Shown here: piece by piece, positions 1 to 64,000 of the stretch
Numbering within the stretch: position 1 is the stretch's first letter
Layout of the letters: each line of letters begins with the position of its first letter
NCBI GenBank assembly: GCA_937965695.1
Contig: CALCKW010000056.1
Location: 1-64,000 of the forward strand
Reading direction: 5' to 3'
DNA: 64,000 nt
From: an uncultured Granulosicoccaceae bacterium
Lineage (GTDB): Bacteria > Pseudomonadota > Gammaproteobacteria > CALCKW01
Notes under the pieces: generated by a model
What the model saw: the letters and a program-made list of their open reading frames with translations, nothing else
What the model was told of the DNA's origin: nothing
The model's database searches: none
Program-made: the position numbers and the translations under genes

Positions 1-705
1 GGGAATTCTCTCTCGTACCAAGGCTAGGGCTTGGATGAGTCTCTCTACATTCTTCCGGGGGCTCACAACACCTGCAAACAACAACTCGTGCTCTTTCGGT
101 TTTGGTTCAATAGCAAAATAATCTTCATTCACCGGGTTCTCAATATTCCAAGAACGCCCTTTGTACACAGACCCAATCGCACGACTGACGTAAGGGCTGA
201 TAAGAATCAAATTCGAAATCCGAGATCTTTTTATCTGCTCTCTTATTCGGATCAGGGGCCAAGCTAACTTCCTCAACAAGGACCCGTTATCTCGAAACAA
301 CATATCTTGCTCAACGATACCGTGAAGTGTGACAACAACCGGATGGGTCAGGAATCTGGCCCATTCTGGTGCTGCTTGAACATGCACAAGATCATAATGG
401 CCCCCATCTATATACTCTTTTACCTTCTTTGCATCACCATTCAACATAAGCCGATCAAATAGGCTCGATCTAGCACTCGGGAGATAAGTCACGTCCAAGC
501 CAGAGAGTCTCTTCTTGAAGGGTGCTTCAATAGCACAAGCGGGAACTAAGACATCAACGTCAACGCTTTTAAAACTGGACAGATGTTGACACAAATAATA
601 GGCCACACCCGCGACACCACCAACTATGCGGTCACTGCGTTCAGGGAAGGGAGTTACCATCAGTATGCGAATAGGTGGTCGGGACTCAGCATTAAGCTCT
701 GACAT
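1..705 (-). CDS. glycosyltransferase family 4 (GT-B), N-terminal part, runs off window
   Basis: Open frame of 235 codons from an ATG at 705 to the left edge with no stop, so the C-terminal half lies outside the window. The start reads MSELNAESRPPIRILMVTPF, the usual first beta strand of GT-B enzymes. It is followed by a Gly-rich VGGVAGVAYYL segment where GT4 proteins carry their GG loop, then VTLHGIVEQD in the acceptor domain. The linker into the donor domain reads FAGVVSPRKNVERLIQAL, typical of GT4 (G-x-x-x-x-R-K-N). The expected role is sugar transfer to a cell-surface glycan or glycolipid; acceptor and sugar cannot be deduced. No neighbouring polysaccharide genes are visible to the right. 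Confidence 0.85.
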   Translation of the reverse strand, partial: MSELNAESRPPIRILMVTPFPERSDRIVGGVAGVAYYLCQHLSSFKSVDVDVLVPACAIEAPFKKRLSGLDVTYLPSARSSLFDRLMLNGDAKKVKEYIDGGHYDLVHVQAAPEWARFLTHPVVVTLHGIVEQDMLFRDNGSLLRKLAWPLIRIREQIKRSRISNLILISPYVSRAIGSVYKGRSWNIENPVNEDYFAIEPKPKEHELLFAGVVSPRKNVERLIQALALVRERIP

Positions 706-914
706 GCTTTTTTGAAATTCTGAATGTGAAGACGCCAGAGTGTAAAACCACAAGCTAGCCCGCACTGTAATAAATTGTCAGAGATTCTAGAGTTTTCCTC
801 CACAATTCATGTTATTAAGCCAGAAATAATATCCAAGATATATTCAGACTTATGAATACCGCCTGCTAAGATTCATTTGCTCAATACTCTCTCTCAACAG
901 CCAACGGGGTCAAA

Positions 915-938
915 CATGTGTTGATGAGTTTTGTTACA
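915..938 (+). repeat. imperfect direct repeat, copy 1
   Basis: CATGTGTTGATGAGTTTTGT followed by TACA matches 1392-1416 with two C/T changes and one C insertion. The two copies bracket the small DUF1059 gene and its terminator. Function unknown. Confidence 0.45.
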
Positions 939-1025
939 AAGCAATAAACTATGGTCCACGTTTGGAAGAAAAAACACGAAAAATATAGCGCAATTGGAGA
1001 ATTCCTCAACAGTAATTCTGGGAAT

Positions 1026-1054
1026 AAAAAAATCCAGCCAAAGAGCTGGATTTT
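1026..1054 (-). terminator. Rho-independent terminator of the DUF1059 gene
   Basis: Perfect 10-bp stem AAAATCCAGC / GCTGGATTTT (1029-1038 and 1045-1054) with a 6-nt loop. Read on the minus strand it is followed by a T run, and it lies about 30 nt past the stop of the DUF1059 gene. Confidence 0.8.
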
Positions 1055-1082
1055 AAACTGCAGCAAATTCTACAAGCCTAGT

Positions 1083-1319
1083 TTAGTCGTCAGGCTGCGC
1101 TTCAAATTCAGCACGCTTCCCATCAAACCACTTTTGCATCTCTTCAGGTTTTTGCATCAGCTCTGCCATTTGAGCCATGACCGCAAGGTGATCCGGATCC
1201 TGACTCTGAAACATTTCCATACCATGCTGCTTGCTCTGCTCGACCATTTCTTCAAAGGTCTCTCCTGAAAAAGTCAAGTCGCAAGCACCGCCAAGTTGTT
1301 TACAGCTCATAGTTTTCAT
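1083..1319 (-). CDS. DUF1059 family small protein
   Basis: 78-residue soluble protein beginning MKTMSCKQLGGACDLTFSGE, the characteristic DUF1059 opening (MKTxxCxxLGGxCDxxFxGET). Two Cys (C6, C13) sit in the conserved places. The rest is a helical, Met- and Glu-rich tail ending in acidic residues. The family is common in bacteria and archaea but has no established biochemical role. I place the start at the ATG at 1319, not the in-frame TTG one codon earlier, because the family starts MKT and GGAA lies about 11 nt upstream. It is a single-gene unit with its own terminator downstream. Confidence 0.8.
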   Translation of the reverse strand: MKTMSCKQLGGACDLTFSGETFEEMVEQSKQHGMEMFQSQDPDHLAVMAQMAELMQKPEEMQKWFDGKRAEFEAQPDD

Positions 1320-1723
1320 CAATATTTATTCCTAATCGTCGACCAGCCCACTGCGGCCTTAAAGGGTAACCCTCCTTTAGTGTAGCAAATTCACGTGTTG
1401 ACGAGCTTTTGTTACACATCCTCACTTCCCATAGCTATGCCCAGCTCAATAGTTTCTAACCAACAATATCAGTGGCTGAAATACGTCGATTAGCATAAAC
1501 CCCTGAAGAGTTAGTATTGCCACAAATAGTGCCCATCCACTGTCATATCATAATGATCAACAAATACTTGCGAAGAATATTTGAGTAATAGTGCTCTATT
1601 CAGATAAAACGCTATCTAAGTTCTTAGTGGGAAATCGAAATTAGCACCACTACTCCCAAACCGATACTTTACAATTAGGGAGTCACCCATGAACAGCCGC
1701 ATATCGCAAAATAAGGACTCTCC
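1320..1723. other. intergenic region upstream of the helicase gene
   Basis: No coding sequence recognised. It holds the second copy of the diverged repeat (1392-1416) and must hold the promoters of the DUF1059 gene and the helicase. An AAGGA ribosome binding site precedes the helicase ATG by 7 nt. Confidence 0.4.
1392..1416 (+). repeat. imperfect direct repeat, copy 2
   Basis: CACGTGTTGACGAGCTTTTG followed by TTACA is the partner of 915-938. It lies upstream of the DUF1059 start, so the pair flanks that gene. Confidence 0.45.
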
Positions 1724-3037
1724 ATGAACTTCTCTTCACTCGATCTAGCGCCGCAAATCAGTCAAGCGCTGGAGACTTGCGGCTACAAAAAACTCACACC
1801 CGTGCAAGAGAAAGCAGTCGTTGCTGCGCGTCGTGGCAAAGATATTCTCGCCATTGCTCAAACCGGCACGGGTAAAACAGCAGCTTACGCTATTCCCGTA
1901 CTGCAACAGTTACTGGACAATCCGCGTGAAGGCAGCAACCCAAAACCACGCGCGCTGGTGCTTACACCGACGCGCGAACTCGCTGAACAGTTAAGTCATA
2001 CAATCGGTACTTATGCTCAATGTACCGACTTGAAAATTACCTCCGTGTACGGTGGCGTTAAGATGGGGGGCCAGGCGGCAAAACTACGTGGCGGTATCGA
2101 TATATTGATTGCGACTCCCGGTCGTCTGCTTGAACATATCAGTCAAGGCAATACCGTGCTTACGGGTGTAGAACATGTGGTGCTCGACGAATGCGATCGC
2201 ATGCTCGATATGGGTTTTATCGCTGACGTAAAAACCTTGCTGGGCTATTGCCCGGAAAAGCGCCAATCGCTGATGTTCTCGGCGACCTTGTCGGCAGCCG
2301 TCAACGAACTCTCGCATAAACTGCTGAACAATCATCAAGAGATTCGCGTCAGCAAAGAGCAGATAACCGCCGATACGGTCGACCACGTGCTATATGCCGT
2401 TGACGAAGAACGCAAAATTGATCTGTTTATGGATCTGTTGCGCCAATACGACTGGTATCAAGTCTTGGTTTTTACCAGTACAAAAGGTCAGGCGGATGCT
2501 CTCGCTGCGAAGCTAAAAAAATACAGAGCAGCGGTATGCCACGGAGACAAGAGCCAAGGAACCCGCCGGAGGGCTCTCGCGGATTTTAAAGCCGGAAAAT
2601 TACAAGTACTCATTGCAACTGAGGTAGCGGCCAGAGGCTTAGACATAGAAGGCTTGGAGCACGTAATTAACTACAACCTTCCTTTCTTGGCCGAAGACTA
2701 CGTGCATCGCATTGGTCGCACTGGACGCGCTGGTGCTAAAGGCCACGCAATTTCCTTTGTCAGTCGAGACGAAGAGCGCAGTTTAGTTTTAATAGAACGT
2801 TTGATCGGTCATAAGATAAAACGACTACATCGGCGTGGTTTCGACGCGACTAATCGCCAAGCATTAATTAAACGCGTCGGCAAAAGCAAAAGCTCTGGTC
2901 GCACTAATCGAAGTTCTGCTACTCAGATAGACAAACAGAGTGACAAGGGCTACATTCCGCGCACGGCGAAACCCTCCAAGGCCAAAACTAAGGCCTCTGC
3001 AACACAAAAGAAACGATCTAGTAGGAATAAAGGCTGA
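1724..3037 (+). CDS. rhlE: DEAD-box ATP-dependent RNA helicase, RhlE type
   Basis: 437-residue superfamily 2 helicase that unwinds short RNA duplexes using ATP, probably in RNA decay or ribosome assembly. The motifs are complete and in order: Q motif LTPVQ (res 25-29), motif I AQTGTGKT (45-52), Ia PTRELAEQ, Ib TPGRLLEH, motif II DECD followed by RMLDMGF, motif III SAT, motif V ATEVAARGLDIEG and motif VI HRIGRTGRAG. RMLDMGF after motif II and the short basic tail (Lys/Arg/Ser-rich after about residue 370) point to RhlE. Motif II reads DECD rather than DEAD, which keeps the catalytic Asp-Glu. AAGGA lies 7 nt before the ATG. Monocistronic as far as can be seen. Confidence 0.93.
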   Translation: MNFSSLDLAPQISQALETCGYKKLTPVQEKAVVAARRGKDILAIAQTGTGKTAAYAIPVLQQLLDNPREGSNPKPRALVLTPTRELAEQLSHTIGTYAQCTDLKITSVYGGVKMGGQAAKLRGGIDILIATPGRLLEHISQGNTVLTGVEHVVLDECDRMLDMGFIADVKTLLGYCPEKRQSLMFSATLSAAVNELSHKLLNNHQEIRVSKEQITADTVDHVLYAVDEERKIDLFMDLLRQYDWYQVLVFTSTKGQADALAAKLKKYRAAVCHGDKSQGTRRRALADFKAGKLQVLIATEVAARGLDIEGLEHVINYNLPFLAEDYVHRIGRTGRAGAKGHAISFVSRDEERSLVLIERLIGHKIKRLHRRGFDATNRQALIKRVGKSKSSGRTNRSSATQIDKQSDKGYIPRTAKPSKAKTKASATQKKRSSRNKG

Positions 3038-3171
3038 TAGCGTTAACTAGAACAAAGCCCGACTCATCGACAATGCAACGAGAAATGAAAAAAAGTTTCT
3101 GACTTGTATGTTGGGTGGAACCGCTCTTTGTTTGAATGAGCGCTCTTTTGTAGCCTCAGCTCCGCGCCGCA

Positions 3172-3204
3172 CTGACCTCCTGCTCAGTAGATGCAGGAGG
3201 TCAG
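3172..3204. repeat. strong 12-bp hairpin downstream of the lipoprotein gene
   Basis: Perfect inverted repeat CTGACCTCCTGC / GCAGGAGGTCAG with a 9-nt loop. It sits 13 nt past the stop of the minus-strand lipoprotein gene and about 135 nt past the helicase stop. No T run follows on either strand, so it is either a non-canonical shared terminator or an mRNA-stabilising 3' hairpin. Confidence 0.6.
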
Positions 3205-3217
3205 CTTCAACAAGCGA

Positions 3218-3502
3218 TCAGCGCTGTAACAGATTAGCTAAATCATCGCCCGGATTTACCGCAACAGGCTCATCATCAGCAGCACCAAAGGCATCGCTCA
3301 AGGCATTTGGAAGATTAGCCAAATCCAATGATGCAGGGCTACCGTCCGGTTCAGCTTCGAACAGCGCGGATACCTCAGCACTTATTTCAGCACCACCGGT
3401 GCTGCCAGAACCGCTCGACGAATTGCTTGATGAACCCTTATTACAAGCAGTTACCAAAGCGCACGCTGCAACTATCAAAACACTTAGTTTTAAGTTATGC
3501 AT
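3218..3502 (-). CDS. small exported lipoprotein
   Basis: 94 residues. A signal peptide of about 19 residues ends in a lipobox LVTAC, with Cys20 as the lipidated residue. It is followed by a Ser/Gly linker and an acidic segment of about 55 residues. No known domain. It begins 9 nt downstream of the DUF4331 gene on the same strand, so the two are almost certainly co-transcribed. Asp follows at +2 not, so outer-membrane sorting is the default guess (residue after Cys is Asn). Function unknown; probably a partner of the DUF4331 protein. Confidence 0.75.
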   Translation of the reverse strand: MHNLKLSVLIVAACALVTACNKGSSSNSSSGSGSTGGAEISAEVSALFEAEPDGSPASLDLANLPNALSDAFGAADDEPVAVNPGDDLANLLQR

Positions 3503-3511
3503 AACTTACTC

Positions 3512-5110
3512 TCAGTTGCTTGCACCAGCTATAGGTGTTGTCAAATACGGAAAAGACGCCATGAATTGCCCTTCGTTCTGCGGAGCACCGTCAAGAAAAC
3601 CCGCTGTACCAGCAGGTGCTTGTGCAGAGGAATCTTCAGGTGTGGTGCCACATAAAAGCAGGTTGTCTTGATCATCAAGTGTTTCATCACCATTCAAATC
3701 CACAGGAATTGCGTGACAAAATGCCCCCATCATTGCACGCAGCGCGATATCTACAACATCATCTCCCGGGCGGCGACCATTCGGGAATCCAGCTAGGTCA
3801 CCCGCGGCAATACCCAGGTTAGCTTGAGAACCACTTGCCGTGGCGGGTACGCCCGTATTGAGACGCAGCATTTCAGAAGGAGTTACCGTCATCAACTGGT
3901 TTACCCCTGCAACGCCTGTCAAGAACGCAGCAATCAGGTCTTGGCGGGGAAAGTTCTGCGGAGCAATATCAGCAACGCCAAACTCTTGACCTGAGTTGAA
4001 CAGTAAGTTGAGTATGGCAGGTAAAGTGGGGTTAGTGACGTAGTTGGCAAACTGGCCATCTTGCGCCGGTTCGCTGCTGTTGAATAAATCTTTATCAGGT
4101 AGGCCGATAACTACTTCATTAACCAAGGGGTTACTCAGGCGCGAAACCTGCGTCCAAGCACCACCCTGTACAGCTGGATCAGCAAAAGTAGCTGTTGGAT
4201 TGATCACACTTACCTGCGGCAAACTGGCCGCTGTCCACGCTCCGATGACGCCGTTGCCGTTGCCTGTCAGGCAGTCCTTGTGGACTTCAATTGCAATCGT
4301 GCTGACATTCTTGTCCGCTAACTGATCGTTGCTCACATCATCCGTGATGTTTAGTGGATCAAAGTTGACCAGATCAAAAATAGAGCCAAGGTTTACCGCA
4401 AAAGAATCTTTGCGTTGGCCGACAAAAACCCGACCTTCTGCAGCATTAGCGGGGCAGCCAGTGAAAGTCACATCGTTATAGATTTCACCTGAAGCTGTAA
4501 GACTGGCTAAGTAAGCTTCATACTGAGTTGCATCACCAAACGTGTTTTCACCGACATAGTCAAAAGGCTTTTGTAGCTCTGCACCACCGCCTTGAGTTAG
4601 TGTCACCGTATTTTTAACACCGGTACGTCGATCTCCTTGAACCAAGGTAACGTTGTAGGTTTCTGCAAAATTAGCCGCGGAAGTATCTGCAGCCGACAAC
4701 GGACCGACAGCTTTTAGAGGAACAGGTACGCTAACACCTGCAATATCTAAAGCGATACCTTCACCCGATGAGCCGAGAGCCTGAGCAAACTGAAATTGAA
4801 ACGTCAGGTCTTCTTCGGCATCGCCATCGTTATCCACATGGATTTCGTACAGTGCATTAGGATCAAAAGCAAAATAATTTGGCCCACCGTAAGCATCTTG
4901 CAACGGCATGTAGTTCGCCACTAGCGTGACGTAGTCTTCGCGACCGGCTTCGTAACTGTTAAATATATAAAAATCGGTGGCATCGACTTTAGGGGTCGCG
5001 GTTATACGCGGTGCCTCCCGATGGCTGGATGCGTAGCTCAAGGATGCAAAACAGCTGGATACGAGCACAGCAGCCAGACTCAGTCTGACAAAGCGCTTTG
5101 AAGTTGACAT
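3512..5110 (-). CDS. DUF4331 family exported protein
   Basis: 532 residues with a clear Sec signal peptide (basic start, hydrophobic core to about residue 27). The mature part opens with SSHREAPRITATPKVDATDF, the hallmark of DUF4331 (S-H-R-E-A-P and D-x-T-D-x-Y). The acidic DNDGDAEEDLTFQF strand follows, with further Asp-rich loops, and DLNGDETLDDQDNLLLC near the C terminus looks like a dockerin or EF-hand style Ca-binding loop. The family is periplasmic or secreted with no proven activity. A lipoprotein gene follows 9 nt downstream and an anti-sigma/ECF sigma pair precedes it on the same strand, which suggests it is a target of that sigma factor. Confidence 0.85.
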   Translation of the reverse strand: MSTSKRFVRLSLAAVLVSSCFASLSYASSHREAPRITATPKVDATDFYIFNSYEAGREDYVTLVANYMPLQDAYGGPNYFAFDPNALYEIHVDNDGDAEEDLTFQFQFAQALGSSGEGIALDIAGVSVPVPLKAVGPLSAADTSAANFAETYNVTLVQGDRRTGVKNTVTLTQGGGAELQKPFDYVGENTFGDATQYEAYLASLTASGEIYNDVTFTGCPANAAEGRVFVGQRKDSFAVNLGSIFDLVNFDPLNITDDVSNDQLADKNVSTIAIEVHKDCLTGNGNGVIGAWTAASLPQVSVINPTATFADPAVQGGAWTQVSRLSNPLVNEVVIGLPDKDLFNSSEPAQDGQFANYVTNPTLPAILNLLFNSGQEFGVADIAPQNFPRQDLIAAFLTGVAGVNQLMTVTPSEMLRLNTGVPATASGSQANLGIAAGDLAGFPNGRRPGDDVVDIALRAMMGAFCHAIPVDLNGDETLDDQDNLLLCGTTPEDSSAQAPAGTAGFLDGAPQNEGQFMASFPYLTTPIAGASN

Positions 5111-5219
5111 AACTTTTCTCTCTGAGTGAAGAACGGTTGTTCATCACTAGTACGCGAGAAGTACGCTGCCCAGATGCACTAATTCAAAAAAAAATTTCAC
5201 CCAACCTAAGCTCCGTTTT

Positions 5220-5906
5220 TCATAAAGCTGTAAAGATCGAGGATTGATACACAACCGGACCAGAGGGAGCACCCGTTTTTGATCCACCAAGCGGCTCTAT
5301 ACTAACCGCAAGACCATTGTTTATATCGAAGTCAGAGCCAACCATTGATCGGCTTTGCTTACCTTTGCGAGGCAGCAACCCTAAGGACAAAGGTGTGCCG
5401 TCGGCTTGTAGTAGCCAGAGTTCAAAATCACGGTCTTTCTCAGGTTGCATGGTGCGCAAAGCCTCGATGGACATGCTTTGATTAGTCGTATCAAAACGAA
5501 TGACCCAGGCGGGCACATTGGTATCGGTGTTCATCACTGAGATGAAGTCAGAGCTCAGTGTAGAGTTTTCGCGAGGAACAAAAAGCGCAATGGCCGAAAG
5601 TAAAAGCATAACCGTCGTCAGGGTCGCGATGTTTTTCCACCAAAGCACACGGTTGCGAGCCGCGCGACCTCCTAACCGCTCTGTCTCAATTTGCGCAGTG
5701 ATCTTACGCCATACCCGCCGAGGTGGCTGAACCGGCTCTGCAATATTCAATTGATGCAGACGCTCTTCCCACAGCGCCACTTCTCGTCGCAACAATATGT
5801 TGTGAGCCAATAGTCGCTCGAAACGCACGCGTGCTTTACCGACAAGTGTGCCCAAAACATACTCGGCCGCCAGCAATTCACGTCGTTCAGGTCGCTGATA
5901 ATTCAT
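5220..5906 (-). CDS. anti-sigma factor, RskA type
   Basis: 228-residue membrane protein. The N-terminal about 80 residues (ELLAAEYVLGTLVGKARVRF...) match the anti-sigma K/zinc-less ASD segment that holds the sigma factor. One membrane helix follows at about residues 88-107, then a periplasmic RskA C-terminal domain (DFELWLLQADGTPLSLGLLP). It overlaps the end of the ECF sigma gene by 20 nt, the normal translational coupling of a sigma/anti-sigma pair. I infer that it sequesters that sigma factor at the inner membrane until an envelope signal triggers release. Confidence 0.88.
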   Translation of the reverse strand: MNYQRPERRELLAAEYVLGTLVGKARVRFERLLAHNILLRREVALWEERLHQLNIAEPVQPPRRVWRKITAQIETERLGGRAARNRVLWWKNIATLTTVMLLLSAIALFVPRENSTLSSDFISVMNTDTNVPAWVIRFDTTNQSMSIEALRTMQPEKDRDFELWLLQADGTPLSLGLLPRKGKQSRSMVGSDFDINNGLAVSIEPLGGSKTGAPSGPVVYQSSIFTAL

Positions 5907-6453
5907 GCAGACACTCCTTTAGCTTTTGGACTCCGCGACGAATCCAGCTTTTCACCGTGCCAATTGGCGTTTTCATGCTGGCACTCAGTTCTTGGTGCGT
6001 ATAACCCTCACAATAGGCTTTGAGTACCGATTCACGGACTTCTTCCTGCAATTTATCTAAGCAAATATTTAAATGCTGATCCAAGCGGCTATCAGTAGCG
6101 ATATCGGATTGCCCGAGAGCATCTGCTTGCTCAATCGCAAAGTCACTTTCATAACGGTTGCGAGTCGATTGTTTTCTCAAGTAATCAAGCGCTCGATACC
6201 GAGCGAGGCTTATTATCCACGTAAGAGGTTGACCTCGATCCGCATTATAGCTAGAGGCTTTTAGCCAAAGCTGCATATACGCATCTTGCAACACCTCTTC
6301 AGCAGCAGCGGGGTCTCGTAACATCCTCATCAGAAAGCCAAAAACAACAGCAGAAGTCGCTTTATAAATATTCTCAAAAGCGCGCCGGTCATTCAGCGCG
6401 CAACGCCCAATTAGTTTTTCCAGCTCGACTCGAGTAAGTTCAGGAGAGGCCAT
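5887..6453 (-). CDS. ECF RNA polymerase sigma factor (SigK/RpoE type)
   Basis: 188 residues from the ATG at 6453. An in-frame start at 6474 exists, but the CGGA site spaced 7 nt favours 6453. Region 2 contains FLMRMLRDPAAAEEVLQDAY with the conserved E-E-x-x-Q-D of the -10 binding helix. Region 4 contains the helix-turn-helix CEGYTHQELSASMKTPIGTV followed by KSWIRRG. It directs core polymerase to an extracytoplasmic-function regulon and is followed directly by its RskA-type anti-sigma factor. The nearest candidate target is the DUF4331-lipoprotein unit just downstream. Confidence 0.92.
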   Translation of the reverse strand: MASPELTRVELEKLIGRCALNDRRAFENIYKATSAVVFGFLMRMLRDPAAAEEVLQDAYMQLWLKASSYNADRGQPLTWIISLARYRALDYLRKQSTRNRYESDFAIEQADALGQSDIATDSRLDQHLNICLDKLQEEVRESVLKAYCEGYTHQELSASMKTPIGTVKSWIRRGVQKLKECLHELSAT

Positions 6454-6751
6454 GCTTTTTTCCGTGGTTAGCATTCTACGGATAATACGTTCGCAAAGCG
6501 CATATAGAAACCAAAACTATAAAAATACAGCGATATGCCTCGTCTGCAATTCAGAAAAGCCACTCAATGAGACACCCGTGATAATCGAACGACTGAAAAA
6601 TGTTGAATTTTGTACGGGCAGATTGCCAGATGGAAGCATCCGAAGAACGAGTGAATATCACCACGATCTTTACAAACAATGACAATGTCTTGACCGAAAC
6701 TTTCACTGCAGCTGAGATAATGAAATCTGTTCAAACCGAAAAGGAAAAGCG

Positions 6752-6985
6752 ATGTTACGGGACACAGCATACAAATTTTTTAACTTTGTTCGAGTCACAG
6801 CACTGATGTTGCTAGTGTTGATCACCTCTACAACTGCGTTACTGGTTGGTTTACTACTCAGCACCGTTTTTATCACTGTGGCCCTCTTGAGTGGTACTTT
6901 TCGCCGCAAAGCGACAAATGTAGACAATGGACAATCTGACGTGATTGATCTAAACAAAAGTGAGTACAGCTCCGTTGCCAACTGA
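6752..6985 (+). CDS. small putative membrane protein
   Basis: 77 codons with an AAGGA site spaced 6 nt from the ATG. Residues about 15-45 form one long hydrophobic stretch that could make one long or two short membrane helices, followed by a basic RRK and a polar tail. No family recognised. It lies in a 560-nt gap between the ECF sigma gene and the isomerase gene, and the opposite strand is also partly open, so it is only a probable gene. Confidence 0.45.
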   Translation: MLRDTAYKFFNFVRVTALMLLVLITSTTALLVGLLLSTVFITVALLSGTFRRKATNVDNGQSDVIDLNKSEYSSVAN

Positions 6986-7035
6986 TTTGGTGACTTCCCA
7001 TGGATAGCCGATGCAAAAACATGTATCGTTAGCTG

Positions 7036-7920
7036 TCATGGCGCAACCTGAGCACACCCAAAAAATTTAGTGAAGGTGTCAATACAATCACGAAAACCTG
7101 CTTCATAATCGCCGTCGCCTCGATGGTAGACGCTTTCAAAAGAGACTACCCCATCATAGCCGTCTCGTCGCAGTGCATCAGCCATTGGCTGAAACTGATC
7201 GGCCAATTGCCCTCTACCCATTTCACGTACCTCAAGCGTGGCACGTGGTGTATCCACCAGAACATCCTTGATGTGAACGTGACCTAAGTAACCACCTGAA
7301 ATTTCATTGTAGCCGTCCGGAAACGCTGTCTCGTGTGCCCAGCAGTTATTTGCTGGGTCCCATAAAACAAACAGTGTGCCTTTGGCACCTAGGTCATCGA
7401 TCAATTTGCGAGCGGTGTAACACGAGTTTATCTGTGTACCGTTGCCCGTCTCACAGACAAGCTTTATACCTTCGCTCTTAGCCAGCTCTATCGCGGGCGC
7501 TATAAAAGGCAGTGTGTTGTCCCATGAGTCATGCGCAACATTCCACTTTTCTGCGCCATTTTTGCCCCAAAGTATCATGCCTTTTATCGGGCTCATTATG
7601 CGCACCAATGGGCATTCAAGAGTATGCGCCAGTTCTATACAGCGTTTCAGCGCATCCATATGTTTGATGTGCAGCGCATCACCTGGCTTATTGGTATTAG
7701 CATGTATACCGGCAAAGACATGACGTGAGATACAAGATACTTTTTTTTCATGCTGTTCTAGCAGTTGCTTAACTTTAGCCGTTTCAGCCAGATCCAAATC
7801 ACCGACTTCTTTATCCCATAAAAACTGCAACTCTGCGTATTCGAGCTTAAATTCGTCCATCACACGGAGTGCATGCCCAAAATCGCGACTTATACCATCT
7901 GTGATAACACCAAGTTTCAT
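7036..7920 (-). CDS. sugar phosphate isomerase/epimerase family TIM-barrel protein
   Basis: 294 residues of the AP endonuclease 2/xylose isomerase-like family. Likely metal ligands are visible at the strand ends: CETGNG (Glu), WDPANN (Asp), HVHIKD (His, Asp) and SFESVYH (Glu). This is the layout of enzymes that isomerise or epimerise keto sugars or hydroxy-keto acids with a divalent metal. The start is an ATG (MKLGVITDG). It follows the hydroxyacid dehydrogenase gene by 21 nt on the same strand, so the pair probably works in one catabolic route for a sugar acid or similar compound. Substrate unknown. Confidence 0.82.
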   Translation of the reverse strand: MKLGVITDGISRDFGHALRVMDEFKLEYAELQFLWDKEVGDLDLAETAKVKQLLEQHEKKVSCISRHVFAGIHANTNKPGDALHIKHMDALKRCIELAHTLECPLVRIMSPIKGMILWGKNGAEKWNVAHDSWDNTLPFIAPAIELAKSEGIKLVCETGNGTQINSCYTARKLIDDLGAKGTLFVLWDPANNCWAHETAFPDGYNEISGGYLGHVHIKDVLVDTPRATLEVREMGRGQLADQFQPMADALRRDGYDGVVSFESVYHRGDGDYEAGFRDCIDTFTKFFGCAQVAP

Positions 7921-7941
7921 ATTAGGCTCTCAATTTATTTA

Positions 7942-8832
7942 TCAGCGATGCAGCTCGGCACCAACAATTTCTTCCAACACTCGCGTAACGACCCAGTTAT
8001 CACCATTGGGATACTTTGTCTTACCAGCGTGGAACTGTTGCATTGCGGTAGAAGCCGTATGCATGGGCACACCTAGACGCTCCGCCAAATCCAAAGAAAT
8101 AGTCAGGTCTTTATGCATTGTGGCTATGTGGCTGCCAGTTCCTTCAAATTGGCGGTCAATGATATTTTCTAGGGCAGTGTTCGCCACACCACAACCCGCG
8201 CTTGAACTAGAGACCACGTTGTACAAGACCTTACCGCTAACACCGGCTTTAGCGGCGAGCACGGAGGCCTCGAAGGTTGCTGAAAAAATTGACCCGATAA
8301 GGGATTGCAAGCACGCCTTTACAGTTTGACCGTCACCTGCCTTTTCACCCACGCGATGCACAACTTTCGACACGGCAGACATCACCGGTTCGCACTGCTC
8401 GAGCACAGCCGGTTCGCCTGCCGCCATCAGCGTGAGGGTACCGCTCTGTGCACCGGGGAAACCCCCACTTACCGGGCTGTCAATTAAGTGGATACCCGAG
8501 CCAATCATAGCCTCGCCAATCTCACGCGCTTCCGCAGGTTTTATGGTCGCAGTCAGTAAAACTGTTGAACCGGGCTTCAGGTTATTAACCAATCCATCAG
8601 GGCCAAGAATAGTTTCTTTAGCTTGATCACCATGCATTACCATGACAAAGACACAATCCGCATGTTTTCCAACTTCGGCAACCGAGCTCGCTCTGTGACC
8701 CCCCATGTCTTCGAGATTTTGCAGGCGAGCCTCCAGTAAATCGTAGCCCCATACCTGAAAACCTTGTGCGATGAGATTTTTGGCAAGCCCGCTGCCCATA
8801 TCACCTACACCAATTACTCCTGCCTTTTGCAT
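7942..8832 (-). CDS. 3-hydroxyisobutyrate dehydrogenase family NAD(P)-dependent oxidoreductase
   Basis: 296 residues. The Rossmann dinucleotide motif GVGDMGSGLAKNL is at about residues 7-19. The substrate-binding signature DSPVSGGFPGAQSGTL is at about 118-133. The catalytic lysine lies in GDGQTVKACLQ, with the expected G-x-x-x-K spacing. Members oxidise beta-hydroxyacids (3-hydroxyisobutyrate, tartronate semialdehyde, 6-phosphogluconate-like substrates). It is the first gene of a two-gene unit with the downstream TIM-barrel isomerase, which favours a sugar-acid or tartronate-type role over valine breakdown. Confidence 0.87.
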   Translation of the reverse strand: MQKAGVIGVGDMGSGLAKNLIAQGFQVWGYDLLEARLQNLEDMGGHRASSVAEVGKHADCVFVMVMHGDQAKETILGPDGLVNNLKPGSTVLLTATIKPAEAREIGEAMIGSGIHLIDSPVSGGFPGAQSGTLTLMAAGEPAVLEQCEPVMSAVSKVVHRVGEKAGDGQTVKACLQSLIGSIFSATFEASVLAAKAGVSGKVLYNVVSSSSAGCGVANTALENIIDRQFEGTGSHIATMHKDLTISLDLAERLGVPMHTASTAMQQFHAGKTKYPNGDNWVVTRVLEEIVGAELHR

Positions 8833-9150
8833 TGCTTAAGCCCTCTTACCTACCCCGCACCCGCGGACGTCTAAAAATGCCGCGCATTAGTTCTGAGCAG
8901 CCACACGAATCAGTGAAAACCCAAACCCTGATTTAGCACATTTAACCGACAACGGAGCGCTAAGGTCAATAGCAAATAGATCTAGTTGATGTTCAGTCTG
9001 AGATTTTGGTTGAACACGAATTAAGCTCCGCGGGATACATTCCCCAAAGTCAGGGCTGGAACCCACGCAAAAAATAAACCTAATGAGGAATAAGTTAGTC
9101 GAGATCGCATCCTAAACCGTAGGTACGATTCCTAGCGGATTACGTGGCTT
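8833..9150. other. intergenic region, nothing recognised
   Basis: 318 nt between the start of the hydroxyacid dehydrogenase gene and the stop of the yaeQ-like gene. It should contain the promoter of the former. I see no gene, hairpin with a T run, or repeat. Confidence 0.4.
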
Positions 9151-9717
9151 TTAAGCGACTTGGGTTTGTTCTAAGAGGTAAGTCTTTAACCGTCGAGGAA
9201 TGACTTCTGAGATTCCGTCGCTGTGATTCAACCAAAGGGTTTCATGGTCAAGCAAAACGTGCCAGCTCACACGATTGTGCAAACAAGGCAAAAGTAAATC
9301 AACATCAGACGGTTTTACTGTCGCCACGCTTAAATTGGGCAAAAGAACAAGTTTGCTTTGCGAGGCAACCCACCAGCGTCGCCATCGTGCATCATCCTCA
9401 CCCATCACCACCACATGTTCAGCCTCTCGACATGCGCGAGTGAGTTCAGTAAGAGGCCGCATACCGAGAAGAACGCAAAGACTTTTTCTCCCGAACTCGT
9501 TTGTAATATAGAGATCGGGTTTCTTGCTCTTGTAAGCACTAACATCAATTTTTAAGCCATCAGCCGCATACAGACAGCTCGCCAATAGCTTGAGTAATAC
9601 TTGCCGCTGACCTTCACCATGCGCCAGGTGAAAATTGAATTGTAAACGACCAAAATACTGACGATGTATATCGCAGATATTGAGATTCGCCTTGTATAAA
9701 TCGGTTTTATTAGCCAA
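9151..9717 (-). CDS. yaeQ: YaeQ family protein, divergent
   Basis: 188 residues. The opening KTDLYKANLNICDIHRQYFG, the KIDVSAYKSKKPDLYI strand and the RACREAEHVVVM segment align with YaeQ, a family with a PD-(D/E)XK nuclease-like fold and unclear role. The stretch that normally reads W-I-E-V-G is here LCVLLG, so the acidic catalytic-type residue is missing, and the central Pro-Ser-Glu-Thr-Asp-Glu motif is replaced by GEGQRQVLL. The protein may keep the fold without metal-dependent chemistry. It stands alone between two gaps. Confidence 0.72.
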   Translation of the reverse strand: MANKTDLYKANLNICDIHRQYFGRLQFNFHLAHGEGQRQVLLKLLASCLYAADGLKIDVSAYKSKKPDLYITNEFGRKSLCVLLGMRPLTELTRACREAEHVVVMGEDDARWRRWWVASQSKLVLLPNLSVATVKPSDVDLLLPCLHNRVSWHVLLDHETLWLNHSDGISEVIPRRLKTYLLEQTQVA

Positions 9718-9788
9718 GCCAGACTTCGCACATTCAGCAACGAGACAAGACGAGATGCCAGAAGTGCGCCAGCTTTATAGATGACGAG

Positions 9789-10556
9789 CTATAACGAAGA
9801 GACTCCTCTAACGATCAAAACAACACCTACTATAGCCAACAACGAATATGCAACGCGGTAAAACGCCTCTTGAGAGATACTGTGATGTAGGTAAATGCCA
9901 AGCTTGATGCCAAACCAGGCTAAGGGCATCAAAGCCAAAGAGGTGAGTAAACTACCGCTAGGTAGAAGATCAAGCAGCGTATAGGGAATCAACTTAAGCG
10001 CATTGGTTACAGTAAAAAACACCGTTGCAGTCCCTAAATAGACCTTCGACGGTAACTTTTTGCTCAGTAAGTACAGCGACAATGGCGGCCCTCCAGCGTG
10101 TGCGATCGTACTGGAAACACCAGCCGCCACGCCACACAGGCGACCCACCCAGGGTTTAGGATTGCGTACCCGAGCTCCACCCGTAAACTGCCAAGCAGAA
10201 AAACTGAGCGCAAAGCTGCCAAGTAGAATCAGCAGCACGGCGACATTTAGCAGATCAAAAAGAAGCGCACCAAGCGCGATTCCCACTGCAGCACTCGGCA
10301 GCAAGAGTTTTAGGTCTTGCCAGTTCGCATAGCGCCACCATTCTTTAAAACTAATCACATCAATAAAACACAGCACCGGCAACAACAGCGCAGCAGCTGT
10401 CACCGGATCACTGCCAAGCGCAAAGATGGGTGTCGCCAACATCGCGGGGGCGCCACCAAATCCACCTTTGGCTATGCCCGCATAGAGTGCAGCTGTCAAA
10501 GCGAACAACCAAAACCAAAGGTCAATGAGCAAAGTAAAAACCCAGACTGAAAACAA
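9789..10556 (-). CDS. TSUP family (TauE/SafE) membrane transporter
   Basis: 255 residues with about seven or eight hydrophobic helices. The N-terminal repeat carries AGIAKGGFGGAPAMLATP and the C-terminal repeat AGVSSTIAHAGGPPLSLYLL, the twin Gly/Pro-rich signatures of the sulfite exporter TauE/SafE family. Members move sulfite, sulfoacetate or other small organic anions across the inner membrane. It starts 8 nt after the TerB-like gene on the same strand. Substrate not deducible. Confidence 0.88.
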   Translation of the reverse strand: MFSVWVFTLLIDLWFWLFALTAALYAGIAKGGFGGAPAMLATPIFALGSDPVTAAALLLPVLCFIDVISFKEWWRYANWQDLKLLLPSAAVGIALGALLFDLLNVAVLLILLGSFALSFSAWQFTGGARVRNPKPWVGRLCGVAAGVSSTIAHAGGPPLSLYLLSKKLPSKVYLGTATVFFTVTNALKLIPYTLLDLLPSGSLLTSLALMPLAWFGIKLGIYLHHSISQEAFYRVAYSLLAIVGVVLIVRGVSSL

Positions 10557-10564
10557 CGGAAAAA

Positions 10565-11011
10565 CTACAGCTCACCGCTTGCTCGCAATTTCGCTTGAAT
10601 AAAGCGAGCATGGGGAACATACAAAAGCTCCGCCAGTTTGCGTACATAATAGTCTTCGTAGCGGTCGATACGTCCATCGGCATACGCGACTTTCCAAAGC
10701 ATATCGACAACCTCACCGCGCTCCTCTAGGCTGAGAGCGTCAACCAGCACACGACTAAAATCGACCAGCGAGACGGCCTCGTCAACAGCATTGTCCGCCT
10801 CAACCAGCAACTGGCCAAGCGCTTCATCTTCTAGGCCTGTGTGTTCTCTCAATAGAACTTGCACACTTTTTTCTTCTACCTCATCGACCGTAGCATCTGC
10901 TCGTGTGATCTCTATCAGGAGCGCAGCCGTTGCCAATTGAATTTTGCGTTCGCGACACTCCACCACTGCAGGCGCGGCTTGAAACTTTTGCCACCAAGTT
11001 TTTATCGTCAC
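10565..11011 (-). CDS. TerB family (tellurite resistance-like) protein
   Basis: 148-residue, all-helical cytoplasmic protein. Two helical repeats carry acidic loops ITRADATVDEVEE and VAYADGRIDRYED, the paired D-G-x-I/V-D/E loops of TerB domains, thought to bind metal. Tellurite resistance is unlikely to be its real job without other ter genes. It lies 8 nt before the TSUP transporter gene and diverges from the acyl-CoA dehydrogenase gene. Confidence 0.85.
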   Translation of the reverse strand: MTIKTWWQKFQAAPAVVECRERKIQLATAALLIEITRADATVDEVEEKSVQVLLREHTGLEDEALGQLLVEADNAVDEAVSLVDFSRVLVDALSLEERGEVVDMLWKVAYADGRIDRYEDYYVRKLAELLYVPHARFIQAKLRASGEL

Positions 11012-11138
11012 CGGTCATCTCTCATATTTGGGATATCCAGAATCTTATCAAATCAGATGATTGGCCATGCCACAAATCATCCGTAATTTCAGGCACTATA
11101 ATCTCAGCATTATGCATTCAATTCCAAGGGGAACAATC

Positions 11139-12293
11139 GTGAGCGATCAAAAACGGGGCATCTACGAATCTGAGCACGAACAACTTCGTGATGGCCTACG
11201 TCGCTTCCTCAACCAAGAAGTTGTTCCCAAATGGGACGCTTGGGAAGAGCAAGGGCACGCTGATCGCGACATTTGGAATAAGCTTGGCGAATTAGGTGCC
11301 ATGGCTTCCGTCGTCGGCGAGGATTTCGGCGGCCCAGGATCCGACATGCGCGCATCCGCTGTCATTTATGAAGAGATAGGTCGCTGTGGTGTGGCTGGAC
11401 TCGGTGGTATCGGTGTTCACGACATAGTGGCCTATTACATCCTCAATAAAGGGTCAGAGGACCTTAAGAAGCGTTGGTTGCCACCCGCCGTAACAGGTGA
11501 AGCTTTGTTTGCGGTAGCCATGACTGAACCAGGTGCTGGCTCAGATTTGCGTGGCGTGCGTTGTCGCGCTGAACGCGATGGCGACGAGTGGGTAATCAAT
11601 GGATCAAAGATTTTTATCACCAACGGCATAATGGCGGATGCCATCGCTGTAGTCTGCCGTACAGACCCTGCCGCAGAGCGCGGCGGGCTCAGTCTAATTA
11701 TGGTCAAAACCGATCAGGCTGGCTTCAAACGAGGAAGAAATCTCCACAAGGTTGGGCAAAAATCTCAAGATACCGCCGAAATATTTTTTGAAGACGCTCG
11801 CGCTCCCGTGTCTGACATCATCGGCGAAGAGAATCGCGGTCTTAATCTGTTGATGGCCGAGCTGCCCTTTGAGCGTTTACTTATCGGTGTCACTGCACTG
11901 GGAGCCGCCAAAGGGGCTTACCAGCACACGCTCAACTACGTCAATGAACGCAAAGCCTTCGGCCAGACCATTGCTTCATTTCAGAACACACGATACAAAA
12001 TGGCTGAGATGCGCACGGAGATAGAAGTAGGCGAAGCTTTTGTTGATCGCTGCGTATCCGCCCACAGTCGTGGTGAGTTAAGCACCGAGCAGGCATCTAT
12101 GTGCAAACTATGGCTGTCAGAAATGCAAGGTCGAGTCGTCGATACCTGTGTTCAACTGCACGGCGGTTACGGCTATATGTGGGAATATCCGGTTGGCAGA
12201 ATGTTTGCCGACGCACGCGTGCAACGCATATACGGCGGCACCTCTGAAATCATGAAAGAGTTAATCTCGCGTTCACCCGAACTTGACGATTAA
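11139..12293 (+). CDS. acyl-CoA dehydrogenase
   Basis: 384 residues from a GTG at 11139, chosen because AAGGGGA precedes it by about 7 nt and family homology starts there; an upstream ATG at 11061 adds 26 unlikely residues. It is FAD-dependent alpha,beta-dehydrogenation of an acyl-CoA. The flavin/substrate motif AMTEPGAGSDLRGV, the KIFITNG strand, the RKAFGQTIASFQNTRY helix and the C-terminal HGGYGYMWEYPVGR and YGGTSEIMKE are all present. The position holding the catalytic Glu in MCAD (Y-E-G-T) is Gly. The Glu in LPFERLLIG matches the alternative catalytic base of long-chain and isovaleryl-type enzymes. Substrate unknown. Confidence 0.93.
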   Translation: MSDQKRGIYESEHEQLRDGLRRFLNQEVVPKWDAWEEQGHADRDIWNKLGELGAMASVVGEDFGGPGSDMRASAVIYEEIGRCGVAGLGGIGVHDIVAYYILNKGSEDLKKRWLPPAVTGEALFAVAMTEPGAGSDLRGVRCRAERDGDEWVINGSKIFITNGIMADAIAVVCRTDPAAERGGLSLIMVKTDQAGFKRGRNLHKVGQKSQDTAEIFFEDARAPVSDIIGEENRGLNLLMAELPFERLLIGVTALGAAKGAYQHTLNYVNERKAFGQTIASFQNTRYKMAEMRTEIEVGEAFVDRCVSAHSRGELSTEQASMCKLWLSEMQGRVVDTCVQLHGGYGYMWEYPVGRMFADARVQRIYGGTSEIMKELISRSPELDD

Positions 12294-12349
12294 GCAAAAC
12301 CGCTTAAACCGTGGAAGCCCTAAGGTTTTGGCGAAAGAATTTTGGTGTA

Positions 12350-13408
12350 TTAAACTAAAACCACACTTGGCTTTGTACCATGAGTAACAATTCCGCCACG
12401 ATCACCAATGGTTGTCTGACCAAATCTTTGTGCAAAGTAAGGCGGTAACTCTCTGTCATTTGGCATAGCCAGCCAAAGACGATACAAATGCCTTCTATTT
12501 TCTATGTCTGGGTGATCCTCAAAACTGGTACGATCATGCAACAAAGCGTGATTGTAGACAAACTGCATATCTCCTGATTGTAAGCGCATACTAAAATGCA
12601 GCTCAGGATCGTTTGCCAATTCATCAAACAAATTTAAAGCCTGAATATGGTTTTCTGTCAAATGCATCGCACCATCAAATCGCTGCGCACTATCTATGTA
12701 TTGCCGCTGATAGACACCCGTTAATTGACCTGCAAACCAGTTAAAAACTGGTATTTCAAAAAAAGGCTTTTCTCCGGCCGGCACTTCGCCGCGTCGGTCA
12801 GTAGCTATGGGATCAAACAACAGCTTTGCCAAATCAGGCCTGCGGCGCATCATCTCGTTGTACAGAGTGACCGTACTAACCAAGAGAGAATCACCTCCAG
12901 ACATAGCCTCACGAAGACACAACAAGCCCACTACATCAGCAGAGTCTGTGTGAAAAGTTTGGCGTTCGGCTGTTTGGTATATTCGTTTTGTATTATCAGT
13001 AGCATTAGCCCCTGTATCTCGAACGTGCCCCAGTAAGTGGCCCGCCGCATTTTGAGACCGCGCAAAACCCAAATGGAGGCCCACCGAGTAAAACGCAGCA
13101 GCGGCTTCTTCTGAATTAACTTTGCTCAAATCGAAGCCACGCAAAACTCGAACACCTAAATCTGACAAAAGAGCGCGCTGGAGTGCTCGCAAACGCGCAG
13201 ACATACTGGGTAATGGCATATCAGAAACACGCATATCCGCTATTTCACGCCCCGAGTCCATGAATCGCTTTGCCGAATCGCAAAGCTCTTGCACTTCGGT
13301 AGAGCTCAGTTGCTCCAACCACAGCGTAGAGTCGGCTTGCATTTCATGCCCACGCCAAGCGAATGTTGATTCGATTATTTCAGGAGGTAATGCTGGAGCA
13401 GCGTACAT
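12350..13408 (-). CDS. TauD/TfdA family Fe(II)/2-oxoglutarate dioxygenase
   Basis: 352 residues. Iron ligands are apparent as H153-x-D155 (TFHTDSADVVGLL) and H291 (NHALLHDRTSF). R-R-H-L-Y-R-L-W following is the usual 2-oxoglutarate-binding Arg region. Such enzymes hydroxylate or cleave small organic acids, amines or sulfonates with O2. The size and the SGGDSLLVS segment resemble the gamma-butyrobetaine/TauD branch of uncharacterised marine proteins. It converges with the acyl-CoA dehydrogenase gene, with a 56-nt gap. Confidence 0.87.
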   Translation of the reverse strand: MYAAPALPPEIIESTFAWRGHEMQADSTLWLEQLSSTEVQELCDSAKRFMDSGREIADMRVSDMPLPSMSARLRALQRALLSDLGVRVLRGFDLSKVNSEEAAAAFYSVGLHLGFARSQNAAGHLLGHVRDTGANATDNTKRIYQTAERQTFHTDSADVVGLLCLREAMSGGDSLLVSTVTLYNEMMRRRPDLAKLLFDPIATDRRGEVPAGEKPFFEIPVFNWFAGQLTGVYQRQYIDSAQRFDGAMHLTENHIQALNLFDELANDPELHFSMRLQSGDMQFVYNHALLHDRTSFEDHPDIENRRHLYRLWLAMPNDRELPPYFAQRFGQTTIGDRGGIVTHGTKPSVVLV

Positions 13409-13613
13409 TGAAGTATCCAGTAATATTTATCATTAAGCTTAAGCTTATAACCTCATTAAGTCTGGTTTTTAATGTAGATTTTAAGATGCTTTTTTTAGCC
13501 AGCACACTCTGGAAACGCTGCTGCGTAGAGTTTGGCAACGAAGTTTTATTAGATTGACCATGCGCGTTTACGGATTCGCACGCATGGCCATAACGATTAA
13601 CTATCTAATGACT
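13409..13613. other. intergenic region with 7-bp hairpin
   Basis: Contains CCATGCG / CGCATGG (13558-13587, 16-nt loop) just downstream of the minus-strand small gene. The T run after it is weak, so it is only a possible terminator. It also contains the promoter region of the dioxygenase gene. Confidence 0.35.
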
Positions 13614-13895
13614 TCAGCGTCTAAAGGCTAATTTTGCCAACACGGGCATTAACACAGCAGATTGGCTCACAGGTTTCCTCCAAGTATTGAGAGCTTGCCA
13701 GCTATTGCCACGCCGGGTCAGACCACGCTTGGCAAACCTGACTTCACGCCAAACGATTAGGCCACCAAGTGTTATTAAAAAAACACTGTCCCAGTGACCT
13801 TTCAGTGGGTTTGAACCTTCTAGCGTAGCTGCCCAGCTCCAAGCAGGAAGCCCAGCTACGACCACTAGAAGTAGTCGACTACCGAAAGTTTTCAT
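13614..13895 (-). CDS. small hypothetical exported or membrane protein
   Basis: 93 residues. Residues 1-22 look like a signal peptide with an SWAA cleavage site; residues about 36-50 (VFLITLGGLIVWREV) could be a second short membrane helix. A basic tail rich in Arg/Lys follows. No family recognised. It is flanked by gaps on both sides and reads toward the dioxygenase start. The clean signal sequence is the main reason to accept it. Confidence 0.5.
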   Translation of the reverse strand: MKTFGSRLLLVVVAGLPAWSWAATLEGSNPLKGHWDSVFLITLGGLIVWREVRFAKRGLTRRGNSWQALNTWRKPVSQSAVLMPVLAKLAFRR

Positions 13896-14084
13896 CCAAA
13901 TCTCCGTTGTGGAACAAAAGCCTCAGACGAGCATAAAATCATGAAGCTACTTGAAATTTAGTACAGTTATTCCTTTATATTTCAATATACTTAGCTAATT
14001 TTTTCAATGTTGCACATTAACAACAGTTATTGACGGAAGAAGCCATGAATTTGCAGTTTTGCAACAGTTCTGTGGCTACACACG

Positions 14085-15449
14085 TCAAGTATTTTCGAAG
14101 GACCAGCTTGGCTTATGTCGACGCAACTCGCCCGCTGGAATAGACCAAGAGCAATTTGCCTGTTCTAGACTCACGGGAAAGCGCAAGCGCTGTGCAGCCC
14201 CCCAGTCAGTTAGCTCTAATTCTTGGCTGCAATCTTCTGGACTCTCATCTGGCCATGGCTGCATGGGCTGCGATGGTTTTTCACTGACCAAAAGCGCAGC
14301 GGTACGAGCTAAGGAGAGCCGAGACCGGTAAGCTATTCCAAGTTCACGTCGTTTTGTTAGTCCACGCAAAACTGCCGCTGCCATCAAATAACCCGTACCG
14401 TGATCCAACGCCTGCACGGGCAATGGCTTTGGTTTGGCGCTGGGTTCATCCACAAAAGCGATACCGGTGCTCATCTGCATCAAGCTATCATAACCTCGGC
14501 GTTGGGCCCAGGGCCCCGAGTGGCCATAAGCACTGAGAGAGACATCTATCAGCGCGGAATTTTGCTCGCGCCTCCATTGATCGCCAAAACCCAAATTTTC
14601 CAGTGCTGATGGCCGGTAACCATGCAACAAAACATCGCTCTGTCGAAGCAACTCAGTGAAGATGTCGCGGTCTGCCTGGTTATGTAAATCCAGCCCGGCG
14701 CAACGCTTACCCAATGTCACCTCCGGCACGACTGCCGCCTCCTCCCAGCCAGGTGGATCTATGCGCAACACTTTTGCCCCATAGCCGGCCAAAAATCGAC
14801 CTGCGACAGGCCCAGCTAAGACTCGAGTTAGATCCAAAACCTTAAGGCCCATCAGTGGGTGAGAACTGTCAGGCAGGTGATGCGCTGCGACCGCACCCAA
14901 AGGAAACTCTTCATGGTGCACCAGCGACTGCAACGCAACAGCGCGACCTTGTGGGTGATCAGCCCACTGGCTTGGGCTATGCAGCCGTGCCGCGCAGCCT
15001 CCAACGGCGACTACTGCCAACTCAATCGCTTCGGCGGTCCATGTTTTCACAGCTGCTGCTACTTGCAAACGATCAACACCTTCATGTAGCTGCAGAGCCT
15101 TGATTGCGGCTTGACGGTGCACCGGCGCATTAGTATGTAGACGAACCCAACCGTCTGCACATAGGTAGTCGCCAGCAATTGAATCCCAAGCTGCAGGCGT
15201 TTCCCAGCCATCAGGCCGAAGTGACCAATCAAACCAACGCGAGGCAAGGACTCTATCCACACTCAAAGAGGCATGAATTGCGTCAGGACCGTCTCTGTAC
15301 CGTGCCAACCAGGCGCTAGCACGTGCAAAAGTCTCCGCTGCCAAGTCGCTAACTGCATAACGCGAAGGCAAGTCACCCTGACCCGTGTATTGCACACTGG
15401 GCAAATAGGGATCACCAAGATCAACATCTAGCTGAGTTTGAAATTTCAT
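14085..15449 (-). CDS. CoA-transferase family III (CaiB/BaiF) protein
   Basis: 454 residues from the ATG at 15449; an in-frame TTG at 15473 is possible. A partial N-terminal CaiB-like segment (DGWVRLHTNAPVHRQAAIKA) is followed from about residue 200 by the diagnostic LMGLKVLDLTRVLAGPVAGRFL, then GAKVLRIDPPGWEE and ENLGFGDQW. The family moves CoA between carboxylic acids by a covalent Asp intermediate. The order suggests the two-part CoA-transferase/racemase subtype with a degenerate first half. It is close to the acyl-CoA dehydrogenase and dioxygenase genes but not in an operon with them. Confidence 0.85.
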   Translation of the reverse strand: MKFQTQLDVDLGDPYLPSVQYTGQGDLPSRYAVSDLAAETFARASAWLARYRDGPDAIHASLSVDRVLASRWFDWSLRPDGWETPAAWDSIAGDYLCADGWVRLHTNAPVHRQAAIKALQLHEGVDRLQVAAAVKTWTAEAIELAVVAVGGCAARLHSPSQWADHPQGRAVALQSLVHHEEFPLGAVAAHHLPDSSHPLMGLKVLDLTRVLAGPVAGRFLAGYGAKVLRIDPPGWEEAAVVPEVTLGKRCAGLDLHNQADRDIFTELLRQSDVLLHGYRPSALENLGFGDQWRREQNSALIDVSLSAYGHSGPWAQRRGYDSLMQMSTGIAFVDEPSAKPKPLPVQALDHGTGYLMAAAVLRGLTKRRELGIAYRSRLSLARTAALLVSEKPSQPMQPWPDESPEDCSQELELTDWGAAQRLRFPVSLEQANCSWSIPAGELRRHKPSWSFENT

Positions 15450-15660
15450 TGTCTGTACTTGCCCCTCGTCCAATCCTGTTCACTGCAAGATTCCACCAAC
15501 TTAAGACCCAACTCATCCCCAACAGTTATCATCGATGGGCATCTCCTTAAGCCGGTGCTCTCAGATTATCAGCTTATTGCGATGTAGAGCGACAGCCGAG
15601 TCGACTTGCTTGTTTGCCCGCCCTATACTGTTTGCAACTTATTCAGCCTGACTTACCTTT

Positions 15661-16389
15661 ATGCGCGTTTGTGGAATCGATATAAAAGCCAACGAGATTA
15701 TTGTCTGTGTTTTGTCACTGGACAGAGGTCTTTTTGAAGCGCCAGAGATACGGCAACGGCGAATCAATATTGCCAATGCTGACGACCCCAAGCAGCTGCG
15801 CGCATTCCAGGCTACTGTGGCGAAGCTGATGGACGACTATAAAGTTGACAAAATCGCCATCAAAGCGAGACACCAAAAAGGTAAATTTGCGGGCGCAGCT
15901 TCTGGGTTCAAACTAGAAACAGCGCTACAGCTCATGGAAACACACAAAGCGTATTTGATTAGTGCAGCCGTCATAAAAGAGACACAAAAATATGACCCAC
16001 TACCCGTCGACTTTAAAGATACGGGTTTAAAAGCCTTTCAAGAACAAGCTTTTATGGCAGCCTACACGCAATTGGTTGGCCCCAGACACCCGCCCAAAGT
16101 TGTAAAAGACGAAGTGGAGCCTTTAAGCACGGGAAACACAGAGACTAACAGGGAGCACGAAGAAAAGCCCAGGTTCGTCGCTGCTAAGAAAAAAAGCAAA
16201 AAAACGGACGTATATGAAGACAAACCTCAAGCACCAACTTCAAAAGAGACAATAGAGCAGGAATCGCCTTGGGCACAAGCCAAGTCACGCACCAAAGCCG
16301 AGCCCGCTAAAGCAGAACCGACAAAAGCTCATTCAAATGAGCCTCAGAAAAAGCCCGCTAAAGAAAACCCTTGGCTCAAGAAAGACTGA
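15661..16389 (+). CDS. DUF3010 family protein with charged C-terminal extension
   Basis: 242 residues. The first about 145 residues are DUF3010 (MRVCGIDIKANEIIVCVLSL, KIAIKARHQKGKFAGAASGF), an actin/RNase H-like fold of unknown role found in gammaproteobacteria. Family members usually end about there. Here a further about 95 residues of Lys/Glu/Pro/Ala-rich, low-complexity sequence follow, with near-repeats AEPAKAEPTKA and two WAQ/WLK segments (ESPWAQAK, ENPWLKKD). The tail is probably disordered. Monocistronic, reading toward the tRNA. Confidence 0.85.
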   Translation: MRVCGIDIKANEIIVCVLSLDRGLFEAPEIRQRRINIANADDPKQLRAFQATVAKLMDDYKVDKIAIKARHQKGKFAGAASGFKLETALQLMETHKAYLISAAVIKETQKYDPLPVDFKDTGLKAFQEQAFMAAYTQLVGPRHPPKVVKDEVEPLSTGNTETNREHEEKPRFVAAKKKSKKTDVYEDKPQAPTSKETIEQESPWAQAKSRTKAEPAKAEPTKAHSNEPQKKPAKENPWLKKD

Positions 16390-16470
16390 ACAAATAATGC
16401 AAGCTGGGAAGAATTGACGACAGTGCGCGCAGAGTCGCTTTTTGCGCGCAAAAACAACCACACTGAAACC

Positions 16471-16484
16471 TAACACGCGTGTTA
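16471..16484. repeat. 14-bp perfect palindrome
   Basis: TAACACGCGTGTTA in the gap between the DUF3010 gene and the tRNA. It may be a regulatory site or a degenerate terminator; nothing else supports a role. Confidence 0.3.
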
Positions 16485-16568
16485 TGCAACGAAAAAGTAA
16501 GATAAGTGGTTTTTTGCTATCAACACAAAGAATCAGTGTTGAAACGCCGCCCTTCAGAAGAAAGAAAA

Positions 16569-16644
16569 TGGCGTCCCCACGGGGATTCGAACCCCGGTCG
16601 CCGCCGTGAAAGGGCGGTGTCCTAGGCCTCTAGACGATGGGGAC
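16569..16644 (-). tRNA. tRNA-Glu (anticodon TTC)
   Basis: 76-nt cloverleaf on the minus strand. The acceptor GTCCCCA pairs with TGGGGAC, the anticodon loop CCTTTCACG gives TTC for Glu, the T arm has GGTTCGAATCC, and the 3' CCA is encoded (16569-16571). It lies 78 nt downstream of the diguanylate cyclase gene on the same strand. No integrase gene is near, so there is no sign of use as an attachment site. Confidence 0.95.
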
Positions 16645-16722
16645 GAGGCCCTTCAGAGCAAAGGTGCCGCTGAAGAAGAACGCAATATTACTGTTGCTCA
16701 CTCAGGCTGTCAATACCTGGCT

Positions 16723-17610
16723 TCAACTTTCTGCTATTTCCGCCGGCAACTCACTTAAAGACAAGCTTTGCACGCAATTGCGACCACGCCGCTTTGCTTC
16801 AAACAGTGCCTTGTCGGCTCGCTCAAATGCAGAGTTTAATGTACAACCAGCCCCAACGTCAGTGGCTCCTATCGTCAAACCAACATTAATGCCCTCTACA
16901 CCCATGCTCGCACTAGAGGCACTCTGACGGATCCGTTCAGCGACCGCCACTGCGCAGGCAAGCGGAGTTGATGGCAAGCACACGACAAACTCGTCTCCAC
17001 CGTAGCGATAGACCAAGTCTGTACTGCGCAAGCAATCTTGGATAACTTGCGCGACTTTACAGAGAACCTGATCACCGACGAGGTGGCCGTAGTTATCGTT
17101 AATCGCTTTAAAGTAGTCAACATCGATAACCAGCAAAGCCAGAGGCGCACCATGACGCTGCGCCAAGCCAATTTCTCGCGGAAGGGCCTGTTCCATGCTG
17201 GCTCGGTTCATGACCTGCGTCAGTGGATCTTGATAAGCCGAACGCAGGGCCAATTGATACATGCCCGCATTGCGCAAGGGATAGTACATTGATTTAATTA
17301 ATTCGCGCACATGTTCGATTTCACGTGGAGTGAAAGGCCGCCCACGGCTCAGTGTAATTTCCCCCAGCGACTGGCCGAGGTGCTGCAGAGAGAAATCTAG
17401 CCTCGACTCCCCCATTTGCCCGAGCTGCACGGTCAGATCAATTGTCTCCCGGCGATAACAGACACTACTGACAGGTAGATCGCGTCGGAGCTCCTCATAG
17501 AACCAGTGAACTATTTCACGCACGTCGAGCGAGCGAGACAGCTTTTCGGTAAGTCGCAACTTACGAATGATCCAACTATCCGATTTAACTAATACTGGGC
17601 TGGCAACCAC
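16723..17610 (-). CDS. diguanylate cyclase (GGDEF domain)
   Basis: 295 residues from a GTG at 17610, with AGGA spaced 7 nt; the frame also opens at TTG 17631. The N-terminal about 150 residues form an unrecognised sensor-like region. The GGDEF domain begins around AYQDPLTQVMNRASMEQALP, with DVDYFKAINDNYGH for GTP/metal binding and an intact active site YRYGGDEFVVCLP. RSTD lies five residues before GGDEF, the R-x-x-D inhibitory site where c-di-GMP binds. It should make c-di-GMP from two GTP and be feedback-regulated. No EAL domain. Confidence 0.92.
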   Translation of the reverse strand: MVASPVLVKSDSWIIRKLRLTEKLSRSLDVREIVHWFYEELRRDLPVSSVCYRRETIDLTVQLGQMGESRLDFSLQHLGQSLGEITLSRGRPFTPREIEHVRELIKSMYYPLRNAGMYQLALRSAYQDPLTQVMNRASMEQALPREIGLAQRHGAPLALLVIDVDYFKAINDNYGHLVGDQVLCKVAQVIQDCLRSTDLVYRYGGDEFVVCLPSTPLACAVAVAERIRQSASSASMGVEGINVGLTIGATDVGAGCTLNSAFERADKALFEAKRRGRNCVQSLSLSELPAEIAES

Positions 17611-17631
17611 AACCAATTCCTTATATATCAA

Positions 17632-18130
17632 GCATCATATGATAGCCCACTGTAGGAGCACGTTGATTGATATACATGCAATTTTTCTGCCATGTTTTAT
17701 TCTTATTTTTCAATAGTTTATAGATTTAACTTAATGTAAAAGATGCAGACCGAGTCAAAATTGCGACATATGGATTAAATCTACCCTGTCCGTGATGGCT
17801 TTTTTGACACTAATGCCATCCATAAAACAATCTGCGAGAACCAACGATTAGGAAACCTCAGATCAAATCACGCTCGCACGTTGGATGCGCCAAACTCGGC
17901 CAAGCCGCATTGCAAATATGGCCAAAAGCACCACTATTGCCATCGATTCGCGACTTGGTAGGTCAAAATTTTTCTCGCGGACGCCGATGACCGAACTTAA
18001 TCTGGTGCTCCCTAGCACTTTACCTGAGGAGCAAACTGCTCTGACAAAGACCAACGGGAATAGGTAATGAAAGGATTTTAGCCGAGTTTGGCTAAGGTGC
18101 TCAGTGCCTGAAGAAACGTACACCTAAATT
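17632..18130. other. large intergenic region with a possible broken gene end
   Basis: About 500 nt without a convincing gene. On the minus strand 17863-17985 encodes LPSRESMAIVVLLAIFAMRL then GRVWRIQRA and stop, which has the layout of a PEP-CTERM-like tail (P-S, hydrophobic helix, basic end). The upstream part of that frame does not look like protein. It may be a gene remnant. Confidence 0.3.
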
Positions 18131-18135
18131 CAAGC

Positions 18136-18165
18136 AAAAAAAAGCCCGCATCATAAGACGCGGGC
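18136..18165 (-). terminator. Rho-independent terminator of the DUF2802 gene
   Basis: Stem GCCCGC / GCGGGC (18144-18149, 18160-18165), with the A run at 18136-18143 read as eight Ts on the minus strand. It lies about 70 nt past the DUF2802 stop. Confidence 0.85.
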
Positions 18166-18234
18166 CAAAATATCATCACTATCAGGAGAGAACATGAGAT
18201 GAGACACCTCACGTTACTTAGATCAATGCACTTA

Positions 18235-18645
18235 CTATGCCGGAATTTCGCCGCGCTGATGTAATTTTATCAGCAGCTCGGCTTCACCCCGGCTAATAGA
18301 GCATATATCCATCAAGCTTTGAGCGGACTCACCCCGCATTGCTAGGCGAATAGCATTCTGATAACTACTACTGCTCTCGTTGACCATAGGTGCAGCTGCC
18401 ACATCGTGGACACGTTCGTCGCGCAGACGCTCCATCTCCCATGCTGTGCGCTCTGCACGGCGCTCAAAGGCGAGAAATTGCTCTGTGAGGTCCTGCAATT
18501 GCTGCTCTAGATCGCTGAGTTGCAACTCTGCACGTAACGCGCGAGCCTTATGCACAGAAGCAATGAATTGCATCATCCCAGCCGCGAGCAAAGAAATGCC
18601 AAGCGCAGCCCAAGGGATAATTTGATTAAGAAGAGAAGATTCCAT
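18235..18645 (-). CDS. DUF2802 family membrane-anchored coiled-coil protein
   Basis: 136 residues: one N-terminal membrane helix (about 8-28), a long heptad-rich coiled coil (about 30-80, LQLSDLEQQLQDLTEQFLAF), then the conserved domain YQNAIRLAMRGESAQSLMDI and SRGEAELLIKLH. In many gammaproteobacteria this gene sits between chemotaxis cheW and the ccm operon. Here it is also near ccm but separated from it by a sigma/anti-sigma pair, and no che genes are visible. Role unknown. Good terminator downstream. Confidence 0.85.
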   Translation of the reverse strand: MESSLLNQIIPWAALGISLLAAGMMQFIASVHKARALRAELQLSDLEQQLQDLTEQFLAFERRAERTAWEMERLRDERVHDVAAAPMVNESSSSYQNAIRLAMRGESAQSLMDICSISRGEAELLIKLHQRGEIPA

Positions 18646-18757
18646 AGCAGTCGAGTCCTTGACAGCACAAGCGCCTACCGTGGCACCGAATGATCACACT
18701 GAGGCAAACATTGCGCCAGCGTGACATTTTGAAAGCTATCGGCAGCCGTCCGTAGTG

Positions 18758-19759
18758 TTATTCGCTCTCGACAGCAACCGTGGCAATTACAGCCCCATTC
18801 GACGGCAACAACGCCCCGCCGAGCAATTCTGAACTAATCAGCAGTCCACCGAATTGCTTGATCAGCACTGAAGGCACTATGTCGATTTGGTGTGCGACCA
18901 AATTAGTGCGTAATAAAGCAACAGGTATGGCAGCACCGGCGCGTCCGTTATCCAACAACCAGACCTGAAATTGTCGCTGACTGTCTACCGATGCAGGCAT
19001 GGCGTCAATACTCAACAAGCCTTTTTGACGAGCACCATCCCAAACAAAGCCACCGATAGCAGCGCCACTGGCATCAAGTGTGACTAAAGACTCCTCGCCT
19101 TGCAGGTTGTGCACAGGTACTAGCCCCCACGAGGCAGCAGCCTCTTGAATTTGAGGCTTAAAAAAGAATGCAGAGGCGACCAACATTGCCAGCCCCACCA
19201 ACACCCACCACCCAAGAGCATTACCACCCGCTTGTGAAAGCACAGCTGAATCTCGCAGCCCTCTATCAGAAGCATATTGATCAACGTCGATAGCACCTGA
19301 ATCCCAATTCAAAATTGTTTGATCCAGCGGGTCGACCAGATCGTCATCATCAATCGAAGTATCCAGGCCTTCGTCACCAGCGAAACCCGAGTCGCGATAA
19401 TCTTCAGCAGCGAAATCCACGGCAATAGTCTCGTCGAGTGGATCGTTTCGATCAGGCAACGCGACAGGCTCCCGCAACTGTACAGGCTGAACGACTGCTG
19501 GCTCGGCCCACCCAAAATGCGCGCTAGCGTCTTGCAACCAGGCTTTGCGTGCATCGCCTGGCGGCACGAGACTGGCGCCATACAGCGCCAAATCAGCGGC
19601 GCCTAAGGCCTCCCAGTAATAGTTGGTGTTCACCTCAGGCATACTGGTGGCAAGTTTTGCAAACTCGCGCTTCTGCCCTGAATCCAGCCCGCCTTCTAGT
19701 GCTTCTACGCACATCAGGTCATGCAGGCGACTCATTTCTTTAGAGGCAACGGCACTCAT
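18758..19759 (-). CDS. anti-sigma factor, RskA-like
   Basis: 333 residues: a cytoplasmic N-terminal region (SRLHDLMCVEALEGGLDSGQ) with a long acidic insert rich in Asp, one membrane helix at about 182-203 (WWVLVGLAMLVASAFFF) and a periplasmic RskA-like domain (RQFQVWLLDNGRAGAAIPVA). It overlaps the upstream ECF sigma gene by 4 nt, so its job as membrane anti-sigma factor for that protein is a safe inference. It is longer than usual because of the Asp-rich linker (about 95-170). Confidence 0.83.
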   Translation of the reverse strand: MSAVASKEMSRLHDLMCVEALEGGLDSGQKREFAKLATSMPEVNTNYYWEALGAADLALYGASLVPPGDARKAWLQDASAHFGWAEPAVVQPVQLREPVALPDRNDPLDETIAVDFAAEDYRDSGFAGDEGLDTSIDDDDLVDPLDQTILNWDSGAIDVDQYASDRGLRDSAVLSQAGGNALGWWVLVGLAMLVASAFFFKPQIQEAAASWGLVPVHNLQGEESLVTLDASGAAIGGFVWDGARQKGLLSIDAMPASVDSQRQFQVWLLDNGRAGAAIPVALLRTNLVAHQIDIVPSVLIKQFGGLLISSELLGGALLPSNGAVIATVAVESE

Positions 19760-20313
19760 TGATTGGCCTCCTCAGCTGCGCGACCTGAAGCGGGTCTTGC
19801 CCCGAAACTACTGCGAGCCTTCTGCAGACCACGGCGCAAGTAGCGACGCACCGTATTTAGGTTGAGCTCCATCTTCTTGGCCACTTCATTCGCTGACATG
19901 CCTTGCAACACGCACAACTCCACAGCACGCTTTTGCTCATGCGGTAGGGATATTAGGCTTCGGCTAACAGCGACCAACTCCGGAACAGATTTGACACACA
20001 AGGCCACAGGGCGGTTAGCAGCTGAAGACTCGACAGGGTCTCTATCCGTTTCTTTGGCGAGCAATCGGTGCACGACGCTAGCAACAATCACGACTTCAGG
20101 CACGGGATCGCGCGCTAAGACTGAGGCTTCACGGAATAAATGTTGGAAAACTTCGCGACTGACGACATGAGCTCTAGACTGCGTGAGCGACCGCCCAAGA
20201 ACACCCCAAATCAGAGGACCGTATCTGTCCACAAAAGCGTGCACTGCTTGCGAATCACCGGCTGCCACCAGCGGCAACAAAGCCAATGTATCGTCCCCTG
20301 CTCTCAATACCAT
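19756..20313 (-). CDS. divergent ECF sigma factor
   Basis: 185 residues from the ATG at 20313 (AGG spaced 7 nt); an in-frame GTG at 20364 is less likely. Region 4 is clear: SLPHEQKRAVELCVLQGMSA then NEVAKKMELNLNTVRRYLRRGLQKAR, a normal ECF helix-turn-helix. Region 2 is weak: the usual acidic E-D-x-x-Q-E-x-F reads VSREVFQHLF. The long VIVASVVHRLLAKE segment before the linker replaces the normal W-L-x-x-I-A-R-N. It may recognise an unusual -10. It is coupled by a 4-nt overlap to the anti-sigma gene downstream. Confidence 0.8.
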   Translation of the reverse strand: MVLRAGDDTLALLPLVAAGDSQAVHAFVDRYGPLIWGVLGRSLTQSRAHVVSREVFQHLFREASVLARDPVPEVVIVASVVHRLLAKETDRDPVESSAANRPVALCVKSVPELVAVSRSLISLPHEQKRAVELCVLQGMSANEVAKKMELNLNTVRRYLRRGLQKARSSFGARPASGRAAEEANQ

Positions 20314-20787
20314 TTCTATGCCTGAAAATTGCGAGTTTGAAGTAACGCTGCAACCACAAAACACATCGGGCCGGCGATGCTCTTACTCGTAGCCATACCC
20401 AATATCTAGCCGACTGGCGCTCGACCTACAGGTCTCAAAAATTCCGAAAAGCTGCAACAAAACTGAGGCATAGCCAAAGCTTTTTAAGGCTTAGATGAAC
20501 TCTAATTCCAAAAAGGTCATATACGCCCCACGCTAGCACGATTTCACCGTCCTCTCAAGACAAGCGCGAGAGAAACGCGCTTCTCACCAAACCAGCCTGG
20601 AAAATGCTTTTTACCTCCATCTGTGCCTCGGTAATAACCCCAGAGAAGACGCCGACCATAAGACCTGCTAATCCGCACGCGCTTGCTTCCGCATCAAAAG
20701 GGTTAATGAGCCGATACAGATTCAGATATTGCTCGATAGAGGGGTAGTAACACAGCAGAGATGAGGACCACCCCTGCTGAATATGCC
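20314..20787. other. intergenic region with an unassigned open frame
   Basis: Between ccmI and the second sigma gene. The minus strand has an open frame of about 80 codons from about 20795 to about 20550, reading SLLCYYPSIEQYLNLYRLIN then PFDAEASACGLAGLMVGVFS. It has no ATG or GTG near its start. A 7-bp hairpin AAGCGCG / CGCGCTT lies at 20562-20582. This could be a decayed gene end or chance. Confidence 0.25.
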
Positions 20788-22053
20788 TTATTCTTTGAGT
20801 TTGCTAATCGCAAGTTTGACGGCGGCATCCGATGGCGTGTCAACACCCCCTAGCTCTATATAATAATCGCCAGCCTGCGCCACCGGGCCACCACCCAAAG
20901 AAACTCGCGCACCCACAGTTACATTGCTCTGGCCGGACAACAAATGTGTCGGAATCATCGCTGCTTTATCATCCAATGTAACCACCAACGGTAAATCAGA
21001 GACCTGATATTTCACCACCGCCAACGGCATCGGCGGCCCTGTCGGTGTTTTGGCGTAAATGAAAACCGCGTCGTCGGGTGAGACCTTATCAACCAAGGAA
21101 GGGTCGAGTGTGACCTCTAATGTTAAGCCCTGCCCAGCATCTACCGGCATCGAGGATTCGTCACCCGCAACAGGAGCTGTATTCTCTACACCCGCCTGTT
21201 GCTGCATGTCAGCAATCATATCGGACACTTGCTGCTGCGCATCTGCATCATCAGCGACCAAAGGTAGCAATCGTTCCCAATAGTTGATGGCTTGAAGGTA
21301 ATTGCTGCTCTGTGCCTGCGCATAGCCCATTATCCAAAGACCTTGGCGGTGCTCCGGATTGAGCGATAAAGATCTACGCAACAGTTCTGTTGGCTCTCCG
21401 ATCAAACGACCACCCGCTTGTGCAGCGGTTGCGTCCGCCAACATCACCATCAGATCAGGATTGCCGCCCTCTCGAGCCCCCCAGCTTTCCAGCGACTCAA
21501 TCGCGTCACCGAAACGCTGCTGCGTCATGTAAGTTCGAATCAAAAGTCGCTGACCTTCCGCATCGTCTGGTACATCTCGCATTCGTTGCTCAAGTTTTTT
21601 GACCAACTCAGCGATTTCAGGCGGCATCTCGGCGGCAGCGTTAGCTTCCATAGCAGCGTTCTGTGCCATCGATTGCTCGTCGAGAAATAAAGGAGACCCC
21701 AACCGGAAATACAACCATGCAGCCAAAACCGGTACGAGTACAAAGACAACCGGAGCCATCCACCGACCACCTGCTTTTGCACTCCGGTCAACAGAATCAT
21801 CAAGGTCACCGGCCAAGGTCAGTTCTAGCTCACCCTTCGCTTGCGCATAGGCCTCTTCACCGAGTGTTCCTATTTCTAATTCACGACCAAGCTCGCGCAA
21901 ACGCTGCTTTGCAATGGCCAAATTGACCGCTTTTCGATCAGCACTATCTGGGGATTTGGCGCGAAGCAATGGCAGAGTAAGTACCACGGCTGTGACAAAC
22001 ATCATTAGGGCAACTGAAACAAAAAAAATCGCCATGCCACTTAAATTTTCCAA
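20788..22053 (-). CDS. ccmI: cytochrome c maturation protein CcmI (CcmH C-terminal/NrfG-like)
   Basis: 421 residues: two membrane helices at the N terminus (about 7-29 and 98-116) with the cytoplasmic loop RKAVNLAIAKQRLRELGREL, then periplasmic TPR repeats (from about 145, RMRDVPDDAEGQRLLIRTYM, QAQSSNYLQAINYWERLLPL) and a C-terminal beta domain. CcmI holds apocytochrome c and feeds it to the CcmF/H heme ligation complex. It is the last gene of the ccm operon, 10 nt after ccmH. Confidence 0.92.
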   Translation of the reverse strand: MENLSGMAIFFVSVALMMFVTAVVLTLPLLRAKSPDSADRKAVNLAIAKQRLRELGRELEIGTLGEEAYAQAKGELELTLAGDLDDSVDRSAKAGGRWMAPVVFVLVPVLAAWLYFRLGSPLFLDEQSMAQNAAMEANAAAEMPPEIAELVKKLEQRMRDVPDDAEGQRLLIRTYMTQQRFGDAIESLESWGAREGGNPDLMVMLADATAAQAGGRLIGEPTELLRRSLSLNPEHRQGLWIMGYAQAQSSNYLQAINYWERLLPLVADDADAQQQVSDMIADMQQQAGVENTAPVAGDESSMPVDAGQGLTLEVTLDPSLVDKVSPDDAVFIYAKTPTGPPMPLAVVKYQVSDLPLVVTLDDKAAMIPTHLLSGQSNVTVGARVSLGGGPVAQAGDYYIELGGVDTPSDAAVKLAISKLKE

Positions 22054-22063
22054 AACTGCTCCA

Positions 22064-22519
22064 CTATTTATTCAAAAGATCGCGGGCACGTGCCACATCA
22101 GCCTCACTCACGCCGCCTTGCTCCGGACCTCGCCGACTACCGGCAACACGCCAAGCCACAAATAGGCCAAACAGCAACGCGACGATAGGACCGAGCCAAA
22201 GCAGGGCCGTACGGGCATTCATTGGCGGACTGTATAAAACAAACTCGCCGTAGCGCTGCACCATGTAGTCAGTAACCTGATCACCCGTATCCCCACGGGT
22301 CACCATCTCGTGCACTTGGCGACGTAAGTCTACCGCTAGCTCTGCATTGGAATCAGCAAGGTTTTGGTTTTGACACACCAAACAACGCAAGTCCGCCACC
22401 AATTGCCGATAGAGAGACTCTTTGGCCGGATCGTCAAATGGCTTAGCTTCTATGCCTGCCATTACTAGACCAGTAAGCAAACACAAACAAAGGGTTAAAC
22501 TCCCAACGATTTTTTTCAC
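22064..22519 (-). CDS. ccmH: cytochrome c maturation protein CcmH
   Basis: 151 residues: signal anchor, then the redox motif in VADLRCLVCQNQNLADSNAE (C-L-V-C), the region that reduces the apocytochrome CXXCH disulfide, then a C-terminal membrane helix at about 104-122. It is the short CcmH/CycL form with CcmI encoded separately. It overlaps ccmG by 4 nt upstream and is followed by ccmI. Confidence 0.95.
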   Translation of the reverse strand: MKKIVGSLTLCLCLLTGLVMAGIEAKPFDDPAKESLYRQLVADLRCLVCQNQNLADSNAELAVDLRRQVHEMVTRGDTGDQVTDYMVQRYGEFVLYSPPMNARTALLWLGPIVALLFGLFVAWRVAGSRRGPEQGGVSEADVARARDLLNK

Positions 22520-23052
22520 AGCGAAGCCTCTGCCTTAAGTCGCTCGATCACTGGCACCAAATCATTTGCTACAGATGCATCGGTTAACGGCCCAATATGC
22601 TTGTATTGAACGATACCCTCAGCGTCAATAATGAAGGTCTCTGGCGCACCGTAAACACCCCAATCGATAGCCGCTCTTCCATCAACATCCTCAACAACAA
22701 CTTGATAGGGATTACCTAACGTTTGCAACCACGAAAGTGCTTTATCACTTTCATCTTTGTAGTCAAACCCAACAATAGGCGCCAAATTTCGCTGATCCAA
22801 TCGAAGCAGCGTGTCGTGCTCTTGCCGACAACCCGGGCACCAAGTAGCCCAGACGTTCATTAGCCAAACCTGGCCTTTCATGTCTTCAGGTGTCAGTCGT
22901 TTTTCGTTGTCACCCAACAAAGGCAAATCAAACGCTGGCGCTGGTTTTCCAATAAATGGTGATGGCACTTCACGCGGATCTAGGTTCAAGCCGACAAATA
23001 AAAAACCAACAAGTACTGCGAACAAGGCAACCGGAATAGCAAAACGAATCAC
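22516..23052 (-). CDS. ccmG: thiol:disulfide interchange protein CcmG/DsbE
   Basis: 178 residues from a GTG at 23052 that overlaps the ccmF stop (GTGA arrangement); the open frame extends further upstream inside ccmF but that part is not family-like. An N-terminal membrane anchor ([20 protein letters not shown]) precedes a periplasmic thioredoxin fold with the active site WATWCPGCRQEH and the cis-Pro segment GVYGAPETFIID. It reduces CcmH/apocytochrome thiols. Confidence 0.95.
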   Translation of the reverse strand: MIRFAIPVALFAVLVGFLFVGLNLDPREVPSPFIGKPAPAFDLPLLGDNEKRLTPEDMKGQVWLMNVWATWCPGCRQEHDTLLRLDQRNLAPIVGFDYKDESDKALSWLQTLGNPYQVVVEDVDGRAAIDWGVYGAPETFIIDAEGIVQYKHIGPLTDASVANDLVPVIERLKAEASL

Positions 23053-25031
23053 GCAGTCACCTCCTCGTTTGGTCGAGCTGCTTCCGCGCGCAACACCCGC
23101 TGCGAAGCCAATTTGTAACGGCGATCCATAACGGTGAGAAAACCGCCAATGCCCATCATCAAACACCCAAGCCAAATCCAACGGACAAAGGGCTTGTAAT
23201 AAATTCGAACAGCCCAAGCACCGCTGTCGCCCAACGGCTCACCCAACGCAACATAGAGATCGCGGAACAAGCCTGGGTCAATCGCAGCTTCAGTCATCGG
23301 CATCGTTTGCACTCTGTAACGGCGCTTCTCGCTGTGTAGCTCCGCCACTTGGCGATCACCGTAGGTAACATTAACCACACCACGTGACGCATCATAATTC
23401 GGGCCTGCAACTTCAGTGACACCACGAAATTCAAATCGGTAACCTGAGACCTCAAATACCTCACCTGGCACCATGCGGAGATCTTTTTCCACGTTATAGT
23501 GCGAGGTTAACGTGACTCCAATAATAAAAACGCCTATACCAGCATGCGCCAAACACATCCCCCAAAAAGACGCAGGGACTTGTCGTGCGGCCGCCAGTGA
23601 AAATCCTTTGTTTTTGAAGCGCAGTTGCACGGCGTGTGCTGTGGTCAACAAAACCCACGCCCCTAGCGCGCTACCCAAAACAGCGCCCCAGTAATAACCA
23701 CCCATCATCCACGGCACAATGGCACCGGCCAACAAACTACAGATCGCAATGACGGCCAGAGTTTTGACCAAGCGTCCGAGCTGATCGCGCTTCCAACGCA
23801 GCACCGAACCGATACCCATTGCAATGGCCATAGGCACACCGAGTGGAATTAAAACCGTGTTGAAATACGGAGGGCCAACGGAGAGCTTGCCCAAATTTAG
23901 CGAATCCAACACGAGTGGATAAAGCGTGCCCAGTAAAACCGTGGCGCACAAAACAACCAGTAAGACATTGTTGAGTAATATGCCGGATTCTCGCGACACC
24001 AAGGAAAAACTGCCACTGCGTGTGAGTCTGGGTGCTCGCCATGCATAGAGAAGCAAAGAGCAGCCAATTGTCGCGACCAAAAATCCCAATATAAAAACAC
24101 CGCGCTCAGGATCGGAAGCAAAAGCGTGCACTGAGGTGAGCACACCTGAGCGCACCAAAAAGGTACCGAGCAAACTCAGCGAAAAAGCGAACACCGCCAA
24201 CAGCACAGTCCACGCTTTGAACACGCCCCTTTTTTCACTGGCCGCAAGAGAGTGCATTAATGCGGTGCCAATTATCCAAGGCATCAGTGACGCGTTTTCA
24301 ACAGGATCCCAGAACCACCAACCACCCCAACCGAGCTCGTAGTAGGCCCACCAACTGCCCAAGCCGATACCGATGGTTAAAAACGCCCATGCCAGCGCAG
24401 TCCAAGGACGCATCCAGCGAGCCCACGCCATATCCAATCGGCCACCGATAAGCGCAGCAATGGCAAAAGAAAACGCGACTGCAAATCCCACATACCCCAT
24501 GTACAACATAGGCGGGTGAATGGCTAAACCAAAATCTTGAAGCAAAGGATTTAAGTCGCGTCCCTCGAGCGGCACCGGGAAAATGCGCTCAAAGGGATTT
24601 GAAGTAAGCAAAACAAAAAGTAAAAAACCAACACTGATGAATGCCATCACAGACAACACGCGGGCCAGCATCACGGTCGGCACACCACGACTGAACACAC
24701 TGACTGCAAATGTCCATGTCGAGAGAGTCAAAGCCCACAACAACAACGAACCTTCATGCGCTCCCCAAACACCGGAAATACGATAGATCAACGGTAACTC
24801 TGTGTTAGAGGTATTGGCCACATACAGCACTGAAAAATCGTGCACCAAAAAACTGTAGGTCAGGCAGCCGTAGGAAATGGCCACCAGTAAAGCTTGAATT
24901 TGTGCTGAGGGTTGCGCCAGCGAAACCCAAGCAGCACGACCACTGAGACTACCCCAAAGCGGTACAACAGCGGAAACAAATGAAACGCATAGCGCAAGCA
25001 CCAGAGCAAAATGCCCAATCTCAGGAATCAT
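23049..25031 (-). CDS. ccmF: heme lyase subunit CcmF
   Basis: 660-residue polytopic membrane protein (about 15 helices). It has the periplasmic tryptophan-rich WWD motif [19 protein letters not shown], the conserved [11 protein letters not shown] early on and a large periplasmic loop near the end ([13 protein letters not shown]). CcmF reduces and ligates heme from CcmE to apocytochrome c together with CcmH and CcmI. It starts 4 nt inside the end of ccmE and ends overlapping ccmG. Confidence 0.96.
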
Positions 25032-25486
25032 TGACCCACCACCGTGTCTGCACCGTAAGGACCTTTACCTGCTTTTTTTAGCGCGTCAGCCACTTCAGGT
25101 GGCATATACTCTTCGTCGTGCTTAGCCAGTACTTCGTCGGCGACAAACGTACCGTCTGCACCCAAAACACCACGCGCAACGATACCCTGCCCCTCGCGAA
25201 AAAGATCCGGCAAAATACCTTCATATTCTATCGGTACTGAGCCACCCCCATCACTGAGCACAAACTGTACTTTTAAACTGTCGCCGCGCTTTACTGAACC
25301 ATTGACCACCATGCCGCCAATACGAAAAGGATGCCCTTCAGGGGCCTCACCAGCAACAACCTGCGCTGGCGCAAAAAAGAACAACATGTTTTCTTGAAAC
25401 GCATTAAGTAACAGAGTCACAGCAGCGCCAATTGCCGCCACCATTAAAGTGACCAACAGCAAGCGCTTTTTACGCTTTGGGTGCAT
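25028..25486 (-). CDS. ccmE: heme chaperone CcmE
   Basis: 152 residues: basic start ([15 protein letters not shown]), one membrane anchor, then a periplasmic OB-fold with [16 protein letters not shown] and the heme-binding end [20 protein letters not shown], where His in LAKHDE is the covalent heme ligand and EYMPPE follows as usual. It carries heme from CcmC to CcmF. GGAG spaced 7 nt precedes the ATG, within the ccmD coding end (17-nt overlap). Confidence 0.96.
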
Positions 25487-25646
25487 TTTTTAGCTCCAGA
25501 GATTTAATTCTTTGCAAGGCGTTCAGTCGCGCACGACGCAGCGATACCCGTGCCGATACAACTAGGCCAATCAGACAAAAGGCTGTTAAGCCATAACAAG
25601 GCCAGACGTAAATGGCATAGCCACCCATGTTCAAAAATTCGTTCAT
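25470..25646 (-). CDS. ccmD: heme exporter protein CcmD
   Basis: 58 residues, read directly from the sequence: [20 protein letters not shown], then one membrane helix ([16 protein letters not shown]) and a basic tail [16 protein letters not shown]. This is the standard CcmD layout (M-G-G-Y-x-x-Y-V-W at the front). It helps release holo-CcmE from CcmABC. The ATG overlaps the ccmC stop (ATGA) and its end overlaps ccmE by 17 nt. Confidence 0.93.
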
Positions 25647-26386
25647 GCCTTATCACCCGTCAGTAATTCGCGGACCCACTTGCTGCGGTATTCGCGTTCG
25701 AGGATTTTGGCCTGCAACCGCCACAAGAGCACGGTGCCGTAAAAAGCTTTAAACGACAGGGCCATGACTAATAACGGAACCAACATACTGGCAGGCATCG
25801 AAGGTTTTCCCATCTTAGTGACCGAAGCTCCTTGATGCAGGGTGTGCCACCACTCGACTGAGTAATGAATAATCGGGATATTGACCACGCCGACAATTGC
25901 CAAAATAGCAGCAGCCTTTGCACCAGTGCTTGGGTTGTCATATGCTTCATGCAATGCCATGTAACCGAGATACAAAAACAACAGCACCAATTCTGATGTC
26001 AAACGAGCATCCCAAACCCACCAAGTTCCCCACATAGGTTTGCCCCAAAGCGAACCAGTGGCCAATGCCAGAAAGGTAAAAACAGCACCTATAGGCGCTG
26101 ACGCTTGGGCGACGAATCCAGCGAGCTTCATGTGCCAGATGAGATAAACGGCACTGGCGACTGCCATCACCATGTAGACAAACATGGACATCCAAGCGGA
26201 GGGTACGTGCACATACATGATGCGGTAACTTTCGCCTTGTTGGTAGTCTGGTGGCGCAACCCAAAGCGCTTGATAAACACCCCAAGCCATCGTTGTCGCG
26301 CACACCAGAGCAATCCAAGGTGCAATGATCCGAGCAAACGCATAGAAATACCGGGGCGAGCCCAGCTTGTGAAACCACAAGAACAC
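25643..26386 (-). CDS. ccmC: heme exporter/handling protein CcmC
   Basis: 247 residues from a GTG at 26386 with GGAG spaced 9 nt, matching the usual CcmC length; the frame extends to 26425. Six membrane helices and the WWD domain TGSLWGKPMWGTWWVWDARL are clear, as are YRIMYVHVPSAWMS and the second conserved His region IHYSVEWWHTLHQG. CcmC loads heme onto CcmE. It is followed by ccmD with an ATGA overlap. Confidence 0.95.
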   Translation of the reverse strand: MFLWFHKLGSPRYFYAFARIIAPWIALVCATTMAWGVYQALWVAPPDYQQGESYRIMYVHVPSAWMSMFVYMVMAVASAVYLIWHMKLAGFVAQASAPIGAVFTFLALATGSLWGKPMWGTWWVWDARLTSELVLLFLYLGYMALHEAYDNPSTGAKAAAILAIVGVVNIPIIHYSVEWWHTLHQGASVTKMGKPSMPASMLVPLLVMALSFKAFYGTVLLWRLQAKILEREYRSKWVRELLTGDKA

Positions 26387-26536
26387 TAAATCACACTCCG
26401 CGCCACAATCGATGGCTAAAAACAACTAGATAAACGGGTCAAAAACTATAAGTTAGCCTCTGTACTTACAGTTTTAAACTTCAACAGCTCAACACAAATG
26501 CAGCAACAACTCGGCCGTCACCTCTAATCAGGAAAG

Positions 26537-27241
26537 TCATTCAACGCTAACCCGCAGCGAAGCAGCGGTTGCCACCGGTGCGAGAGCTAGAGCTAAAAAC
26601 AACATGCCGCCCAACAGAGACAATTGCCCTTTGACCGCCAACCCCATACCTGCACTGGCGACGGCGTTGCTGCCAAAAATTAATACTGGTACATACAGTG
26701 GCAAAACGAGCAGTGACAACAGCACGCCGCCGCGCCGCACCCCTACTGTGAGCGCCGCGCCTATAGAACCGATTAAACTCAAAGTTGCCGTGCCGAGTGC
26801 CAACGTCGCCATCAGCACCCACATCACAGAGCTGTCTTGGTGCAGTAACACCCCGAGCAGCGGTGACAATAAAACCAACGGCAAACCAGTGATCAGCCAA
26901 TGCGCCAATACCTTCGCTAGTACCAAGACGGAAAGCGGGTGCGGGCTGAGCAATATAAGCTCCAACGCGCCGTCTTGGTAGTCGGAACGAAACAACCCGT
27001 CGAGCGCCAAAAGTGTTGCTAACAATGCTGATACCCAGACAACTCCAGGCCCAATTAGTTGCAGCGTTTTTGCCCCCGGCCCTATACCCAAGGGGAACAG
27101 CGACACCACAATGACGAAAAACACCAACGGGTTAATCCACTCATTGCCTCGACGAAGAGTCAGCAGCAAATCACGTCGTAACAATTGCCAAAACGCTTGC
27201 CCCAAGGACACATGCACGGCGCTGGTTGTCGTATCTTGCAT
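26537..27241 (-). CDS. ccmB: heme ABC exporter permease CcmB
   Basis: 234 residues from the ATG at 27241, which shares its A with the ccmA stop (TGATG); the longer upstream frame lies inside ccmA. It has six hydrophobic helices, with RRDLLLTLRRGNEWINPLVF and ALLATLLALDGLFRSDYQDG, both typical of CcmB. It forms the membrane part of the CcmAB transporter acting in holo-CcmE release. A 150-nt gap separates it from ccmC. Confidence 0.95.
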   Translation of the reverse strand: MQDTTTSAVHVSLGQAFWQLLRRDLLLTLRRGNEWINPLVFFVIVVSLFPLGIGPGAKTLQLIGPGVVWVSALLATLLALDGLFRSDYQDGALELILLSPHPLSVLVLAKVLAHWLITGLPLVLLSPLLGVLLHQDSSVMWVLMATLALGTATLSLIGSIGAALTVGVRRGGVLLSLLVLPLYVPVLIFGSNAVASAGMGLAVKGQLSLLGGMLFLALALAPVATAASLRVSVE

Positions 27242-27861
27242 CAGCCCAATACCACCGATTTGCAGTCGCAACCCGCAAGAGGCAGGTGCTGATGAGTGGT
27301 GTAGATGACCATGCCTCCCATTTGTGCGTGCTCGACCATCATGCGCTGGAGCTGCTCTCGACCGGCAACGTCTAGGGCCGTCAGCGGTTCGTCTAAAATC
27401 CAAATTTTTGCATCTGTCACCGCTAAGCGCGCCAACGCCACTCGGCGGCGCTGCCCAGCCGAAAGACTGCGGCATGGAATAGTATCGCGGTCGACGAGTC
27501 CCAGCGACTCGAGCACCAGCGAAAAATCGACGTCCTTTGCGTGCTCGCTCATCGCTTGTGCCGCCTGCAAATTTTCAATCGCCGTCAACTCGTCTTTTAT
27601 ACCGTCACGATGCCCCACCCACGCCAGCTGAGAGTAGAGTTCAGGGCGACTACGCGGCATTGGCACACCGTCCCAGAGCACTTGTCCTTCGTCGGCGACC
27701 CCTAGACCACCCAGGATTCGCAGCAAGGTTGTTTTACCGCACCCGTTACCACCTTCAATTTGTACCACTTCTCCGGAACGCACAGTAAAGCTGAGCTGCT
27801 GAAACAGCAGAGTTTCACCGCGAAAGCATTCCAGCTCACGCGCTTCTAAACCTTGAATCAC
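27241..27861 (-). CDS. ccmA: heme ABC exporter ATPase CcmA
   Basis: 206 residues from a GTG at 27861 (GGTGA about 8 nt upstream), the usual CcmA length; the frame is open back to 27972. Walker A is GGNGCGKTTL, the ABC signature LSAGQRRRVALARL, Walker B KIWILDEPLTALD and the switch His TTHQH. It powers release of heme-loaded CcmE. First gene of a nine-gene operon ccmABCDEFGHI. Confidence 0.95.
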   Translation of the reverse strand: MIQGLEARELECFRGETLLFQQLSFTVRSGEVVQIEGGNGCGKTTLLRILGGLGVADEGQVLWDGVPMPRSRPELYSQLAWVGHRDGIKDELTAIENLQAAQAMSEHAKDVDFSLVLESLGLVDRDTIPCRSLSAGQRRRVALARLAVTDAKIWILDEPLTALDVAGREQLQRMMVEHAQMGGMVIYTTHQHLPLAGCDCKSVVLG

Positions 27862-28235
27862 CACTCTGTTCACCGCTTTAAGATCGCCACGCACACCACC
27901 CCCCATAGTAACGCGATCCACCACCGGTCTCCACTTAACTAGCAGCTGAAATGCATCCGACGAAGAGCTCAAACATGGGGCGAGTAATCGTTACCCAAAG
28001 AGCTGGATTCCAAAGAAAGAGCTGACCCCAATGATCAAATACCGGACCGCTGGTTCTCCATTCCACGGAACCGCCAACACATTCTTATTTTTTGATATGT
28101 AAGCATATCAACTATCTGCTATCCGAGAATCAATAAATACCCTAATCAGCCGCTTTATAGGCTGACAAACCGCCAAAGAGCGTAGCTGCACAGCGCGCAC
28201 GCATACCCCCATGCGAAGAACCACAGGGAGAATCA

Positions 28236-30134
28236 ATGGCACAGCCTCATGATATCGACAATTCGCTCGCCGCCGTAGGCACTCAAGTCAGCGAAGCTGC
28301 CATGCGATCAAACCAAGCCTTGCTGTTGATCGACAGCCTCAGCATGCGAATTCTGGACATAAATACCGCTTGCCACGCTCTTCTTGGATTCCCCGTTGAG
28401 ATGCTTTTGAGCTTGCGGCTCCAAGACCTCGTTGCCCATCAAGATCGCGACAAGGTCAAACAGGCTGTTGACACCCTCAGTGACGGGAGTGCCTGGAACC
28501 AAAGACTACTTTGCGATGCCCTGCGCGGTGACAACAGTACTCTGCCAATTTCCTTGTCCATTGAAGTAGATGCGGATCCACAGTCAAGTCGCACGAAGCT
28601 GCTCGTATCATTTTCTGAGGTCGCAGAAACAGAGCAATTAAACCTCAGTATGGAAACGGCCCTTAGAGCCGCAAATATTAGCTTTTCAATCTGGACCCTC
28701 AACAGCAACGTCTTGGCACCATGGCATATACCAGACGCCGAAAAACCGATCAGAAGCTACACCCCAGTTGGTACATTCCTAAAACGCCTTAACCCCGTGG
28801 ATCGAAGGGAAACGCTAGCATTGCTGGATGCTGTTTCCAGCGGCCTGTTGGACAGCATTGATACAACAGTAAGCACAACAGAGGCGGACGGCAGTCAGCG
28901 TTGGTTGAGACTGACTGGCATCGTTCCCCCACGCAAACCTGGCACCTTGTTAGCTTTACAAAACGACGTGACTGAGTCACATCGCATGCAGCAATACAAA
29001 GAAGAGCGGGAACAAGCGCTCCGCCAAGTAGAAGAAAAGCTACATCGCAGCGAAACGGAACTGCATGAGTTACTGGCGATAATCCCTGATTTTATCGTTC
29101 GACTAGACTCACGCGCAGTTGTGAAATACGCCAGCCCAAGCTTTATTAACGACTGCAAGCGCGAAGACCAAGAACTTATTGGTAGCTGTCTGATTAGCGT
29201 ACTAAGTGTCGACACCCGTACAGCTTTCTCTGACGCACTTGGAAGTCTTAGCGACGGCATAGAAAAACACGAATTCGTCACTGAAGAAATTCGAAACGGC
29301 AAAGAACGCTGTATCTGGTGGACGCTGATCAAAATGAGCGAAAACAGTGCTGAAAAAGGCGTTCTTTGTCTTGGGAGAGACGTCACAGAACGCTCGCAGG
29401 CTAGGCGCCAACTGGAGCGACAGGCCAAGCAACTCAAACTTTCCAATGCCTCATTGGACGACTTCGCCTCTGTCGTCTCACACGATTTACAAGCCCCGCT
29501 GAGACATATCGTAAATTTCAGCGAACTGCTGGAAGATGAATTGGGTGAAGAAGGTAACAAGAATTTAGACGTGGTCAAAAGCTCTGCTCTACGACTACAA
29601 GACATGACAAGCAATCTGTTGAATTTTTCCCGCTTGGGCATGCACTACGAACGCATGAAACACCGTTCTCTTACAGAGTTAATCTCTGAAGCGATTGACA
29701 TGCTGTCCGAACCGATGAAGCGCAGCGGAGCGAAAGTTCAAATGTCAATGCTGCCAGAGATTTACGTAGACCCACTGTTAATGACACGACTATTCCAGAA
29801 CCTGCTCTCTAACAGCATAAAATACTGTTCTGCTGGAATAACACCCGAAATACAAGTTGCTGCGGAACGCGATGGCGATCACTGGAATGTGTCTTGGGAA
29901 GACAAAGGCATTGGCATAGACCCTAGTCACAGCCAACGAATTTTTAAGATATTCACCCGGCTACACACCGACGAATCGGTCTACGCAGGTTCTGGTGTTG
30001 GTCTGGCCTTGTGCAAGAGGATTGTGGAAAGCCACGGTGGTGATATATATCTAGATACCGACTACCAAGAAGGCGCACGCTTTGTGATGCGCTTTCCAAT
30101 TGTCGACAGCGATGAGACAAAACTATACAGCTAG
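28236..30134 (+). CDS. PAS-domain sensor histidine kinase
   Basis: 632 residues, no membrane helix, so cytoplasmic. PAS-like domains occur at about 25-130, 145-245 (divergent) and 275-385. A coiled coil leads to the HisKA box VVSHDLQAPLRHIVNFSELL with the phospho-acceptor His. The HATPase has NLLSNSIKY (N box), WEDKGIGID (G1) and GSGVGLALCKRIVESHGG (G2). The kinase half is like that of bacteriophytochrome-type kinases (HDLQAPLR), and is close to the BLUF kinase at 59048. No response regulator gene is adjacent. GGGAG precedes the ATG. Confidence 0.9.
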   Translation: MAQPHDIDNSLAAVGTQVSEAAMRSNQALLLIDSLSMRILDINTACHALLGFPVEMLLSLRLQDLVAHQDRDKVKQAVDTLSDGSAWNQRLLCDALRGDNSTLPISLSIEVDADPQSSRTKLLVSFSEVAETEQLNLSMETALRAANISFSIWTLNSNVLAPWHIPDAEKPIRSYTPVGTFLKRLNPVDRRETLALLDAVSSGLLDSIDTTVSTTEADGSQRWLRLTGIVPPRKPGTLLALQNDVTESHRMQQYKEEREQALRQVEEKLHRSETELHELLAIIPDFIVRLDSRAVVKYASPSFINDCKREDQELIGSCLISVLSVDTRTAFSDALGSLSDGIEKHEFVTEEIRNGKERCIWWTLIKMSENSAEKGVLCLGRDVTERSQARRQLERQAKQLKLSNASLDDFASVVSHDLQAPLRHIVNFSELLEDELGEEGNKNLDVVKSSALRLQDMTSNLLNFSRLGMHYERMKHRSLTELISEAIDMLSEPMKRSGAKVQMSMLPEIYVDPLLMTRLFQNLLSNSIKYCSAGITPEIQVAAERDGDHWNVSWEDKGIGIDPSHSQRIFKIFTRLHTDESVYAGSGVGLALCKRIVESHGGDIYLDTDYQEGARFVMRFPIVDSDETKLYS

Positions 30135-30140
30135 CTGATA

Positions 30141-30161
30141 ATGCTCTTAATTTAAGAGCAT
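30141..30161. repeat. 21-bp palindrome after the kinase gene
   Basis: ATGCTCTTAA-T-TTAAGAGCAT lies 7 nt past the kinase stop and 29 nt past the stop of the convergent DUF1772 gene. It is probably a 3' hairpin or bidirectional terminator, though no T run follows. Confidence 0.5.
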
Positions 30162-30189
30162 CAAGCCTAGAATCTGGCTATCAATTATT

Positions 30190-30618
30190 TTAGTTCGCTA
30201 GTGCCAACAAGTAACAGAAAAAACTCACGCCACTTACACCGCTGCGAATCCAATGTTTCGGATTCCATTGCTGCAACAGTGCTATGACCGCCTCTGCTGA
30301 CAACTCTTCACTTGGGTGATTGAGCTGGTCGTTAATCGGTTTAATTAGATAGATTGTTATCGGTACAACCGATACTAAAAAAACGGCTCCGATTAACCAA
30401 AGCAAGTTGCCAGCGGCAATCCAAGAAACAACGCCAAATACAGTTCCGCTGAGCGCCAAGGCGATTTGCATGGCAGATGCTTTGGCATACATCGGCGGGA
30501 AAAATTTGGCAGCAAAATCCCCACCCGCGGCTAAAGTTGCGGGGTGCTGAGCCAGATTAATATAGATAGACGCACCAAAAAAAGTACCTGCTAATAAAGC
30601 GGCTAAAACTTCAATCAT
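30190..30618 (-). CDS. DUF1772 family membrane protein
   Basis: 142 residues with four hydrophobic helices and the N-terminal AGTFFGASIYINLAQHPATL, the conserved DUF1772/anthrone oxygenase-like pattern (G-x-x-x-x-V/I-x-x-x-x-H-P). The WNPKHWIRSG segment near the end also fits. Function in bacteria is unknown. It lies 67 nt downstream of the quinoprotein dehydrogenase gene on the same strand and may be co-transcribed. Confidence 0.8.
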   Translation of the reverse strand: MIEVLAALLAGTFFGASIYINLAQHPATLAAGGDFAAKFFPPMYAKASAMQIALALSGTVFGVVSWIAAGNLLWLIGAVFLVSVVPITIYLIKPINDQLNHPSEELSAEAVIALLQQWNPKHWIRSGVSGVSFFCYLLALAN

Positions 30619-30685
30619 TGAGTTAACCCTTACTTTAGTCTTGTAAAAAATCGCACAGACATTTGCTACAGCACTTTATATAAAG

Positions 30686-31975
30686 CTAATTAGCGCCCGT
30701 TACCCGCCAAATCACATCACCCACATCGTCGGCAACAAGCAGACAACCACCGGGACCGATTGTCACTCCAACGGGTCGGCCATAGGAGACTTTTTCGTCC
30801 GGTGCCAAAAAGCCGGTGAGGATATCTCGCGGTGGCCCAGCAGGCTTTCCGTCGGCAAAAGGCACAAAAACAACGGCGTAGCCACTCAAATTGCTGCGAT
30901 TCCAGGAGCCGTGCTGGCCGATCACCATGCCGTCTTCGTCAAAGCCAGGCAAAGTTCCCGCAGGCATCCAACACAAACCTAGGGACGCTGTATGGCCGCC
31001 CAGCGCGTAATCTGGGTCAATCGATTTGTCCACCATCGCCGAGTCTTGAGGCACACGATCATCTACGGTTTTACCCCAATAACAATAAGGCCAACCGTAG
31101 AATCCACCGTCTCGTACCGAAGTCAAATAATCAGGCGGAACCTCATCACCCAGCCCGTCACGTTCATTGACCACAGTCCAAAGCACTTGCGTATTCGGCT
31201 CCCAAGCCAAACCCACAGCATTGCGCAGCCCACCGGCAAACACTCTAGAGTTACCACTTGCAATATCCAATTCGTATATCGCAGCACGCCCCTCTTCGAC
31301 CTCCATCCCACGATCGGCGATGTTGGTCAATGAACCGACGCCAGCATATAGCTTTCTACCGTCGTCACTGGCCAACAAGCTGCGAGTCCAGTGACCTCCT
31401 GGTTTAAAATTAACCAATCGCTGGCCTTCACCAACAATTTGAGTAGCCCCATTTACATAGGGAAACGCCACTAAACCATCTGTGTTTCCCACGTAGAACG
31501 TACTATCGATCAACGCCATACCAAAGGGTTGCCGTTGGTCTTTCAGGAATATTTCGTGAGTTTCAGCAATTCCATCACCGTCGCTGTCTCTGTACAGCGA
31601 AATGCGATTTGCCGAGACACCAACCGCAGAGGCGCGTTTCATCGTGCTGTAAATAGCGTAGTCAAAAGCAGTCCTAATCTTGCCGGGTTCTTCACAGGAT
31701 TCGGCTACCAAAACATCGTCGTTTGGCATCACATAAATCCATCGCGGGTGCTTTAAATTTGAAGCGAACGCATTGACGGCCAAACCTTCTGCAGCAGTGG
31801 GCACATGGCCTGGTTCCCAGCCTTTTGCCGTGGGCATTTTTAAGGTGGGAATACTTTGCGCCTTGGCTTCTGGAATATTGGGTGCACTGCCGACCACTGG
31901 AGCATCTGTTGTAGCGCCCCAGCGTCGCATAAGAATAGCGCCCGCACCAATCATGGCTACCAGACGCGCGAACAT
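30686..31975 (-). CDS. PQQ-dependent sugar (sorbosone-type) dehydrogenase
   Basis: 429 residues: a short N-terminal hydrophobic anchor or signal, then a six-bladed beta propeller of the GSDH/sorbosone dehydrogenase type. Typical segments are GLAVNAFASNLKHPRWIYVM, RQPFGMALIDSTFYVGNTDG, FAGGLRNAVGLAWEPNTQVL, GWPYCYWG, GSWNRSNLSGYAVVFVPF and the C-terminal GPGGCLLVADDVGDVIWRV. Such enzymes oxidise aldose or hydroxy-aldehyde substrates in the periplasm using PQQ. It is a second quinoprotein besides the alcohol dehydrogenase at 37.7 kb; no pqq synthesis genes are in the window. Confidence 0.85.
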   Translation of the reverse strand: MFARLVAMIGAGAILMRRWGATTDAPVVGSAPNIPEAKAQSIPTLKMPTAKGWEPGHVPTAAEGLAVNAFASNLKHPRWIYVMPNDDVLVAESCEEPGKIRTAFDYAIYSTMKRASAVGVSANRISLYRDSDGDGIAETHEIFLKDQRQPFGMALIDSTFYVGNTDGLVAFPYVNGATQIVGEGQRLVNFKPGGHWTRSLLASDDGRKLYAGVGSLTNIADRGMEVEEGRAAIYELDIASGNSRVFAGGLRNAVGLAWEPNTQVLWTVVNERDGLGDEVPPDYLTSVRDGGFYGWPYCYWGKTVDDRVPQDSAMVDKSIDPDYALGGHTASLGLCWMPAGTLPGFDEDGMVIGQHGSWNRSNLSGYAVVFVPFADGKPAGPPRDILTGFLAPDEKVSYGRPVGVTIGPGGCLLVADDVGDVIWRVTGAN

Positions 31976-32261
31976 GCTTGTAATATTAATCAGAGAATCC
32001 CCCTAGCCTAGAAAATATTGGCCAAACACTGACCCTTGCTCTGTCAAGAGGTTAACCACCCACACAGCGGTTTGCAAATATATTGGGCTCCGCTCTCTCA
32101 AGAAAAGAGATAACAATCTATTGCAATAGTTTGGATAAAAGATCCAGTTGATCAATCCTAGACAGGCTCTTTTTCTAATAATCTTACGTCTATCCCGCCA
32201 TGACGAATCCCATCAGATAGCGCTGCACTTTGAGTCAGGATAAATTTTAAAAAAGAGAGTG

Positions 32262-32729
32262 TTAGGGGCAAAGCTCGGTCAATTTTCCGCTGACAAGCGC
32301 CAGTAAACCATCAGGACTCAACTCGATTTCCAACCCTCTGCGACCGGCACTGACATAAATTGTCGGAAATGCAGTAGCCGTGCTATCGAGAAAGGTGATT
32401 AAACGCTTCTTTTGCCCAAGAGGACTAACACCACCTAGCACGTAACCCGTAGAGCGTTCTACATCGGCAGATGTAGCCATTACCGCTTTTTTTGCGCCTG
32501 CTGCCCTGGCGATGAGCTTCATACTCAACGAGCTAGAAACAGGAACAATGCCCACCGCTAAGTCTTTGGTGTCGAGCTGCACGACCAGAGTCTTGAACAC
32601 TCTGGCCGCTTCTACACCCATTTTTTCCGCGGCGTCTGAGCCGTATGACTCACTAGCAGCATCGTGTGAGTATTCATGCACCCGATGCACCACTTTGCTT
32701 TTTTTAGCTAAATTGATTGCTGGGGTCAT
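32262..32729 (-). CDS. ybaK: Cys-tRNA(Pro) deacylase YbaK/EbsC
   Basis: 155 residues of the INS/YbaK editing fold that clears Cys from tRNA-Pro. The openings TPAINLAKKSKVVHRVHEYS and YGSDAAEKMGVEAARVFKTL, the catalytic-lysine segment AKKAVMATSADVERSTGYV and GGVSPLGQKKRL are family hallmarks. It lies 16 nt downstream of the M48 peptidase gene on the same strand. Confidence 0.92.
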   Translation of the reverse strand: MTPAINLAKKSKVVHRVHEYSHDAASESYGSDAAEKMGVEAARVFKTLVVQLDTKDLAVGIVPVSSSLSMKLIARAAGAKKAVMATSADVERSTGYVLGGVSPLGQKKRLITFLDSTATAFPTIYVSAGRRGLEIELSPDGLLALVSGKLTELCP

Positions 32730-32745
32730 GACTATGACTACCGAA

Positions 32746-33942
32746 TTAATCGAGGGCCAATGGACCGCTGAGGAACTGCTCCAACACTTCTTCGCCCAGT
32801 TCTAAACTCTTAGCCACTTGTGACAAAACCTTGTGTTCTTCGGCGGAAACATTGTGATCCGCTCTTGCAATGATCACTAAATCGCGAAGCAATTGCATGC
32901 GCTGGCCTGGGCCAGTGAGATCTCTTGCCGCTTCGAGGCGAGACGGCAAAGTATTCGCGAGTTTTTCTAGATTAAGCTTTTCGCTAAACTTATCATCACC
33001 AAAAAACTTCTCAAAGATTTCAATTTCTTTTTCGCTCACTCCGCCATCTGCATTGGCAACGGTTAGAGCCGCCGCAAACAATGCCCGTCGCATGGCTTCG
33101 GTGGCAGGGGTGCGTCCTTCAAGATAGTCTGGCTCCATCAAACCCATCAGCGTCTGCACGCCAAGCTCTAATTGCTCTTGTGAACCGCCGCCTTTCTTAA
33201 CCAGCTCTGATTCGTGATAGAGCTTAAGTGCTTTTACGCGCAAAGGGCTGAAGGGGTGCGTCATAAACCAATCAGAACTGGATGAACCTTGACCAGGCTC
33301 AGCGTCAGCAACTTGCATGTCATCAACTTGTGCCATAAAGGCTTCGAGGTCAAACTGCACCAAGTCTCCTGACAAACCAGAGGACAACTTAAACAACGCG
33401 CGTGCAACGCCAGTCAAATCATTCGCACAGTGAGCACCAGCTCGGTCCGCCGAGATTTCAGCGTAGCGCGACCAAGTGGACAGCTGCAGCGCAAGTGAAG
33501 GTTCAGTGCCGCGCTGTTTGAGAAAGTAGCCAACCGGCACACTGTGATGGTCATACAAGTGATGTCCGAGCTCGTGGCCCATCACAAATCTAAATTCACT
33601 GTCTTTAAATGATTCCAGCAAACTAGAGGAAAACATAATGAACAAGCGCCCTTCTTCAGGCTTTACGCACATAGCGTTATAGCTAGAACTGGCGTAGACA
33701 TAGAGTTCTACTGGAATGTCCACACCGAGGCGTTCAATACACTCATCAGCCGTTTTGTGGACTTGCGGTGCCATGGTGCGACTGAGACGAACAGACGTTG
33801 CTAGTAGTCTTCTGCGAGTACCCATCGGGCCCTCTTCCTCGCGCTTGGCGATCATTTCGTTAAACTTTCTAACATCGCTGTGTTCAACCAATTCAGCGGC
33901 CATTTGACGGTCGCGTGGCGAGCGCAGATCATTTGCATTCAT
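32746..33942 (-). CDS. M48 family metallopeptidase with C-terminal TerB-like domain
   Basis: 398 residues from the ATG at 33942 (GAGG 10 nt upstream; an in-frame TTG is at 33948). The zinc site is GHELGHHLYDH (H-E-x-x-H), with the third ligand Glu in RYAEISADRAG. No membrane helix or signal peptide is evident, so it is probably cytoplasmic. From about residue 285 the helical part RRALFAAALTVANADGGVSE and ADHNVSAEEHKVLSQVAKSL matches the paired acidic loops of TerB domains. LysR and ybaK genes flank it on the same strand. Confidence 0.87.
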   Translation of the reverse strand: MNANDLRSPRDRQMAAELVEHSDVRKFNEMIAKREEEGPMGTRRRLLATSVRLSRTMAPQVHKTADECIERLGVDIPVELYVYASSSYNAMCVKPEEGRLFIMFSSSLLESFKDSEFRFVMGHELGHHLYDHHSVPVGYFLKQRGTEPSLALQLSTWSRYAEISADRAGAHCANDLTGVARALFKLSSGLSGDLVQFDLEAFMAQVDDMQVADAEPGQGSSSSDWFMTHPFSPLRVKALKLYHESELVKKGGGSQEQLELGVQTLMGLMEPDYLEGRTPATEAMRRALFAAALTVANADGGVSEKEIEIFEKFFGDDKFSEKLNLEKLANTLPSRLEAARDLTGPGQRMQLLRDLVIIARADHNVSAEEHKVLSQVAKSLELGEEVLEQFLSGPLALD

Positions 33943-33954
33943 GTTCAAATTTCC

Positions 33955-34860
33955 TCAGGATGGCACGGCGCTAAGCTGCGCTCGCACGACTTGTAAAAAC
34001 ACGTTTAGCCGAGGCGAGAGTTCTGCTCCCTGCGGCCAGACGATGGTCGAATTAAAAAAGTATGGGGCACCTTCAACTTTTTGCTCGCACAATCGCCCTT
34101 CTGATAAATCCTCAGCGACGACACAACGTGGCAAAAGGCCCACGCCCATCTTCGCCAACAAACAACGCCGAATCACCTCTACATTTGAAAAACTCTGACG
34201 AGGCGTCAGGCGCAAGCTGTGTTGTTTAAAATGCTGTTCTGCAGCAAGTCTATAACTACAGGCTGCCTCGGTGGTGATTAACGACAGCTGCATGAGTTGC
34301 TCTGGGGATATTTCGCTTTTACAGACCAGCTCAGGGTGAGCAACATAGATGACCTCTTCCGTCGCAATATCTTGATGATGACAGCCCGTTTCTGGCTTAT
34401 CCAACACTAAAATGGCAGCATCTATAGAACGATCCGCTAGGGCTTGTCGGTAGTCAAAAGGGTCATGCTGCAAGTGTAATTCTATACCCGGTGCCTCCGA
34501 CTGCATCATCTCAATCAATACAGGCAAACGATAGATGCACATCGAGCTGGGTGCATAAAGGCGCAACTCACCAGCCGGTTCGCTGACCAAAGCCTGCGCT
34601 TGCGCGGCTATTTCATCGTTGAGCGTCAACAAGTGCTGGAACTTAGGCAGTAACTGCCGTCCGGCCGAACTCAGCACCAATCCCCGTCCAGCGGGCTCAA
34701 ATACCGAAAGCCCAAGCCCTGCAGACAGCTCACGCAACTGCGCAGACACGCTGGAAGGCGCAAGACACAATACTTCAGCGGCGCGATTGACGCTGCCGTG
34801 CTCGACAACCGCCAACGCACTTTTGACTTGCCGCAGACTCACCATTCGGCTATTCCGCAC
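33955..34860 (-). CDS. LysR family transcriptional regulator
   Basis: 301 residues. The N-terminal winged helix-turn-helix contains ALAVVEHGSVNRAAEVLCLA and PSSVSAQLRELSAGLGLSVF, followed by the linker helix and a periplasmic-binding-like effector domain. It could start at GTG 34860 or ATG 34845. It is divergent from the glutathione transferase gene at 34939 (78-nt gap), the usual arrangement for a LysR regulator and its target. It is also 12 nt upstream of the M48 peptidase gene on its own strand. Confidence 0.9.
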   Translation of the reverse strand: MRNSRMVSLRQVKSALAVVEHGSVNRAAEVLCLAPSSVSAQLRELSAGLGLSVFEPAGRGLVLSSAGRQLLPKFQHLLTLNDEIAAQAQALVSEPAGELRLYAPSSMCIYRLPVLIEMMQSEAPGIELHLQHDPFDYRQALADRSIDAAILVLDKPETGCHHQDIATEEVIYVAHPELVCKSEISPEQLMQLSLITTEAACSYRLAAEQHFKQHSLRLTPRQSFSNVEVIRRCLLAKMGVGLLPRCVVAEDLSEGRLCEQKVEGAPYFFNSTIVWPQGAELSPRLNVFLQVVRAQLSAVPS

Positions 34861-34938
34861 GGTTTGAACATTTATATTCGCTTTTATTCGTCACATTAGA
34901 TCGGCAGGATATACCTACAACCTCACAGAGCCAAGCCC

Positions 34939-35595
34939 ATGCACCTTTATATTGGTTACAAACGCTATTCTTCGTGGTCCCTGCGTCCCTGGCTAGCGAT
35001 GCAAGCGACTGGTATTGAATTTACCGAGACTGTGTTGCCATTCGATCACGACAACAGCTTGATACAGCTAGCAGCGGAGCACGGCATCCCTGCCAAAGTG
35101 CCCATGCTCAAACACGAAGGTAAAATGATATGGGACAGCCTCGCAGTCTTGGAGTTTCTGGCAGACACATACCCTGAAAAAAATCTTTGGCCCTGCGACC
35201 CTGCTTTGCGAGCACTCGCGAGATCAGCTTGTGCAGAGATGCACAGTGGGTTCATCGCACTGCGTAGCGAACACCCCATGAACTGCCACCGCGTGTTTCC
35301 CATGAAACCCAGTTCAGCGGTGCAAACCGACCTCGATCGGCTGGCAACTCTTTGGCAACACTTTGAGAAAGTAAGCAATCCTAAAGGCGAATTTCTCTTC
35401 GGGGAGTTTGGCATCGTGGACGCGATGTTTGCACCAGTTGCTTGGCGTTGCATCGGCTACGACCTTAATATATCGCCGGCTTTTGAGCACTGGAGCAAAT
35501 CACTGATGGCACTACCCGCCATGCAAAAATGGATTGGGGAAGGCGCACGAGAAAGCTGGCGCGTTGAAGCCTCAGAGCAAGTGGGCTTGGTTTAG
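34939..35595 (+). CDS. glutathione S-transferase family protein
   Basis: 218 residues. The thioredoxin-like N-terminal domain starts MHLYIGYKRYSSWSLRPWLA, with Ser in SSWS at the catalytic position. It has the cis-Pro and glutathione-contact segments GIPAKVPMLKHEGKMIWDSL (Val-Pro, then W-D-S in place of E-S). The helical C-terminal domain follows from about residue 90. It is probably controlled by the divergent LysR gene. A second GST follows 60 nt later. Confidence 0.88.
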   Translation: MHLYIGYKRYSSWSLRPWLAMQATGIEFTETVLPFDHDNSLIQLAAEHGIPAKVPMLKHEGKMIWDSLAVLEFLADTYPEKNLWPCDPALRALARSACAEMHSGFIALRSEHPMNCHRVFPMKPSSAVQTDLDRLATLWQHFEKVSNPKGEFLFGEFGIVDAMFAPVAWRCIGYDLNISPAFEHWSKSLMALPAMQKWIGEGARESWRVEASEQVGLV

Positions 35596-35655
35596 AATAA
35601 GACAAACGCAAACCGAAGCAACGCATTAAGCAAACAGCAGCACTTAGGAAGCACC

Positions 35656-36255
35656 ATGAAGTTATTTGGACACCCAGACTCAGGCCATGCATTTAAAGTT
35701 AAATTCTTTCTGCAGTGGGCCAATGTCGAACACGACTATGAAACGATCGATATCTTTTCGCCACGGACAAGTCGCCCGGCAGAATTTTTAGCTGCCTCTA
35801 AATTCTGCGAAGTGCCCGCACTTATCGACAACGACAAACAACTTGTCCAGTCCAACGCCATACTGGTTTATCTCGCTGAGAAAGTAGAACACTTCGACTC
35901 AGAGGATACGCGTCAAAGGAATCTCGAATGGCTCATTTGGGAAGCTAATAAAATCGGAATGTGCCTACCGCAACTGCGGGCAGACAAAAGATTTGAAGAC
36001 TCGCGACTCGAAGCAGGTGCGCACGCGTGGCTACTATCAAGGTACACACACGATATCGGAATAATCGAATCAGAGCTAAGCGATGGCAGGGACTTCATCC
36101 TTGGCAGCAAACCCAGCATCGCCGATTTTTCGCTATTCGGCTATCTCGTTCATGCGAACGAAGCCAATGTAACACTGCCAAAACATGTGAAGTATTGGGT
36201 AAGCAATATGGAGGAGCTTGACGGTTGGCAACATCCTTACGAGATGCTGAAATAA
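35656..36255 (+). CDS. glutathione S-transferase family protein
   Basis: 199 residues. N-terminal thioredoxin-like domain MKLFGHPDSGHAFKVKFFLQ, with the cis-Pro and glutathione-binding motif EVPALIDNDKQLVQSNAILV (V-P and Q-S). A helical C-terminal domain ends with SIADFSLFGYLVHANEANV, matching the N-capping S/T-x-x-D box of GSTs. AGGAA precedes the ATG. Probably in one transcript with the preceding GST. Substrate unknown. Confidence 0.87.
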   Translation: MKLFGHPDSGHAFKVKFFLQWANVEHDYETIDIFSPRTSRPAEFLAASKFCEVPALIDNDKQLVQSNAILVYLAEKVEHFDSEDTRQRNLEWLIWEANKIGMCLPQLRADKRFEDSRLEAGAHAWLLSRYTHDIGIIESELSDGRDFILGSKPSIADFSLFGYLVHANEANVTLPKHVKYWVSNMEELDGWQHPYEMLK

Positions 36256-36428
36256 CTATAGCGCGAAACAATCAACACCTATTGCGATGCTACCCTATCA
36301 ACCAGTACGCAGAATTCGAAACCTTGAAAAACTAAACGCGATCATCAAACGAAAATAAAAATGCTCTTGGTGATCCAGGTTTTAGAAACGGTATATCACT
36401 AATTTTGAGAATATTTTTCTATTCAGGT

Positions 36429-37331
36429 TCAAAGTATTCTCTCTCTAAACTCTGTTGGAGTGCAGCCGTAGATAATTTTAAAACGCCGACAAAAGTGGCT
36501 TAGGTTGCTAAAACCAAGGTCATAACAAACACTGGTAACGACCTCTCCACGTTTGATGCGCCTAGCCGCCTCTTTAAGGCGCAACTGCTGTTGAAACTCC
36601 ATAGGAGAACAACCCAATCGCAACTTGAACTTGGCATATAGACTACTGCGACTCATACATGACTCACGACACAGACGGTCAATGTCCAAATGCTCATTGA
36701 TATGATCGCGAATCCAGTTTATCGCCGTTGTTAAATTGCTTTCACAAGGCGCTTGAATACTATGACTGATTAGAATATCTCGCTCCTGCTCACGTAACAT
36801 ACGAATAATCAGCTCAGAGACATTGAGATCAATTAACATGTCTCGATCTTGATGGTTCTCAGTAAAAAGCTTAACTATTCGGTTAAGCAATCGCTGCGTC
36901 GCCGCACAATGATGTCGATGCATTACCGTGCCAGGAGAGTCCCAAGTGTCCTCAGCAGAAAGTTGAATAGCCCCTGAGTTAAAAAGCTTTTCAGTGATTT
37001 CGAGCACTTTTTCTTTAGATATTTCAACCGTTAAACAGGTTGTCGGCGAATCGACAGTGGCTTCAGGAAAGTCTATGTCAACTGTTTCGCCTGGTGCTAA
37101 GACAAACGACTCATGTGGCAGGAAAACCTGATCATCCTGCAGCTCAGAGTGCATGATTTTTTTGCCGTTGATCATACCGCAGTACATCAGTTGATCGGCA
37201 TCTAGGCGTACTAAGTTTTCAGGTAAATACGTGTCATAAATACTGACTTCAGACTCGGGTCCAAGAAAACTAATACGATTTTCGACAAGTTTTTTGGGTT
37301 TTCTCAAGTCTTGTATGTGAGATAACTCCAT
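36429..37331 (-). CDS. AraC family transcriptional regulator
   Basis: 300 residues. The C-terminal about 100 residues hold two helix-turn-helix units: HLDIDRLCRESCMSRSSLYA and VVTSVCYDLGFSNLSHFCRR, then FKIIYGCTPTEFR, the AraC signature. The N-terminal effector domain is unrecognised. It is the gene next downstream of the quinoprotein alcohol dehydrogenase on the same strand, 345 nt away and beyond its terminator. AraC regulators of this kind often sit beside PQQ alcohol dehydrogenases, so control of the island is a reasonable inference. Confidence 0.88.
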   Translation of the reverse strand: MELSHIQDLRKPKKLVENRISFLGPESEVSIYDTYLPENLVRLDADQLMYCGMINGKKIMHSELQDDQVFLPHESFVLAPGETVDIDFPEATVDSPTTCLTVEISKEKVLEITEKLFNSGAIQLSAEDTWDSPGTVMHRHHCAATQRLLNRIVKLFTENHQDRDMLIDLNVSELIIRMLREQERDILISHSIQAPCESNLTTAINWIRDHINEHLDIDRLCRESCMSRSSLYAKFKLRLGCSPMEFQQQLRLKEAARRIKRGEVVTSVCYDLGFSNLSHFCRRFKIIYGCTPTEFRERIL

Positions 37332-37597
37332 ATGTTTAACCCTGATATCAATAGACCTAATTACTCAAAACCAGATGTAGCCTGTTAAGGGTAAAGAGAT
37401 TTTTATCAGTTAGCGTATATATCTTAGACCCGAGAATCAAGTACGGCACTGTCGTTCAGATCGCCACTGTTTTGAGTCAGATAATTTCAATTGCACATGC
37501 AGAGCGGCTCTAAAGACTGAGCCCACACCAAGACTCGCGTCTTTGTATAATAAAGAATTTAAATGTACGAAATACACACTTACCTAGTAATACAAAA
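37332..37597. other. intergenic region upstream of the AraC gene
   Basis: Part of a 345-nt gap; holds the AraC gene promoter. A short stem AAGAC-TCGC-GTCTT (about 37533-37546) is visible. No gene recognised. Confidence 0.35.
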
Positions 37598-37649
37598 AAG
37601 ACCTACCGAGAAGCCCACAATAGAATAACGGAGCCAACCGATAGGTCTT
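37594..37649 (-). terminator. terminator of the quinoprotein alcohol dehydrogenase gene
   Basis: Stem AAGACCTA / TAGGTCTT (37598-37605, 37642-37649), continued after a mismatch by CG / CG, with a long loop. Read on the minus strand it ends in TTTTTT. It lies 28 nt past the dehydrogenase stop. Confidence 0.7.
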
Positions 37650-37676
37650 CTTAAATCAACCCTGACGAGTTGTTAC

Positions 37677-39440
37677 TTAGTTAGATGCAAGTATTTTTGG
37701 AATCTTAAAGACCCAAACTGAACCACCCTGATTGAGATGGCTCACGCGCTTTGCGACCTCCCCACCCCAAAGTGGTACCGCACCGCCCCAACCAGAAGCG
37801 ACGGCAACATATTGTTCGCCATCTTGGTCCCAAGTCACAGGCTGCCCTACAACGCCGGAACCAGTCTGGAACTTCCAAAGCTCATCCCCAGTCTTGGCAT
37901 CAAACGCTTTCAGGTAACCTTCTGGCGTTCCGGTGAAAACTAGATCACCTGCTGTTGCCATTACACCAGCCCACAGCGGCGCATCGTTTTTATATTCCCA
38001 AACGGTCTCACCCGTATTAGGATCGATGGCTTTAAGTGAACCAATGTAATCGTCAAAGATTGGCTTGATGGTAAAACCTGAACCTAAGTATGCCGCTCCT
38101 TCTTTGTAGCTTACAGGCTCATTCCAGATGTCCATTCCCCATTCATTGGAAGGAACGTAGAACATACCCGTATCAGGGCTATGCGCCATTGGCATCCAGT
38201 TTTTTCCACCTAGGAAAGAAGGAACTGAAAATACAACCTTGCCCTTTCCACCGTCTGCAGCATCTGAAGGGTTACCTGGGCGGTTGTCCTCGTTAAAAAT
38301 TGGACGACCTGTTTTCTCGTCAATCCCTCTTGCCCATGTGATATTTTTTACGAATGGCGTCGCAGAAACAAAGCCACCATCCTTTCTGTCCAGAACATAG
38401 AAAAATCCGTTTCTATCAGCCGTTGCAAAACGCTTGTTGCCATCTTTGTCGACGAAAGGAACAACTTCGTTAACACCATCATAATCCCAGCCTTCACGTG
38501 GAGTAGTCTGATAGTGCCATTTTATTTCGCCATTGGCTGGGTCGATACCGATGCGTGATGCTGCATACAAGTTATCGCCAGGACCATCTGTTTTGTCTCC
38601 AGCATCGCGTAACCAAGAGTTCCAAGGTGCAGGGTTGCCAGCGCCAAAGACGAGCATGTTCGTGTCAGCATCGTAGGTTCCACCCAACCAGGTAGCACCG
38701 CCGCCATTCTTCCAAAGGTCTCCAGGCCAAGTAGCGTTAAGCTCGCCGGTCATTGTGCTTTCTTCGCCGTTAAGCGTACCCATGTGGCCTTCGATGACTG
38801 GGCGAGTCCAGACCATTTCGCCGGTGTCTGCTTTTCTCGCCTGCACTTCACCAACGATACCGAATTCACCACCTGAATTACCGGTGATCACCAATCCATC
38901 AACGATCAGAGGAGCAGCGGTGTAGGAATAACCCGCTTTGTAATCGGCTATTTTGTCTTTCCAGACCACATCGCCTGTTTTGCGATTGAGCGCGACCAGC
39001 CTTGCGTCCAGGGTGCCAAAAATAACGTTGTCGCCGTAGATAGCAGCACCGCGATTAACTACATCGCAGCAAGGCAAAATGCCCTCTGGCAAACGCGCAT
39101 TATACTGCCAAATCTCTTCGCCGGATTCTACGTCGATGGCGTACAGACGCGAGTAAGAACCAGTGACATACATGATGCCGTCATAGATCAATGGTTGCGC
39201 TTCATTCCCTCGCTGCTTTTCTCCACCCATGGAAAAAGACCAAGCAGGGACAAGGTGCTGCACGTTATCTTTATTGATTTGTTTCAAAGGGCTAAAGCGT
39301 TGCAGATGACGCCCCATGCCATTTGTAACTATCTGATTGGTTATTTCACTGTCTTTTGCTATGTCATCATCAGTGACACCTGCGACAGCAACTGAAGAGG
39401 CCAGCAAAAAAATTGCCGACGTCAATATTTTTTGTTTCAT
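37677..39440 (-). CDS. PQQ-dependent alcohol dehydrogenase, predicted lanthanide type (PedH/XoxF-like)
   Basis: 587 residues from the ATG at 39440 (AGGTGA 5 nt upstream; in-frame GTG at 39449). Signal peptide, then an eight-bladed quinoprotein propeller oxidising alcohols in the periplasm. Numbering from the GTG: adjacent-cysteine disulfide C127-C128 ([10 protein letters not shown]), metal ligands E195 (GGEFG) and N272 (GAGNPAPWN), catalytic base D322 in [10 protein letters not shown]324, two residues after the base, is the extra Asp that coordinates La/Ce in XoxF and PedH; calcium enzymes have Ala or Ser there. [11 protein letters not shown] and the overall length fit the ethanol-type branch. 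The AraC gene lies downstream and an ABC/channel operon diverges upstream. Confidence 0.9.
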
Positions 39441-39449
39441 CAAGATCAC

Positions 39450-39749
39450 CTTCTCAATAGCGGATTAACACTTACAGTCCCTAACTCACCAAAAACCTGT
39501 AATCTGAGTTTTTTTGGGGCTCTTATGTAGTCTATCAGAGGTGGTACTATATCACATGGACAGCACGCCTTGCAGGCCTAGAACGGCTGACAATGGACTG
39601 TGAGACCACATGTAAGGACAACAGGATTAGTAAGGTACGTAGCCGGGTGACAGCATCAGCTGATTAGAAAAAACAATGCCTAGAGTTAGGCTTAAGCGAA
39701 CGCAAATAATAAAAGTTACAACGACAAACACCGAGACGAGAAATTCAGC
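39450..39749. promoter_or_regulatory. divergent promoter region between dehydrogenase and ABC/channel operon
   Basis: 300-nt gap that must carry both promoters. Visible symmetric sites: ATCAGCTGAT (39655-39664) and GCCTA-GAGT-TAGGC (39678-39691) followed by GCTTAAGC (39690-39697), all closer to the operon start. They are candidate operators; no sigma54 box seen. Confidence 0.5.
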
Positions 39750-40706
39750 ATGATTAGAACGCTTTTTATACTTTCTTCGATATTGTTCAGCTCTGCATCT
39801 ATAAGTGCAGATCTACCAACCATTCGCTTAGGAGCACTTGAATACGGGACAGTAAATTGGGAGCTGGACACGATAAAAAACAATCAACTGGATGAAAAAC
39901 ACGGCTTCAATCTTGAAGTGATCCCGATGGGCGGAGGCAGTGCTTCAGACATAGCCTTTTTAGGCGGTGAAATCGATGCCATGGTGTCTGACGTCATTTG
40001 GGCGGCAGCTCAACGCGCTGAAGGAAGAGACGTCAAATTCATACCCTACTCGACAGCTGTCGGTGGGATTATGGTTAAGGCGGATAGCAACATCGACTCT
40101 TTGAGTGATCTCGCGGACAAAAAGATTGGAATCGCTGGTGGTCCTCTAGATAAATCGTGGCTCATCCTTCAGGCATACGCGAAACAGCAAAACGTCATAG
40201 ACCTAAAGTCCGGCACCAAACAAGAGTTTGCTTCACCACCTATCATTTTTAAAGCGGCACTCAAGGGCGATATCGATGGTGCTATCAACTTCTGGCACTT
40301 TCAGGCAAAAGCCAAAGCAGCCGGTCTGAAGGAAATTGTTTCTGTACAGGACGCGGCGAAATCTCTAGGACTCGACCCTTCTGTACCCTTGTTAGGCTAT
40401 ATTGTCGGCGGAACTATGGATGACAGCTTATCTAAAGGGCTATTTGCCGCTTCTCGAGACGCTAAAGCAATGCTGCAGACCAGCGACGCTGCGTTTGAAG
40501 CGATTAGACCTAGAATGAACGCCAAGAATGATGCGCAATTCGACGCTCTCAAGTCCGGTTTCAGAGCAGGCATCCCTTCAACTGCAACTGTGGACGAGGC
40601 AGCGGTTGATAAAACACTGCAACTGATGGCAGAACTAGGTGGCCCCGACTTGGTTGGCAAGGCGACGACATTACCAGAAGGGCTCTTCATCACTTTAGAC
40701 CAGTAG
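39750..40706 (+). CDS. ABC transporter periplasmic substrate-binding protein (SsuA/NMT1-like)
   Basis: 318 residues: signal peptide to about residue 20 (SSASISAD), then the two-lobe fold of the SsuA/THI5-like family. Recognisable parts are TIRLGALEYGTVNWELDTIK, the MGGGSASDIAFLGGEIDAMV strand that lines the ligand cleft, and DLADKKIGIAGGPLDKSWLI. This family binds sulfonates, nitrate, thiamine precursors or similar. The location beside the quinoprotein suggests a ligand linked to it, but the chemistry is unknown. First gene of a seven-gene, tightly packed operon. Confidence 0.85.
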   Translation: MIRTLFILSSILFSSASISADLPTIRLGALEYGTVNWELDTIKNNQLDEKHGFNLEVIPMGGGSASDIAFLGGEIDAMVSDVIWAAAQRAEGRDVKFIPYSTAVGGIMVKADSNIDSLSDLADKKIGIAGGPLDKSWLILQAYAKQQNVIDLKSGTKQEFASPPIIFKAALKGDIDGAINFWHFQAKAKAAGLKEIVSVQDAAKSLGLDPSVPLLGYIVGGTMDDSLSKGLFAASRDAKAMLQTSDAAFEAIRPRMNAKNDAQFDALKSGFRAGIPSTATVDEAAVDKTLQLMAELGGPDLVGKATTLPEGLFITLDQ

Positions 40707-40711
40707 GCTCT

Positions 40712-41464
40712 GTGCGTAACGAACATCTCATACGCCTCGTTTCATTAGGAGCACTCCTACTCGCTTGGAGTGCTCTGTCGATTATCATGGCCGACCCGGA
40801 AATACTGCCTTCTCCCCGCTCTGTCATTCAGAAAATGGGCGAGCTTTGGGCGACTGGAGATTTACAAAAACATCTTTTAGATACCTGCTTTCGAATCCTA
40901 TGGGCGTTTTCCCTTGCCATGTGTATTGGAGGATTTTTAGGCTACTTTATGGGAAGGAACCCACTAGCTAACGCATGGATAGACCCTTGGCTTATTATTT
41001 TTCTTAACCTGCCGGCCTTAGTGCTCATTGTATTGTGTTACTTGTGGATTGGACTCAATGAAGTAGCCGCTATTCTCGCCGTAACCTTAAACAAACTGCC
41101 TCTTGTGATGACACTCATCCGGGAAGGTGCACGCAGTTCGTCCTCCGAACTACGAGACTTAGCCAAGGCCTACAAGCTGCCCAAACTTAAAGTACTGCGA
41201 CACATAATTTTACCCGAACTGCTCCCACATATTGTTTCAGCCGCTCGCACAGGGTTATCCATGATTTGGAAAATTGTTCTCGTGGTTGAGTTTTTAGGCA
41301 GAGGCACAGGTATCGGCAGGCAAATTCATACCCAGTTTTCAATCTTCAACATCACAGGTGTATTAGCCTATTCACTGAGCTTTGTCTTTTTTATTATGTT
41401 AATAGAACTACTTATCATGCAGCCGTTCGAACGCTACGCCACTCGGTGGAGGCAGCATGCTTGA
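40712..41464 (+). CDS. ABC transporter permease (SsuC-like)
   Basis: 250 residues from a GTG at 40712, 5 nt after the binding-protein stop. About six membrane helices; the coupling-helix motif EAA region reads SELRDLAKAYKLPKLKVLRH then IILPELLPHI, with the usual G replaced (A-K-A-Y). HIVSAARTGLSMIWKIVLVVEF and GRGTGIGRQIHTQFSIFN fit BPD_transp_1/SsuC permeases. It overlaps the ATPase gene by 8 nt. Confidence 0.88.
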   Translation: MRNEHLIRLVSLGALLLAWSALSIIMADPEILPSPRSVIQKMGELWATGDLQKHLLDTCFRILWAFSLAMCIGGFLGYFMGRNPLANAWIDPWLIIFLNLPALVLIVLCYLWIGLNEVAAILAVTLNKLPLVMTLIREGARSSSSELRDLAKAYKLPKLKVLRHIILPELLPHIVSAARTGLSMIWKIVLVVEFLGRGTGIGRQIHTQFSIFNITGVLAYSLSFVFFIMLIELLIMQPFERYATRWRQHA

Positions 41465-42065
41465 AGTGAATGTGACCGGTAAGTTTTTTGGTGATCAAAA
41501 AATTCTTGGCGCATGCAAACTAAAATTAAAGCCAGCCGAGCGTATTAGTATTCTCGGACCATCTGGCGTGGGGAAATCTACACTACTTCGTATAATTTCA
41601 GGCTTAGATACTAATTTCGAAGGCGTTGTTAAGTGTCCTGAAAAATTGGCTTTTATGTTTCAGGGGCCCAACCTACTAGCGTGGAGAACCTGTTATCAGA
41701 ACCTGTTAATTTTTCACCCCGAAGTCAGCCAAACTGGAGCAACGCAGATGCTTGAGCAAGTCGGGCTCGGCGACAAAGGTTTTTTTTATCCCGATCAACT
41801 ATCATTGGGCCAACAACGTCGTCTCGCGCTTGCAAGAACATTTCTTAGCCCCGCTGATATTATTCTCCTCGATGAGCCATTCACATCGCTTGATCCAAAA
41901 CTAAAGTTAGAAATGCTAACGTTGACGAGAACGCTTCTGGATCAATCAAAATCCACTCTTGTGCATGTCACACATGATATTTCAGAATCTGAATACCTCA
42001 TGTCAAATGCAGTGGAGTTAAAGGGCAATCCGGCCACATTGCATCACCAAGCTTCTGATGAATAA
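41457..42065 (+). CDS. ABC transporter ATP-binding protein (SsuB-like, short)
   Basis: 202 residues, shorter than usual SsuB (about 250). Walker A GPSGVGKSTLLR, Q-loop FMFQGPNLLAWR, signature LSLGQQRRLALART, Walker B IILLDEPFTSLD and the switch His HVTHD are intact, so it should hydrolyse ATP. The missing part is the C-terminal extension. It overlaps its neighbours by 8 nt on both sides, showing translational coupling to the permease and the ExbB-like protein. Confidence 0.9.
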   Translation: MLEVNVTGKFFGDQKILGACKLKLKPAERISILGPSGVGKSTLLRIISGLDTNFEGVVKCPEKLAFMFQGPNLLAWRTCYQNLLIFHPEVSQTGATQMLEQVGLGDKGFFYPDQLSLGQQRRLALARTFLSPADIILLDEPFTSLDPKLKLEMLTLTRTLLDQSKSTLVHVTHDISESEYLMSNAVELKGNPATLHHQASDE

Positions 42066-42714
42066 CCGCCCTCCTTACTTTATTTTAACGAGCTTGCTAT
42101 GGCTTAGCGGGCTCGTCGTGTTTATCACTCTGGCCTCATGGGACACTGGTCTACTCACGGGTGTTATCGAAAATGATCGAACACACATAAGCTCTGTACT
42201 GCTCATCACGCTTTTTTTCGCAAATATGCACTGTATCTACCGTGCTTATCGCCTTTCGTGTTCCGAGCGTGATTTGTCCGCGTGGGAAAAGGGAATGAAG
42301 GTTCATGATCAACATCTGAGCTCTGTCTTACCCCTTCTTTCATCCGATAACAATAGATATGTATCAATTAATGGAGAGTTGTTAGCAGAACACTTTCACT
42401 ACCAACATTCCTTTGGCTGGTTTACAGTTGGTGCAATGATCAAGCTGGGACTATTGGGAACAGTCATCGGTTTCATCATCATGCTAACTTCGATTATCGG
42501 GCTTGATTCACTAGAAATAGAGCAAGTACAACACCTCATGCAACAAATGGCGGAAGGCATGATGGTCGCGTTGAACACGACTCTGTTAGGCCTTGTAGGT
42601 AGCTTAATATTGGGCGTTCAATACTTGTTTCTTGACCACTCAGCTGACCAACTTCTAGCGCGCGCTATGATCTGGCAGCAACAGGTTAGTCAGGAACAAA
42701 AACAAGGAAGCTGA
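42058..42714 (+). CDS. MotA/TolQ/ExbB family proton-channel protein
   Basis: 218 residues with four predicted membrane helices (about 8-30, 43-65, 120-148, 165-188). The last two carry the family's core: IKLGLLGTVIGFIIMLTSII and MAEGMMVALNTTLLGLVGSL, equivalent to the LGLLGTVxG and A-L-x-T-T-x-x-G motifs of ExbB, TolQ and MotA. Such proteins surround ExbD/TolR/MotB helices and convert proton flow into motion. An ABC ATPase gene overlaps it upstream and an ExbD-like gene follows after 4 nt. Coupling of a proton channel to an ABC importer in one operon is unusual. Confidence 0.8.
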   Translation: MNNRPPYFILTSLLWLSGLVVFITLASWDTGLLTGVIENDRTHISSVLLITLFFANMHCIYRAYRLSCSERDLSAWEKGMKVHDQHLSSVLPLLSSDNNRYVSINGELLAEHFHYQHSFGWFTVGAMIKLGLLGTVIGFIIMLTSIIGLDSLEIEQVQHLMQQMAEGMMVALNTTLLGLVGSLILGVQYLFLDHSADQLLARAMIWQQQVSQEQKQGS

Positions 42715-42718
42715 GCTC

Positions 42719-43330
42719 ATGTCGCTATTTCGCTCCCGAAAATCAAATGGCAACTCAGGGAGTGATCCTTTCACCGACCTATTGTTCAACGCGTTACTCA
42801 CCTTTACCTTTCTATTTTTAATATCACTACTGCTGATAAATCCGCCCGCTAAAAGCGGTATCATTGACCCTAAAGCGGAATTTTTAATCACTGTCAGCTG
42901 GGAAGACGGAAGCGCCAATGACATCGACACTTGGGTTCAAGGACCGCAAAACAAAAGGATCTGGTTTAAGCAAACACAAAACGGACTCATGCATCTCGAC
43001 CGAGATGATCGCGGTGCTGCCAACGACACTCAGCAAGTCAATGGCAAGGAAATAATCAACCCACTAAACCAAGAAGTAGTGACGATACGCGGTCGACCAC
43101 CGGGAGAATTTATCGTCAATGTTCACTACTACAAGAGTGAAGATCAATTGGAAGTACCTGTCACAATTTATCTCGCCGAGGTTAACCCAACACTGAAAGT
43201 ACTGCACTACGCCACACTCAATTTAAAGAATGAAGGGGAAGAAAAAACAGCCGTACGCTTCACTTTAAATGGCCAAGGGAAAGTCGAAAACATCAATACT
43301 CTTCAAACTAATATTGTTGGCAACCTCTAA
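42719..43330 (+). CDS. ExbD-like membrane segment fused to DUF2135-like periplasmic domain
   Basis: 203 residues. Short cytoplasmic start, then one membrane helix preceded and entered by Asp (SDPFTDLLFNALLTFTFLFL), the layout of ExbD, TolR and MotB with their proton-carrying Asp. The remainder is a predicted beta-sandwich: TVSWEDGSANDIDTWVQGPQ, LMHLDRDDRGAAND, REPPGEFIVNVHYY-type strands. The W-x-x-x-x-x-D-I-D-x-W-V and D-R-D-D pattern recalls DUF2135/YfaP domains. It lacks the usual ExbD C-terminal fold. Partner of the preceding ExbB-like protein by position. It ends overlapping the next ATG by one base. Confidence 0.65.
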   Translation: MSLFRSRKSNGNSGSDPFTDLLFNALLTFTFLFLISLLLINPPAKSGIIDPKAEFLITVSWEDGSANDIDTWVQGPQNKRIWFKQTQNGLMHLDRDDRGAANDTQQVNGKEIINPLNQEVVTIRGRPPGEFIVNVHYYKSEDQLEVPVTIYLAEVNPTLKVLHYATLNLKNEGEEKTAVRFTLNGQGKVENINTLQTNIVGNL

Positions 43331-43839
43331 TGAATGAATCAATTTTTCTAATCGTTTGCGCCAATGTTCTGGTTTTAGCCTTGTTAATGCTGGTTTTGTT
43401 GTTTAGCCGGCTTCACTGGGCATACAGACTATCGCTTGTTTTTTTAGTCAGTGGTGCATACTGGGTTCTGTACCAAGGATGGATACAAGCCCAAGGGTGG
43501 CCAACAAACAACAGTTTGCCCCATAAATTTTTGTTGCACGGAGCGGTAATTGAAGAACCCGCTCCTGATAACAAAAACACAGGCACAATTTTTATATGGG
43601 CCACTGATCTTGATAACCACCTGCCAGCAGGAAAACCAAGAGCCTATGAAACCCCTTATTCCAAAAAACTGCATAGCGCTACTCAAGAAGCGTTGAATCA
43701 AATGAGAAACGGGGAGTTGCAGTTGGGCACAAAACAAGAAGAACAAAAAATCAAAACAACCAGAAGTGGCTACGAAGGTGAAGTACCTTTATTGATTGAG
43801 TTCTCTAACTTACCCAGTCAAGCACTACCAGAAAAATGA
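43330..43839 (+). CDS. hypothetical membrane protein of the channel operon
   Basis: 169 residues: two N-terminal membrane helices (about 5-25 and 32-50), then a polar, probably periplasmic domain of about 115 residues (FKLLHGAVIEEPAPDNKNTG-like stretch, GTIFIWATDLDNHLPAGKPR). No family recognised. The ATG overlaps the preceding stop (TAATG) and the end overlaps the lipoprotein gene by 4 nt, so it belongs to the operon. It may be a structural subunit of the channel complex. Confidence 0.7.
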   Translation: MNESIFLIVCANVLVLALLMLVLLFSRLHWAYRLSLVFLVSGAYWVLYQGWIQAQGWPTNNSLPHKFLLHGAVIEEPAPDNKNTGTIFIWATDLDNHLPAGKPRAYETPYSKKLHSATQEALNQMRNGELQLGTKQEEQKIKTTRSGYEGEVPLLIEFSNLPSQALPEK

Positions 43840-44555
43840 AAAAAGCTATTACGGTGTGTCTAGTATTTGTATCCCTTGTCTTGCTGAATGCTTGTGAGGA
43901 TCGCATTGAAAGCACAGACTATTTCCCCTTAGGTGTAGGGCTCACGTGGGAATATAGACACCAAACTAACACGCAAGGAAGAAGTACACACGGAACATAT
44001 ACTGTCACCAACTATGCAAAGAGCAAAATTGACGACGAGAATACCACCGTTCGAAGAACCGACGACGGCAGAGACTATTACCTTATTAGAAAACCAGACG
44101 GGATCTATCGTTACGCCACTCGTACTCTCTTCGAAACACATCCAAAAAAAGATAATACCCCTCGAATGGTCCTGCCCATTCCTTACTTGGATTTCCCAAA
44201 CACTCAATGGTCCGCATCAACGACTCACTACATTATCAAAAGAACGGGCCCTTCTACAATCAGCAGCGCAAATGACACGATTGAAGATTTTGTCATGAAT
44301 TATCATGTCGCTTCGATAGATGAAACGGTGGAAGTGCCTGCGGGGAGGTTTGAGAATTGTATACTGGTGGAAGGCGATGCCACACTGACTTTGTTTGCCG
44401 ACCCGTACACGGGTTTTGAGGACATCCCCATTAAAACTCGCGAGTGGTATGCGCCAGGCATTGGGCTGGTCAAACTTGAACGCACCGAGCCACTGGATAC
44501 GCGCGTGTATAAGGGGGGGAGTTACACCTTTGAACTCACTAATTTTTCAGACTGA
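43836..44555 (+). CDS. outer-membrane-type lipoprotein of the channel operon
   Basis: 239 residues. Signal peptide with lipobox VLLNAC (Cys20), then a beta-rich domain: DYFPLGVGLTWEYRHQTNTQ near the start and IKTREWYAPGIGLVKLERTE near the end. This layout is seen in many uncharacterised bacterial lipoproteins with a lipocalin-like or YceI-like beta barrel. ETVEVPAGRFENCI is the usual central strand. Last gene of the seven-gene operon; it converges with the ABC-2 permease gene (17-nt gap). Confidence 0.78.
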   Translation: MKKAITVCLVFVSLVLLNACEDRIESTDYFPLGVGLTWEYRHQTNTQGRSTHGTYTVTNYAKSKIDDENTTVRRTDDGRDYYLIRKPDGIYRYATRTLFETHPKKDNTPRMVLPIPYLDFPNTQWSASTTHYIIKRTGPSTISSANDTIEDFVMNYHVASIDETVEVPAGRFENCILVEGDATLTLFADPYTGFEDIPIKTREWYAPGIGLVKLERTEPLDTRVYKGGSYTFELTNFSD

Positions 44556-44572
44556 ACTCTCGCTAGATACTG

Positions 44573-45355
44573 TCATCTAAATTTTCTCTTAAGACGTTTA
44601 CGTTTTGACTGGTAACCCCAAACTGCCAGAGAGAAAAAGAAAACAAAACACGTGAAAACAACAAATAGATTTACCCACTCAAGTTTTCCGTAAAGGGTAA
44701 ATCTTATTAACTCCACACCATGGGTAAAGGGATTCAAGCTTACGACCTTAGCTAGCCAAGGCGCATTCTCCTGTATTCTCCACAGTGGGTATAGTGCGGT
44801 AGATGCGAAAAAAAGCGGGAAAATAACAAAATTCATCACGCCCGCAAAATTTTGCAGTTTTGATATAAACGTCGATATAAGCAAGCCTAGAGAGCCGAGC
44901 ATCATTGCCGAGAGAAATATGGCAGGTGCTGCCAACAAATAACCCAGCGGCTCTATTTTGATGCCAAAAAAATAGGCGATAAATAAAAAGGCCCAGACCT
45001 GAATCAAACCGACAGACGAGCTTGCAATAAGTTTGGATAACAGCATCCACTGACGTGATATAGGTGCGACCAATAACAATTTCATGGAACCCATTTCACG
45101 ATCATAGACGATACTCAACGCGGACTGCATGCTATTGAAAAGTACAATAATTCCGCAAAGCCCCGGCACGATATAAGTCTCATACCGAATATAGGTTTCA
45201 TAAGGAGGGTAAATCGCTAAGCCCAACGCCGCACGGAAGCCAGCACCAAATATAAGCAGCCAAACAAGCGGTCTCACAAGTGCAGCGATAAAGCGTTCAC
45301 GTTGATGCACAAAGCGTAGCAACTCACGCCAGATAATCGCGCCCATCGCACTCAT
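44573..45355 (-). CDS. ABC-2 type transporter permease of the PQQ-alcohol system (PedC-like)
   Basis: 260 residues with six membrane helices. RPLVWLLIFGAGFRAAL, VPGLCGIIVLFNSMQSALSI, YDREMGSMKLLLVAPISRQW and ASTALYPLWRIQENAPWLAK are typical of ABC-2 permeases. It overlaps the ATPase gene by 4 nt and is the last gene of a five-gene unit that resembles pedA1A2BC of Pseudomonas putida and lut genes of Methylobacterium, known to be needed for lanthanide-dependent growth. Direction of transport is not settled for this class. Confidence 0.87.
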   Translation of the reverse strand: MSAMGAIIWRELLRFVHQRERFIAALVRPLVWLLIFGAGFRAALGLAIYPPYETYIRYETYIVPGLCGIIVLFNSMQSALSIVYDREMGSMKLLLVAPISRQWMLLSKLIASSSVGLIQVWAFLFIAYFFGIKIEPLGYLLAAPAIFLSAMMLGSLGLLISTFISKLQNFAGVMNFVIFPLFFASTALYPLWRIQENAPWLAKVVSLNPFTHGVELIRFTLYGKLEWVNLFVVFTCFVFFFSLAVWGYQSKRKRLKRKFR

Positions 45356-46065
45356 AGTCGCAGGGTCTCTTCTTTTTCCACCGTGAATCTTGATCTAACC
45401 CCGTCAACCCCGCCAAGTGCAAAAAACGAATCCTGATCTCGAAGCTCGCCTTTCTCAAGCAAAATGACAGAATCTTGTTCTTCAATTTCATCCAATAAAT
45501 GAGTCACCCACAAAACACCAACCCCTTGATCAGCCAACAGATGGATTTGTTTAGACATCTGTTGCCGGATAACAGGATCTAGCCCGTTTGTCGCCTCGTC
45601 TAATATCAAGATTTCTGGGCTAGGCATTAATGCTCTAACAATCTCTAAACGCCTTTTGTGACCACCATTGAGGTTGCCGGCTTTTTCGGTGCGTTGTTCC
45701 CAGAGGTCGAACTCTGTCAGAAGCTTTTCAGATTTTGCTTTGTAGTTTTTGAGCCCGAACAGACCGGCGAAATACTGAATATTCTGCTGCACAGACAGCT
45801 CAAGATCTAGAGTGTTTTCCTGGAAGACAAACCCGATTTTTAAGGCTTGCTCCAATCGATTGGAAGCATCCACTCCGCCAACAGAGACACGGCCTTTATC
45901 GGGGGCAAGTATTCCCGAGATAAGATTGAAAATGGTCGATTTACCAGCGCCATTTGCGCCGAGCAATGCGGTAAAACCACCGCCTTTTATATGAAGATTA
46001 AAATTTTTTAAAACGGTCTTTTTATCATAAGAGAAATCGACATCTTCCAAATGTATTTCCCGCAC
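45352..46065 (-). CDS. ABC transporter ATPase of the PQQ-alcohol system (PedB-like)
   Basis: 237 residues from a GTG at 46065 that overlaps the preceding stop by one base. Walker A LLGANGAGKSTIFNLI, Q-loop VFQENTLDLELSV, a signature LNGGHKRRLEIVRAL with G-G-H in place of S-G-G-Q, Walker B ILILDEATNGLD and switch His VTHLL. The LNGGHKRR variation is typical of the PQQ-dependent-alcohol-dehydrogenase-associated ATPase family. It pairs with the ABC-2 permease downstream. Confidence 0.88.
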   Translation of the reverse strand: MREIHLEDVDFSYDKKTVLKNFNLHIKGGGFTALLGANGAGKSTIFNLISGILAPDKGRVSVGGVDASNRLEQALKIGFVFQENTLDLELSVQQNIQYFAGLFGLKNYKAKSEKLLTEFDLWEQRTEKAGNLNGGHKRRLEIVRALMPSPEILILDEATNGLDPVIRQQMSKQIHLLADQGVGVLWVTHLLDEIEEQDSVILLEKGELRDQDSFFALGGVDGVRSRFTVEKEETLRL

Positions 46066-46505
46066 TACTTAATCTCAACGTCCAGTTTTTGACTCTCGCC
46101 TTTGCTACCAGGAATTTTTATCGTGTATTTACCAGGTTTGACGGCAATGAACCCAACTTCCATTGTTCCAGCATCATCAAACTCCAAAGACTCGACGCCA
46201 AAAGGACGAATTTCGAGGCCCTCTATAACAATCTCGTCAATCCAAATCGCCCGAGAAAAAGACGCCATATCCAGAGCTATTTCACCCGAACCGTCGGCTG
46301 TTATTTCGACCTCATAATAACTGCCCGACTTCAACGTCCACGGACCTCCTAAAGGCTCGCCCACAGACAAAATAATCTCAGGTAAATCTGTTTTATTCGA
46401 ACCTGATAGCAAGCCCGCTAACCCGAGAACATTTTTATCATCGTCATCTGCGATGACCAAATTGCTAAATAAAATACAAGCAAGCAAAGCGAAAGTACTT
46501 TTCAC
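46065..46505 (-). CDS. hypothetical exported protein in the PQQ ABC operon
   Basis: 146 residues: signal peptide to about residue 19, an acidic DDDDKN start, then a single beta-sandwich-like domain (GGPWTLKSGSYYEVEITADG, VGFIAVKPGKYTIKIPGSKG). The pattern looks like a small cupredoxin-like or Ig-like fold without visible metal ligands. It sits between the beta-propeller and ATPase genes, so it is probably a periplasmic component of the transport system. No named family recognised. Confidence 0.72.
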   Translation of the reverse strand: MKSTFALLACILFSNLVIADDDDKNVLGLAGLLSGSNKTDLPEIILSVGEPLGGPWTLKSGSYYEVEITADGSGEIALDMASFSRAIWIDEIVIEGLEIRPFGVESLEFDDAGTMEVGFIAVKPGKYTIKIPGSKGESQKLDVEIK

Positions 46506-46539
46506 GTAATAACTCCTCAGCAGGTTTCAAAATAAATCA

Positions 46540-47523
46540 CTAATTGTCCGTGGGGCGTGCTGCTGCCCCCCAGGGGAAGCGACCCACTTTGATCGCTTTG
46601 ATCGCTTCTAGTTTGTCTAGATCAATCACACTGACATCTCCCGATACGCCATTGGTAGTGAACAACTGTGTGCCGTCTGGAGAGAAGGCCATGTGCCATA
46701 CCCGTTTACCCACCAAAATATATTTGATCACCTCATAGCTAGTCGTATCGACAACCGCTATATGGTTTGCCGGACCGAGCGCGACAAAAGCGAGGCTGTT
46801 GTCTTGATTAAGTTCAACCCCTACAGGCTGAACTTTATCCGGATGAACACCGGGTATCTCGAAAACTATTTTGGACAGTTCGCTTTGATCGTCAGTCTTA
46901 AAAACAGTGACTGTCCCGCCGATTTCAGAACTGACCCAAAGTCGTTTACCGTCTGCCGTGAATTCAGCGTGGCGTGGTCGTGCATCCACAAGGCTATTGG
47001 CAAATATGGTGTTTGTCTGGGTATCAATCCAATGGGCCATATTGGTCGTTTCAGAGGTCGTTATGGAAACCATGCCATCTGGACTAACAGCCATGCCCTC
47101 TGGCTCCACACCAACATTTATTTGAGTCACTACTTTTCTGGTCTCAGTATCCACGACAGTGGTAATCGCATCGTCCTCATTGGCGATGTAAAGCAAGCGA
47201 CCATTGGGATGCAAAGCAAACTGCTCTGGGTCCTCCCCCGAAGGTAGATCGTAAAGAATTTCTCCCGACTCTACATCCATGACCTGCACTGCATCTGAGT
47301 CTGAAGCACATATATACAGATGTTTATAATCCTGAGAAAACGCAATACCTCTCGGGCGCTCCCCTACCTCGTACTCTCTCACAACCTCCAATGTTTTAGT
47401 ATCGATGACGACTACGGTGTCAGACTTCTCATTAGAAACCCAAATTTCATCTGCAATCGTTGGGGAAGTTAGCGATGAAAGCACAGCAGCTAAAAAAAGC
47501 TTTTTCCTGATAAATCTACTCAT
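46540..47523 (-). CDS. YVTN-type beta-propeller protein of the PQQ-alcohol system
   Basis: 327 residues: signal peptide (cleavage after PTIA), then seven blades with repeats such as DTVVVIDTKTLEVVREYEVG, ERPRGIAFSQD and EPEGMAVSPDG. This is the PQQ-dependent-catabolism-associated beta-propeller family. It overlaps the upstream binding-protein gene by 4 nt and is followed by the exported protein and the ABC genes. It is periplasmic and possibly a binding or docking component. Confidence 0.87.
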   Translation of the reverse strand: MSRFIRKKLFLAAVLSSLTSPTIADEIWVSNEKSDTVVVIDTKTLEVVREYEVGERPRGIAFSQDYKHLYICASDSDAVQVMDVESGEILYDLPSGEDPEQFALHPNGRLLYIANEDDAITTVVDTETRKVVTQINVGVEPEGMAVSPDGMVSITTSETTNMAHWIDTQTNTIFANSLVDARPRHAEFTADGKRLWVSSEIGGTVTVFKTDDQSELSKIVFEIPGVHPDKVQPVGVELNQDNSLAFVALGPANHIAVVDTTSYEVIKYILVGKRVWHMAFSPDGTQLFTTNGVSGDVSVIDLDKLEAIKAIKVGRFPWGAAARPTDN

Positions 47524-48683
47524 TGAAACACCTTACAATTTGATTCACCGCGATCATAACCCAATCCATCTAGTTCATTCGTGGCGTGCAGAAACCCTTC
47601 TAGCGGCGCCATAGCAACTAACGCACTCTGGTGCGCAAGCCCGATCGGCTGCCGCAGCTGACCGTTCCAATCTCTAAAAGACAAGGGCCGACCTTTAAAT
47701 CCAGCCAGCTCTATACCGTCAAGCAAATACTTCATTTGTGCCGCAGGCGTATCGAATTTCGTTTTGTTGTTAGCCTCGTCTATCGCCCGGAGTGCAATCC
47801 ATGCGGCATAGTCTTCACTCAGCATTGAACGACCAGCGGAAGACTTAAACCGACTCTGAAGCTGGGCAGAGCCCCATTGCTCAAAAACGCTTGACCAAGC
47901 GAGCGAGCGCAAGCCGTCCCCGCCAAAAACGGGTCTAGGTTTGTGCGTGTTGTATCGAATGTAACGGGCAAAATCATTCCATTCGTCAGCAACAAATAAA
48001 ACGTCATAGTCTCCCAGTTTCTGCGTTAAAAGAGACACTTCTGCCGCTGCCTGTCTGCGCAAATCTCCGTCGAGAATCCATTTAAGTTCGACATCAAATT
48101 CCAGCTGGTATTTTTTTGCCGAGCGTCGAAGCGCCTTGGCAAAATTAATATCCTCTCGACTGTTCCCTTCAAGCAGACTGAGGCGGTTCCATTTTTTCAT
48201 TATTAGAAACTGCATAAAGGCGTCAGAACGCATGGCGTAACTAGGAATCGTGTGCAGCAAGTTAGGGCGGCACTCCTTGTCGCGTAACTCAGCGTCATTC
48301 GACACTATATTAAAAAAGATCCGCGAGCTATCGGCAGCCCCGTCCACAACAGATAGTTGCTGTTTGGCATTCATGTCTAGCAATACATACGCTGCAACAC
48401 TGCTGTTCAATGCCAACTTTGCCGGTTCGATGTCCTCTTCACCAAATCGCTGCACATCAAGACGGAACTCATACCCTAGAAACCCCCCCGTTGTATTGTT
48501 GTCAGCCACAGCTAATTCAGCGCCGGATAAACCTAGATCATCAGGAATAGGGTCAAGATTGGATAAGGTAGGACGCTCTGGCTGATCAATTTTTAAGTAC
48601 AACACATCTACAACCTTGGCTTCTTCAGCGAAGATAGTAGTGCTAAAAAAAAGAATAATGAGTGATATGGTCAATTTTTTCAT
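47520..48683 (-). CDS. periplasmic binding protein of the PQQ-alcohol ABC system (PedA-like)
   Basis: 387 residues. Signal peptide, then a type I periplasmic-binding fold: LGLSGAELAVADNNTTGGFL (helix 1 with N-N-T-T-G), YVLLDMNAKQQLSVVDGAAD, CRPNLLHTIPSYAMRSDAFM and YDVLFVADEWNDFARYI. These match the PQQ-dependent alcohol dehydrogenase-associated ABC binding family. First gene of the five-gene minus-strand unit and divergent from the pedF operon. Confidence 0.87.
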   Translation of the reverse strand: MKKLTISLIILFFSTTIFAEEAKVVDVLYLKIDQPERPTLSNLDPIPDDLGLSGAELAVADNNTTGGFLGYEFRLDVQRFGEEDIEPAKLALNSSVAAYVLLDMNAKQQLSVVDGAADSSRIFFNIVSNDAELRDKECRPNLLHTIPSYAMRSDAFMQFLIMKKWNRLSLLEGNSREDINFAKALRRSAKKYQLEFDVELKWILDGDLRRQAAAEVSLLTQKLGDYDVLFVADEWNDFARYIRYNTHKPRPVFGGDGLRSLAWSSVFEQWGSAQLQSRFKSSAGRSMLSEDYAAWIALRAIDEANNKTKFDTPAAQMKYLLDGIELAGFKGRPLSFRDWNGQLRQPIGLAHQSALVAMAPLEGFLHATNELDGLGYDRGESNCKVFQ

Positions 48684-49428
48684 ATGCTTTTAGTGTCTAT
48701 AAGTCGTCGCTGTTTGCCATTAACTTCGCCGAAGTCACAGCCAAATCACACAGCGCTGTAAAATTTAAATTTCACACAACAGTTGTAGCCAGACAGTCTC
48801 TTCGCCCTACGAGACGCCAATCATAAAGCGCTTCAATGCGTGATACCAGTTTCCGAGCCGTAGGCTTCAGTTTATTTAGATGCACCTATTTGGCATAGAT
48901 TCAGCGGGATTTAATAGGGGTTTATTTGTGAAGATCAAAAGACTAATCTTTATAAAAACCAATCGCTTGATGCTTGTAAAGCACTGCGTTGAAGCTCACA
49001 CAGCGGAAGTCGCTTCGGCGAAACGGCACAGGATCACTTTCAACTTTTTTGTGTTCGCTGGAGAGCGATTCATCACCTATCATCAAAACCGCATACTGAG
49101 TTCTTTATTCCATATATTTCAATAGTTTAATTACTGTTCAAAGACAGAATACCTCAGCGGCTTGCAGCGACTTTTCAAACGTACTTTTCCTTTTCTCAGC
49201 GATTGATTGTGCAAATAAAGAAAACCAATAATCCCACCAGTCCTAACCTATATCCCCAAAATCCATCGATACCGCCCATAGACTGCAAATCTAGCATTTC
49301 ATATGGTAAGTTAGCTGTTGACCCTGCAAAAAAAGATTCGAAAAATCAGATGGGGCCAAAGGGCTTGTATTTGTCGATACTTCCCGTAGAAAATTTAACC
49401 AAAGTACAGGCTAGAAAGAGGACAGTCC
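48684..49428. promoter_or_regulatory. large divergent regulatory region between the two PQQ operons
   Basis: 745 nt with no convincing gene; an 81-codon open frame at 48880-49125 has no ribosome binding site or family. Related palindromes ACTTCGCCGAAGT (48723-48735) and CTTCGGCGAA (49013-49022) are candidate operators, one near each end. Confidence 0.45.
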
Positions 49429-50136
49429 GTGAAGACTTCATTGCTTTTATCCATACCCCTATCGGTACTCATATTTACCAACGCATTTGCGCACGGCGAC
49501 GTTACCCCACAGGCAATGGATACTTCCAGCTTGCCAGATGTCGGAGAAGAATGGCTCGAGGAAAACCCGTGGCGCGATCCCAGCACTGAGGTCTGGATGC
49601 AGGCTATTACCGTTGGGGCTTCAGGCTACAATCAAAATTGCGCACGCTGTCATGGCCTCGAGGTTGTCTCTGGAGGCATTGCACCTGACTTGAGGTATCT
49701 CAGCGCCGACGATGACGGTGACAGCTGGTATATCGAGCGCTTTAGAGTCGGAGCGACACAAAATGGCATCACGAAGATGCCTGGTTTTGAGCAAATTCTG
49801 GATCAAAGAGCTGCGTGGGCTATTCGCACTTACATTGAAACAAGGCCTGCTGATGACGCCTTCGACGCTCACAACGAACGCCTTGTGGCGATCCGCGATG
49901 AACTCACAGCCATGGCGCTCTCAATCTCAGAGGGAGCCGATGCCAGTAGCTTGGTCGATGGGGCCTCTAGTTTTAAAGCAGAATTGTCAGAGATAAACGC
50001 GACGGCCAAAACAGCCTCAAATGCTCCATTGGCAGAATCTGCTGCTTCCCGTGCAGCGGCCGCATTAGACGGTTCATCCAGTAGTTTCGCCTCAGCGGCA
50101 GAACTATTGACCATTGGCCTTAGCGCAGCGAAGTAA
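49429..50136 (+). CDS. pedF: cytochrome c-550 PedF family, C-terminally extended
   Basis: 235 residues from a GTG with AGAGGA upstream. Signal peptide to A22; the mature part begins HGDVTPQAMDTSSLPDVGEE, the PedF hallmark. The heme site is CARCH (71-75), with Met117 in TKMPGFEQIL as likely sixth ligand. It is the electron acceptor of PQQ ethanol dehydrogenases. The usual protein ends near residue 145; here about 85 further Ala/Ser-rich helical residues follow. It relies on the Ccm system for heme attachment. First gene of a four-gene operon. Confidence 0.9.
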   Translation: MKTSLLLSIPLSVLIFTNAFAHGDVTPQAMDTSSLPDVGEEWLEENPWRDPSTEVWMQAITVGASGYNQNCARCHGLEVVSGGIAPDLRYLSADDDGDSWYIERFRVGATQNGITKMPGFEQILDQRAAWAIRTYIETRPADDAFDAHNERLVAIRDELTAMALSISEGADASSLVDGASSFKAELSEINATAKTASNAPLAESAASRAAAALDGSSSSFASAAELLTIGLSAAK

Positions 50137-50147
50137 ACCACGCGACG

Positions 50148-51053
50148 ATGAAACGTTCCTATCTGTGTGTTGCACTGCTCTTAGCAGCTATCAACGGAAA
50201 AGCGCTCGCCAGCTGTGCTGACCTGGCGAAAGGTTTTAATGACGTTATCCCTGAGCGCTCAGACACCATCAATATTGTGGGGCAGGATTTCGACACCATT
50301 CTCGACCGCGGCTACATGACATTTGCCGTCTACGAGGATTTTGCCCCTTATTCTTGGAAATCTGGTTCGGAAGCAAAAGGTATTGATATTGAAATTGCTC
50401 GAGTCATAGCAGAGGAGATTGGAGTCGAGGCAAAGTTTAACTTTTTTGCCTCTGACGAAAATGTAGACGCAGACTTCCGCAACCAGATTTGGAGGGGCGG
50501 TTTAATAAACGGCGAGGTATCTAATGTCATGATGCATGCGCCCTACAACAAAGATCTGCAATGCAGGAATGAGTTTGTTGTATTAGGTGGCCAATACTTT
50601 AACGAAACATTAGCTACTGCGTACAGGATTGAAACCTTTCCCGACGGCGCCCCAACGACTCCTTACTATCGGTTTCACAAGGTTGGAGTTGAAAACCACA
50701 CGATATCCGATTTCTATCTTGGGAATTTCAACGGTGGTATGTTGCGCAAAAACGTTGTCCACTACGACAATCACCAAAAAGCGTTTGCTGGACTTAACAA
50801 GCGTGAAGTTGACGCCGTGATGGGAGTCAAAGGGAAGCTTGAGCATCTGGATCAATCGGATGATATCGCCGTAGATACCCCGCCGCTTGTCAATTTTGCT
50901 CTGAACGAATGGACCATTGGTATTGCAGTCAATTTTCGCTACAGAGAGCTTTATTATACCGCTGACGGTATTATTGCAGACATGGTAAACGACGGTAGAA
51001 TGAAGCAAGTTTTCGAAAATTATGAGGTCAGCTACATCGAGCCTAATTACTGA
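50148..51053 (+). CDS. quinoprotein-associated periplasmic binding protein (XoxJ/MxaJ-like)
   Basis: 301 residues: signal peptide (NGKALAS), then a type II binding fold of the SBP_bac_3 family: TFAVYEDFAPYSWKSGSEAK, GIDIEIARVIAEEIGVEAKF, DVDADFRNQIW-like segment and the second-lobe NREVDAVMGVKGKLEHL. Proteins of this group (XoxJ, MxaJ, PedG-like) accompany PQQ dehydrogenases and are thought to help activate or mature the enzyme rather than import a nutrient. It lies 11 nt after the pedF gene. Confidence 0.83.
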   Translation: MKRSYLCVALLLAAINGKALASCADLAKGFNDVIPERSDTINIVGQDFDTILDRGYMTFAVYEDFAPYSWKSGSEAKGIDIEIARVIAEEIGVEAKFNFFASDENVDADFRNQIWRGGLINGEVSNVMMHAPYNKDLQCRNEFVVLGGQYFNETLATAYRIETFPDGAPTTPYYRFHKVGVENHTISDFYLGNFNGGMLRKNVVHYDNHQKAFAGLNKREVDAVMGVKGKLEHLDQSDDIAVDTPPLVNFALNEWTIGIAVNFRYRELYYTADGIIADMVNDGRMKQVFENYEVSYIEPNY

Positions 51054-51066
51054 AGGTAATAATTAA

Positions 51067-53196
51067 TTGGTCAGATACATGAAAATACTGCAACACCTAC
51101 ATATTGGCACTATTTTCGTTATCAGCCTCATCTTCAGCTGTAGCCTCTCCGCCGACATCGTGACTGAAGATCGCATCCGATCAGAAGTCATTGCGCCTTA
51201 TAGCCTTGGCGGCAAAACAGAAATGGAGGGCGTTTGGGAGTTGCTCAATGGCAGTGGTGCCAAGGGCGGGTATGTCATAGAGAGTGAATGGATAAAACCC
51301 CTTCCAGGTTTTTCTGGAACACCCGTCAATCTCATCATCTTCCTAGACCTCGAAGGCATCATCATCGATGCCAAACTACTCAATCATAACGAACCCATTT
51401 TTGTCTCCGGCCTCGGAGAAGCTCCTTTTCGAGCATTTATCGAGCAATACCGTGGGCATTCCATCAATAGCGCCATCACCGTCGGTTCAAGCTACGGCAG
51501 CAATAAATCAAGTGGATCATTGATCTATTTTGACGGTGTCACCAAAGCAACCGCTTCTGTGCGCATCGCCCATGAAAGCATCCTCTCTGCAGCCCGTGAA
51601 GTCGCAAAATCAATGTTAAACGGCTTTTCAATGGTCAATGAAAAAGTCTACTTGAAACCTGACGAGGGCCTTTCTTATTCTTGGGATGAACTAGTCAGCA
51701 AAGGACTCGCTAGAAATTTAACGAAAACTCACGGCGAAGAACGCTCGCAATTTGCCGACACCCAGTGGCGCTCCGACGATCTATTCCCAGAAGCCGAAGA
51801 TGATGATCTATTTGTAGATTTATGGGTGGTGGATGTCACGCATCCTCATATTGCTCGTTCAGTCATGAGTGCGCGCATGTTCAAAGATTGGGAAAATTTC
51901 AAAAAAATTGCGCCGGATGACGAAACAATCCTTCTGATAGAACAGGGAAATCACGGCTTAGTCGACGAAGAATTTGTACGCAACACAGCACCACCTTTAA
52001 TTACGGCCAACCAAGATAAGTTCCCCCTATCCATTCGAGATGCTGACCTTCTCATTGACTTGAAAAAGGGAGTCCCTGACGATGGAACAGTAATGGTTGT
52101 GCGCCTCGACCGACGGCAAGGCTTTAGCCCTGTGAGAGAATGGGATCTAGGGCTTATTGCAACCCGACAACGAGGTATTCTAAAACCTGAAATTGGTGAA
52201 GCCGAGCTCAGTTGGAAATTTCAGGCGGACAAAGCGCTTTTTAGAATAGAAAAAGCCGTGCAACCGCCCACCCCTTTTGAGTCAGCGATCAACAGCCGTA
52301 TGGTTGATCTCATCATACTTGCTATTTTTTTAACGGCTCTTTGCCTTCTCGTTTTTTACAACCAAAAGTTCGTCAGAATTAGACATTGGAAATACCACAG
52401 AAGCCTCATCATGTTGTTTGTACTGGGCTTCATCGGTTGGTGGGGACAAGGACAACTCTCCATCGTGACACCGCTTGCTGCACTCATTGCAACCGCCAGC
52501 AGTAAACCGCTAGACTTCTTACTGTACGACCCCTTTTCGTTACTGCTTTGGGTCGTGGTCATTGGCAGCTTCTTTTTTGTCGGGCGAGCTTTGTTTTGCG
52601 GTTGGCTTTGCCCTTTCGGAGCCTTTCAGGATCTCATAGCGAGTTTGTCCAAGTGGCTGAAAATCCCACAACTAAAAGTCAACGACAAGTGGGATGCAAG
52701 ACTAAAGTCTGTCAAATACATCGCTTTGCTCGCTCTCGTTTCAGTCGCCTTTTTTGCACCACGCCAACTGGATACAGCCGTAGAGGTAGAGCCATTTAAA
52801 ACAGCAATATCCGTGTTTTTTATTCGCGAGTGGTATTACGTTTTTTATGCGGTACTGTGTTTAGGGGCATCGGTCGTTTTCTTCAAAGGCTATTGTCGGT
52901 ACCTATGCCCGCTTGGCGCGTTTATGGCTATTGGCGGATTTCTACGGCTTAGTAAATGGATTGATCGACGTGCAGAGTGCGGCTCCCCTTGCCAACTTTG
53001 CAAGGTGCGTTGCGACTACAATGCTATAAAAAAATCAGGAAAGATAACCTATTCCGAGTGCTTTGGTTGTTTAGACTGCGTCGATATTTATCAAGACAAA
53101 ACACAGTGTGTACCGTTGGTGCTGCACGAAAAAAGCAAGCTTAAAGGCGTAAACATAGAACACCGAACCACACCTGTTGCACATTCCGAAACCTAG
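51067..53196 (+). CDS. NosR-like FMN-binding and 4Fe-4S membrane protein
   Basis: 709 residues. Signal peptide, a periplasmic FMN-binding domain (about 40-190, with YFDGVTKATASVRIAHE at the flavinylation site), a unique middle domain, then five or six membrane helices (from about 415). Two Cys-rich turns follow the NosR/NapH pattern: FCGWLCPFGAFQD and YCRYLCPLGAFMA. The C-terminal ferredoxin part has CGSPCQLCKVRC and CFGCLDCVDIYQDKTQC. It probably moves electrons across the membrane to or from the periplasm, here beside a quinoprotein's cytochrome rather than N2O reductase. Start TTG 51067 (AAGG spaced 9) or ATG 51079. Confidence 0.85.
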   Translation: MVRYMKILQHLHIGTIFVISLIFSCSLSADIVTEDRIRSEVIAPYSLGGKTEMEGVWELLNGSGAKGGYVIESEWIKPLPGFSGTPVNLIIFLDLEGIIIDAKLLNHNEPIFVSGLGEAPFRAFIEQYRGHSINSAITVGSSYGSNKSSGSLIYFDGVTKATASVRIAHESILSAAREVAKSMLNGFSMVNEKVYLKPDEGLSYSWDELVSKGLARNLTKTHGEERSQFADTQWRSDDLFPEAEDDDLFVDLWVVDVTHPHIARSVMSARMFKDWENFKKIAPDDETILLIEQGNHGLVDEEFVRNTAPPLITANQDKFPLSIRDADLLIDLKKGVPDDGTVMVVRLDRRQGFSPVREWDLGLIATRQRGILKPEIGEAELSWKFQADKALFRIEKAVQPPTPFESAINSRMVDLIILAIFLTALCLLVFYNQKFVRIRHWKYHRSLIMLFVLGFIGWWGQGQLSIVTPLAALIATASSKPLDFLLYDPFSLLLWVVVIGSFFFVGRALFCGWLCPFGAFQDLIASLSKWLKIPQLKVNDKWDARLKSVKYIALLALVSVAFFAPRQLDTAVEVEPFKTAISVFFIREWYYVFYAVLCLGASVVFFKGYCRYLCPLGAFMAIGGFLRLSKWIDRRAECGSPCQLCKVRCDYNAIKKSGKITYSECFGCLDCVDIYQDKTQCVPLVLHEKSKLKGVNIEHRTTPVAHSET

Positions 53197-53211
53197 CAAA
53201 AGATACTCGTC

Positions 53212-53778
53212 ATGAATAAACTTACCCGTGCTTTGAATACAGTTGTTCTTCTATACGCTTCAATGCTCGCAGCGCAAGTATCCGCGGCGGAATTTTCCAT
53301 CACCCTGAAAAGCAACACAGATGAACAAGTCAACATCGGCGACCTACAGACAACGGCGCTAGGTGACGGTTTAAACTCTTACAAAATCAACTGGCGTGCT
53401 GAAATATTTGAAGAGCACTTCCTTAGCATGCGGCCTTTCAAATGCGTGCCCGGTGGTGCGAAGCTCTGGTGCCATACGCCTTATCCCTACGAAATAAATC
53501 GCCAATTCAGCGAAGAGGATTTAACTGACCTCGAGTATGATCTTATTTTTGTTTGGAAACCTGAAGGAGAATATGGTGTAAATCTGTGGAATGGTGTTTA
53601 CTATGATTTGACCCCAACAGAATTCGGTTGGGCAGGTACGATGCAGGAATACGATTTGAATATTCTCGGTATACCACCTGATGCAGGCGAACTCCGGCCC
53701 ATAAAACAGAAGGACCTGTACGAAGCAAACATTGAAGACCACCTTTTTCCTTTTATCGAAATCAGGAAGAAAGACTAG
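53212..53778 (+). CDS. hypothetical exported protein, last gene of pedF operon
   Basis: 188 residues: signal peptide to about residue 25 (AQVSAAE), then an unrecognised mainly beta domain with two Cys (MRPFKCVPGGAKLWCHTPYP) that could form a disulfide. PYEINRQFSEEDLTDLEYDL and GVNLWNGVYYDLTPTEFGWA are aromatic-rich. It follows the NosR-like gene by 15 nt, so it belongs to the same transcript and is probably periplasmic. No function proposed. Confidence 0.7.
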   Translation: MNKLTRALNTVVLLYASMLAAQVSAAEFSITLKSNTDEQVNIGDLQTTALGDGLNSYKINWRAEIFEEHFLSMRPFKCVPGGAKLWCHTPYPYEINRQFSEEDLTDLEYDLIFVWKPEGEYGVNLWNGVYYDLTPTEFGWAGTMQEYDLNILGIPPDAGELRPIKQKDLYEANIEDHLFPFIEIRKKD

Positions 53779-53879
53779 TTTGCCCTGCTCCTCAGTTATT
53801 ATATTTTGGCAGTTATAACTTATCAGTCACAAGCCAATAGTTCATTGTCTACTGTTGATCTAAAAAGGATGGCAGCATC

Positions 53880-55094
53880 GTGGGCATAGAAAAACCAGAC
53901 ATCCGTGATTTTGACTTGCGCACCCTCCCACAAGCGTTCTACGACAATCCTTACCCTTGGTATCGAGCCTTGCGTGAGCAAACACCCGTTCGTCGTATGC
54001 CTGATGGCAGCGTGCTACTGACGCGCTACGCCGATATTCAAGAGGTGTATAAAAACCCTGCTGTATATAGTTCAGACAAACGCGCAGAGTTTAAACCCAA
54101 GTACGGTGACTCTCTATTGTATGAGCACCACACCACCAGCCTTGTATTTAATGACCCTCCACTGCACAGCCGCGTTCGCAGCTTAATCGCCGGTGCGCTG
54201 CACCCTCGTGCCATCGCCGATATGGAAGCGGGTCTTATTCAGTGCGTCGACGGTCTGTTGGACAAACTCGAAAAGTCTTCGCACGCGGATCTGATCGAAG
54301 ATTTCGCTATACATATTCCGATTGAAATTATCGGCAACATGTTAGCCGTGCCGCAAGACGAACGCGGACCTCTGCGCGAATGGTCGCTCGCCATACTCGG
54401 CGCACTAGAACCGGCTATTTCAGTTGAAGTATTCGACAAGGGCAATCAAGCTGTTCGAGATTTCATCAGCTACTTAGATGATCTAGTAGAGCGTCGTCGT
54501 TTACACCCTGGTGACCCTGAGCGTGATGTACTCACCAAACTCATCCAAGGCGAAGGCAACGAGAGCGTCTCCAGATTAGAGCTATTGCACAACTGTATCT
54601 TTATCCTCAATGCAGGCCACGAAACCACCACCAACCTGATTGGCAATGGCTTGTATTTATTACTAGAGCATCCAGAGCAGCGACGGCTACTGCAAAGCCA
54701 ACCTGAGTTAATTAAATCAGCTGTTGACGAAATGCTGCGCATGGAAAGCTCAAACCAGCTAGGCAACCGCATCACAAAAATGGCGACCACTATTGGTGGG
54801 GAGCAGATCGAAGCGGGTACGCCAATCACACTGTGTATCGGTGCCGCCAATCGCGACCCTGAACAATTCGTCGATCCAGATCGAATGGACATTCAACGCA
54901 CGCCAAATCGGCACTTGGCCTTTGGGTCAGGCAGTCATCAGTGTGTCGGAGTGAATTTGGCAAAGTTGGAAGGGCAAGTGGCGATTGCACGGTTTTTGGA
55001 AAGATTTCCCAAGTATCAGTTGGCAAGTGAGGCTCAGCGTGGAGGGCGAGTAAGGTTTCGAGGGTTTTTGGGCATTCCTTGTGAATTACGTTAG
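53880..55094 (+). CDS. cytochrome P450
   Basis: 404 residues from a GTG with AAGGATGG 6-7 nt upstream. Soluble bacterial class. The I-helix is FILNAGHETTTNLI (A-G-x-E-T), the K-helix EMLRMESS (E-x-x-R) and the heme loop FGSGSHQCVGVNLAKLEGQV, with the Cys thiolate in place. It needs a ferredoxin and reductase not visible nearby. It hydroxylates an unknown substrate; the product alcohol could feed the quinoprotein dehydrogenase 14 kb away. The next gene is an acyl-CoA synthetase. Confidence 0.94.
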   Translation: MGIEKPDIRDFDLRTLPQAFYDNPYPWYRALREQTPVRRMPDGSVLLTRYADIQEVYKNPAVYSSDKRAEFKPKYGDSLLYEHHTTSLVFNDPPLHSRVRSLIAGALHPRAIADMEAGLIQCVDGLLDKLEKSSHADLIEDFAIHIPIEIIGNMLAVPQDERGPLREWSLAILGALEPAISVEVFDKGNQAVRDFISYLDDLVERRRLHPGDPERDVLTKLIQGEGNESVSRLELLHNCIFILNAGHETTTNLIGNGLYLLLEHPEQRRLLQSQPELIKSAVDEMLRMESSNQLGNRITKMATTIGGEQIEAGTPITLCIGAANRDPEQFVDPDRMDIQRTPNRHLAFGSGSHQCVGVNLAKLEGQVAIARFLERFPKYQLASEAQRGGRVRFRGFLGIPCELR

Positions 55095-55313
55095 CAGAAT
55101 CTACTAAATTATTTCCTAGATCAGTGCTAAAACCAAGGCAAAACGCTTTAAACTTATAAATAAGTCCGAGCTCTAGAGTTCGACAAGGAATATCCATACG
55201 CACCCATGACTAAGCTGGGTTTAGTATAAATTGGCTATTTCACAAAAAATCTAGAGCCAAAAATAATACAAGCTTTGATTTTTAATTCGAATTTTCGATG
55301 GGAGAAAAAGCAA

Positions 55314-56954
55314 GTGACATTGAATCCGATAGTAGATAAGGTTTTGGAGCAGCTTAAAAAGAACAGAAATACCCGTATAAAGTTGCCTGCCAATTTTAAC
55401 TTTGCCTTTGATGTTATTGACTATGCCGCTGAACATCACGACAAGACTGCTTACCTGGAGGTCAGTGGTGATGGCAGTCAAGTCACGCCTCACCGCTTCA
55501 GCGAGCTTAAGAAGCGCTCCAATCAAGTCGCTAATTTCTTAAAAAACACAGGATGCGAGCGCGGTGAGTTCGCGGTGGTTATCCTGCCGAGGATACCCGC
55601 TTGGTACGAGGTTATTTTAGGGTCGATAAAGCTAGGTGTGGTGAGCATGCCAGGGACTAACCTACTAACGGCCAAAGACATTGCGTATCGCGTCAACAAG
55701 TGCGGTGCAACCACGGTCGTTGTGACTTCCGAGCATGTACAGAAAGTTGAGCAGATTCGCGGGCGCTGCCCTAGCCTGAAAAACTTTATTGTGGTGGGTG
55801 AGGCAAGCGGGGATTGGCTGTCCTATGAAGAAGGTTTGCGATCAGAGAGTGTCGAACTCGCCCGCGAGTCAGTGGGCGATTCTAAAGGCGCCGATTTGAT
55901 GATGGCCTACTTTACCTCCGGCACAACGGCAGACCCAAAATTGGTGCCGCGTAACCACCACTACAGTCTTGCCCATGTCACGACCGGCGCTTTCTGGCTA
56001 GACCAACGTGTGGAAGATATTCACTGGACGTTGTCCGATACGGGCTGGGCGAAAGCTGCATGGGGTATGTTGTTTGCGCCGTGGCTGTTAAACAGCACTA
56101 TCGTGTTGTACAACGGCGGTAGTTTTGATGCCGATCTTCATCTAAAGCTCATAGGCAAACTTGGCGTTACCACATTCTGTGCCCCACCAACTATTTTCCG
56201 CATGTTTGCACAAATGGAGCTAGGTGCTTACGATCTATCGTCGATTCGTCACACCGTAGGCGCAGGCGAACCTTTAAACCCTGAAGTTATAAAGGTTTGG
56301 CAAGCTGCAACTGGAAACGCCATTTACGATGGTTATGGCCAAACAGAAACCGTCAACATAGTTGCCAACCTACCGTCGCTTCCCGTCAAGTCGGGCTCAA
56401 TGGGAAAAGCCGTACCCGGTTTTGAGGTCCGCCTCGTGGACGAAGAAGGGCAAGAGATTGCCGACGATGAGATTGGCCATATTGCTTTGCTTGTCACGGA
56501 TCCCGTGCCGGTAGGTTTGTTTGACGGCTACTATGATGGCCCTTCTGCACGCAATCGCGAACCGTTTAAACATGGGCTCTATTACACCGGTGATACTGCA
56601 ACCCGTGATTCCGATGGGTATTTTTGGTTCGTGGGCAGATCCGATGACGTGATCAGTTCATCCGGTTACCGCATAAGTCCGTTTGAAGTAGAGAGTGCAC
56701 TATTAGAACATCCATCTGTCTCAGAGTCCGCTGTTATAGGCAAACCCGATGAGTTGCGCGGTCATCTCGTGAAGGCGTTCGTTATTCTTGTGGACGGCGT
56801 TACTGGTTCTGACGAGCTGGTCAAAGAGATTCAAGACTTTGTTAAAGCCACTACAGCGCCTTATAAATACCCTCGAGAAATAGAGTTCAGGGACAGCTTG
56901 CCAAAGACTATCTCTGGAAAAATTCGACGAGTGGAGTTACGCGGCGATGCCTAA
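55314..56954 (+). CDS. acyl-CoA synthetase (AMP-forming, medium-chain/aryl type)
   Basis: 546 residues from a GTG at 55314 with GGAG spaced 9 nt; the frame opens at 55275. ANL family: P-loop core YFTSGTTADPKLVPRNHHYS, A5 region YDGYGQTETVNIVANL, the hinge Asp region LYYTGDTATRDSDGYFWFVG then RSDDVISSSGYRISPFEVES and the C-terminal catalytic Lys PKTISGKIRRVELR. The layout and length fit medium-chain (ACSM-like) or benzoate-type acid:CoA ligases. Probably activates an acid made from the P450 or alcohol oxidation products. Confidence 0.92.
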   Translation: MTLNPIVDKVLEQLKKNRNTRIKLPANFNFAFDVIDYAAEHHDKTAYLEVSGDGSQVTPHRFSELKKRSNQVANFLKNTGCERGEFAVVILPRIPAWYEVILGSIKLGVVSMPGTNLLTAKDIAYRVNKCGATTVVVTSEHVQKVEQIRGRCPSLKNFIVVGEASGDWLSYEEGLRSESVELARESVGDSKGADLMMAYFTSGTTADPKLVPRNHHYSLAHVTTGAFWLDQRVEDIHWTLSDTGWAKAAWGMLFAPWLLNSTIVLYNGGSFDADLHLKLIGKLGVTTFCAPPTIFRMFAQMELGAYDLSSIRHTVGAGEPLNPEVIKVWQAATGNAIYDGYGQTETVNIVANLPSLPVKSGSMGKAVPGFEVRLVDEEGQEIADDEIGHIALLVTDPVPVGLFDGYYDGPSARNREPFKHGLYYTGDTATRDSDGYFWFVGRSDDVISSSGYRISPFEVESALLEHPSVSESAVIGKPDELRGHLVKAFVILVDGVTGSDELVKEIQDFVKATTAPYKYPREIEFRDSLPKTISGKIRRVELRGDA

Positions 56955-57436
56955 GCAAATTCGGTAGATGCCACGGCGTCAGAACTTCCTTGCTTTTCGA
57001 GGCTCTGGCACGATGAAATCGTTGATCAGCGCCAAAAGTACTTTCCACGCGCCCGGCTGTTTATCTTTTTCCGAAAACACGACCGTCACAGTCTTTTTTC
57101 GTATTTTTAGAGAGCCGCTGGCTTCCATTGCCAAAAGCAGCAATGGCAAGAGCACGACGCTACGCGGAATCACCGCTGTATCTATCTGCCTTCTTGCTTT
57201 TGTCGCGTGTGCCCTAAAAATTCAATAATTTTATGCTGACGAGTATCTTAGCTCGAGAAAATCATTCGTTCGATATGGTCAATAAATGCCCAAACTGCCC
57301 TCTGCGGCTGATAATGATGCCTAGTCCGAAAGCTCCTTGGTTGTTGGCACTGTACCCTGTCGACTATTATGACTAATCAACGTTTTTCTTAGCGGTTCGC
57401 ATCGCTCCTCCCCATCAAGTTTTAAGGCCGTTAACT
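56955..57436. other. intergenic region with doubtful small open frames
   Basis: About 480 nt. Small open frames occur on both strands: 86 codons at 56968-57228 plus and 64 codons at 56979-57173 minus. The minus one reads LKIRKKTVTVVFSEKDKQPG and looks more protein-like, but neither has a family match or a good start. Left unassigned. Confidence 0.3.
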
Positions 57437-58963
57437 TTGCGTAGACTCTATTTAATTTTGGGCGACCAGCTTGATCGCGACTCTTTGATTTTTAAAGACG
57501 TCGACATCGAAAACGATTGCTTTTGGATGGCCGAAGTGGAGAACGAGGCCACCCACGTTTGGTCACACAAACAACGCATCGCTCTTTTCCTGTCGGCCAT
57601 GCGACACTTCGCCAAAGAGTTGCAGGATCGGAGACTCCCTGTTCATTACTTGGCTCTGGGTGAACACAGTTTCAGCAGTCTCGCTGACGCACTGTCAGAT
57701 ACCCTTTCAAAACAACAGCCCGAAGAAGTTTGGTGTGTCCGACCAGGTGACTTCCGTGTTTTTGAATCGTTGGTTAAAGTAACAAAGAAGCATAATGTCA
57801 CTTTCAAACAACTGCACGATCAGCATTTTCTCTCGACACCCGCTGAGTTTAAACAATGGGCGGGAGAGAAAAAGCAGCTTCGCCTGGAATACTGGTATCG
57901 AACACTTCGAAAAAAACACCAGATACTCATGGAAGACGAGAAGAGCCCTGTAGGCGGGCAATGGAACTACGATCAAAGCAACCGCAAGGCTTTTAAAAAA
58001 GACGGCCCCCAAGACATCCCCGCAACGTTTTCATGGACCGCAGATAAAATAACGAAAGAAGTTATTACACTGGTAAATGAAACTTACCCCACCCACCCAG
58101 GAGAGCTGAACGAACTCCACTGGCCAGTGACCCCTGTTCAGGCTGAGCAGGCGTTGGGTCGATTTCTTGACGAGTGTTTGAACAATTTTGGTGACCACCA
58201 AGACGCCATGTGGAGCGACGAGCCTTTTCTGAATCATTCGCTTATTTCGTCTTCACTCAACTTGAAATTGCTGCACCCTTTGACCGTTATTCAACAAGCC
58301 GAACACTATCACTGGGAAAAAGGAGCTCCACTTGCAGCAGTAGAGGGTTTTGTTCGTCAGATACTTGGATGGAGAGAATACGTGCGTGGCCTTTACTGGC
58401 TACACATGCCCGAGTGGAAAAACATGAATGCACTGGGCGCAGATAGGGATCTACCCGCTTTCTATTGGACAGGCGAAACAGAGATGAATTGCCTCAGTCA
58501 AACAATTCAGCAGACGTTAAAATACGGCTATGCACATCACATACAGCGCTTAATGGTAACCGGTTTGTTTTCCTTGCTTTACGGGGTAAAACCAAAACAG
58601 ATACACGAGTGGTATCTCGCTGTGTATGTCGACGCTGTAGAGTGGGTAGAGCTGCCGAACACCTTGGGCATGAGCCAGTACACTGACAATGGCATCATGG
58701 CGTCAAAGCCCTACGTTGCTAGCGGGAGCTATATCAACAAGATGAGCAACTACTGTAAACACTGCCGATTCAAACCCAGTGAAGCCACAGGAGAAGACGC
58801 CTGCCCTTTCACGACATTGTTCTGGGATTTTTTAGACTCTCACCAAGACAATTTCCAAAAAAATCCACGCATGGCTTTTATGCTAAAAAACTTGCAGCGA
58901 AAAGACGAGAATGAATTAACCGCAATAAGATCGCAAGCAAGAGAAATAAGACAGCTGTTTTAA
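57437..58963 (+). CDS. phrB: photolyase/cryptochrome-related protein, FeS-BCP type
   Basis: 508 residues, start TTG at 57437. The opening RRLYLILGDQLDRDSLIFKD and DCFWMAEVENEATHVWSHKQ are diagnostic of the deoxyribodipyrimidine photolyase-related family (bacterial (6-4) photolyases/CryB). The FAD-binding helical domain shows GFVRQILGWREYVRGLYW and LMVTGLFSLLYGVKPKQIHE then WYLAVYVDAVEWVELPNTLG. The 4Fe-4S ligands appear as the Cys in SNYCKHCRFKP and GEDACPFTT, with the fourth further upstream. It repairs (6-4) UV lesions with light. It converges with a BLUF kinase gene. Confidence 0.93.
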   Translation: MRRLYLILGDQLDRDSLIFKDVDIENDCFWMAEVENEATHVWSHKQRIALFLSAMRHFAKELQDRRLPVHYLALGEHSFSSLADALSDTLSKQQPEEVWCVRPGDFRVFESLVKVTKKHNVTFKQLHDQHFLSTPAEFKQWAGEKKQLRLEYWYRTLRKKHQILMEDEKSPVGGQWNYDQSNRKAFKKDGPQDIPATFSWTADKITKEVITLVNETYPTHPGELNELHWPVTPVQAEQALGRFLDECLNNFGDHQDAMWSDEPFLNHSLISSSLNLKLLHPLTVIQQAEHYHWEKGAPLAAVEGFVRQILGWREYVRGLYWLHMPEWKNMNALGADRDLPAFYWTGETEMNCLSQTIQQTLKYGYAHHIQRLMVTGLFSLLYGVKPKQIHEWYLAVYVDAVEWVELPNTLGMSQYTDNGIMASKPYVASGSYINKMSNYCKHCRFKPSEATGEDACPFTTLFWDFLDSHQDNFQKNPRMAFMLKNLQRKDENELTAIRSQAREIRQLF

Positions 58964-58977
58964 ACTAACTAGTCAAA

Positions 58978-59016
58978 TTTAGCGCGTCGACGGTGCGAGC
59001 AAGACTTGATCTGAGG
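58978..59016 (+). repeat. diverged direct repeat, copy 1
   Basis: Starts TTTAGCGCGTCGACGGTGCG just past the photolyase stop. It matches 60581-60619 at 30 of 39 positions without gaps, by eye. The two copies flank the BLUF-kinase gene. Confidence 0.55.
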
Positions 59017-59047
59017 TTTCCTAGTTAACTTTGTACGCGTTAGGTCG

Positions 59048-60163
59048 TCATGCGGCTACAGGATATGTAAAGTAAAACTTTGAGCTTTCACTTTCTGTCG
59101 ACGAAACCCATATTTTCCCTCGCCACTGTTCTACAAGTTTTTGGCAAGTCGCCAATCCCACACCGGATCCTGGGTAAGTGCTTTGATTATGGAGTCTGCG
59201 AAACATATCGAAGATTTGCTGATGATACGCTGAATCAATGCCAATGCCATTGTCTTGCACGCAGAACTGCCAATCGGCGCCAACCAATTTAGCTGAAACT
59301 TCCACTCGAGGAAATTCAGACTGATTATATTTTAATCCATTACTCACCAAACAATTTAAAACACGCCATATTTTTAGTTGATTAGCTTTTATCGTCGGTA
59401 AATTAATTTGGGTAAAAACCTCACATTTTTTGTTTTCTAACTTGGCAGTCGCAGCTATTTCCTTGACCAACAACCCCGTATCTACCCACTCAGTGACAGT
59501 TTGAGCATCCGTTTCAAAATGGCCAAGCACACCATCAATCAAATTGTCCATACGCTCGAGTGACCCTTCAATATATTTTGAAGGCTCGACAAACTCTGGA
59601 TCGATTGTTTCGCCTGCCTCTTCGACATACATTCCTATCAAGGCACGAATTGCTCTGAGGGGCGAACGAAGGTCATGGACAGCCATCGAAAGCGTATCTG
59701 CAATTTGCTTTAGCTCTTTTCTCGAGGCTGCCATACCGTGTAATACATGTTCATAAGCAATCTGCTTATAAATCAAAAAGGCTTGATCAAACTCTGCATT
59801 AGTAAAATTTTGATCAAAAGGCTGTAACGTACGATTAAGTTCGGACATTGCCGCAGCTGTATGCGTTGTTTTCTGTCGATCTTCCCAGTGCATGGACCAG
59901 CTTGGAAAACGTTTTTCTTCAAGCATGTGCTCTTCAGAGCGGTAGAATATTTGGTGCCGCTTGTCTCTTCCAATGCGATCCATTGTTCGTGCAAGGGCAG
60001 CAGCATCGCCCTCTATGTATTGCATAAAGAAGCCACTTTCGTAGTGCAAACAACCCGTGATTTCTTGTTCGCGATTACTACATATTGCCAGGCGCAGTAG
60101 CTCTTGCAACTCTGATTTTGAAAAGGGCTGCGTTTCTTGGCTGATGTACAAAATCGCGTGCAC
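59048..60163 (-). CDS. BLUF-domain blue-light sensor histidine kinase
   Basis: 371 residues from a GTG at 60163 (GGAG spaced 7). BLUF flavin domain at 1-95: the photocycle residues are present with canonical spacing, Tyr6 (ILYIS), Asn30 (CSNRE) and Gln48 (GFFMQYIEG). After a linker helix comes HisKA MAVHDLRSPLRAIRALIGMY with the phospho-acceptor His, and HATPase with NCLVSNGLKYNQS, QDNGIGIDSAYHQQI and GSGVGLATCQKLVE. No membrane helix. Blue light should set its autokinase activity. BLUF domains are more often alone or with EAL/PAC; the kinase fusion is uncommon. No response regulator gene is adjacent. It faces a photolyase gene. Confidence 0.92.
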   Translation of the reverse strand: MHAILYISQETQPFSKSELQELLRLAICSNREQEITGCLHYESGFFMQYIEGDAAALARTMDRIGRDKRHQIFYRSEEHMLEEKRFPSWSMHWEDRQKTTHTAAAMSELNRTLQPFDQNFTNAEFDQAFLIYKQIAYEHVLHGMAASRKELKQIADTLSMAVHDLRSPLRAIRALIGMYVEEAGETIDPEFVEPSKYIEGSLERMDNLIDGVLGHFETDAQTVTEWVDTGLLVKEIAATAKLENKKCEVFTQINLPTIKANQLKIWRVLNCLVSNGLKYNQSEFPRVEVSAKLVGADWQFCVQDNGIGIDSAYHQQIFDMFRRLHNQSTYPGSGVGLATCQKLVEQWRGKIWVSSTESESSKFYFTYPVAA

Positions 60164-60580
60164 TGTCCCACTCCTTTATCTTGGGTGGAGAGACAAGCAT
60201 TAAACAATATGGAGAAAATATAACCACGCTACTGATGAACATATAGCTGGTATCTAAATTTCCCTGCGAATTTCGAGCGCGAGTACAAGCTCAAACTCTA
60301 TAGCTAAGCGCATTTAATGTGCCGAGCCTAAAAATCAATAGTAGACGATGCGGACCCATAGAGAGCAGATAGCTGCGGTAAAGAAATACTATTCTACTTC
60401 AGTACCAAGGTAGTACAACTAACAACAGCTTTGAAATTTATCTCCTACCGCAATAATACTGCCTTGTAGATTCGTGTTCGAAAATCATCAAGGAAGTATC
60501 AGAATAAGTCAGGTAGTGAAGTCGATGTGAAAAACGTGGAGCCAGCAAGCGCTATTCCGCGGCAACAAGGTTGGACGAGT

Positions 60581-60619
60581 TCTAGCGCGTCGATAGCGGG
60601 ATCATGACCTGATCTTAGG
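60581..60619 (+). repeat. diverged direct repeat, copy 2
   Basis: Starts TCTAGCGCGTCGATAGCGGG; see 58978-59016. Within it GATCA-TGACC-TGATC is an inverted repeat not kept in copy 1. Confidence 0.55.
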
Positions 60620-60663
60620 CTCTAGATTTTCATAGCAAACTGCAGTTCAATCACGCAAAAATT

Positions 60664-60692
60664 AGAGCCACTGATTATAAAGGCTCTTTTTT
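60664..60692 (+). terminator. Rho-independent terminator without an upstream gene
   Basis: Stem AGAGCC / GGCTCT (60664-60669, 60682-60687) followed directly by TTTTT. The nearest plus-strand gene ends 1.7 kb away with an opposing gene between. Confidence 0.7.
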
Positions 60693-60720
60693 GTTGCTTC
60701 ATTTAGGAAAATAAACGTTC

Positions 60721-60743
60721 CTTTGTTGTAATATACAACAAAG
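60721..60743. repeat. 23-bp palindrome downstream of arsR-type gene
   Basis: CTTTGTTGTA-ATA-TACAACAAAG, perfect 10-bp arms. It lies 134 nt past the arsR stop and 30 nt past the small-RNA terminator. Either a 3' hairpin of the arsR transcript or a protein-binding site. Confidence 0.45.
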
Positions 60744-60876
60744 AGTTTAGAAACGCGAAGTCAAATATACTCACGCAATTAATTGTCTAGTGTTGTTCAG
60801 CCCTCAAACTCCGACACTAAAATTGGCTTAGTAAGGCTGCCTATTTCACACTGCCAGCGCTTCTGCACCGGAAAAA

Positions 60877-61203
60877 CTATTTGGCTTTCGGGATGTCGCA
60901 GCACGACAGTACAGCGGGACTATTCTGGCAACAGTCCTCCAAAAGGTATTTGACTAGTTCACCAATTCTCTCATAGTTGGCCGAATATATAATTTGTCTT
61001 GATTGCCGTTCAGAACTGATTAAACCCGTCTCAGCCATTGAGGATAAATGGAATGATGCTCGTGATGGTGTTGCATCTACTGCGGTAGCGATCTCACCGG
61101 CTAATAAACCTTTATCACCTGCCGTCACCAATGCTTTTAGTATGCGCAATCGAGTTGCGTTAGACAGCACGGAGAAGACACTCAATGCATTTTCTTCGTT
61201 CAT
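60877..61203 (-). CDS. ArsR/SmtB family transcriptional repressor
   Basis: 108 residues. Winged helix: NATRLRILKALVTAGDKGLL, the recognition helix region DATPSRASFHLSSMAETGLI and the wing SSERQSRQIIYSANYERI. The C terminus has paired cysteines (LEDCCQNSPAVLSCCDIPK) suited to thiophilic metalloid or metal binding. The classical alpha3 C-V-C box is absent (AVDATPS), as in type II ArsR. It should repress itself and the divergent DUF6428 gene via two inverted repeats in the 79-nt gap. Confidence 0.9.
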   Translation of the reverse strand: MNEENALSVFSVLSNATRLRILKALVTAGDKGLLAGEIATAVDATPSRASFHLSSMAETGLISSERQSRQIIYSANYERIGELVKYLLEDCCQNSPAVLSCCDIPKAK

Positions 61204-61205
61204 AT

Positions 61206-61221
61206 TTCAATATCTCTTGAA
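61206..61221. promoter_or_regulatory. ArsR-type operator, site 1
   Basis: TTCAA-N6-TTGAA inverted repeat immediately upstream of the arsR ATG, so binding would block arsR translation/transcription start. It shares half-sites and spacing with 61247-61268. Confidence 0.65.
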
Positions 61222-61246
61222 TTATTTAATGACCTTTGCCATACTA

Positions 61247-61268
61247 TATTTCAATTATTGTTGAAATA
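61247..61268. promoter_or_regulatory. ArsR-type operator, site 2
   Basis: Perfect TATTTCAA-N6-TTGAAATA, 8-bp arms, ending just before the AAAGGAT ribosome binding site of the DUF6428 gene. Confidence 0.75.
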
Positions 61269-61282
61269 AAAGGATAAAAATC

Positions 61283-61780
61283 GTGAACTTAAACCAATTG
61301 ATGACATTTCTAAGTACCGCTAATCCAGAAGCGAAGCTGGTGTTCTCAACTGAAGCAGGCGACATTGGCAGTGGATACCACGTCACTGAATTTAAACTTG
61401 CTCAAATAAAAGGTATAGATTGCGGCGGACGTGTGACTGATTGGTCGGAGGTCGCAATACAACTACTGGACGGTTCAGGCGGAACCCATATGTCGGTGAC
61501 CAAATTCACTGGCATCTTGAAAAAAAGTATCGCGCGAGTAGATGGCCTGGGTGATGTAGAGGCCCACGTAGAGTTCTCGCCGAGTAACAACGGCTTACGC
61601 TCTTACACCTTAAGCGACCCAATTGACCGAGGTAGCAGAGTTCTTATCAAATTACGGGCGGCGGGTGCTGCGTGCAAACCCGCGCAAGACGCCGGAATCG
61701 GATTGGAAAAGAGCAATAGCAACTGGAAGCCTGTCGCAAGCACTGGATCCGAATCTGTCTCTAAGCGGTGTTGCGGCTAG
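61283..61780 (+). CDS. DUF6428 family protein
   Basis: 165 residues from a GTG with AAAGGAT upstream. The segments GDIGSGYHVTEFKLAQIKGI and DCGGRVTDWSEVAIQLLDGS match DUF6428 proteins, which commonly sit next to ArsR regulators and arsenic genes. Cys residues at C48 and CKPAQ, and a terminal KRCCG, could bind metalloid. No arsenic pump or reductase gene follows; a minus-strand membrane gene begins its stop 9 nt later. Role unknown, probably linked to thiophilic stress. Confidence 0.8.
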   Translation: MNLNQLMTFLSTANPEAKLVFSTEAGDIGSGYHVTEFKLAQIKGIDCGGRVTDWSEVAIQLLDGSGGTHMSVTKFTGILKKSIARVDGLGDVEAHVEFSPSNNGLRSYTLSDPIDRGSRVLIKLRAAGAACKPAQDAGIGLEKSNSNWKPVASTGSESVSKRCCG

Positions 61781-61788
61781 ATGAGCGT

Positions 61789-62349
61789 TTAGTCTACGAG
61801 CACATGCCCAAAATAGGCAAAAATCCCCATCATCACACCGGTTACAAGTTGAGCGTGAACCGAAAAAGAGACTTTTTTTAGATCCCTAGGAGCTGTTCTC
61901 CACCGTAAAAACAAACCAAACACCGTTTGCCATGCAACTAGAATTAATATTGCGGGGAAAAACAGGTTCCGCATGGGATCACCCATTAGCACCGTATGAA
62001 TCACTATTATAGCGACAGACGCTATACCTACGTGCACATGGGTGCGATCGAGGAATACAATAAATTTTTTAAGCATATTCGCTTGGGGAGGCGGCGTGTA
62101 CGAGGGCAACAACCGTTTGGACAATGGACCTTTTCCCATCAATAACTTGAGTAAGGTTCGCAAGTAGATAAAACCAAGGGCGTACATAGCAACCTCACCA
62201 AAACCCTCTCCCAACTCGCTTAAGAATGTCTCGCGCTCTACCGCTGCGGGAAGCGTATTGAACGCATAGATAGTGTAAGCAACTGATGCGATTAATATTA
62301 CCCCGGTGTACATCAATAGTCGCTTCATGCTTTTGCTCATCGTCATCAC
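61789..62349 (-). CDS. four-helix integral membrane protein, possible b-type cytochrome-like
   Basis: 186 residues with about five hydrophobic helices. Histidines lie in or near helices at FLDRTHVHVGIASVAIIVIH and KKVSFSVHAQLVTGVMMGIF, a distribution like heme-b ligands in ferric-reductase or cytochrome b561-type proteins. It starts at GTG 62349, or ATG 62346 or 62340. Divergent from a PepSY-domain gene (171-nt gap), which often accompanies such proteins. Heme binding is inference only. Confidence 0.6.
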   Translation of the reverse strand: MMTMSKSMKRLLMYTGVILIASVAYTIYAFNTLPAAVERETFLSELGEGFGEVAMYALGFIYLRTLLKLLMGKGPLSKRLLPSYTPPPQANMLKKFIVFLDRTHVHVGIASVAIIVIHTVLMGDPMRNLFFPAILILVAWQTVFGLFLRWRTAPRDLKKVSFSVHAQLVTGVMMGIFAYFGHVLVD

Positions 62350-62520
62350 TCTCCAGTTATCTAAATATTGTCAGCAAACATATACATTGTGCACGGGTAT
62401 ATGTTGGCTTAAATCGGCTAATCCAATAGTGTTAATCGTCGCTTAAGGTTCAGACCCGATAGTGTTAGTCACGCAGTCGAGAATACACAACTGCCCATTA
62501 AACATACGAGGAATATAACC

Positions 62521-62823
62521 ATGACAAACAAATTCAGCAAAACAGCGGCTTTCATCGTGACAGGCCTCATCGCAGGCTTGACTACCGCCGCCATCGCAGA
62601 TGATGATTTACCACCCTCCTTCCAAGACAACACGGTATCAATCGTAACAGCGAGTGAAGTTGCGCTTGAGCAGGTTTCAGACTCAGTCATTTCTGCCGGA
62701 CTCGAAAACGAAGATAGAACTTTGATCTGGGAAGTAGAAGTGATGAACTCAGAAAAACAAACCGTCGAAGTAATCATTGATGCTACGAGCGGAGCGTTTT
62801 TGCAGTTAGAAGAAGACGACTAA
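62521..62823 (+). CDS. PepSY domain-containing exported protein
   Basis: 100 residues: signal peptide (to about IADDD), then one PepSY unit with TASEVALEQVSDSVISAGLE and IWEVEVMNSEKQTVEVIIDA ending TSGAFLQLEEDD. PepSY domains are periplasmic, thought to bind or inhibit peptidases, or to accompany ferric reductase-like membrane proteins. AGGA spaced 8 nt precedes the ATG. The neighbour is the membrane protein on the other strand. Confidence 0.85.
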   Translation: MTNKFSKTAAFIVTGLIAGLTTAAIADDDLPPSFQDNTVSIVTASEVALEQVSDSVISAGLENEDRTLIWEVEVMNSEKQTVEVIIDATSGAFLQLEEDD

Positions 62824-63248
62824 ACATCGCAACGGCTGCTGAGAGTAATCTGTAGATATATAAAATGAAGCTGTTAAGAACCTGCAGCCAGCAGCCAATC
62901 GAAAGCTACTGAGTAAATACACTTTCGGCTGTAGCCAAGTCTATCGATTTAGGTTTTCGAGCAGCGGCTTATCGATTTTGTATCAGTCCACTCCCTCCTG
63001 CCGTGGCAGGAGGGTTGCTGATCTGCTAATCAGAATACACTACTGAAAAAACCGTTGTCACGAAGGAAGAAATTCAGATCTTTTTTAAGGATCATATTGT
63101 CTAAAAAATATGAGATAAGCGCTGGCCTTTTAACAACTTTTTTTTTAGACGCTGAATGGCAGATCCAACTTACTTTTATCCACCACCCTTGTATTAAAAT
63201 AGTGTATTTTACAAAGCAGGAATCTATTTCAAGGTGTCTTCACAGTGA
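62824..63248. other. intergenic region with 22-bp hairpin
   Basis: 425 nt, no gene supported. CCCTCCTGCC-GT-GGCAGGAGGG (62993-63014) is a near-perfect snap-back hairpin about 170 nt after the PepSY stop. Its core CCTCCTGC/GCAGGAGG recurs in the hairpin at 3172-3204. The region then becomes AT-rich up to the dehydrogenase stop. Confidence 0.4.
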
Positions 63249-64000
63249 TCAGGGTACGATCAAATATTTCTCGCCAGTCTGCTTAGCGTCGTAGGCCATA
63301 ATTGTTTTGAGTTCAAGCGCTTGTTCCAACGAGATTTGATGCGAGTATTCACTCGCGAAGGTGGTGGTCAACTCCGCAGCAACGCGCGAACGAATACGAG
63401 CAATGACTTCCGAATCGGCTGCTGCAAGAAAATGGGTGAGCAACCAACCAGAGATAGACCAGCTGAAACCCAAACGTGTCGGCGCAAAGGATTTGAGAGA
63501 GGAGTCAAGCCAACCATAAACGTAAAGCTGCTTAAAAACGTCAGAGCCATAGCGATTGAATTCATCCATTTTTCCAACAGCTTCAACTTCCATGGCATCG
63601 AAGACCTTTGTCGCTAATTCACCACCGCCAATCGCGTCAAAGACTACGGTTGCGTTGGTCTCGGCAATCGCCGTTTTAAGCTCTGTATCGAACGTCGCAC
63701 TTGTTGAATCGAGCACGTAATTCGCACCCTGCTCCTTTAAGAGGGCTACTTGTTCTGCCTTACGCACAATGTTGACCAGTGGGATACCATCTGAGAGGCA
63801 GATGCGGTTGAGCATTTGACCCAAATTGGATGCGGCGGCGGTGTGCACAATGGCCTTGTGGCCATGTCGCTTAGTGGTCTCGACAAAACCGAGCGCTGTC
63901 ATCGGGTTTACAAAGCAAGAGGCGCCATCGCGCGGGTCCGTTCCGTCGGGCAGCACCACGCACGCGCTGCACGCAACGGCGGTGTACTGCGCGTACATCC
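63249..64000 (-). CDS. zinc-binding/quinone oxidoreductase-type alcohol dehydrogenase, partial
   Basis: C-terminal 250 residues; the frame runs past the right edge, so the N-terminal catalytic GroES domain (about 120 residues) is missing. Visible: SCFVNPMTALGFVETTKRHG, the Rossmann portion KAIVHTAAASNLGQMLNRIC with A-A-x-x-L-G-Q-M replacing G-x-G-x-x-G as in quinone oxidoreductase-like members, then TVVFDAIGGGELATKVFDAM. NAD(P)H-dependent reduction or oxidation of a small carbonyl or quinone is expected; substrate unknown. Confidence 0.87.
   Translation of the reverse strand, partial: MYAQYTAVACSACVVLPDGTDPRDGASCFVNPMTALGFVETTKRHGHKAIVHTAAASNLGQMLNRICLSDGIPLVNIVRKAEQVALLKEQGANYVLDSTSATFDTELKTAIAETNATVVFDAIGGGELATKVFDAMEVEAVGKMDEFNRYGSDVFKQLYVYGWLDSSLKSFAPTRLGFSWSISGWLLTHFLAAADSEVIARIRSRVAAELTTTFASEYSHQISLEQALELKTIMAYDAKQTGEKYLIVP

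Follow-up and report, generated by a model that had tools for sequence, protein, structure and literature searches.

Short BLUF photoreceptors and the OaPAC type (TePixD/Tll0078, Slr1694, AppA and OaPAC) contain no kinase, their output being either an adenylate cyclase or a separate partner protein, while in the BLUF-EAL proteins BluF/YcgF and BlrP1 an N-terminal BLUF domain drives a C-terminal EAL output domain. By published figures, short proteins make up 64% of BLUF proteins, and those with an EAL domain 34% (PMC4844311). Among photoreceptor kinases, those with LOV, phytochrome and rhodopsin sensors are well studied, whereas a 2019 review states that sensor kinases with BLUF units exist but that their characterisation lags behind (PMC6798134). 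The protein described here, hereafter the BLUF-kinase, is encoded in a 64,000-nucleotide stretch of gammaproteobacterial DNA, the whole of which is called the window (Table 1). It shares the N-terminal BLUF arrangement of the BLUF-EAL proteins, with a histidine kinase as output in place of EAL, and has the Tyr, Asn, Gln, Trp and Met of TePixD, Slr1694, AppA and OaPAC in register. Since the review already names BLUF units in sensor kinases, it is a further example of a kind that is already known, though little characterised.

An earlier note on this DNA had proposed a BLUF domain fused to a histidine kinase, and the fusion is confirmed: one unbroken frame joins BLUF and the kinase core in a single chain, and the observation is real and far beyond chance. 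BLUF, HisKA and HATPase_c are the only Pfam matches, and neither an EAL domain nor a bilin-binding sensor was found among them. A promoter and terminator scan at the gene gave no matches above chance.

Table 1. Features of the BLUF-kinase locus and its surroundings, in window coordinates.
Feature	Position	Strand	Basis and remarks
BLUF-histidine kinase gene	59048..60163	-	371 codons (371 aa) from the GTG start at 60163 to the stop at 59048; intact ORF; Pfam BLUF, HisKA, HATPase_c
BLUF domain, residues 3-91, with Y6, N30, Q48, W89, M91	59891..60157	-	Pfam and alignment
Linker, residues 92-155, mostly helical predicted (low confidence)	59699..59890	-	Between Pfam matches; low-confidence models
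HisKA (DHp), residues 156-213; phosphoacceptor H163 in HDLRSPLR	59525..59698	-	Pfam, alignment; 1.6 bits under cut-off
HATPase_c (CA), residues 262-369; N275, D304, G306, G308, G332, G334, G336	59057..59380	-	Pfam, alignment
Shine-Dalgarno-like AAGGAG	60171..60176	-	7 nt ahead of the GTG; from sequence
DPRP (deoxyribodipyrimidine photolyase-related protein) gene	57437..58963	+	Convergent neighbour, separate transcription unit; Pfam PF04244, E 9e-74
MITE-like repeat, diverged copy on the upstream side of the BLUF-kinase gene	60487..60625 (approximate ends)	+	nhmmer with repeat model
Partial MITE-like repeat copy, downstream, between the BLUF-kinase and DPRP genes	58974..59025 (approximate ends)	+	nhmmer with repeat model
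MITE-like repeat copy	17844-18026	-	

The BLUF match (PF04940) has an E value of 2.8e-23 and scores 82.3 bits against a cut-off of 25. Tyr6, Asn30 and Gln48 occupy the positions given in the earlier note, with the spacing of photoactive BLUF proteins (24 and 18 residues), and are invariant across a 12-sequence alignment. In a collection of 73 non-identical BLUF domains, Asn30 is present in every one, and Gln48 (72 domains, one gap) and Tyr6 (68 domains, five gaps) are unchanged wherever aligned. The pocket residues Trp89 and Met91, kept in 68 and 66 of the 73, are present as well and also fit the photoactive pattern, which had not been mentioned before. Among solved structures, residues 1-148 match only BLUF-containing chains by sequence, with OaPAC (8e-12), Tll0078 (TePixD; 2.5e-11) and AppA as the best matches. 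Confidence is low (mean pLDDT 47) in a template-free single-sequence model of the same residues. BLUF structures take all of the first 34 places among its Foldseek matches, but none reaches E 0.001, so the Foldseek support for the fold is weak. The full-length model is good only across much of the CA domain, where the blocks mostly have pLDDT 80-94 with lower values near residues 310-340 and at the C-terminal end, and because its alignment rows comprise the kinase only, the structure predictions give no reliable model of the BLUF part.

In its motifs the kinase core is complete, as previously claimed: His163 is present as phosphoacceptor, and so are all four boxes (N, G1, F and G2). HATPase_c matches at E 8.8e-22, while the HisKA match (E 1.6e-5, 25.3 bits) lies just below the Pfam cut-off of 26.9 with its motif intact. 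No aligned relative differs at H163, N275, D304/G306/G308, F318/F321/R323 or G332/G334/G336, and L165 and P168 are likewise invariant. The H+4 position is Ser167 rather than Thr or Asn, which in a HisKA kinase makes phosphatase activity uncertain. Coiled-coil heptads in the linker were not significant in two of the three segments scanned along it. The window encodes another histidine kinase of the same subclass (28236-30134, PAS-containing, 33% identity), and this one too has no regulator linked to it.

The domains, the key residues and the intact frame are read directly from the sequence, and we consider it probable that the BLUF-kinase is a soluble, cytosolic sensor histidine kinase under blue-light control. 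FAD, presumably bound in the BLUF domain, would absorb blue light, and the hydrogen-bond network of Tyr6 and Gln48 would rearrange into a red-shifted signalling state. This change would travel by way of the beta-sheet, and then of the helices that follow residue 92, to the DHp helices and there, with whichever sign light control may have, alter autophosphorylation at His163 and phosphotransfer. An unlikely alternative is that the kinase is functional but its BLUF domain serves as a flavin redox, temperature or dimerisation module rather than as the physiological light sensor. Other flavin photoreceptors are beginning to show light-independent roles beside light-dependent ones (PMC4844311), and BlsA is reported to integrate light and temperature signals (PMC5955987). 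However, a light-dead BLUF domain would be free to lose the residues of the light-switch pattern, and here all of them are kept, Trp89 and Met91 included.

The output of the BLUF-kinase was previously described as unknown for lack of a linked response regulator. The lack itself stands, as none of the 42 receiver matches in the genome lies on the 79-kb contig, and with no operon partner the phosphate would most likely pass to a regulator encoded elsewhere. The output can nevertheless be narrowed, because close kinases in other genomes are commonly followed by a single-domain Rcp1-like regulator. Such a regulator lies directly downstream on the same strand at 6/14 kinase loci from other gammaproteobacteria and at 2/9 from the genome contig collection, six of these nine being close Sphingobacterium copies. 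The loci concerned are L004, L005 and L020-L025; for L021 and L022 the adjacency was taken from coordinates, since their stop-to-stop frames overlap by more than the adjacency criterion allows. Rcp1 itself is matched by the L025 regulator with an E value of 8e-26.

Three single-domain Rcp1-like regulators are encoded elsewhere in the genome of the window (C2:315886, C41:3599 and C13:3170) and have the highest scores with the regulator profile; as these three were the sequences from which it was made, their scores are high by construction. In a comparison of one of the three with solved structures, RcpB came first and Rcp1 lower down. Each adjoins another kinase (on C2 a kinase-like gene with a marginal profile score only), to which it may be dedicated. 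As close kinases often precede such regulators and the genome has three, we propose that the orphan BLUF-kinase phosphorylates one of them; they are the best candidate partners, and our best guess is that the true partner is among them, although the chance of this is clearly below even. It is doubtful, but worth stating, that a recently acquired orphan BLUF-kinase adds blue light as an input to a shared, unlinked Rcp1-like regulator that other kinases also serve. The genome contains two additional short BLUF proteins, and a short BLUF gene lies divergent to a gene for a 606-aa histidine kinase (L073 2729-5082; contig C25 of the same genome, G000), which is possibly a second link between light and a kinase, in two proteins.

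BLUF-kinase fusions were said to be rare compared with short BLUF or BLUF-EAL proteins, and our survey agrees with this and with the published proportions. PF04940 was searched in four samples that overlap in part and together comprise about 1,400 genomes, of which roughly 240 have BLUF: 369 gammaproteobacterial genomes (48 with BLUF), 398 from the whole phylum Pseudomonadota (at least 119, the matches listed extending to about E 4e-23), 385 from another class of this phylum (55) and 395 from Bacteroidota, the phylum of a Sphingobacterium (45). The samples lie outside Cyanobacteria, Actinomycetota and others. Each listed BLUF frame of at least 300 aa above the family cut-off was examined with two local profiles, one of BLUF and one of the kinase subclass concerned, leaving aside three sub-threshold BLUF matches in the 385-genome sample. 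Among the matches listed in the four samples, no second BLUF-kinase was found and only the window protein matched both profiles, although the locally built kinase profile could miss kinases whose subclass is very different. Full-length relatives were also sought in the genome contig collection and 94 relatives, where essentially the kinase half alone was matched, and the BLUF-kinase is absent from three sequenced congeners. Two candidates were rejected: G081 is a kinase adjoining a truncated BLUF, and a long Deinococcus plasmid match (H1) is a kinase without BLUF. A search of viral contigs yielded no BLUF.

The other long BLUF proteins in the survey have different partners. Pfam identifies BLUF-receiver, receiver-BLUF, AraC-BLUF and BLUF-PsiE proteins, and judgement by eye adds BLUF-EAL proteins, BLUF-cyclase proteins and large GGDEF/EAL proteins whose BLUF is C-terminal. 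The response-regulator receiver domain occurs with BLUF in both orders (L065 1017-1934, L212 634-1593). AraC-type regulators with a C-terminal BLUF, apparently one-component blue-light transcription factors, were found in Bacteroidota (L170 471-1964, Pfam-confirmed; L171 381-1847 and 2022-3497). BLUF is fused to the membrane domain PsiE in L061 990-1937 (Pfam-confirmed) and in L122 3001-3897, which is annotated as PsiE and located on a Thiodictyon plasmid.

The surroundings of the gene bear on its history. Upstream, it is separated from an ArsR-type regulator by about 700 bp in which no ORF of at least 80 aa is listed, and its GC3 of 0.40 is the second lowest among 38 window genes compared. 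The repeat copies on both sides belong to a MITE-like family of 168 bp with terminal inverted repeats (ends CTAGGGAGCCTCAGATTAAGTC ... GACTTGATCTGAGGTTCCCTAG), of which at least 51 copies in both orientations were found by pattern in the genome of the window and none in the three congeners; no clear target duplication was seen. As members of a dispersed family, the flanking direct repeats were rejected as borders of a locus-specific gene cassette. Taken together, the low GC3, the flanking repeat copies and the surroundings suggest, without proving, that the gene is a recent arrival in the lineage. The same features, with its absence from the congeners and the lack of a nearby partner regulator, could also fit a gene that was fused or transferred recently, experiences little selection and is drifting towards loss. 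We find this improbable, as the frame is intact, all catalytic and photochemical residues are kept and the ribosome-binding site is good. It is very improbable that the BLUF-kinase forms a local blue-light module controlling DNA repair by the adjoining DPRP: the two genes lie tail to tail 84 bp apart, but they are convergent and not an operon, a partial copy of the repeat separates them, and all three congeners keep DPRP (47-49% identity) with no BLUF-kinase found beside it, so that the two are probably no unit and DPRP was rejected as an operon partner or conserved pair. Elsewhere in the window (37677-53196), a PQQ-type dehydrogenase, a cytochrome c, an ABC transporter and a NosR/NapH-like ferredoxin membrane protein form an apparent cluster, as judged by eye.

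The interest of the BLUF-kinase lies mainly in its use as a test case for coupling between BLUF and a kinase, because it is small, soluble and single-sensor and has every expected residue. It could show whether the subtle hydrogen-bond switch of BLUF is able to drive a kinase, and optogenetic tools could gain a BLUF-based kinase from it. New in this analysis are the Rcp1-like regulator that often lies directly downstream of close kinases, the short list of candidate partners that the BLUF-kinase now has, and the MITE-like repeat copies that flank the gene.

Kinases related to the BLUF-kinase often have a single-domain regulator of the Rcp1 kind next to them, as in Cph1-Rcp1 pairs. The BLUF-kinase itself has neither a linked regulator nor a bilin-binding sensor, and its downstream gene is the convergent DPRP. 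The LOV and bacteriophytochrome kinases and the engineered YF1 differ from it in their photosensor, which here is BLUF, and little has been done to characterise how BLUF couples to kinases (PMC6798134). By sequence comparison, the best PDB matches of its C-terminal part are histidine kinases, the bacteriophytochrome kinases among them, and like the LOV and bacteriophytochrome kinases and YF1 it would be a soluble photoreceptor kinase built of sensor, linker, DHp and CA.
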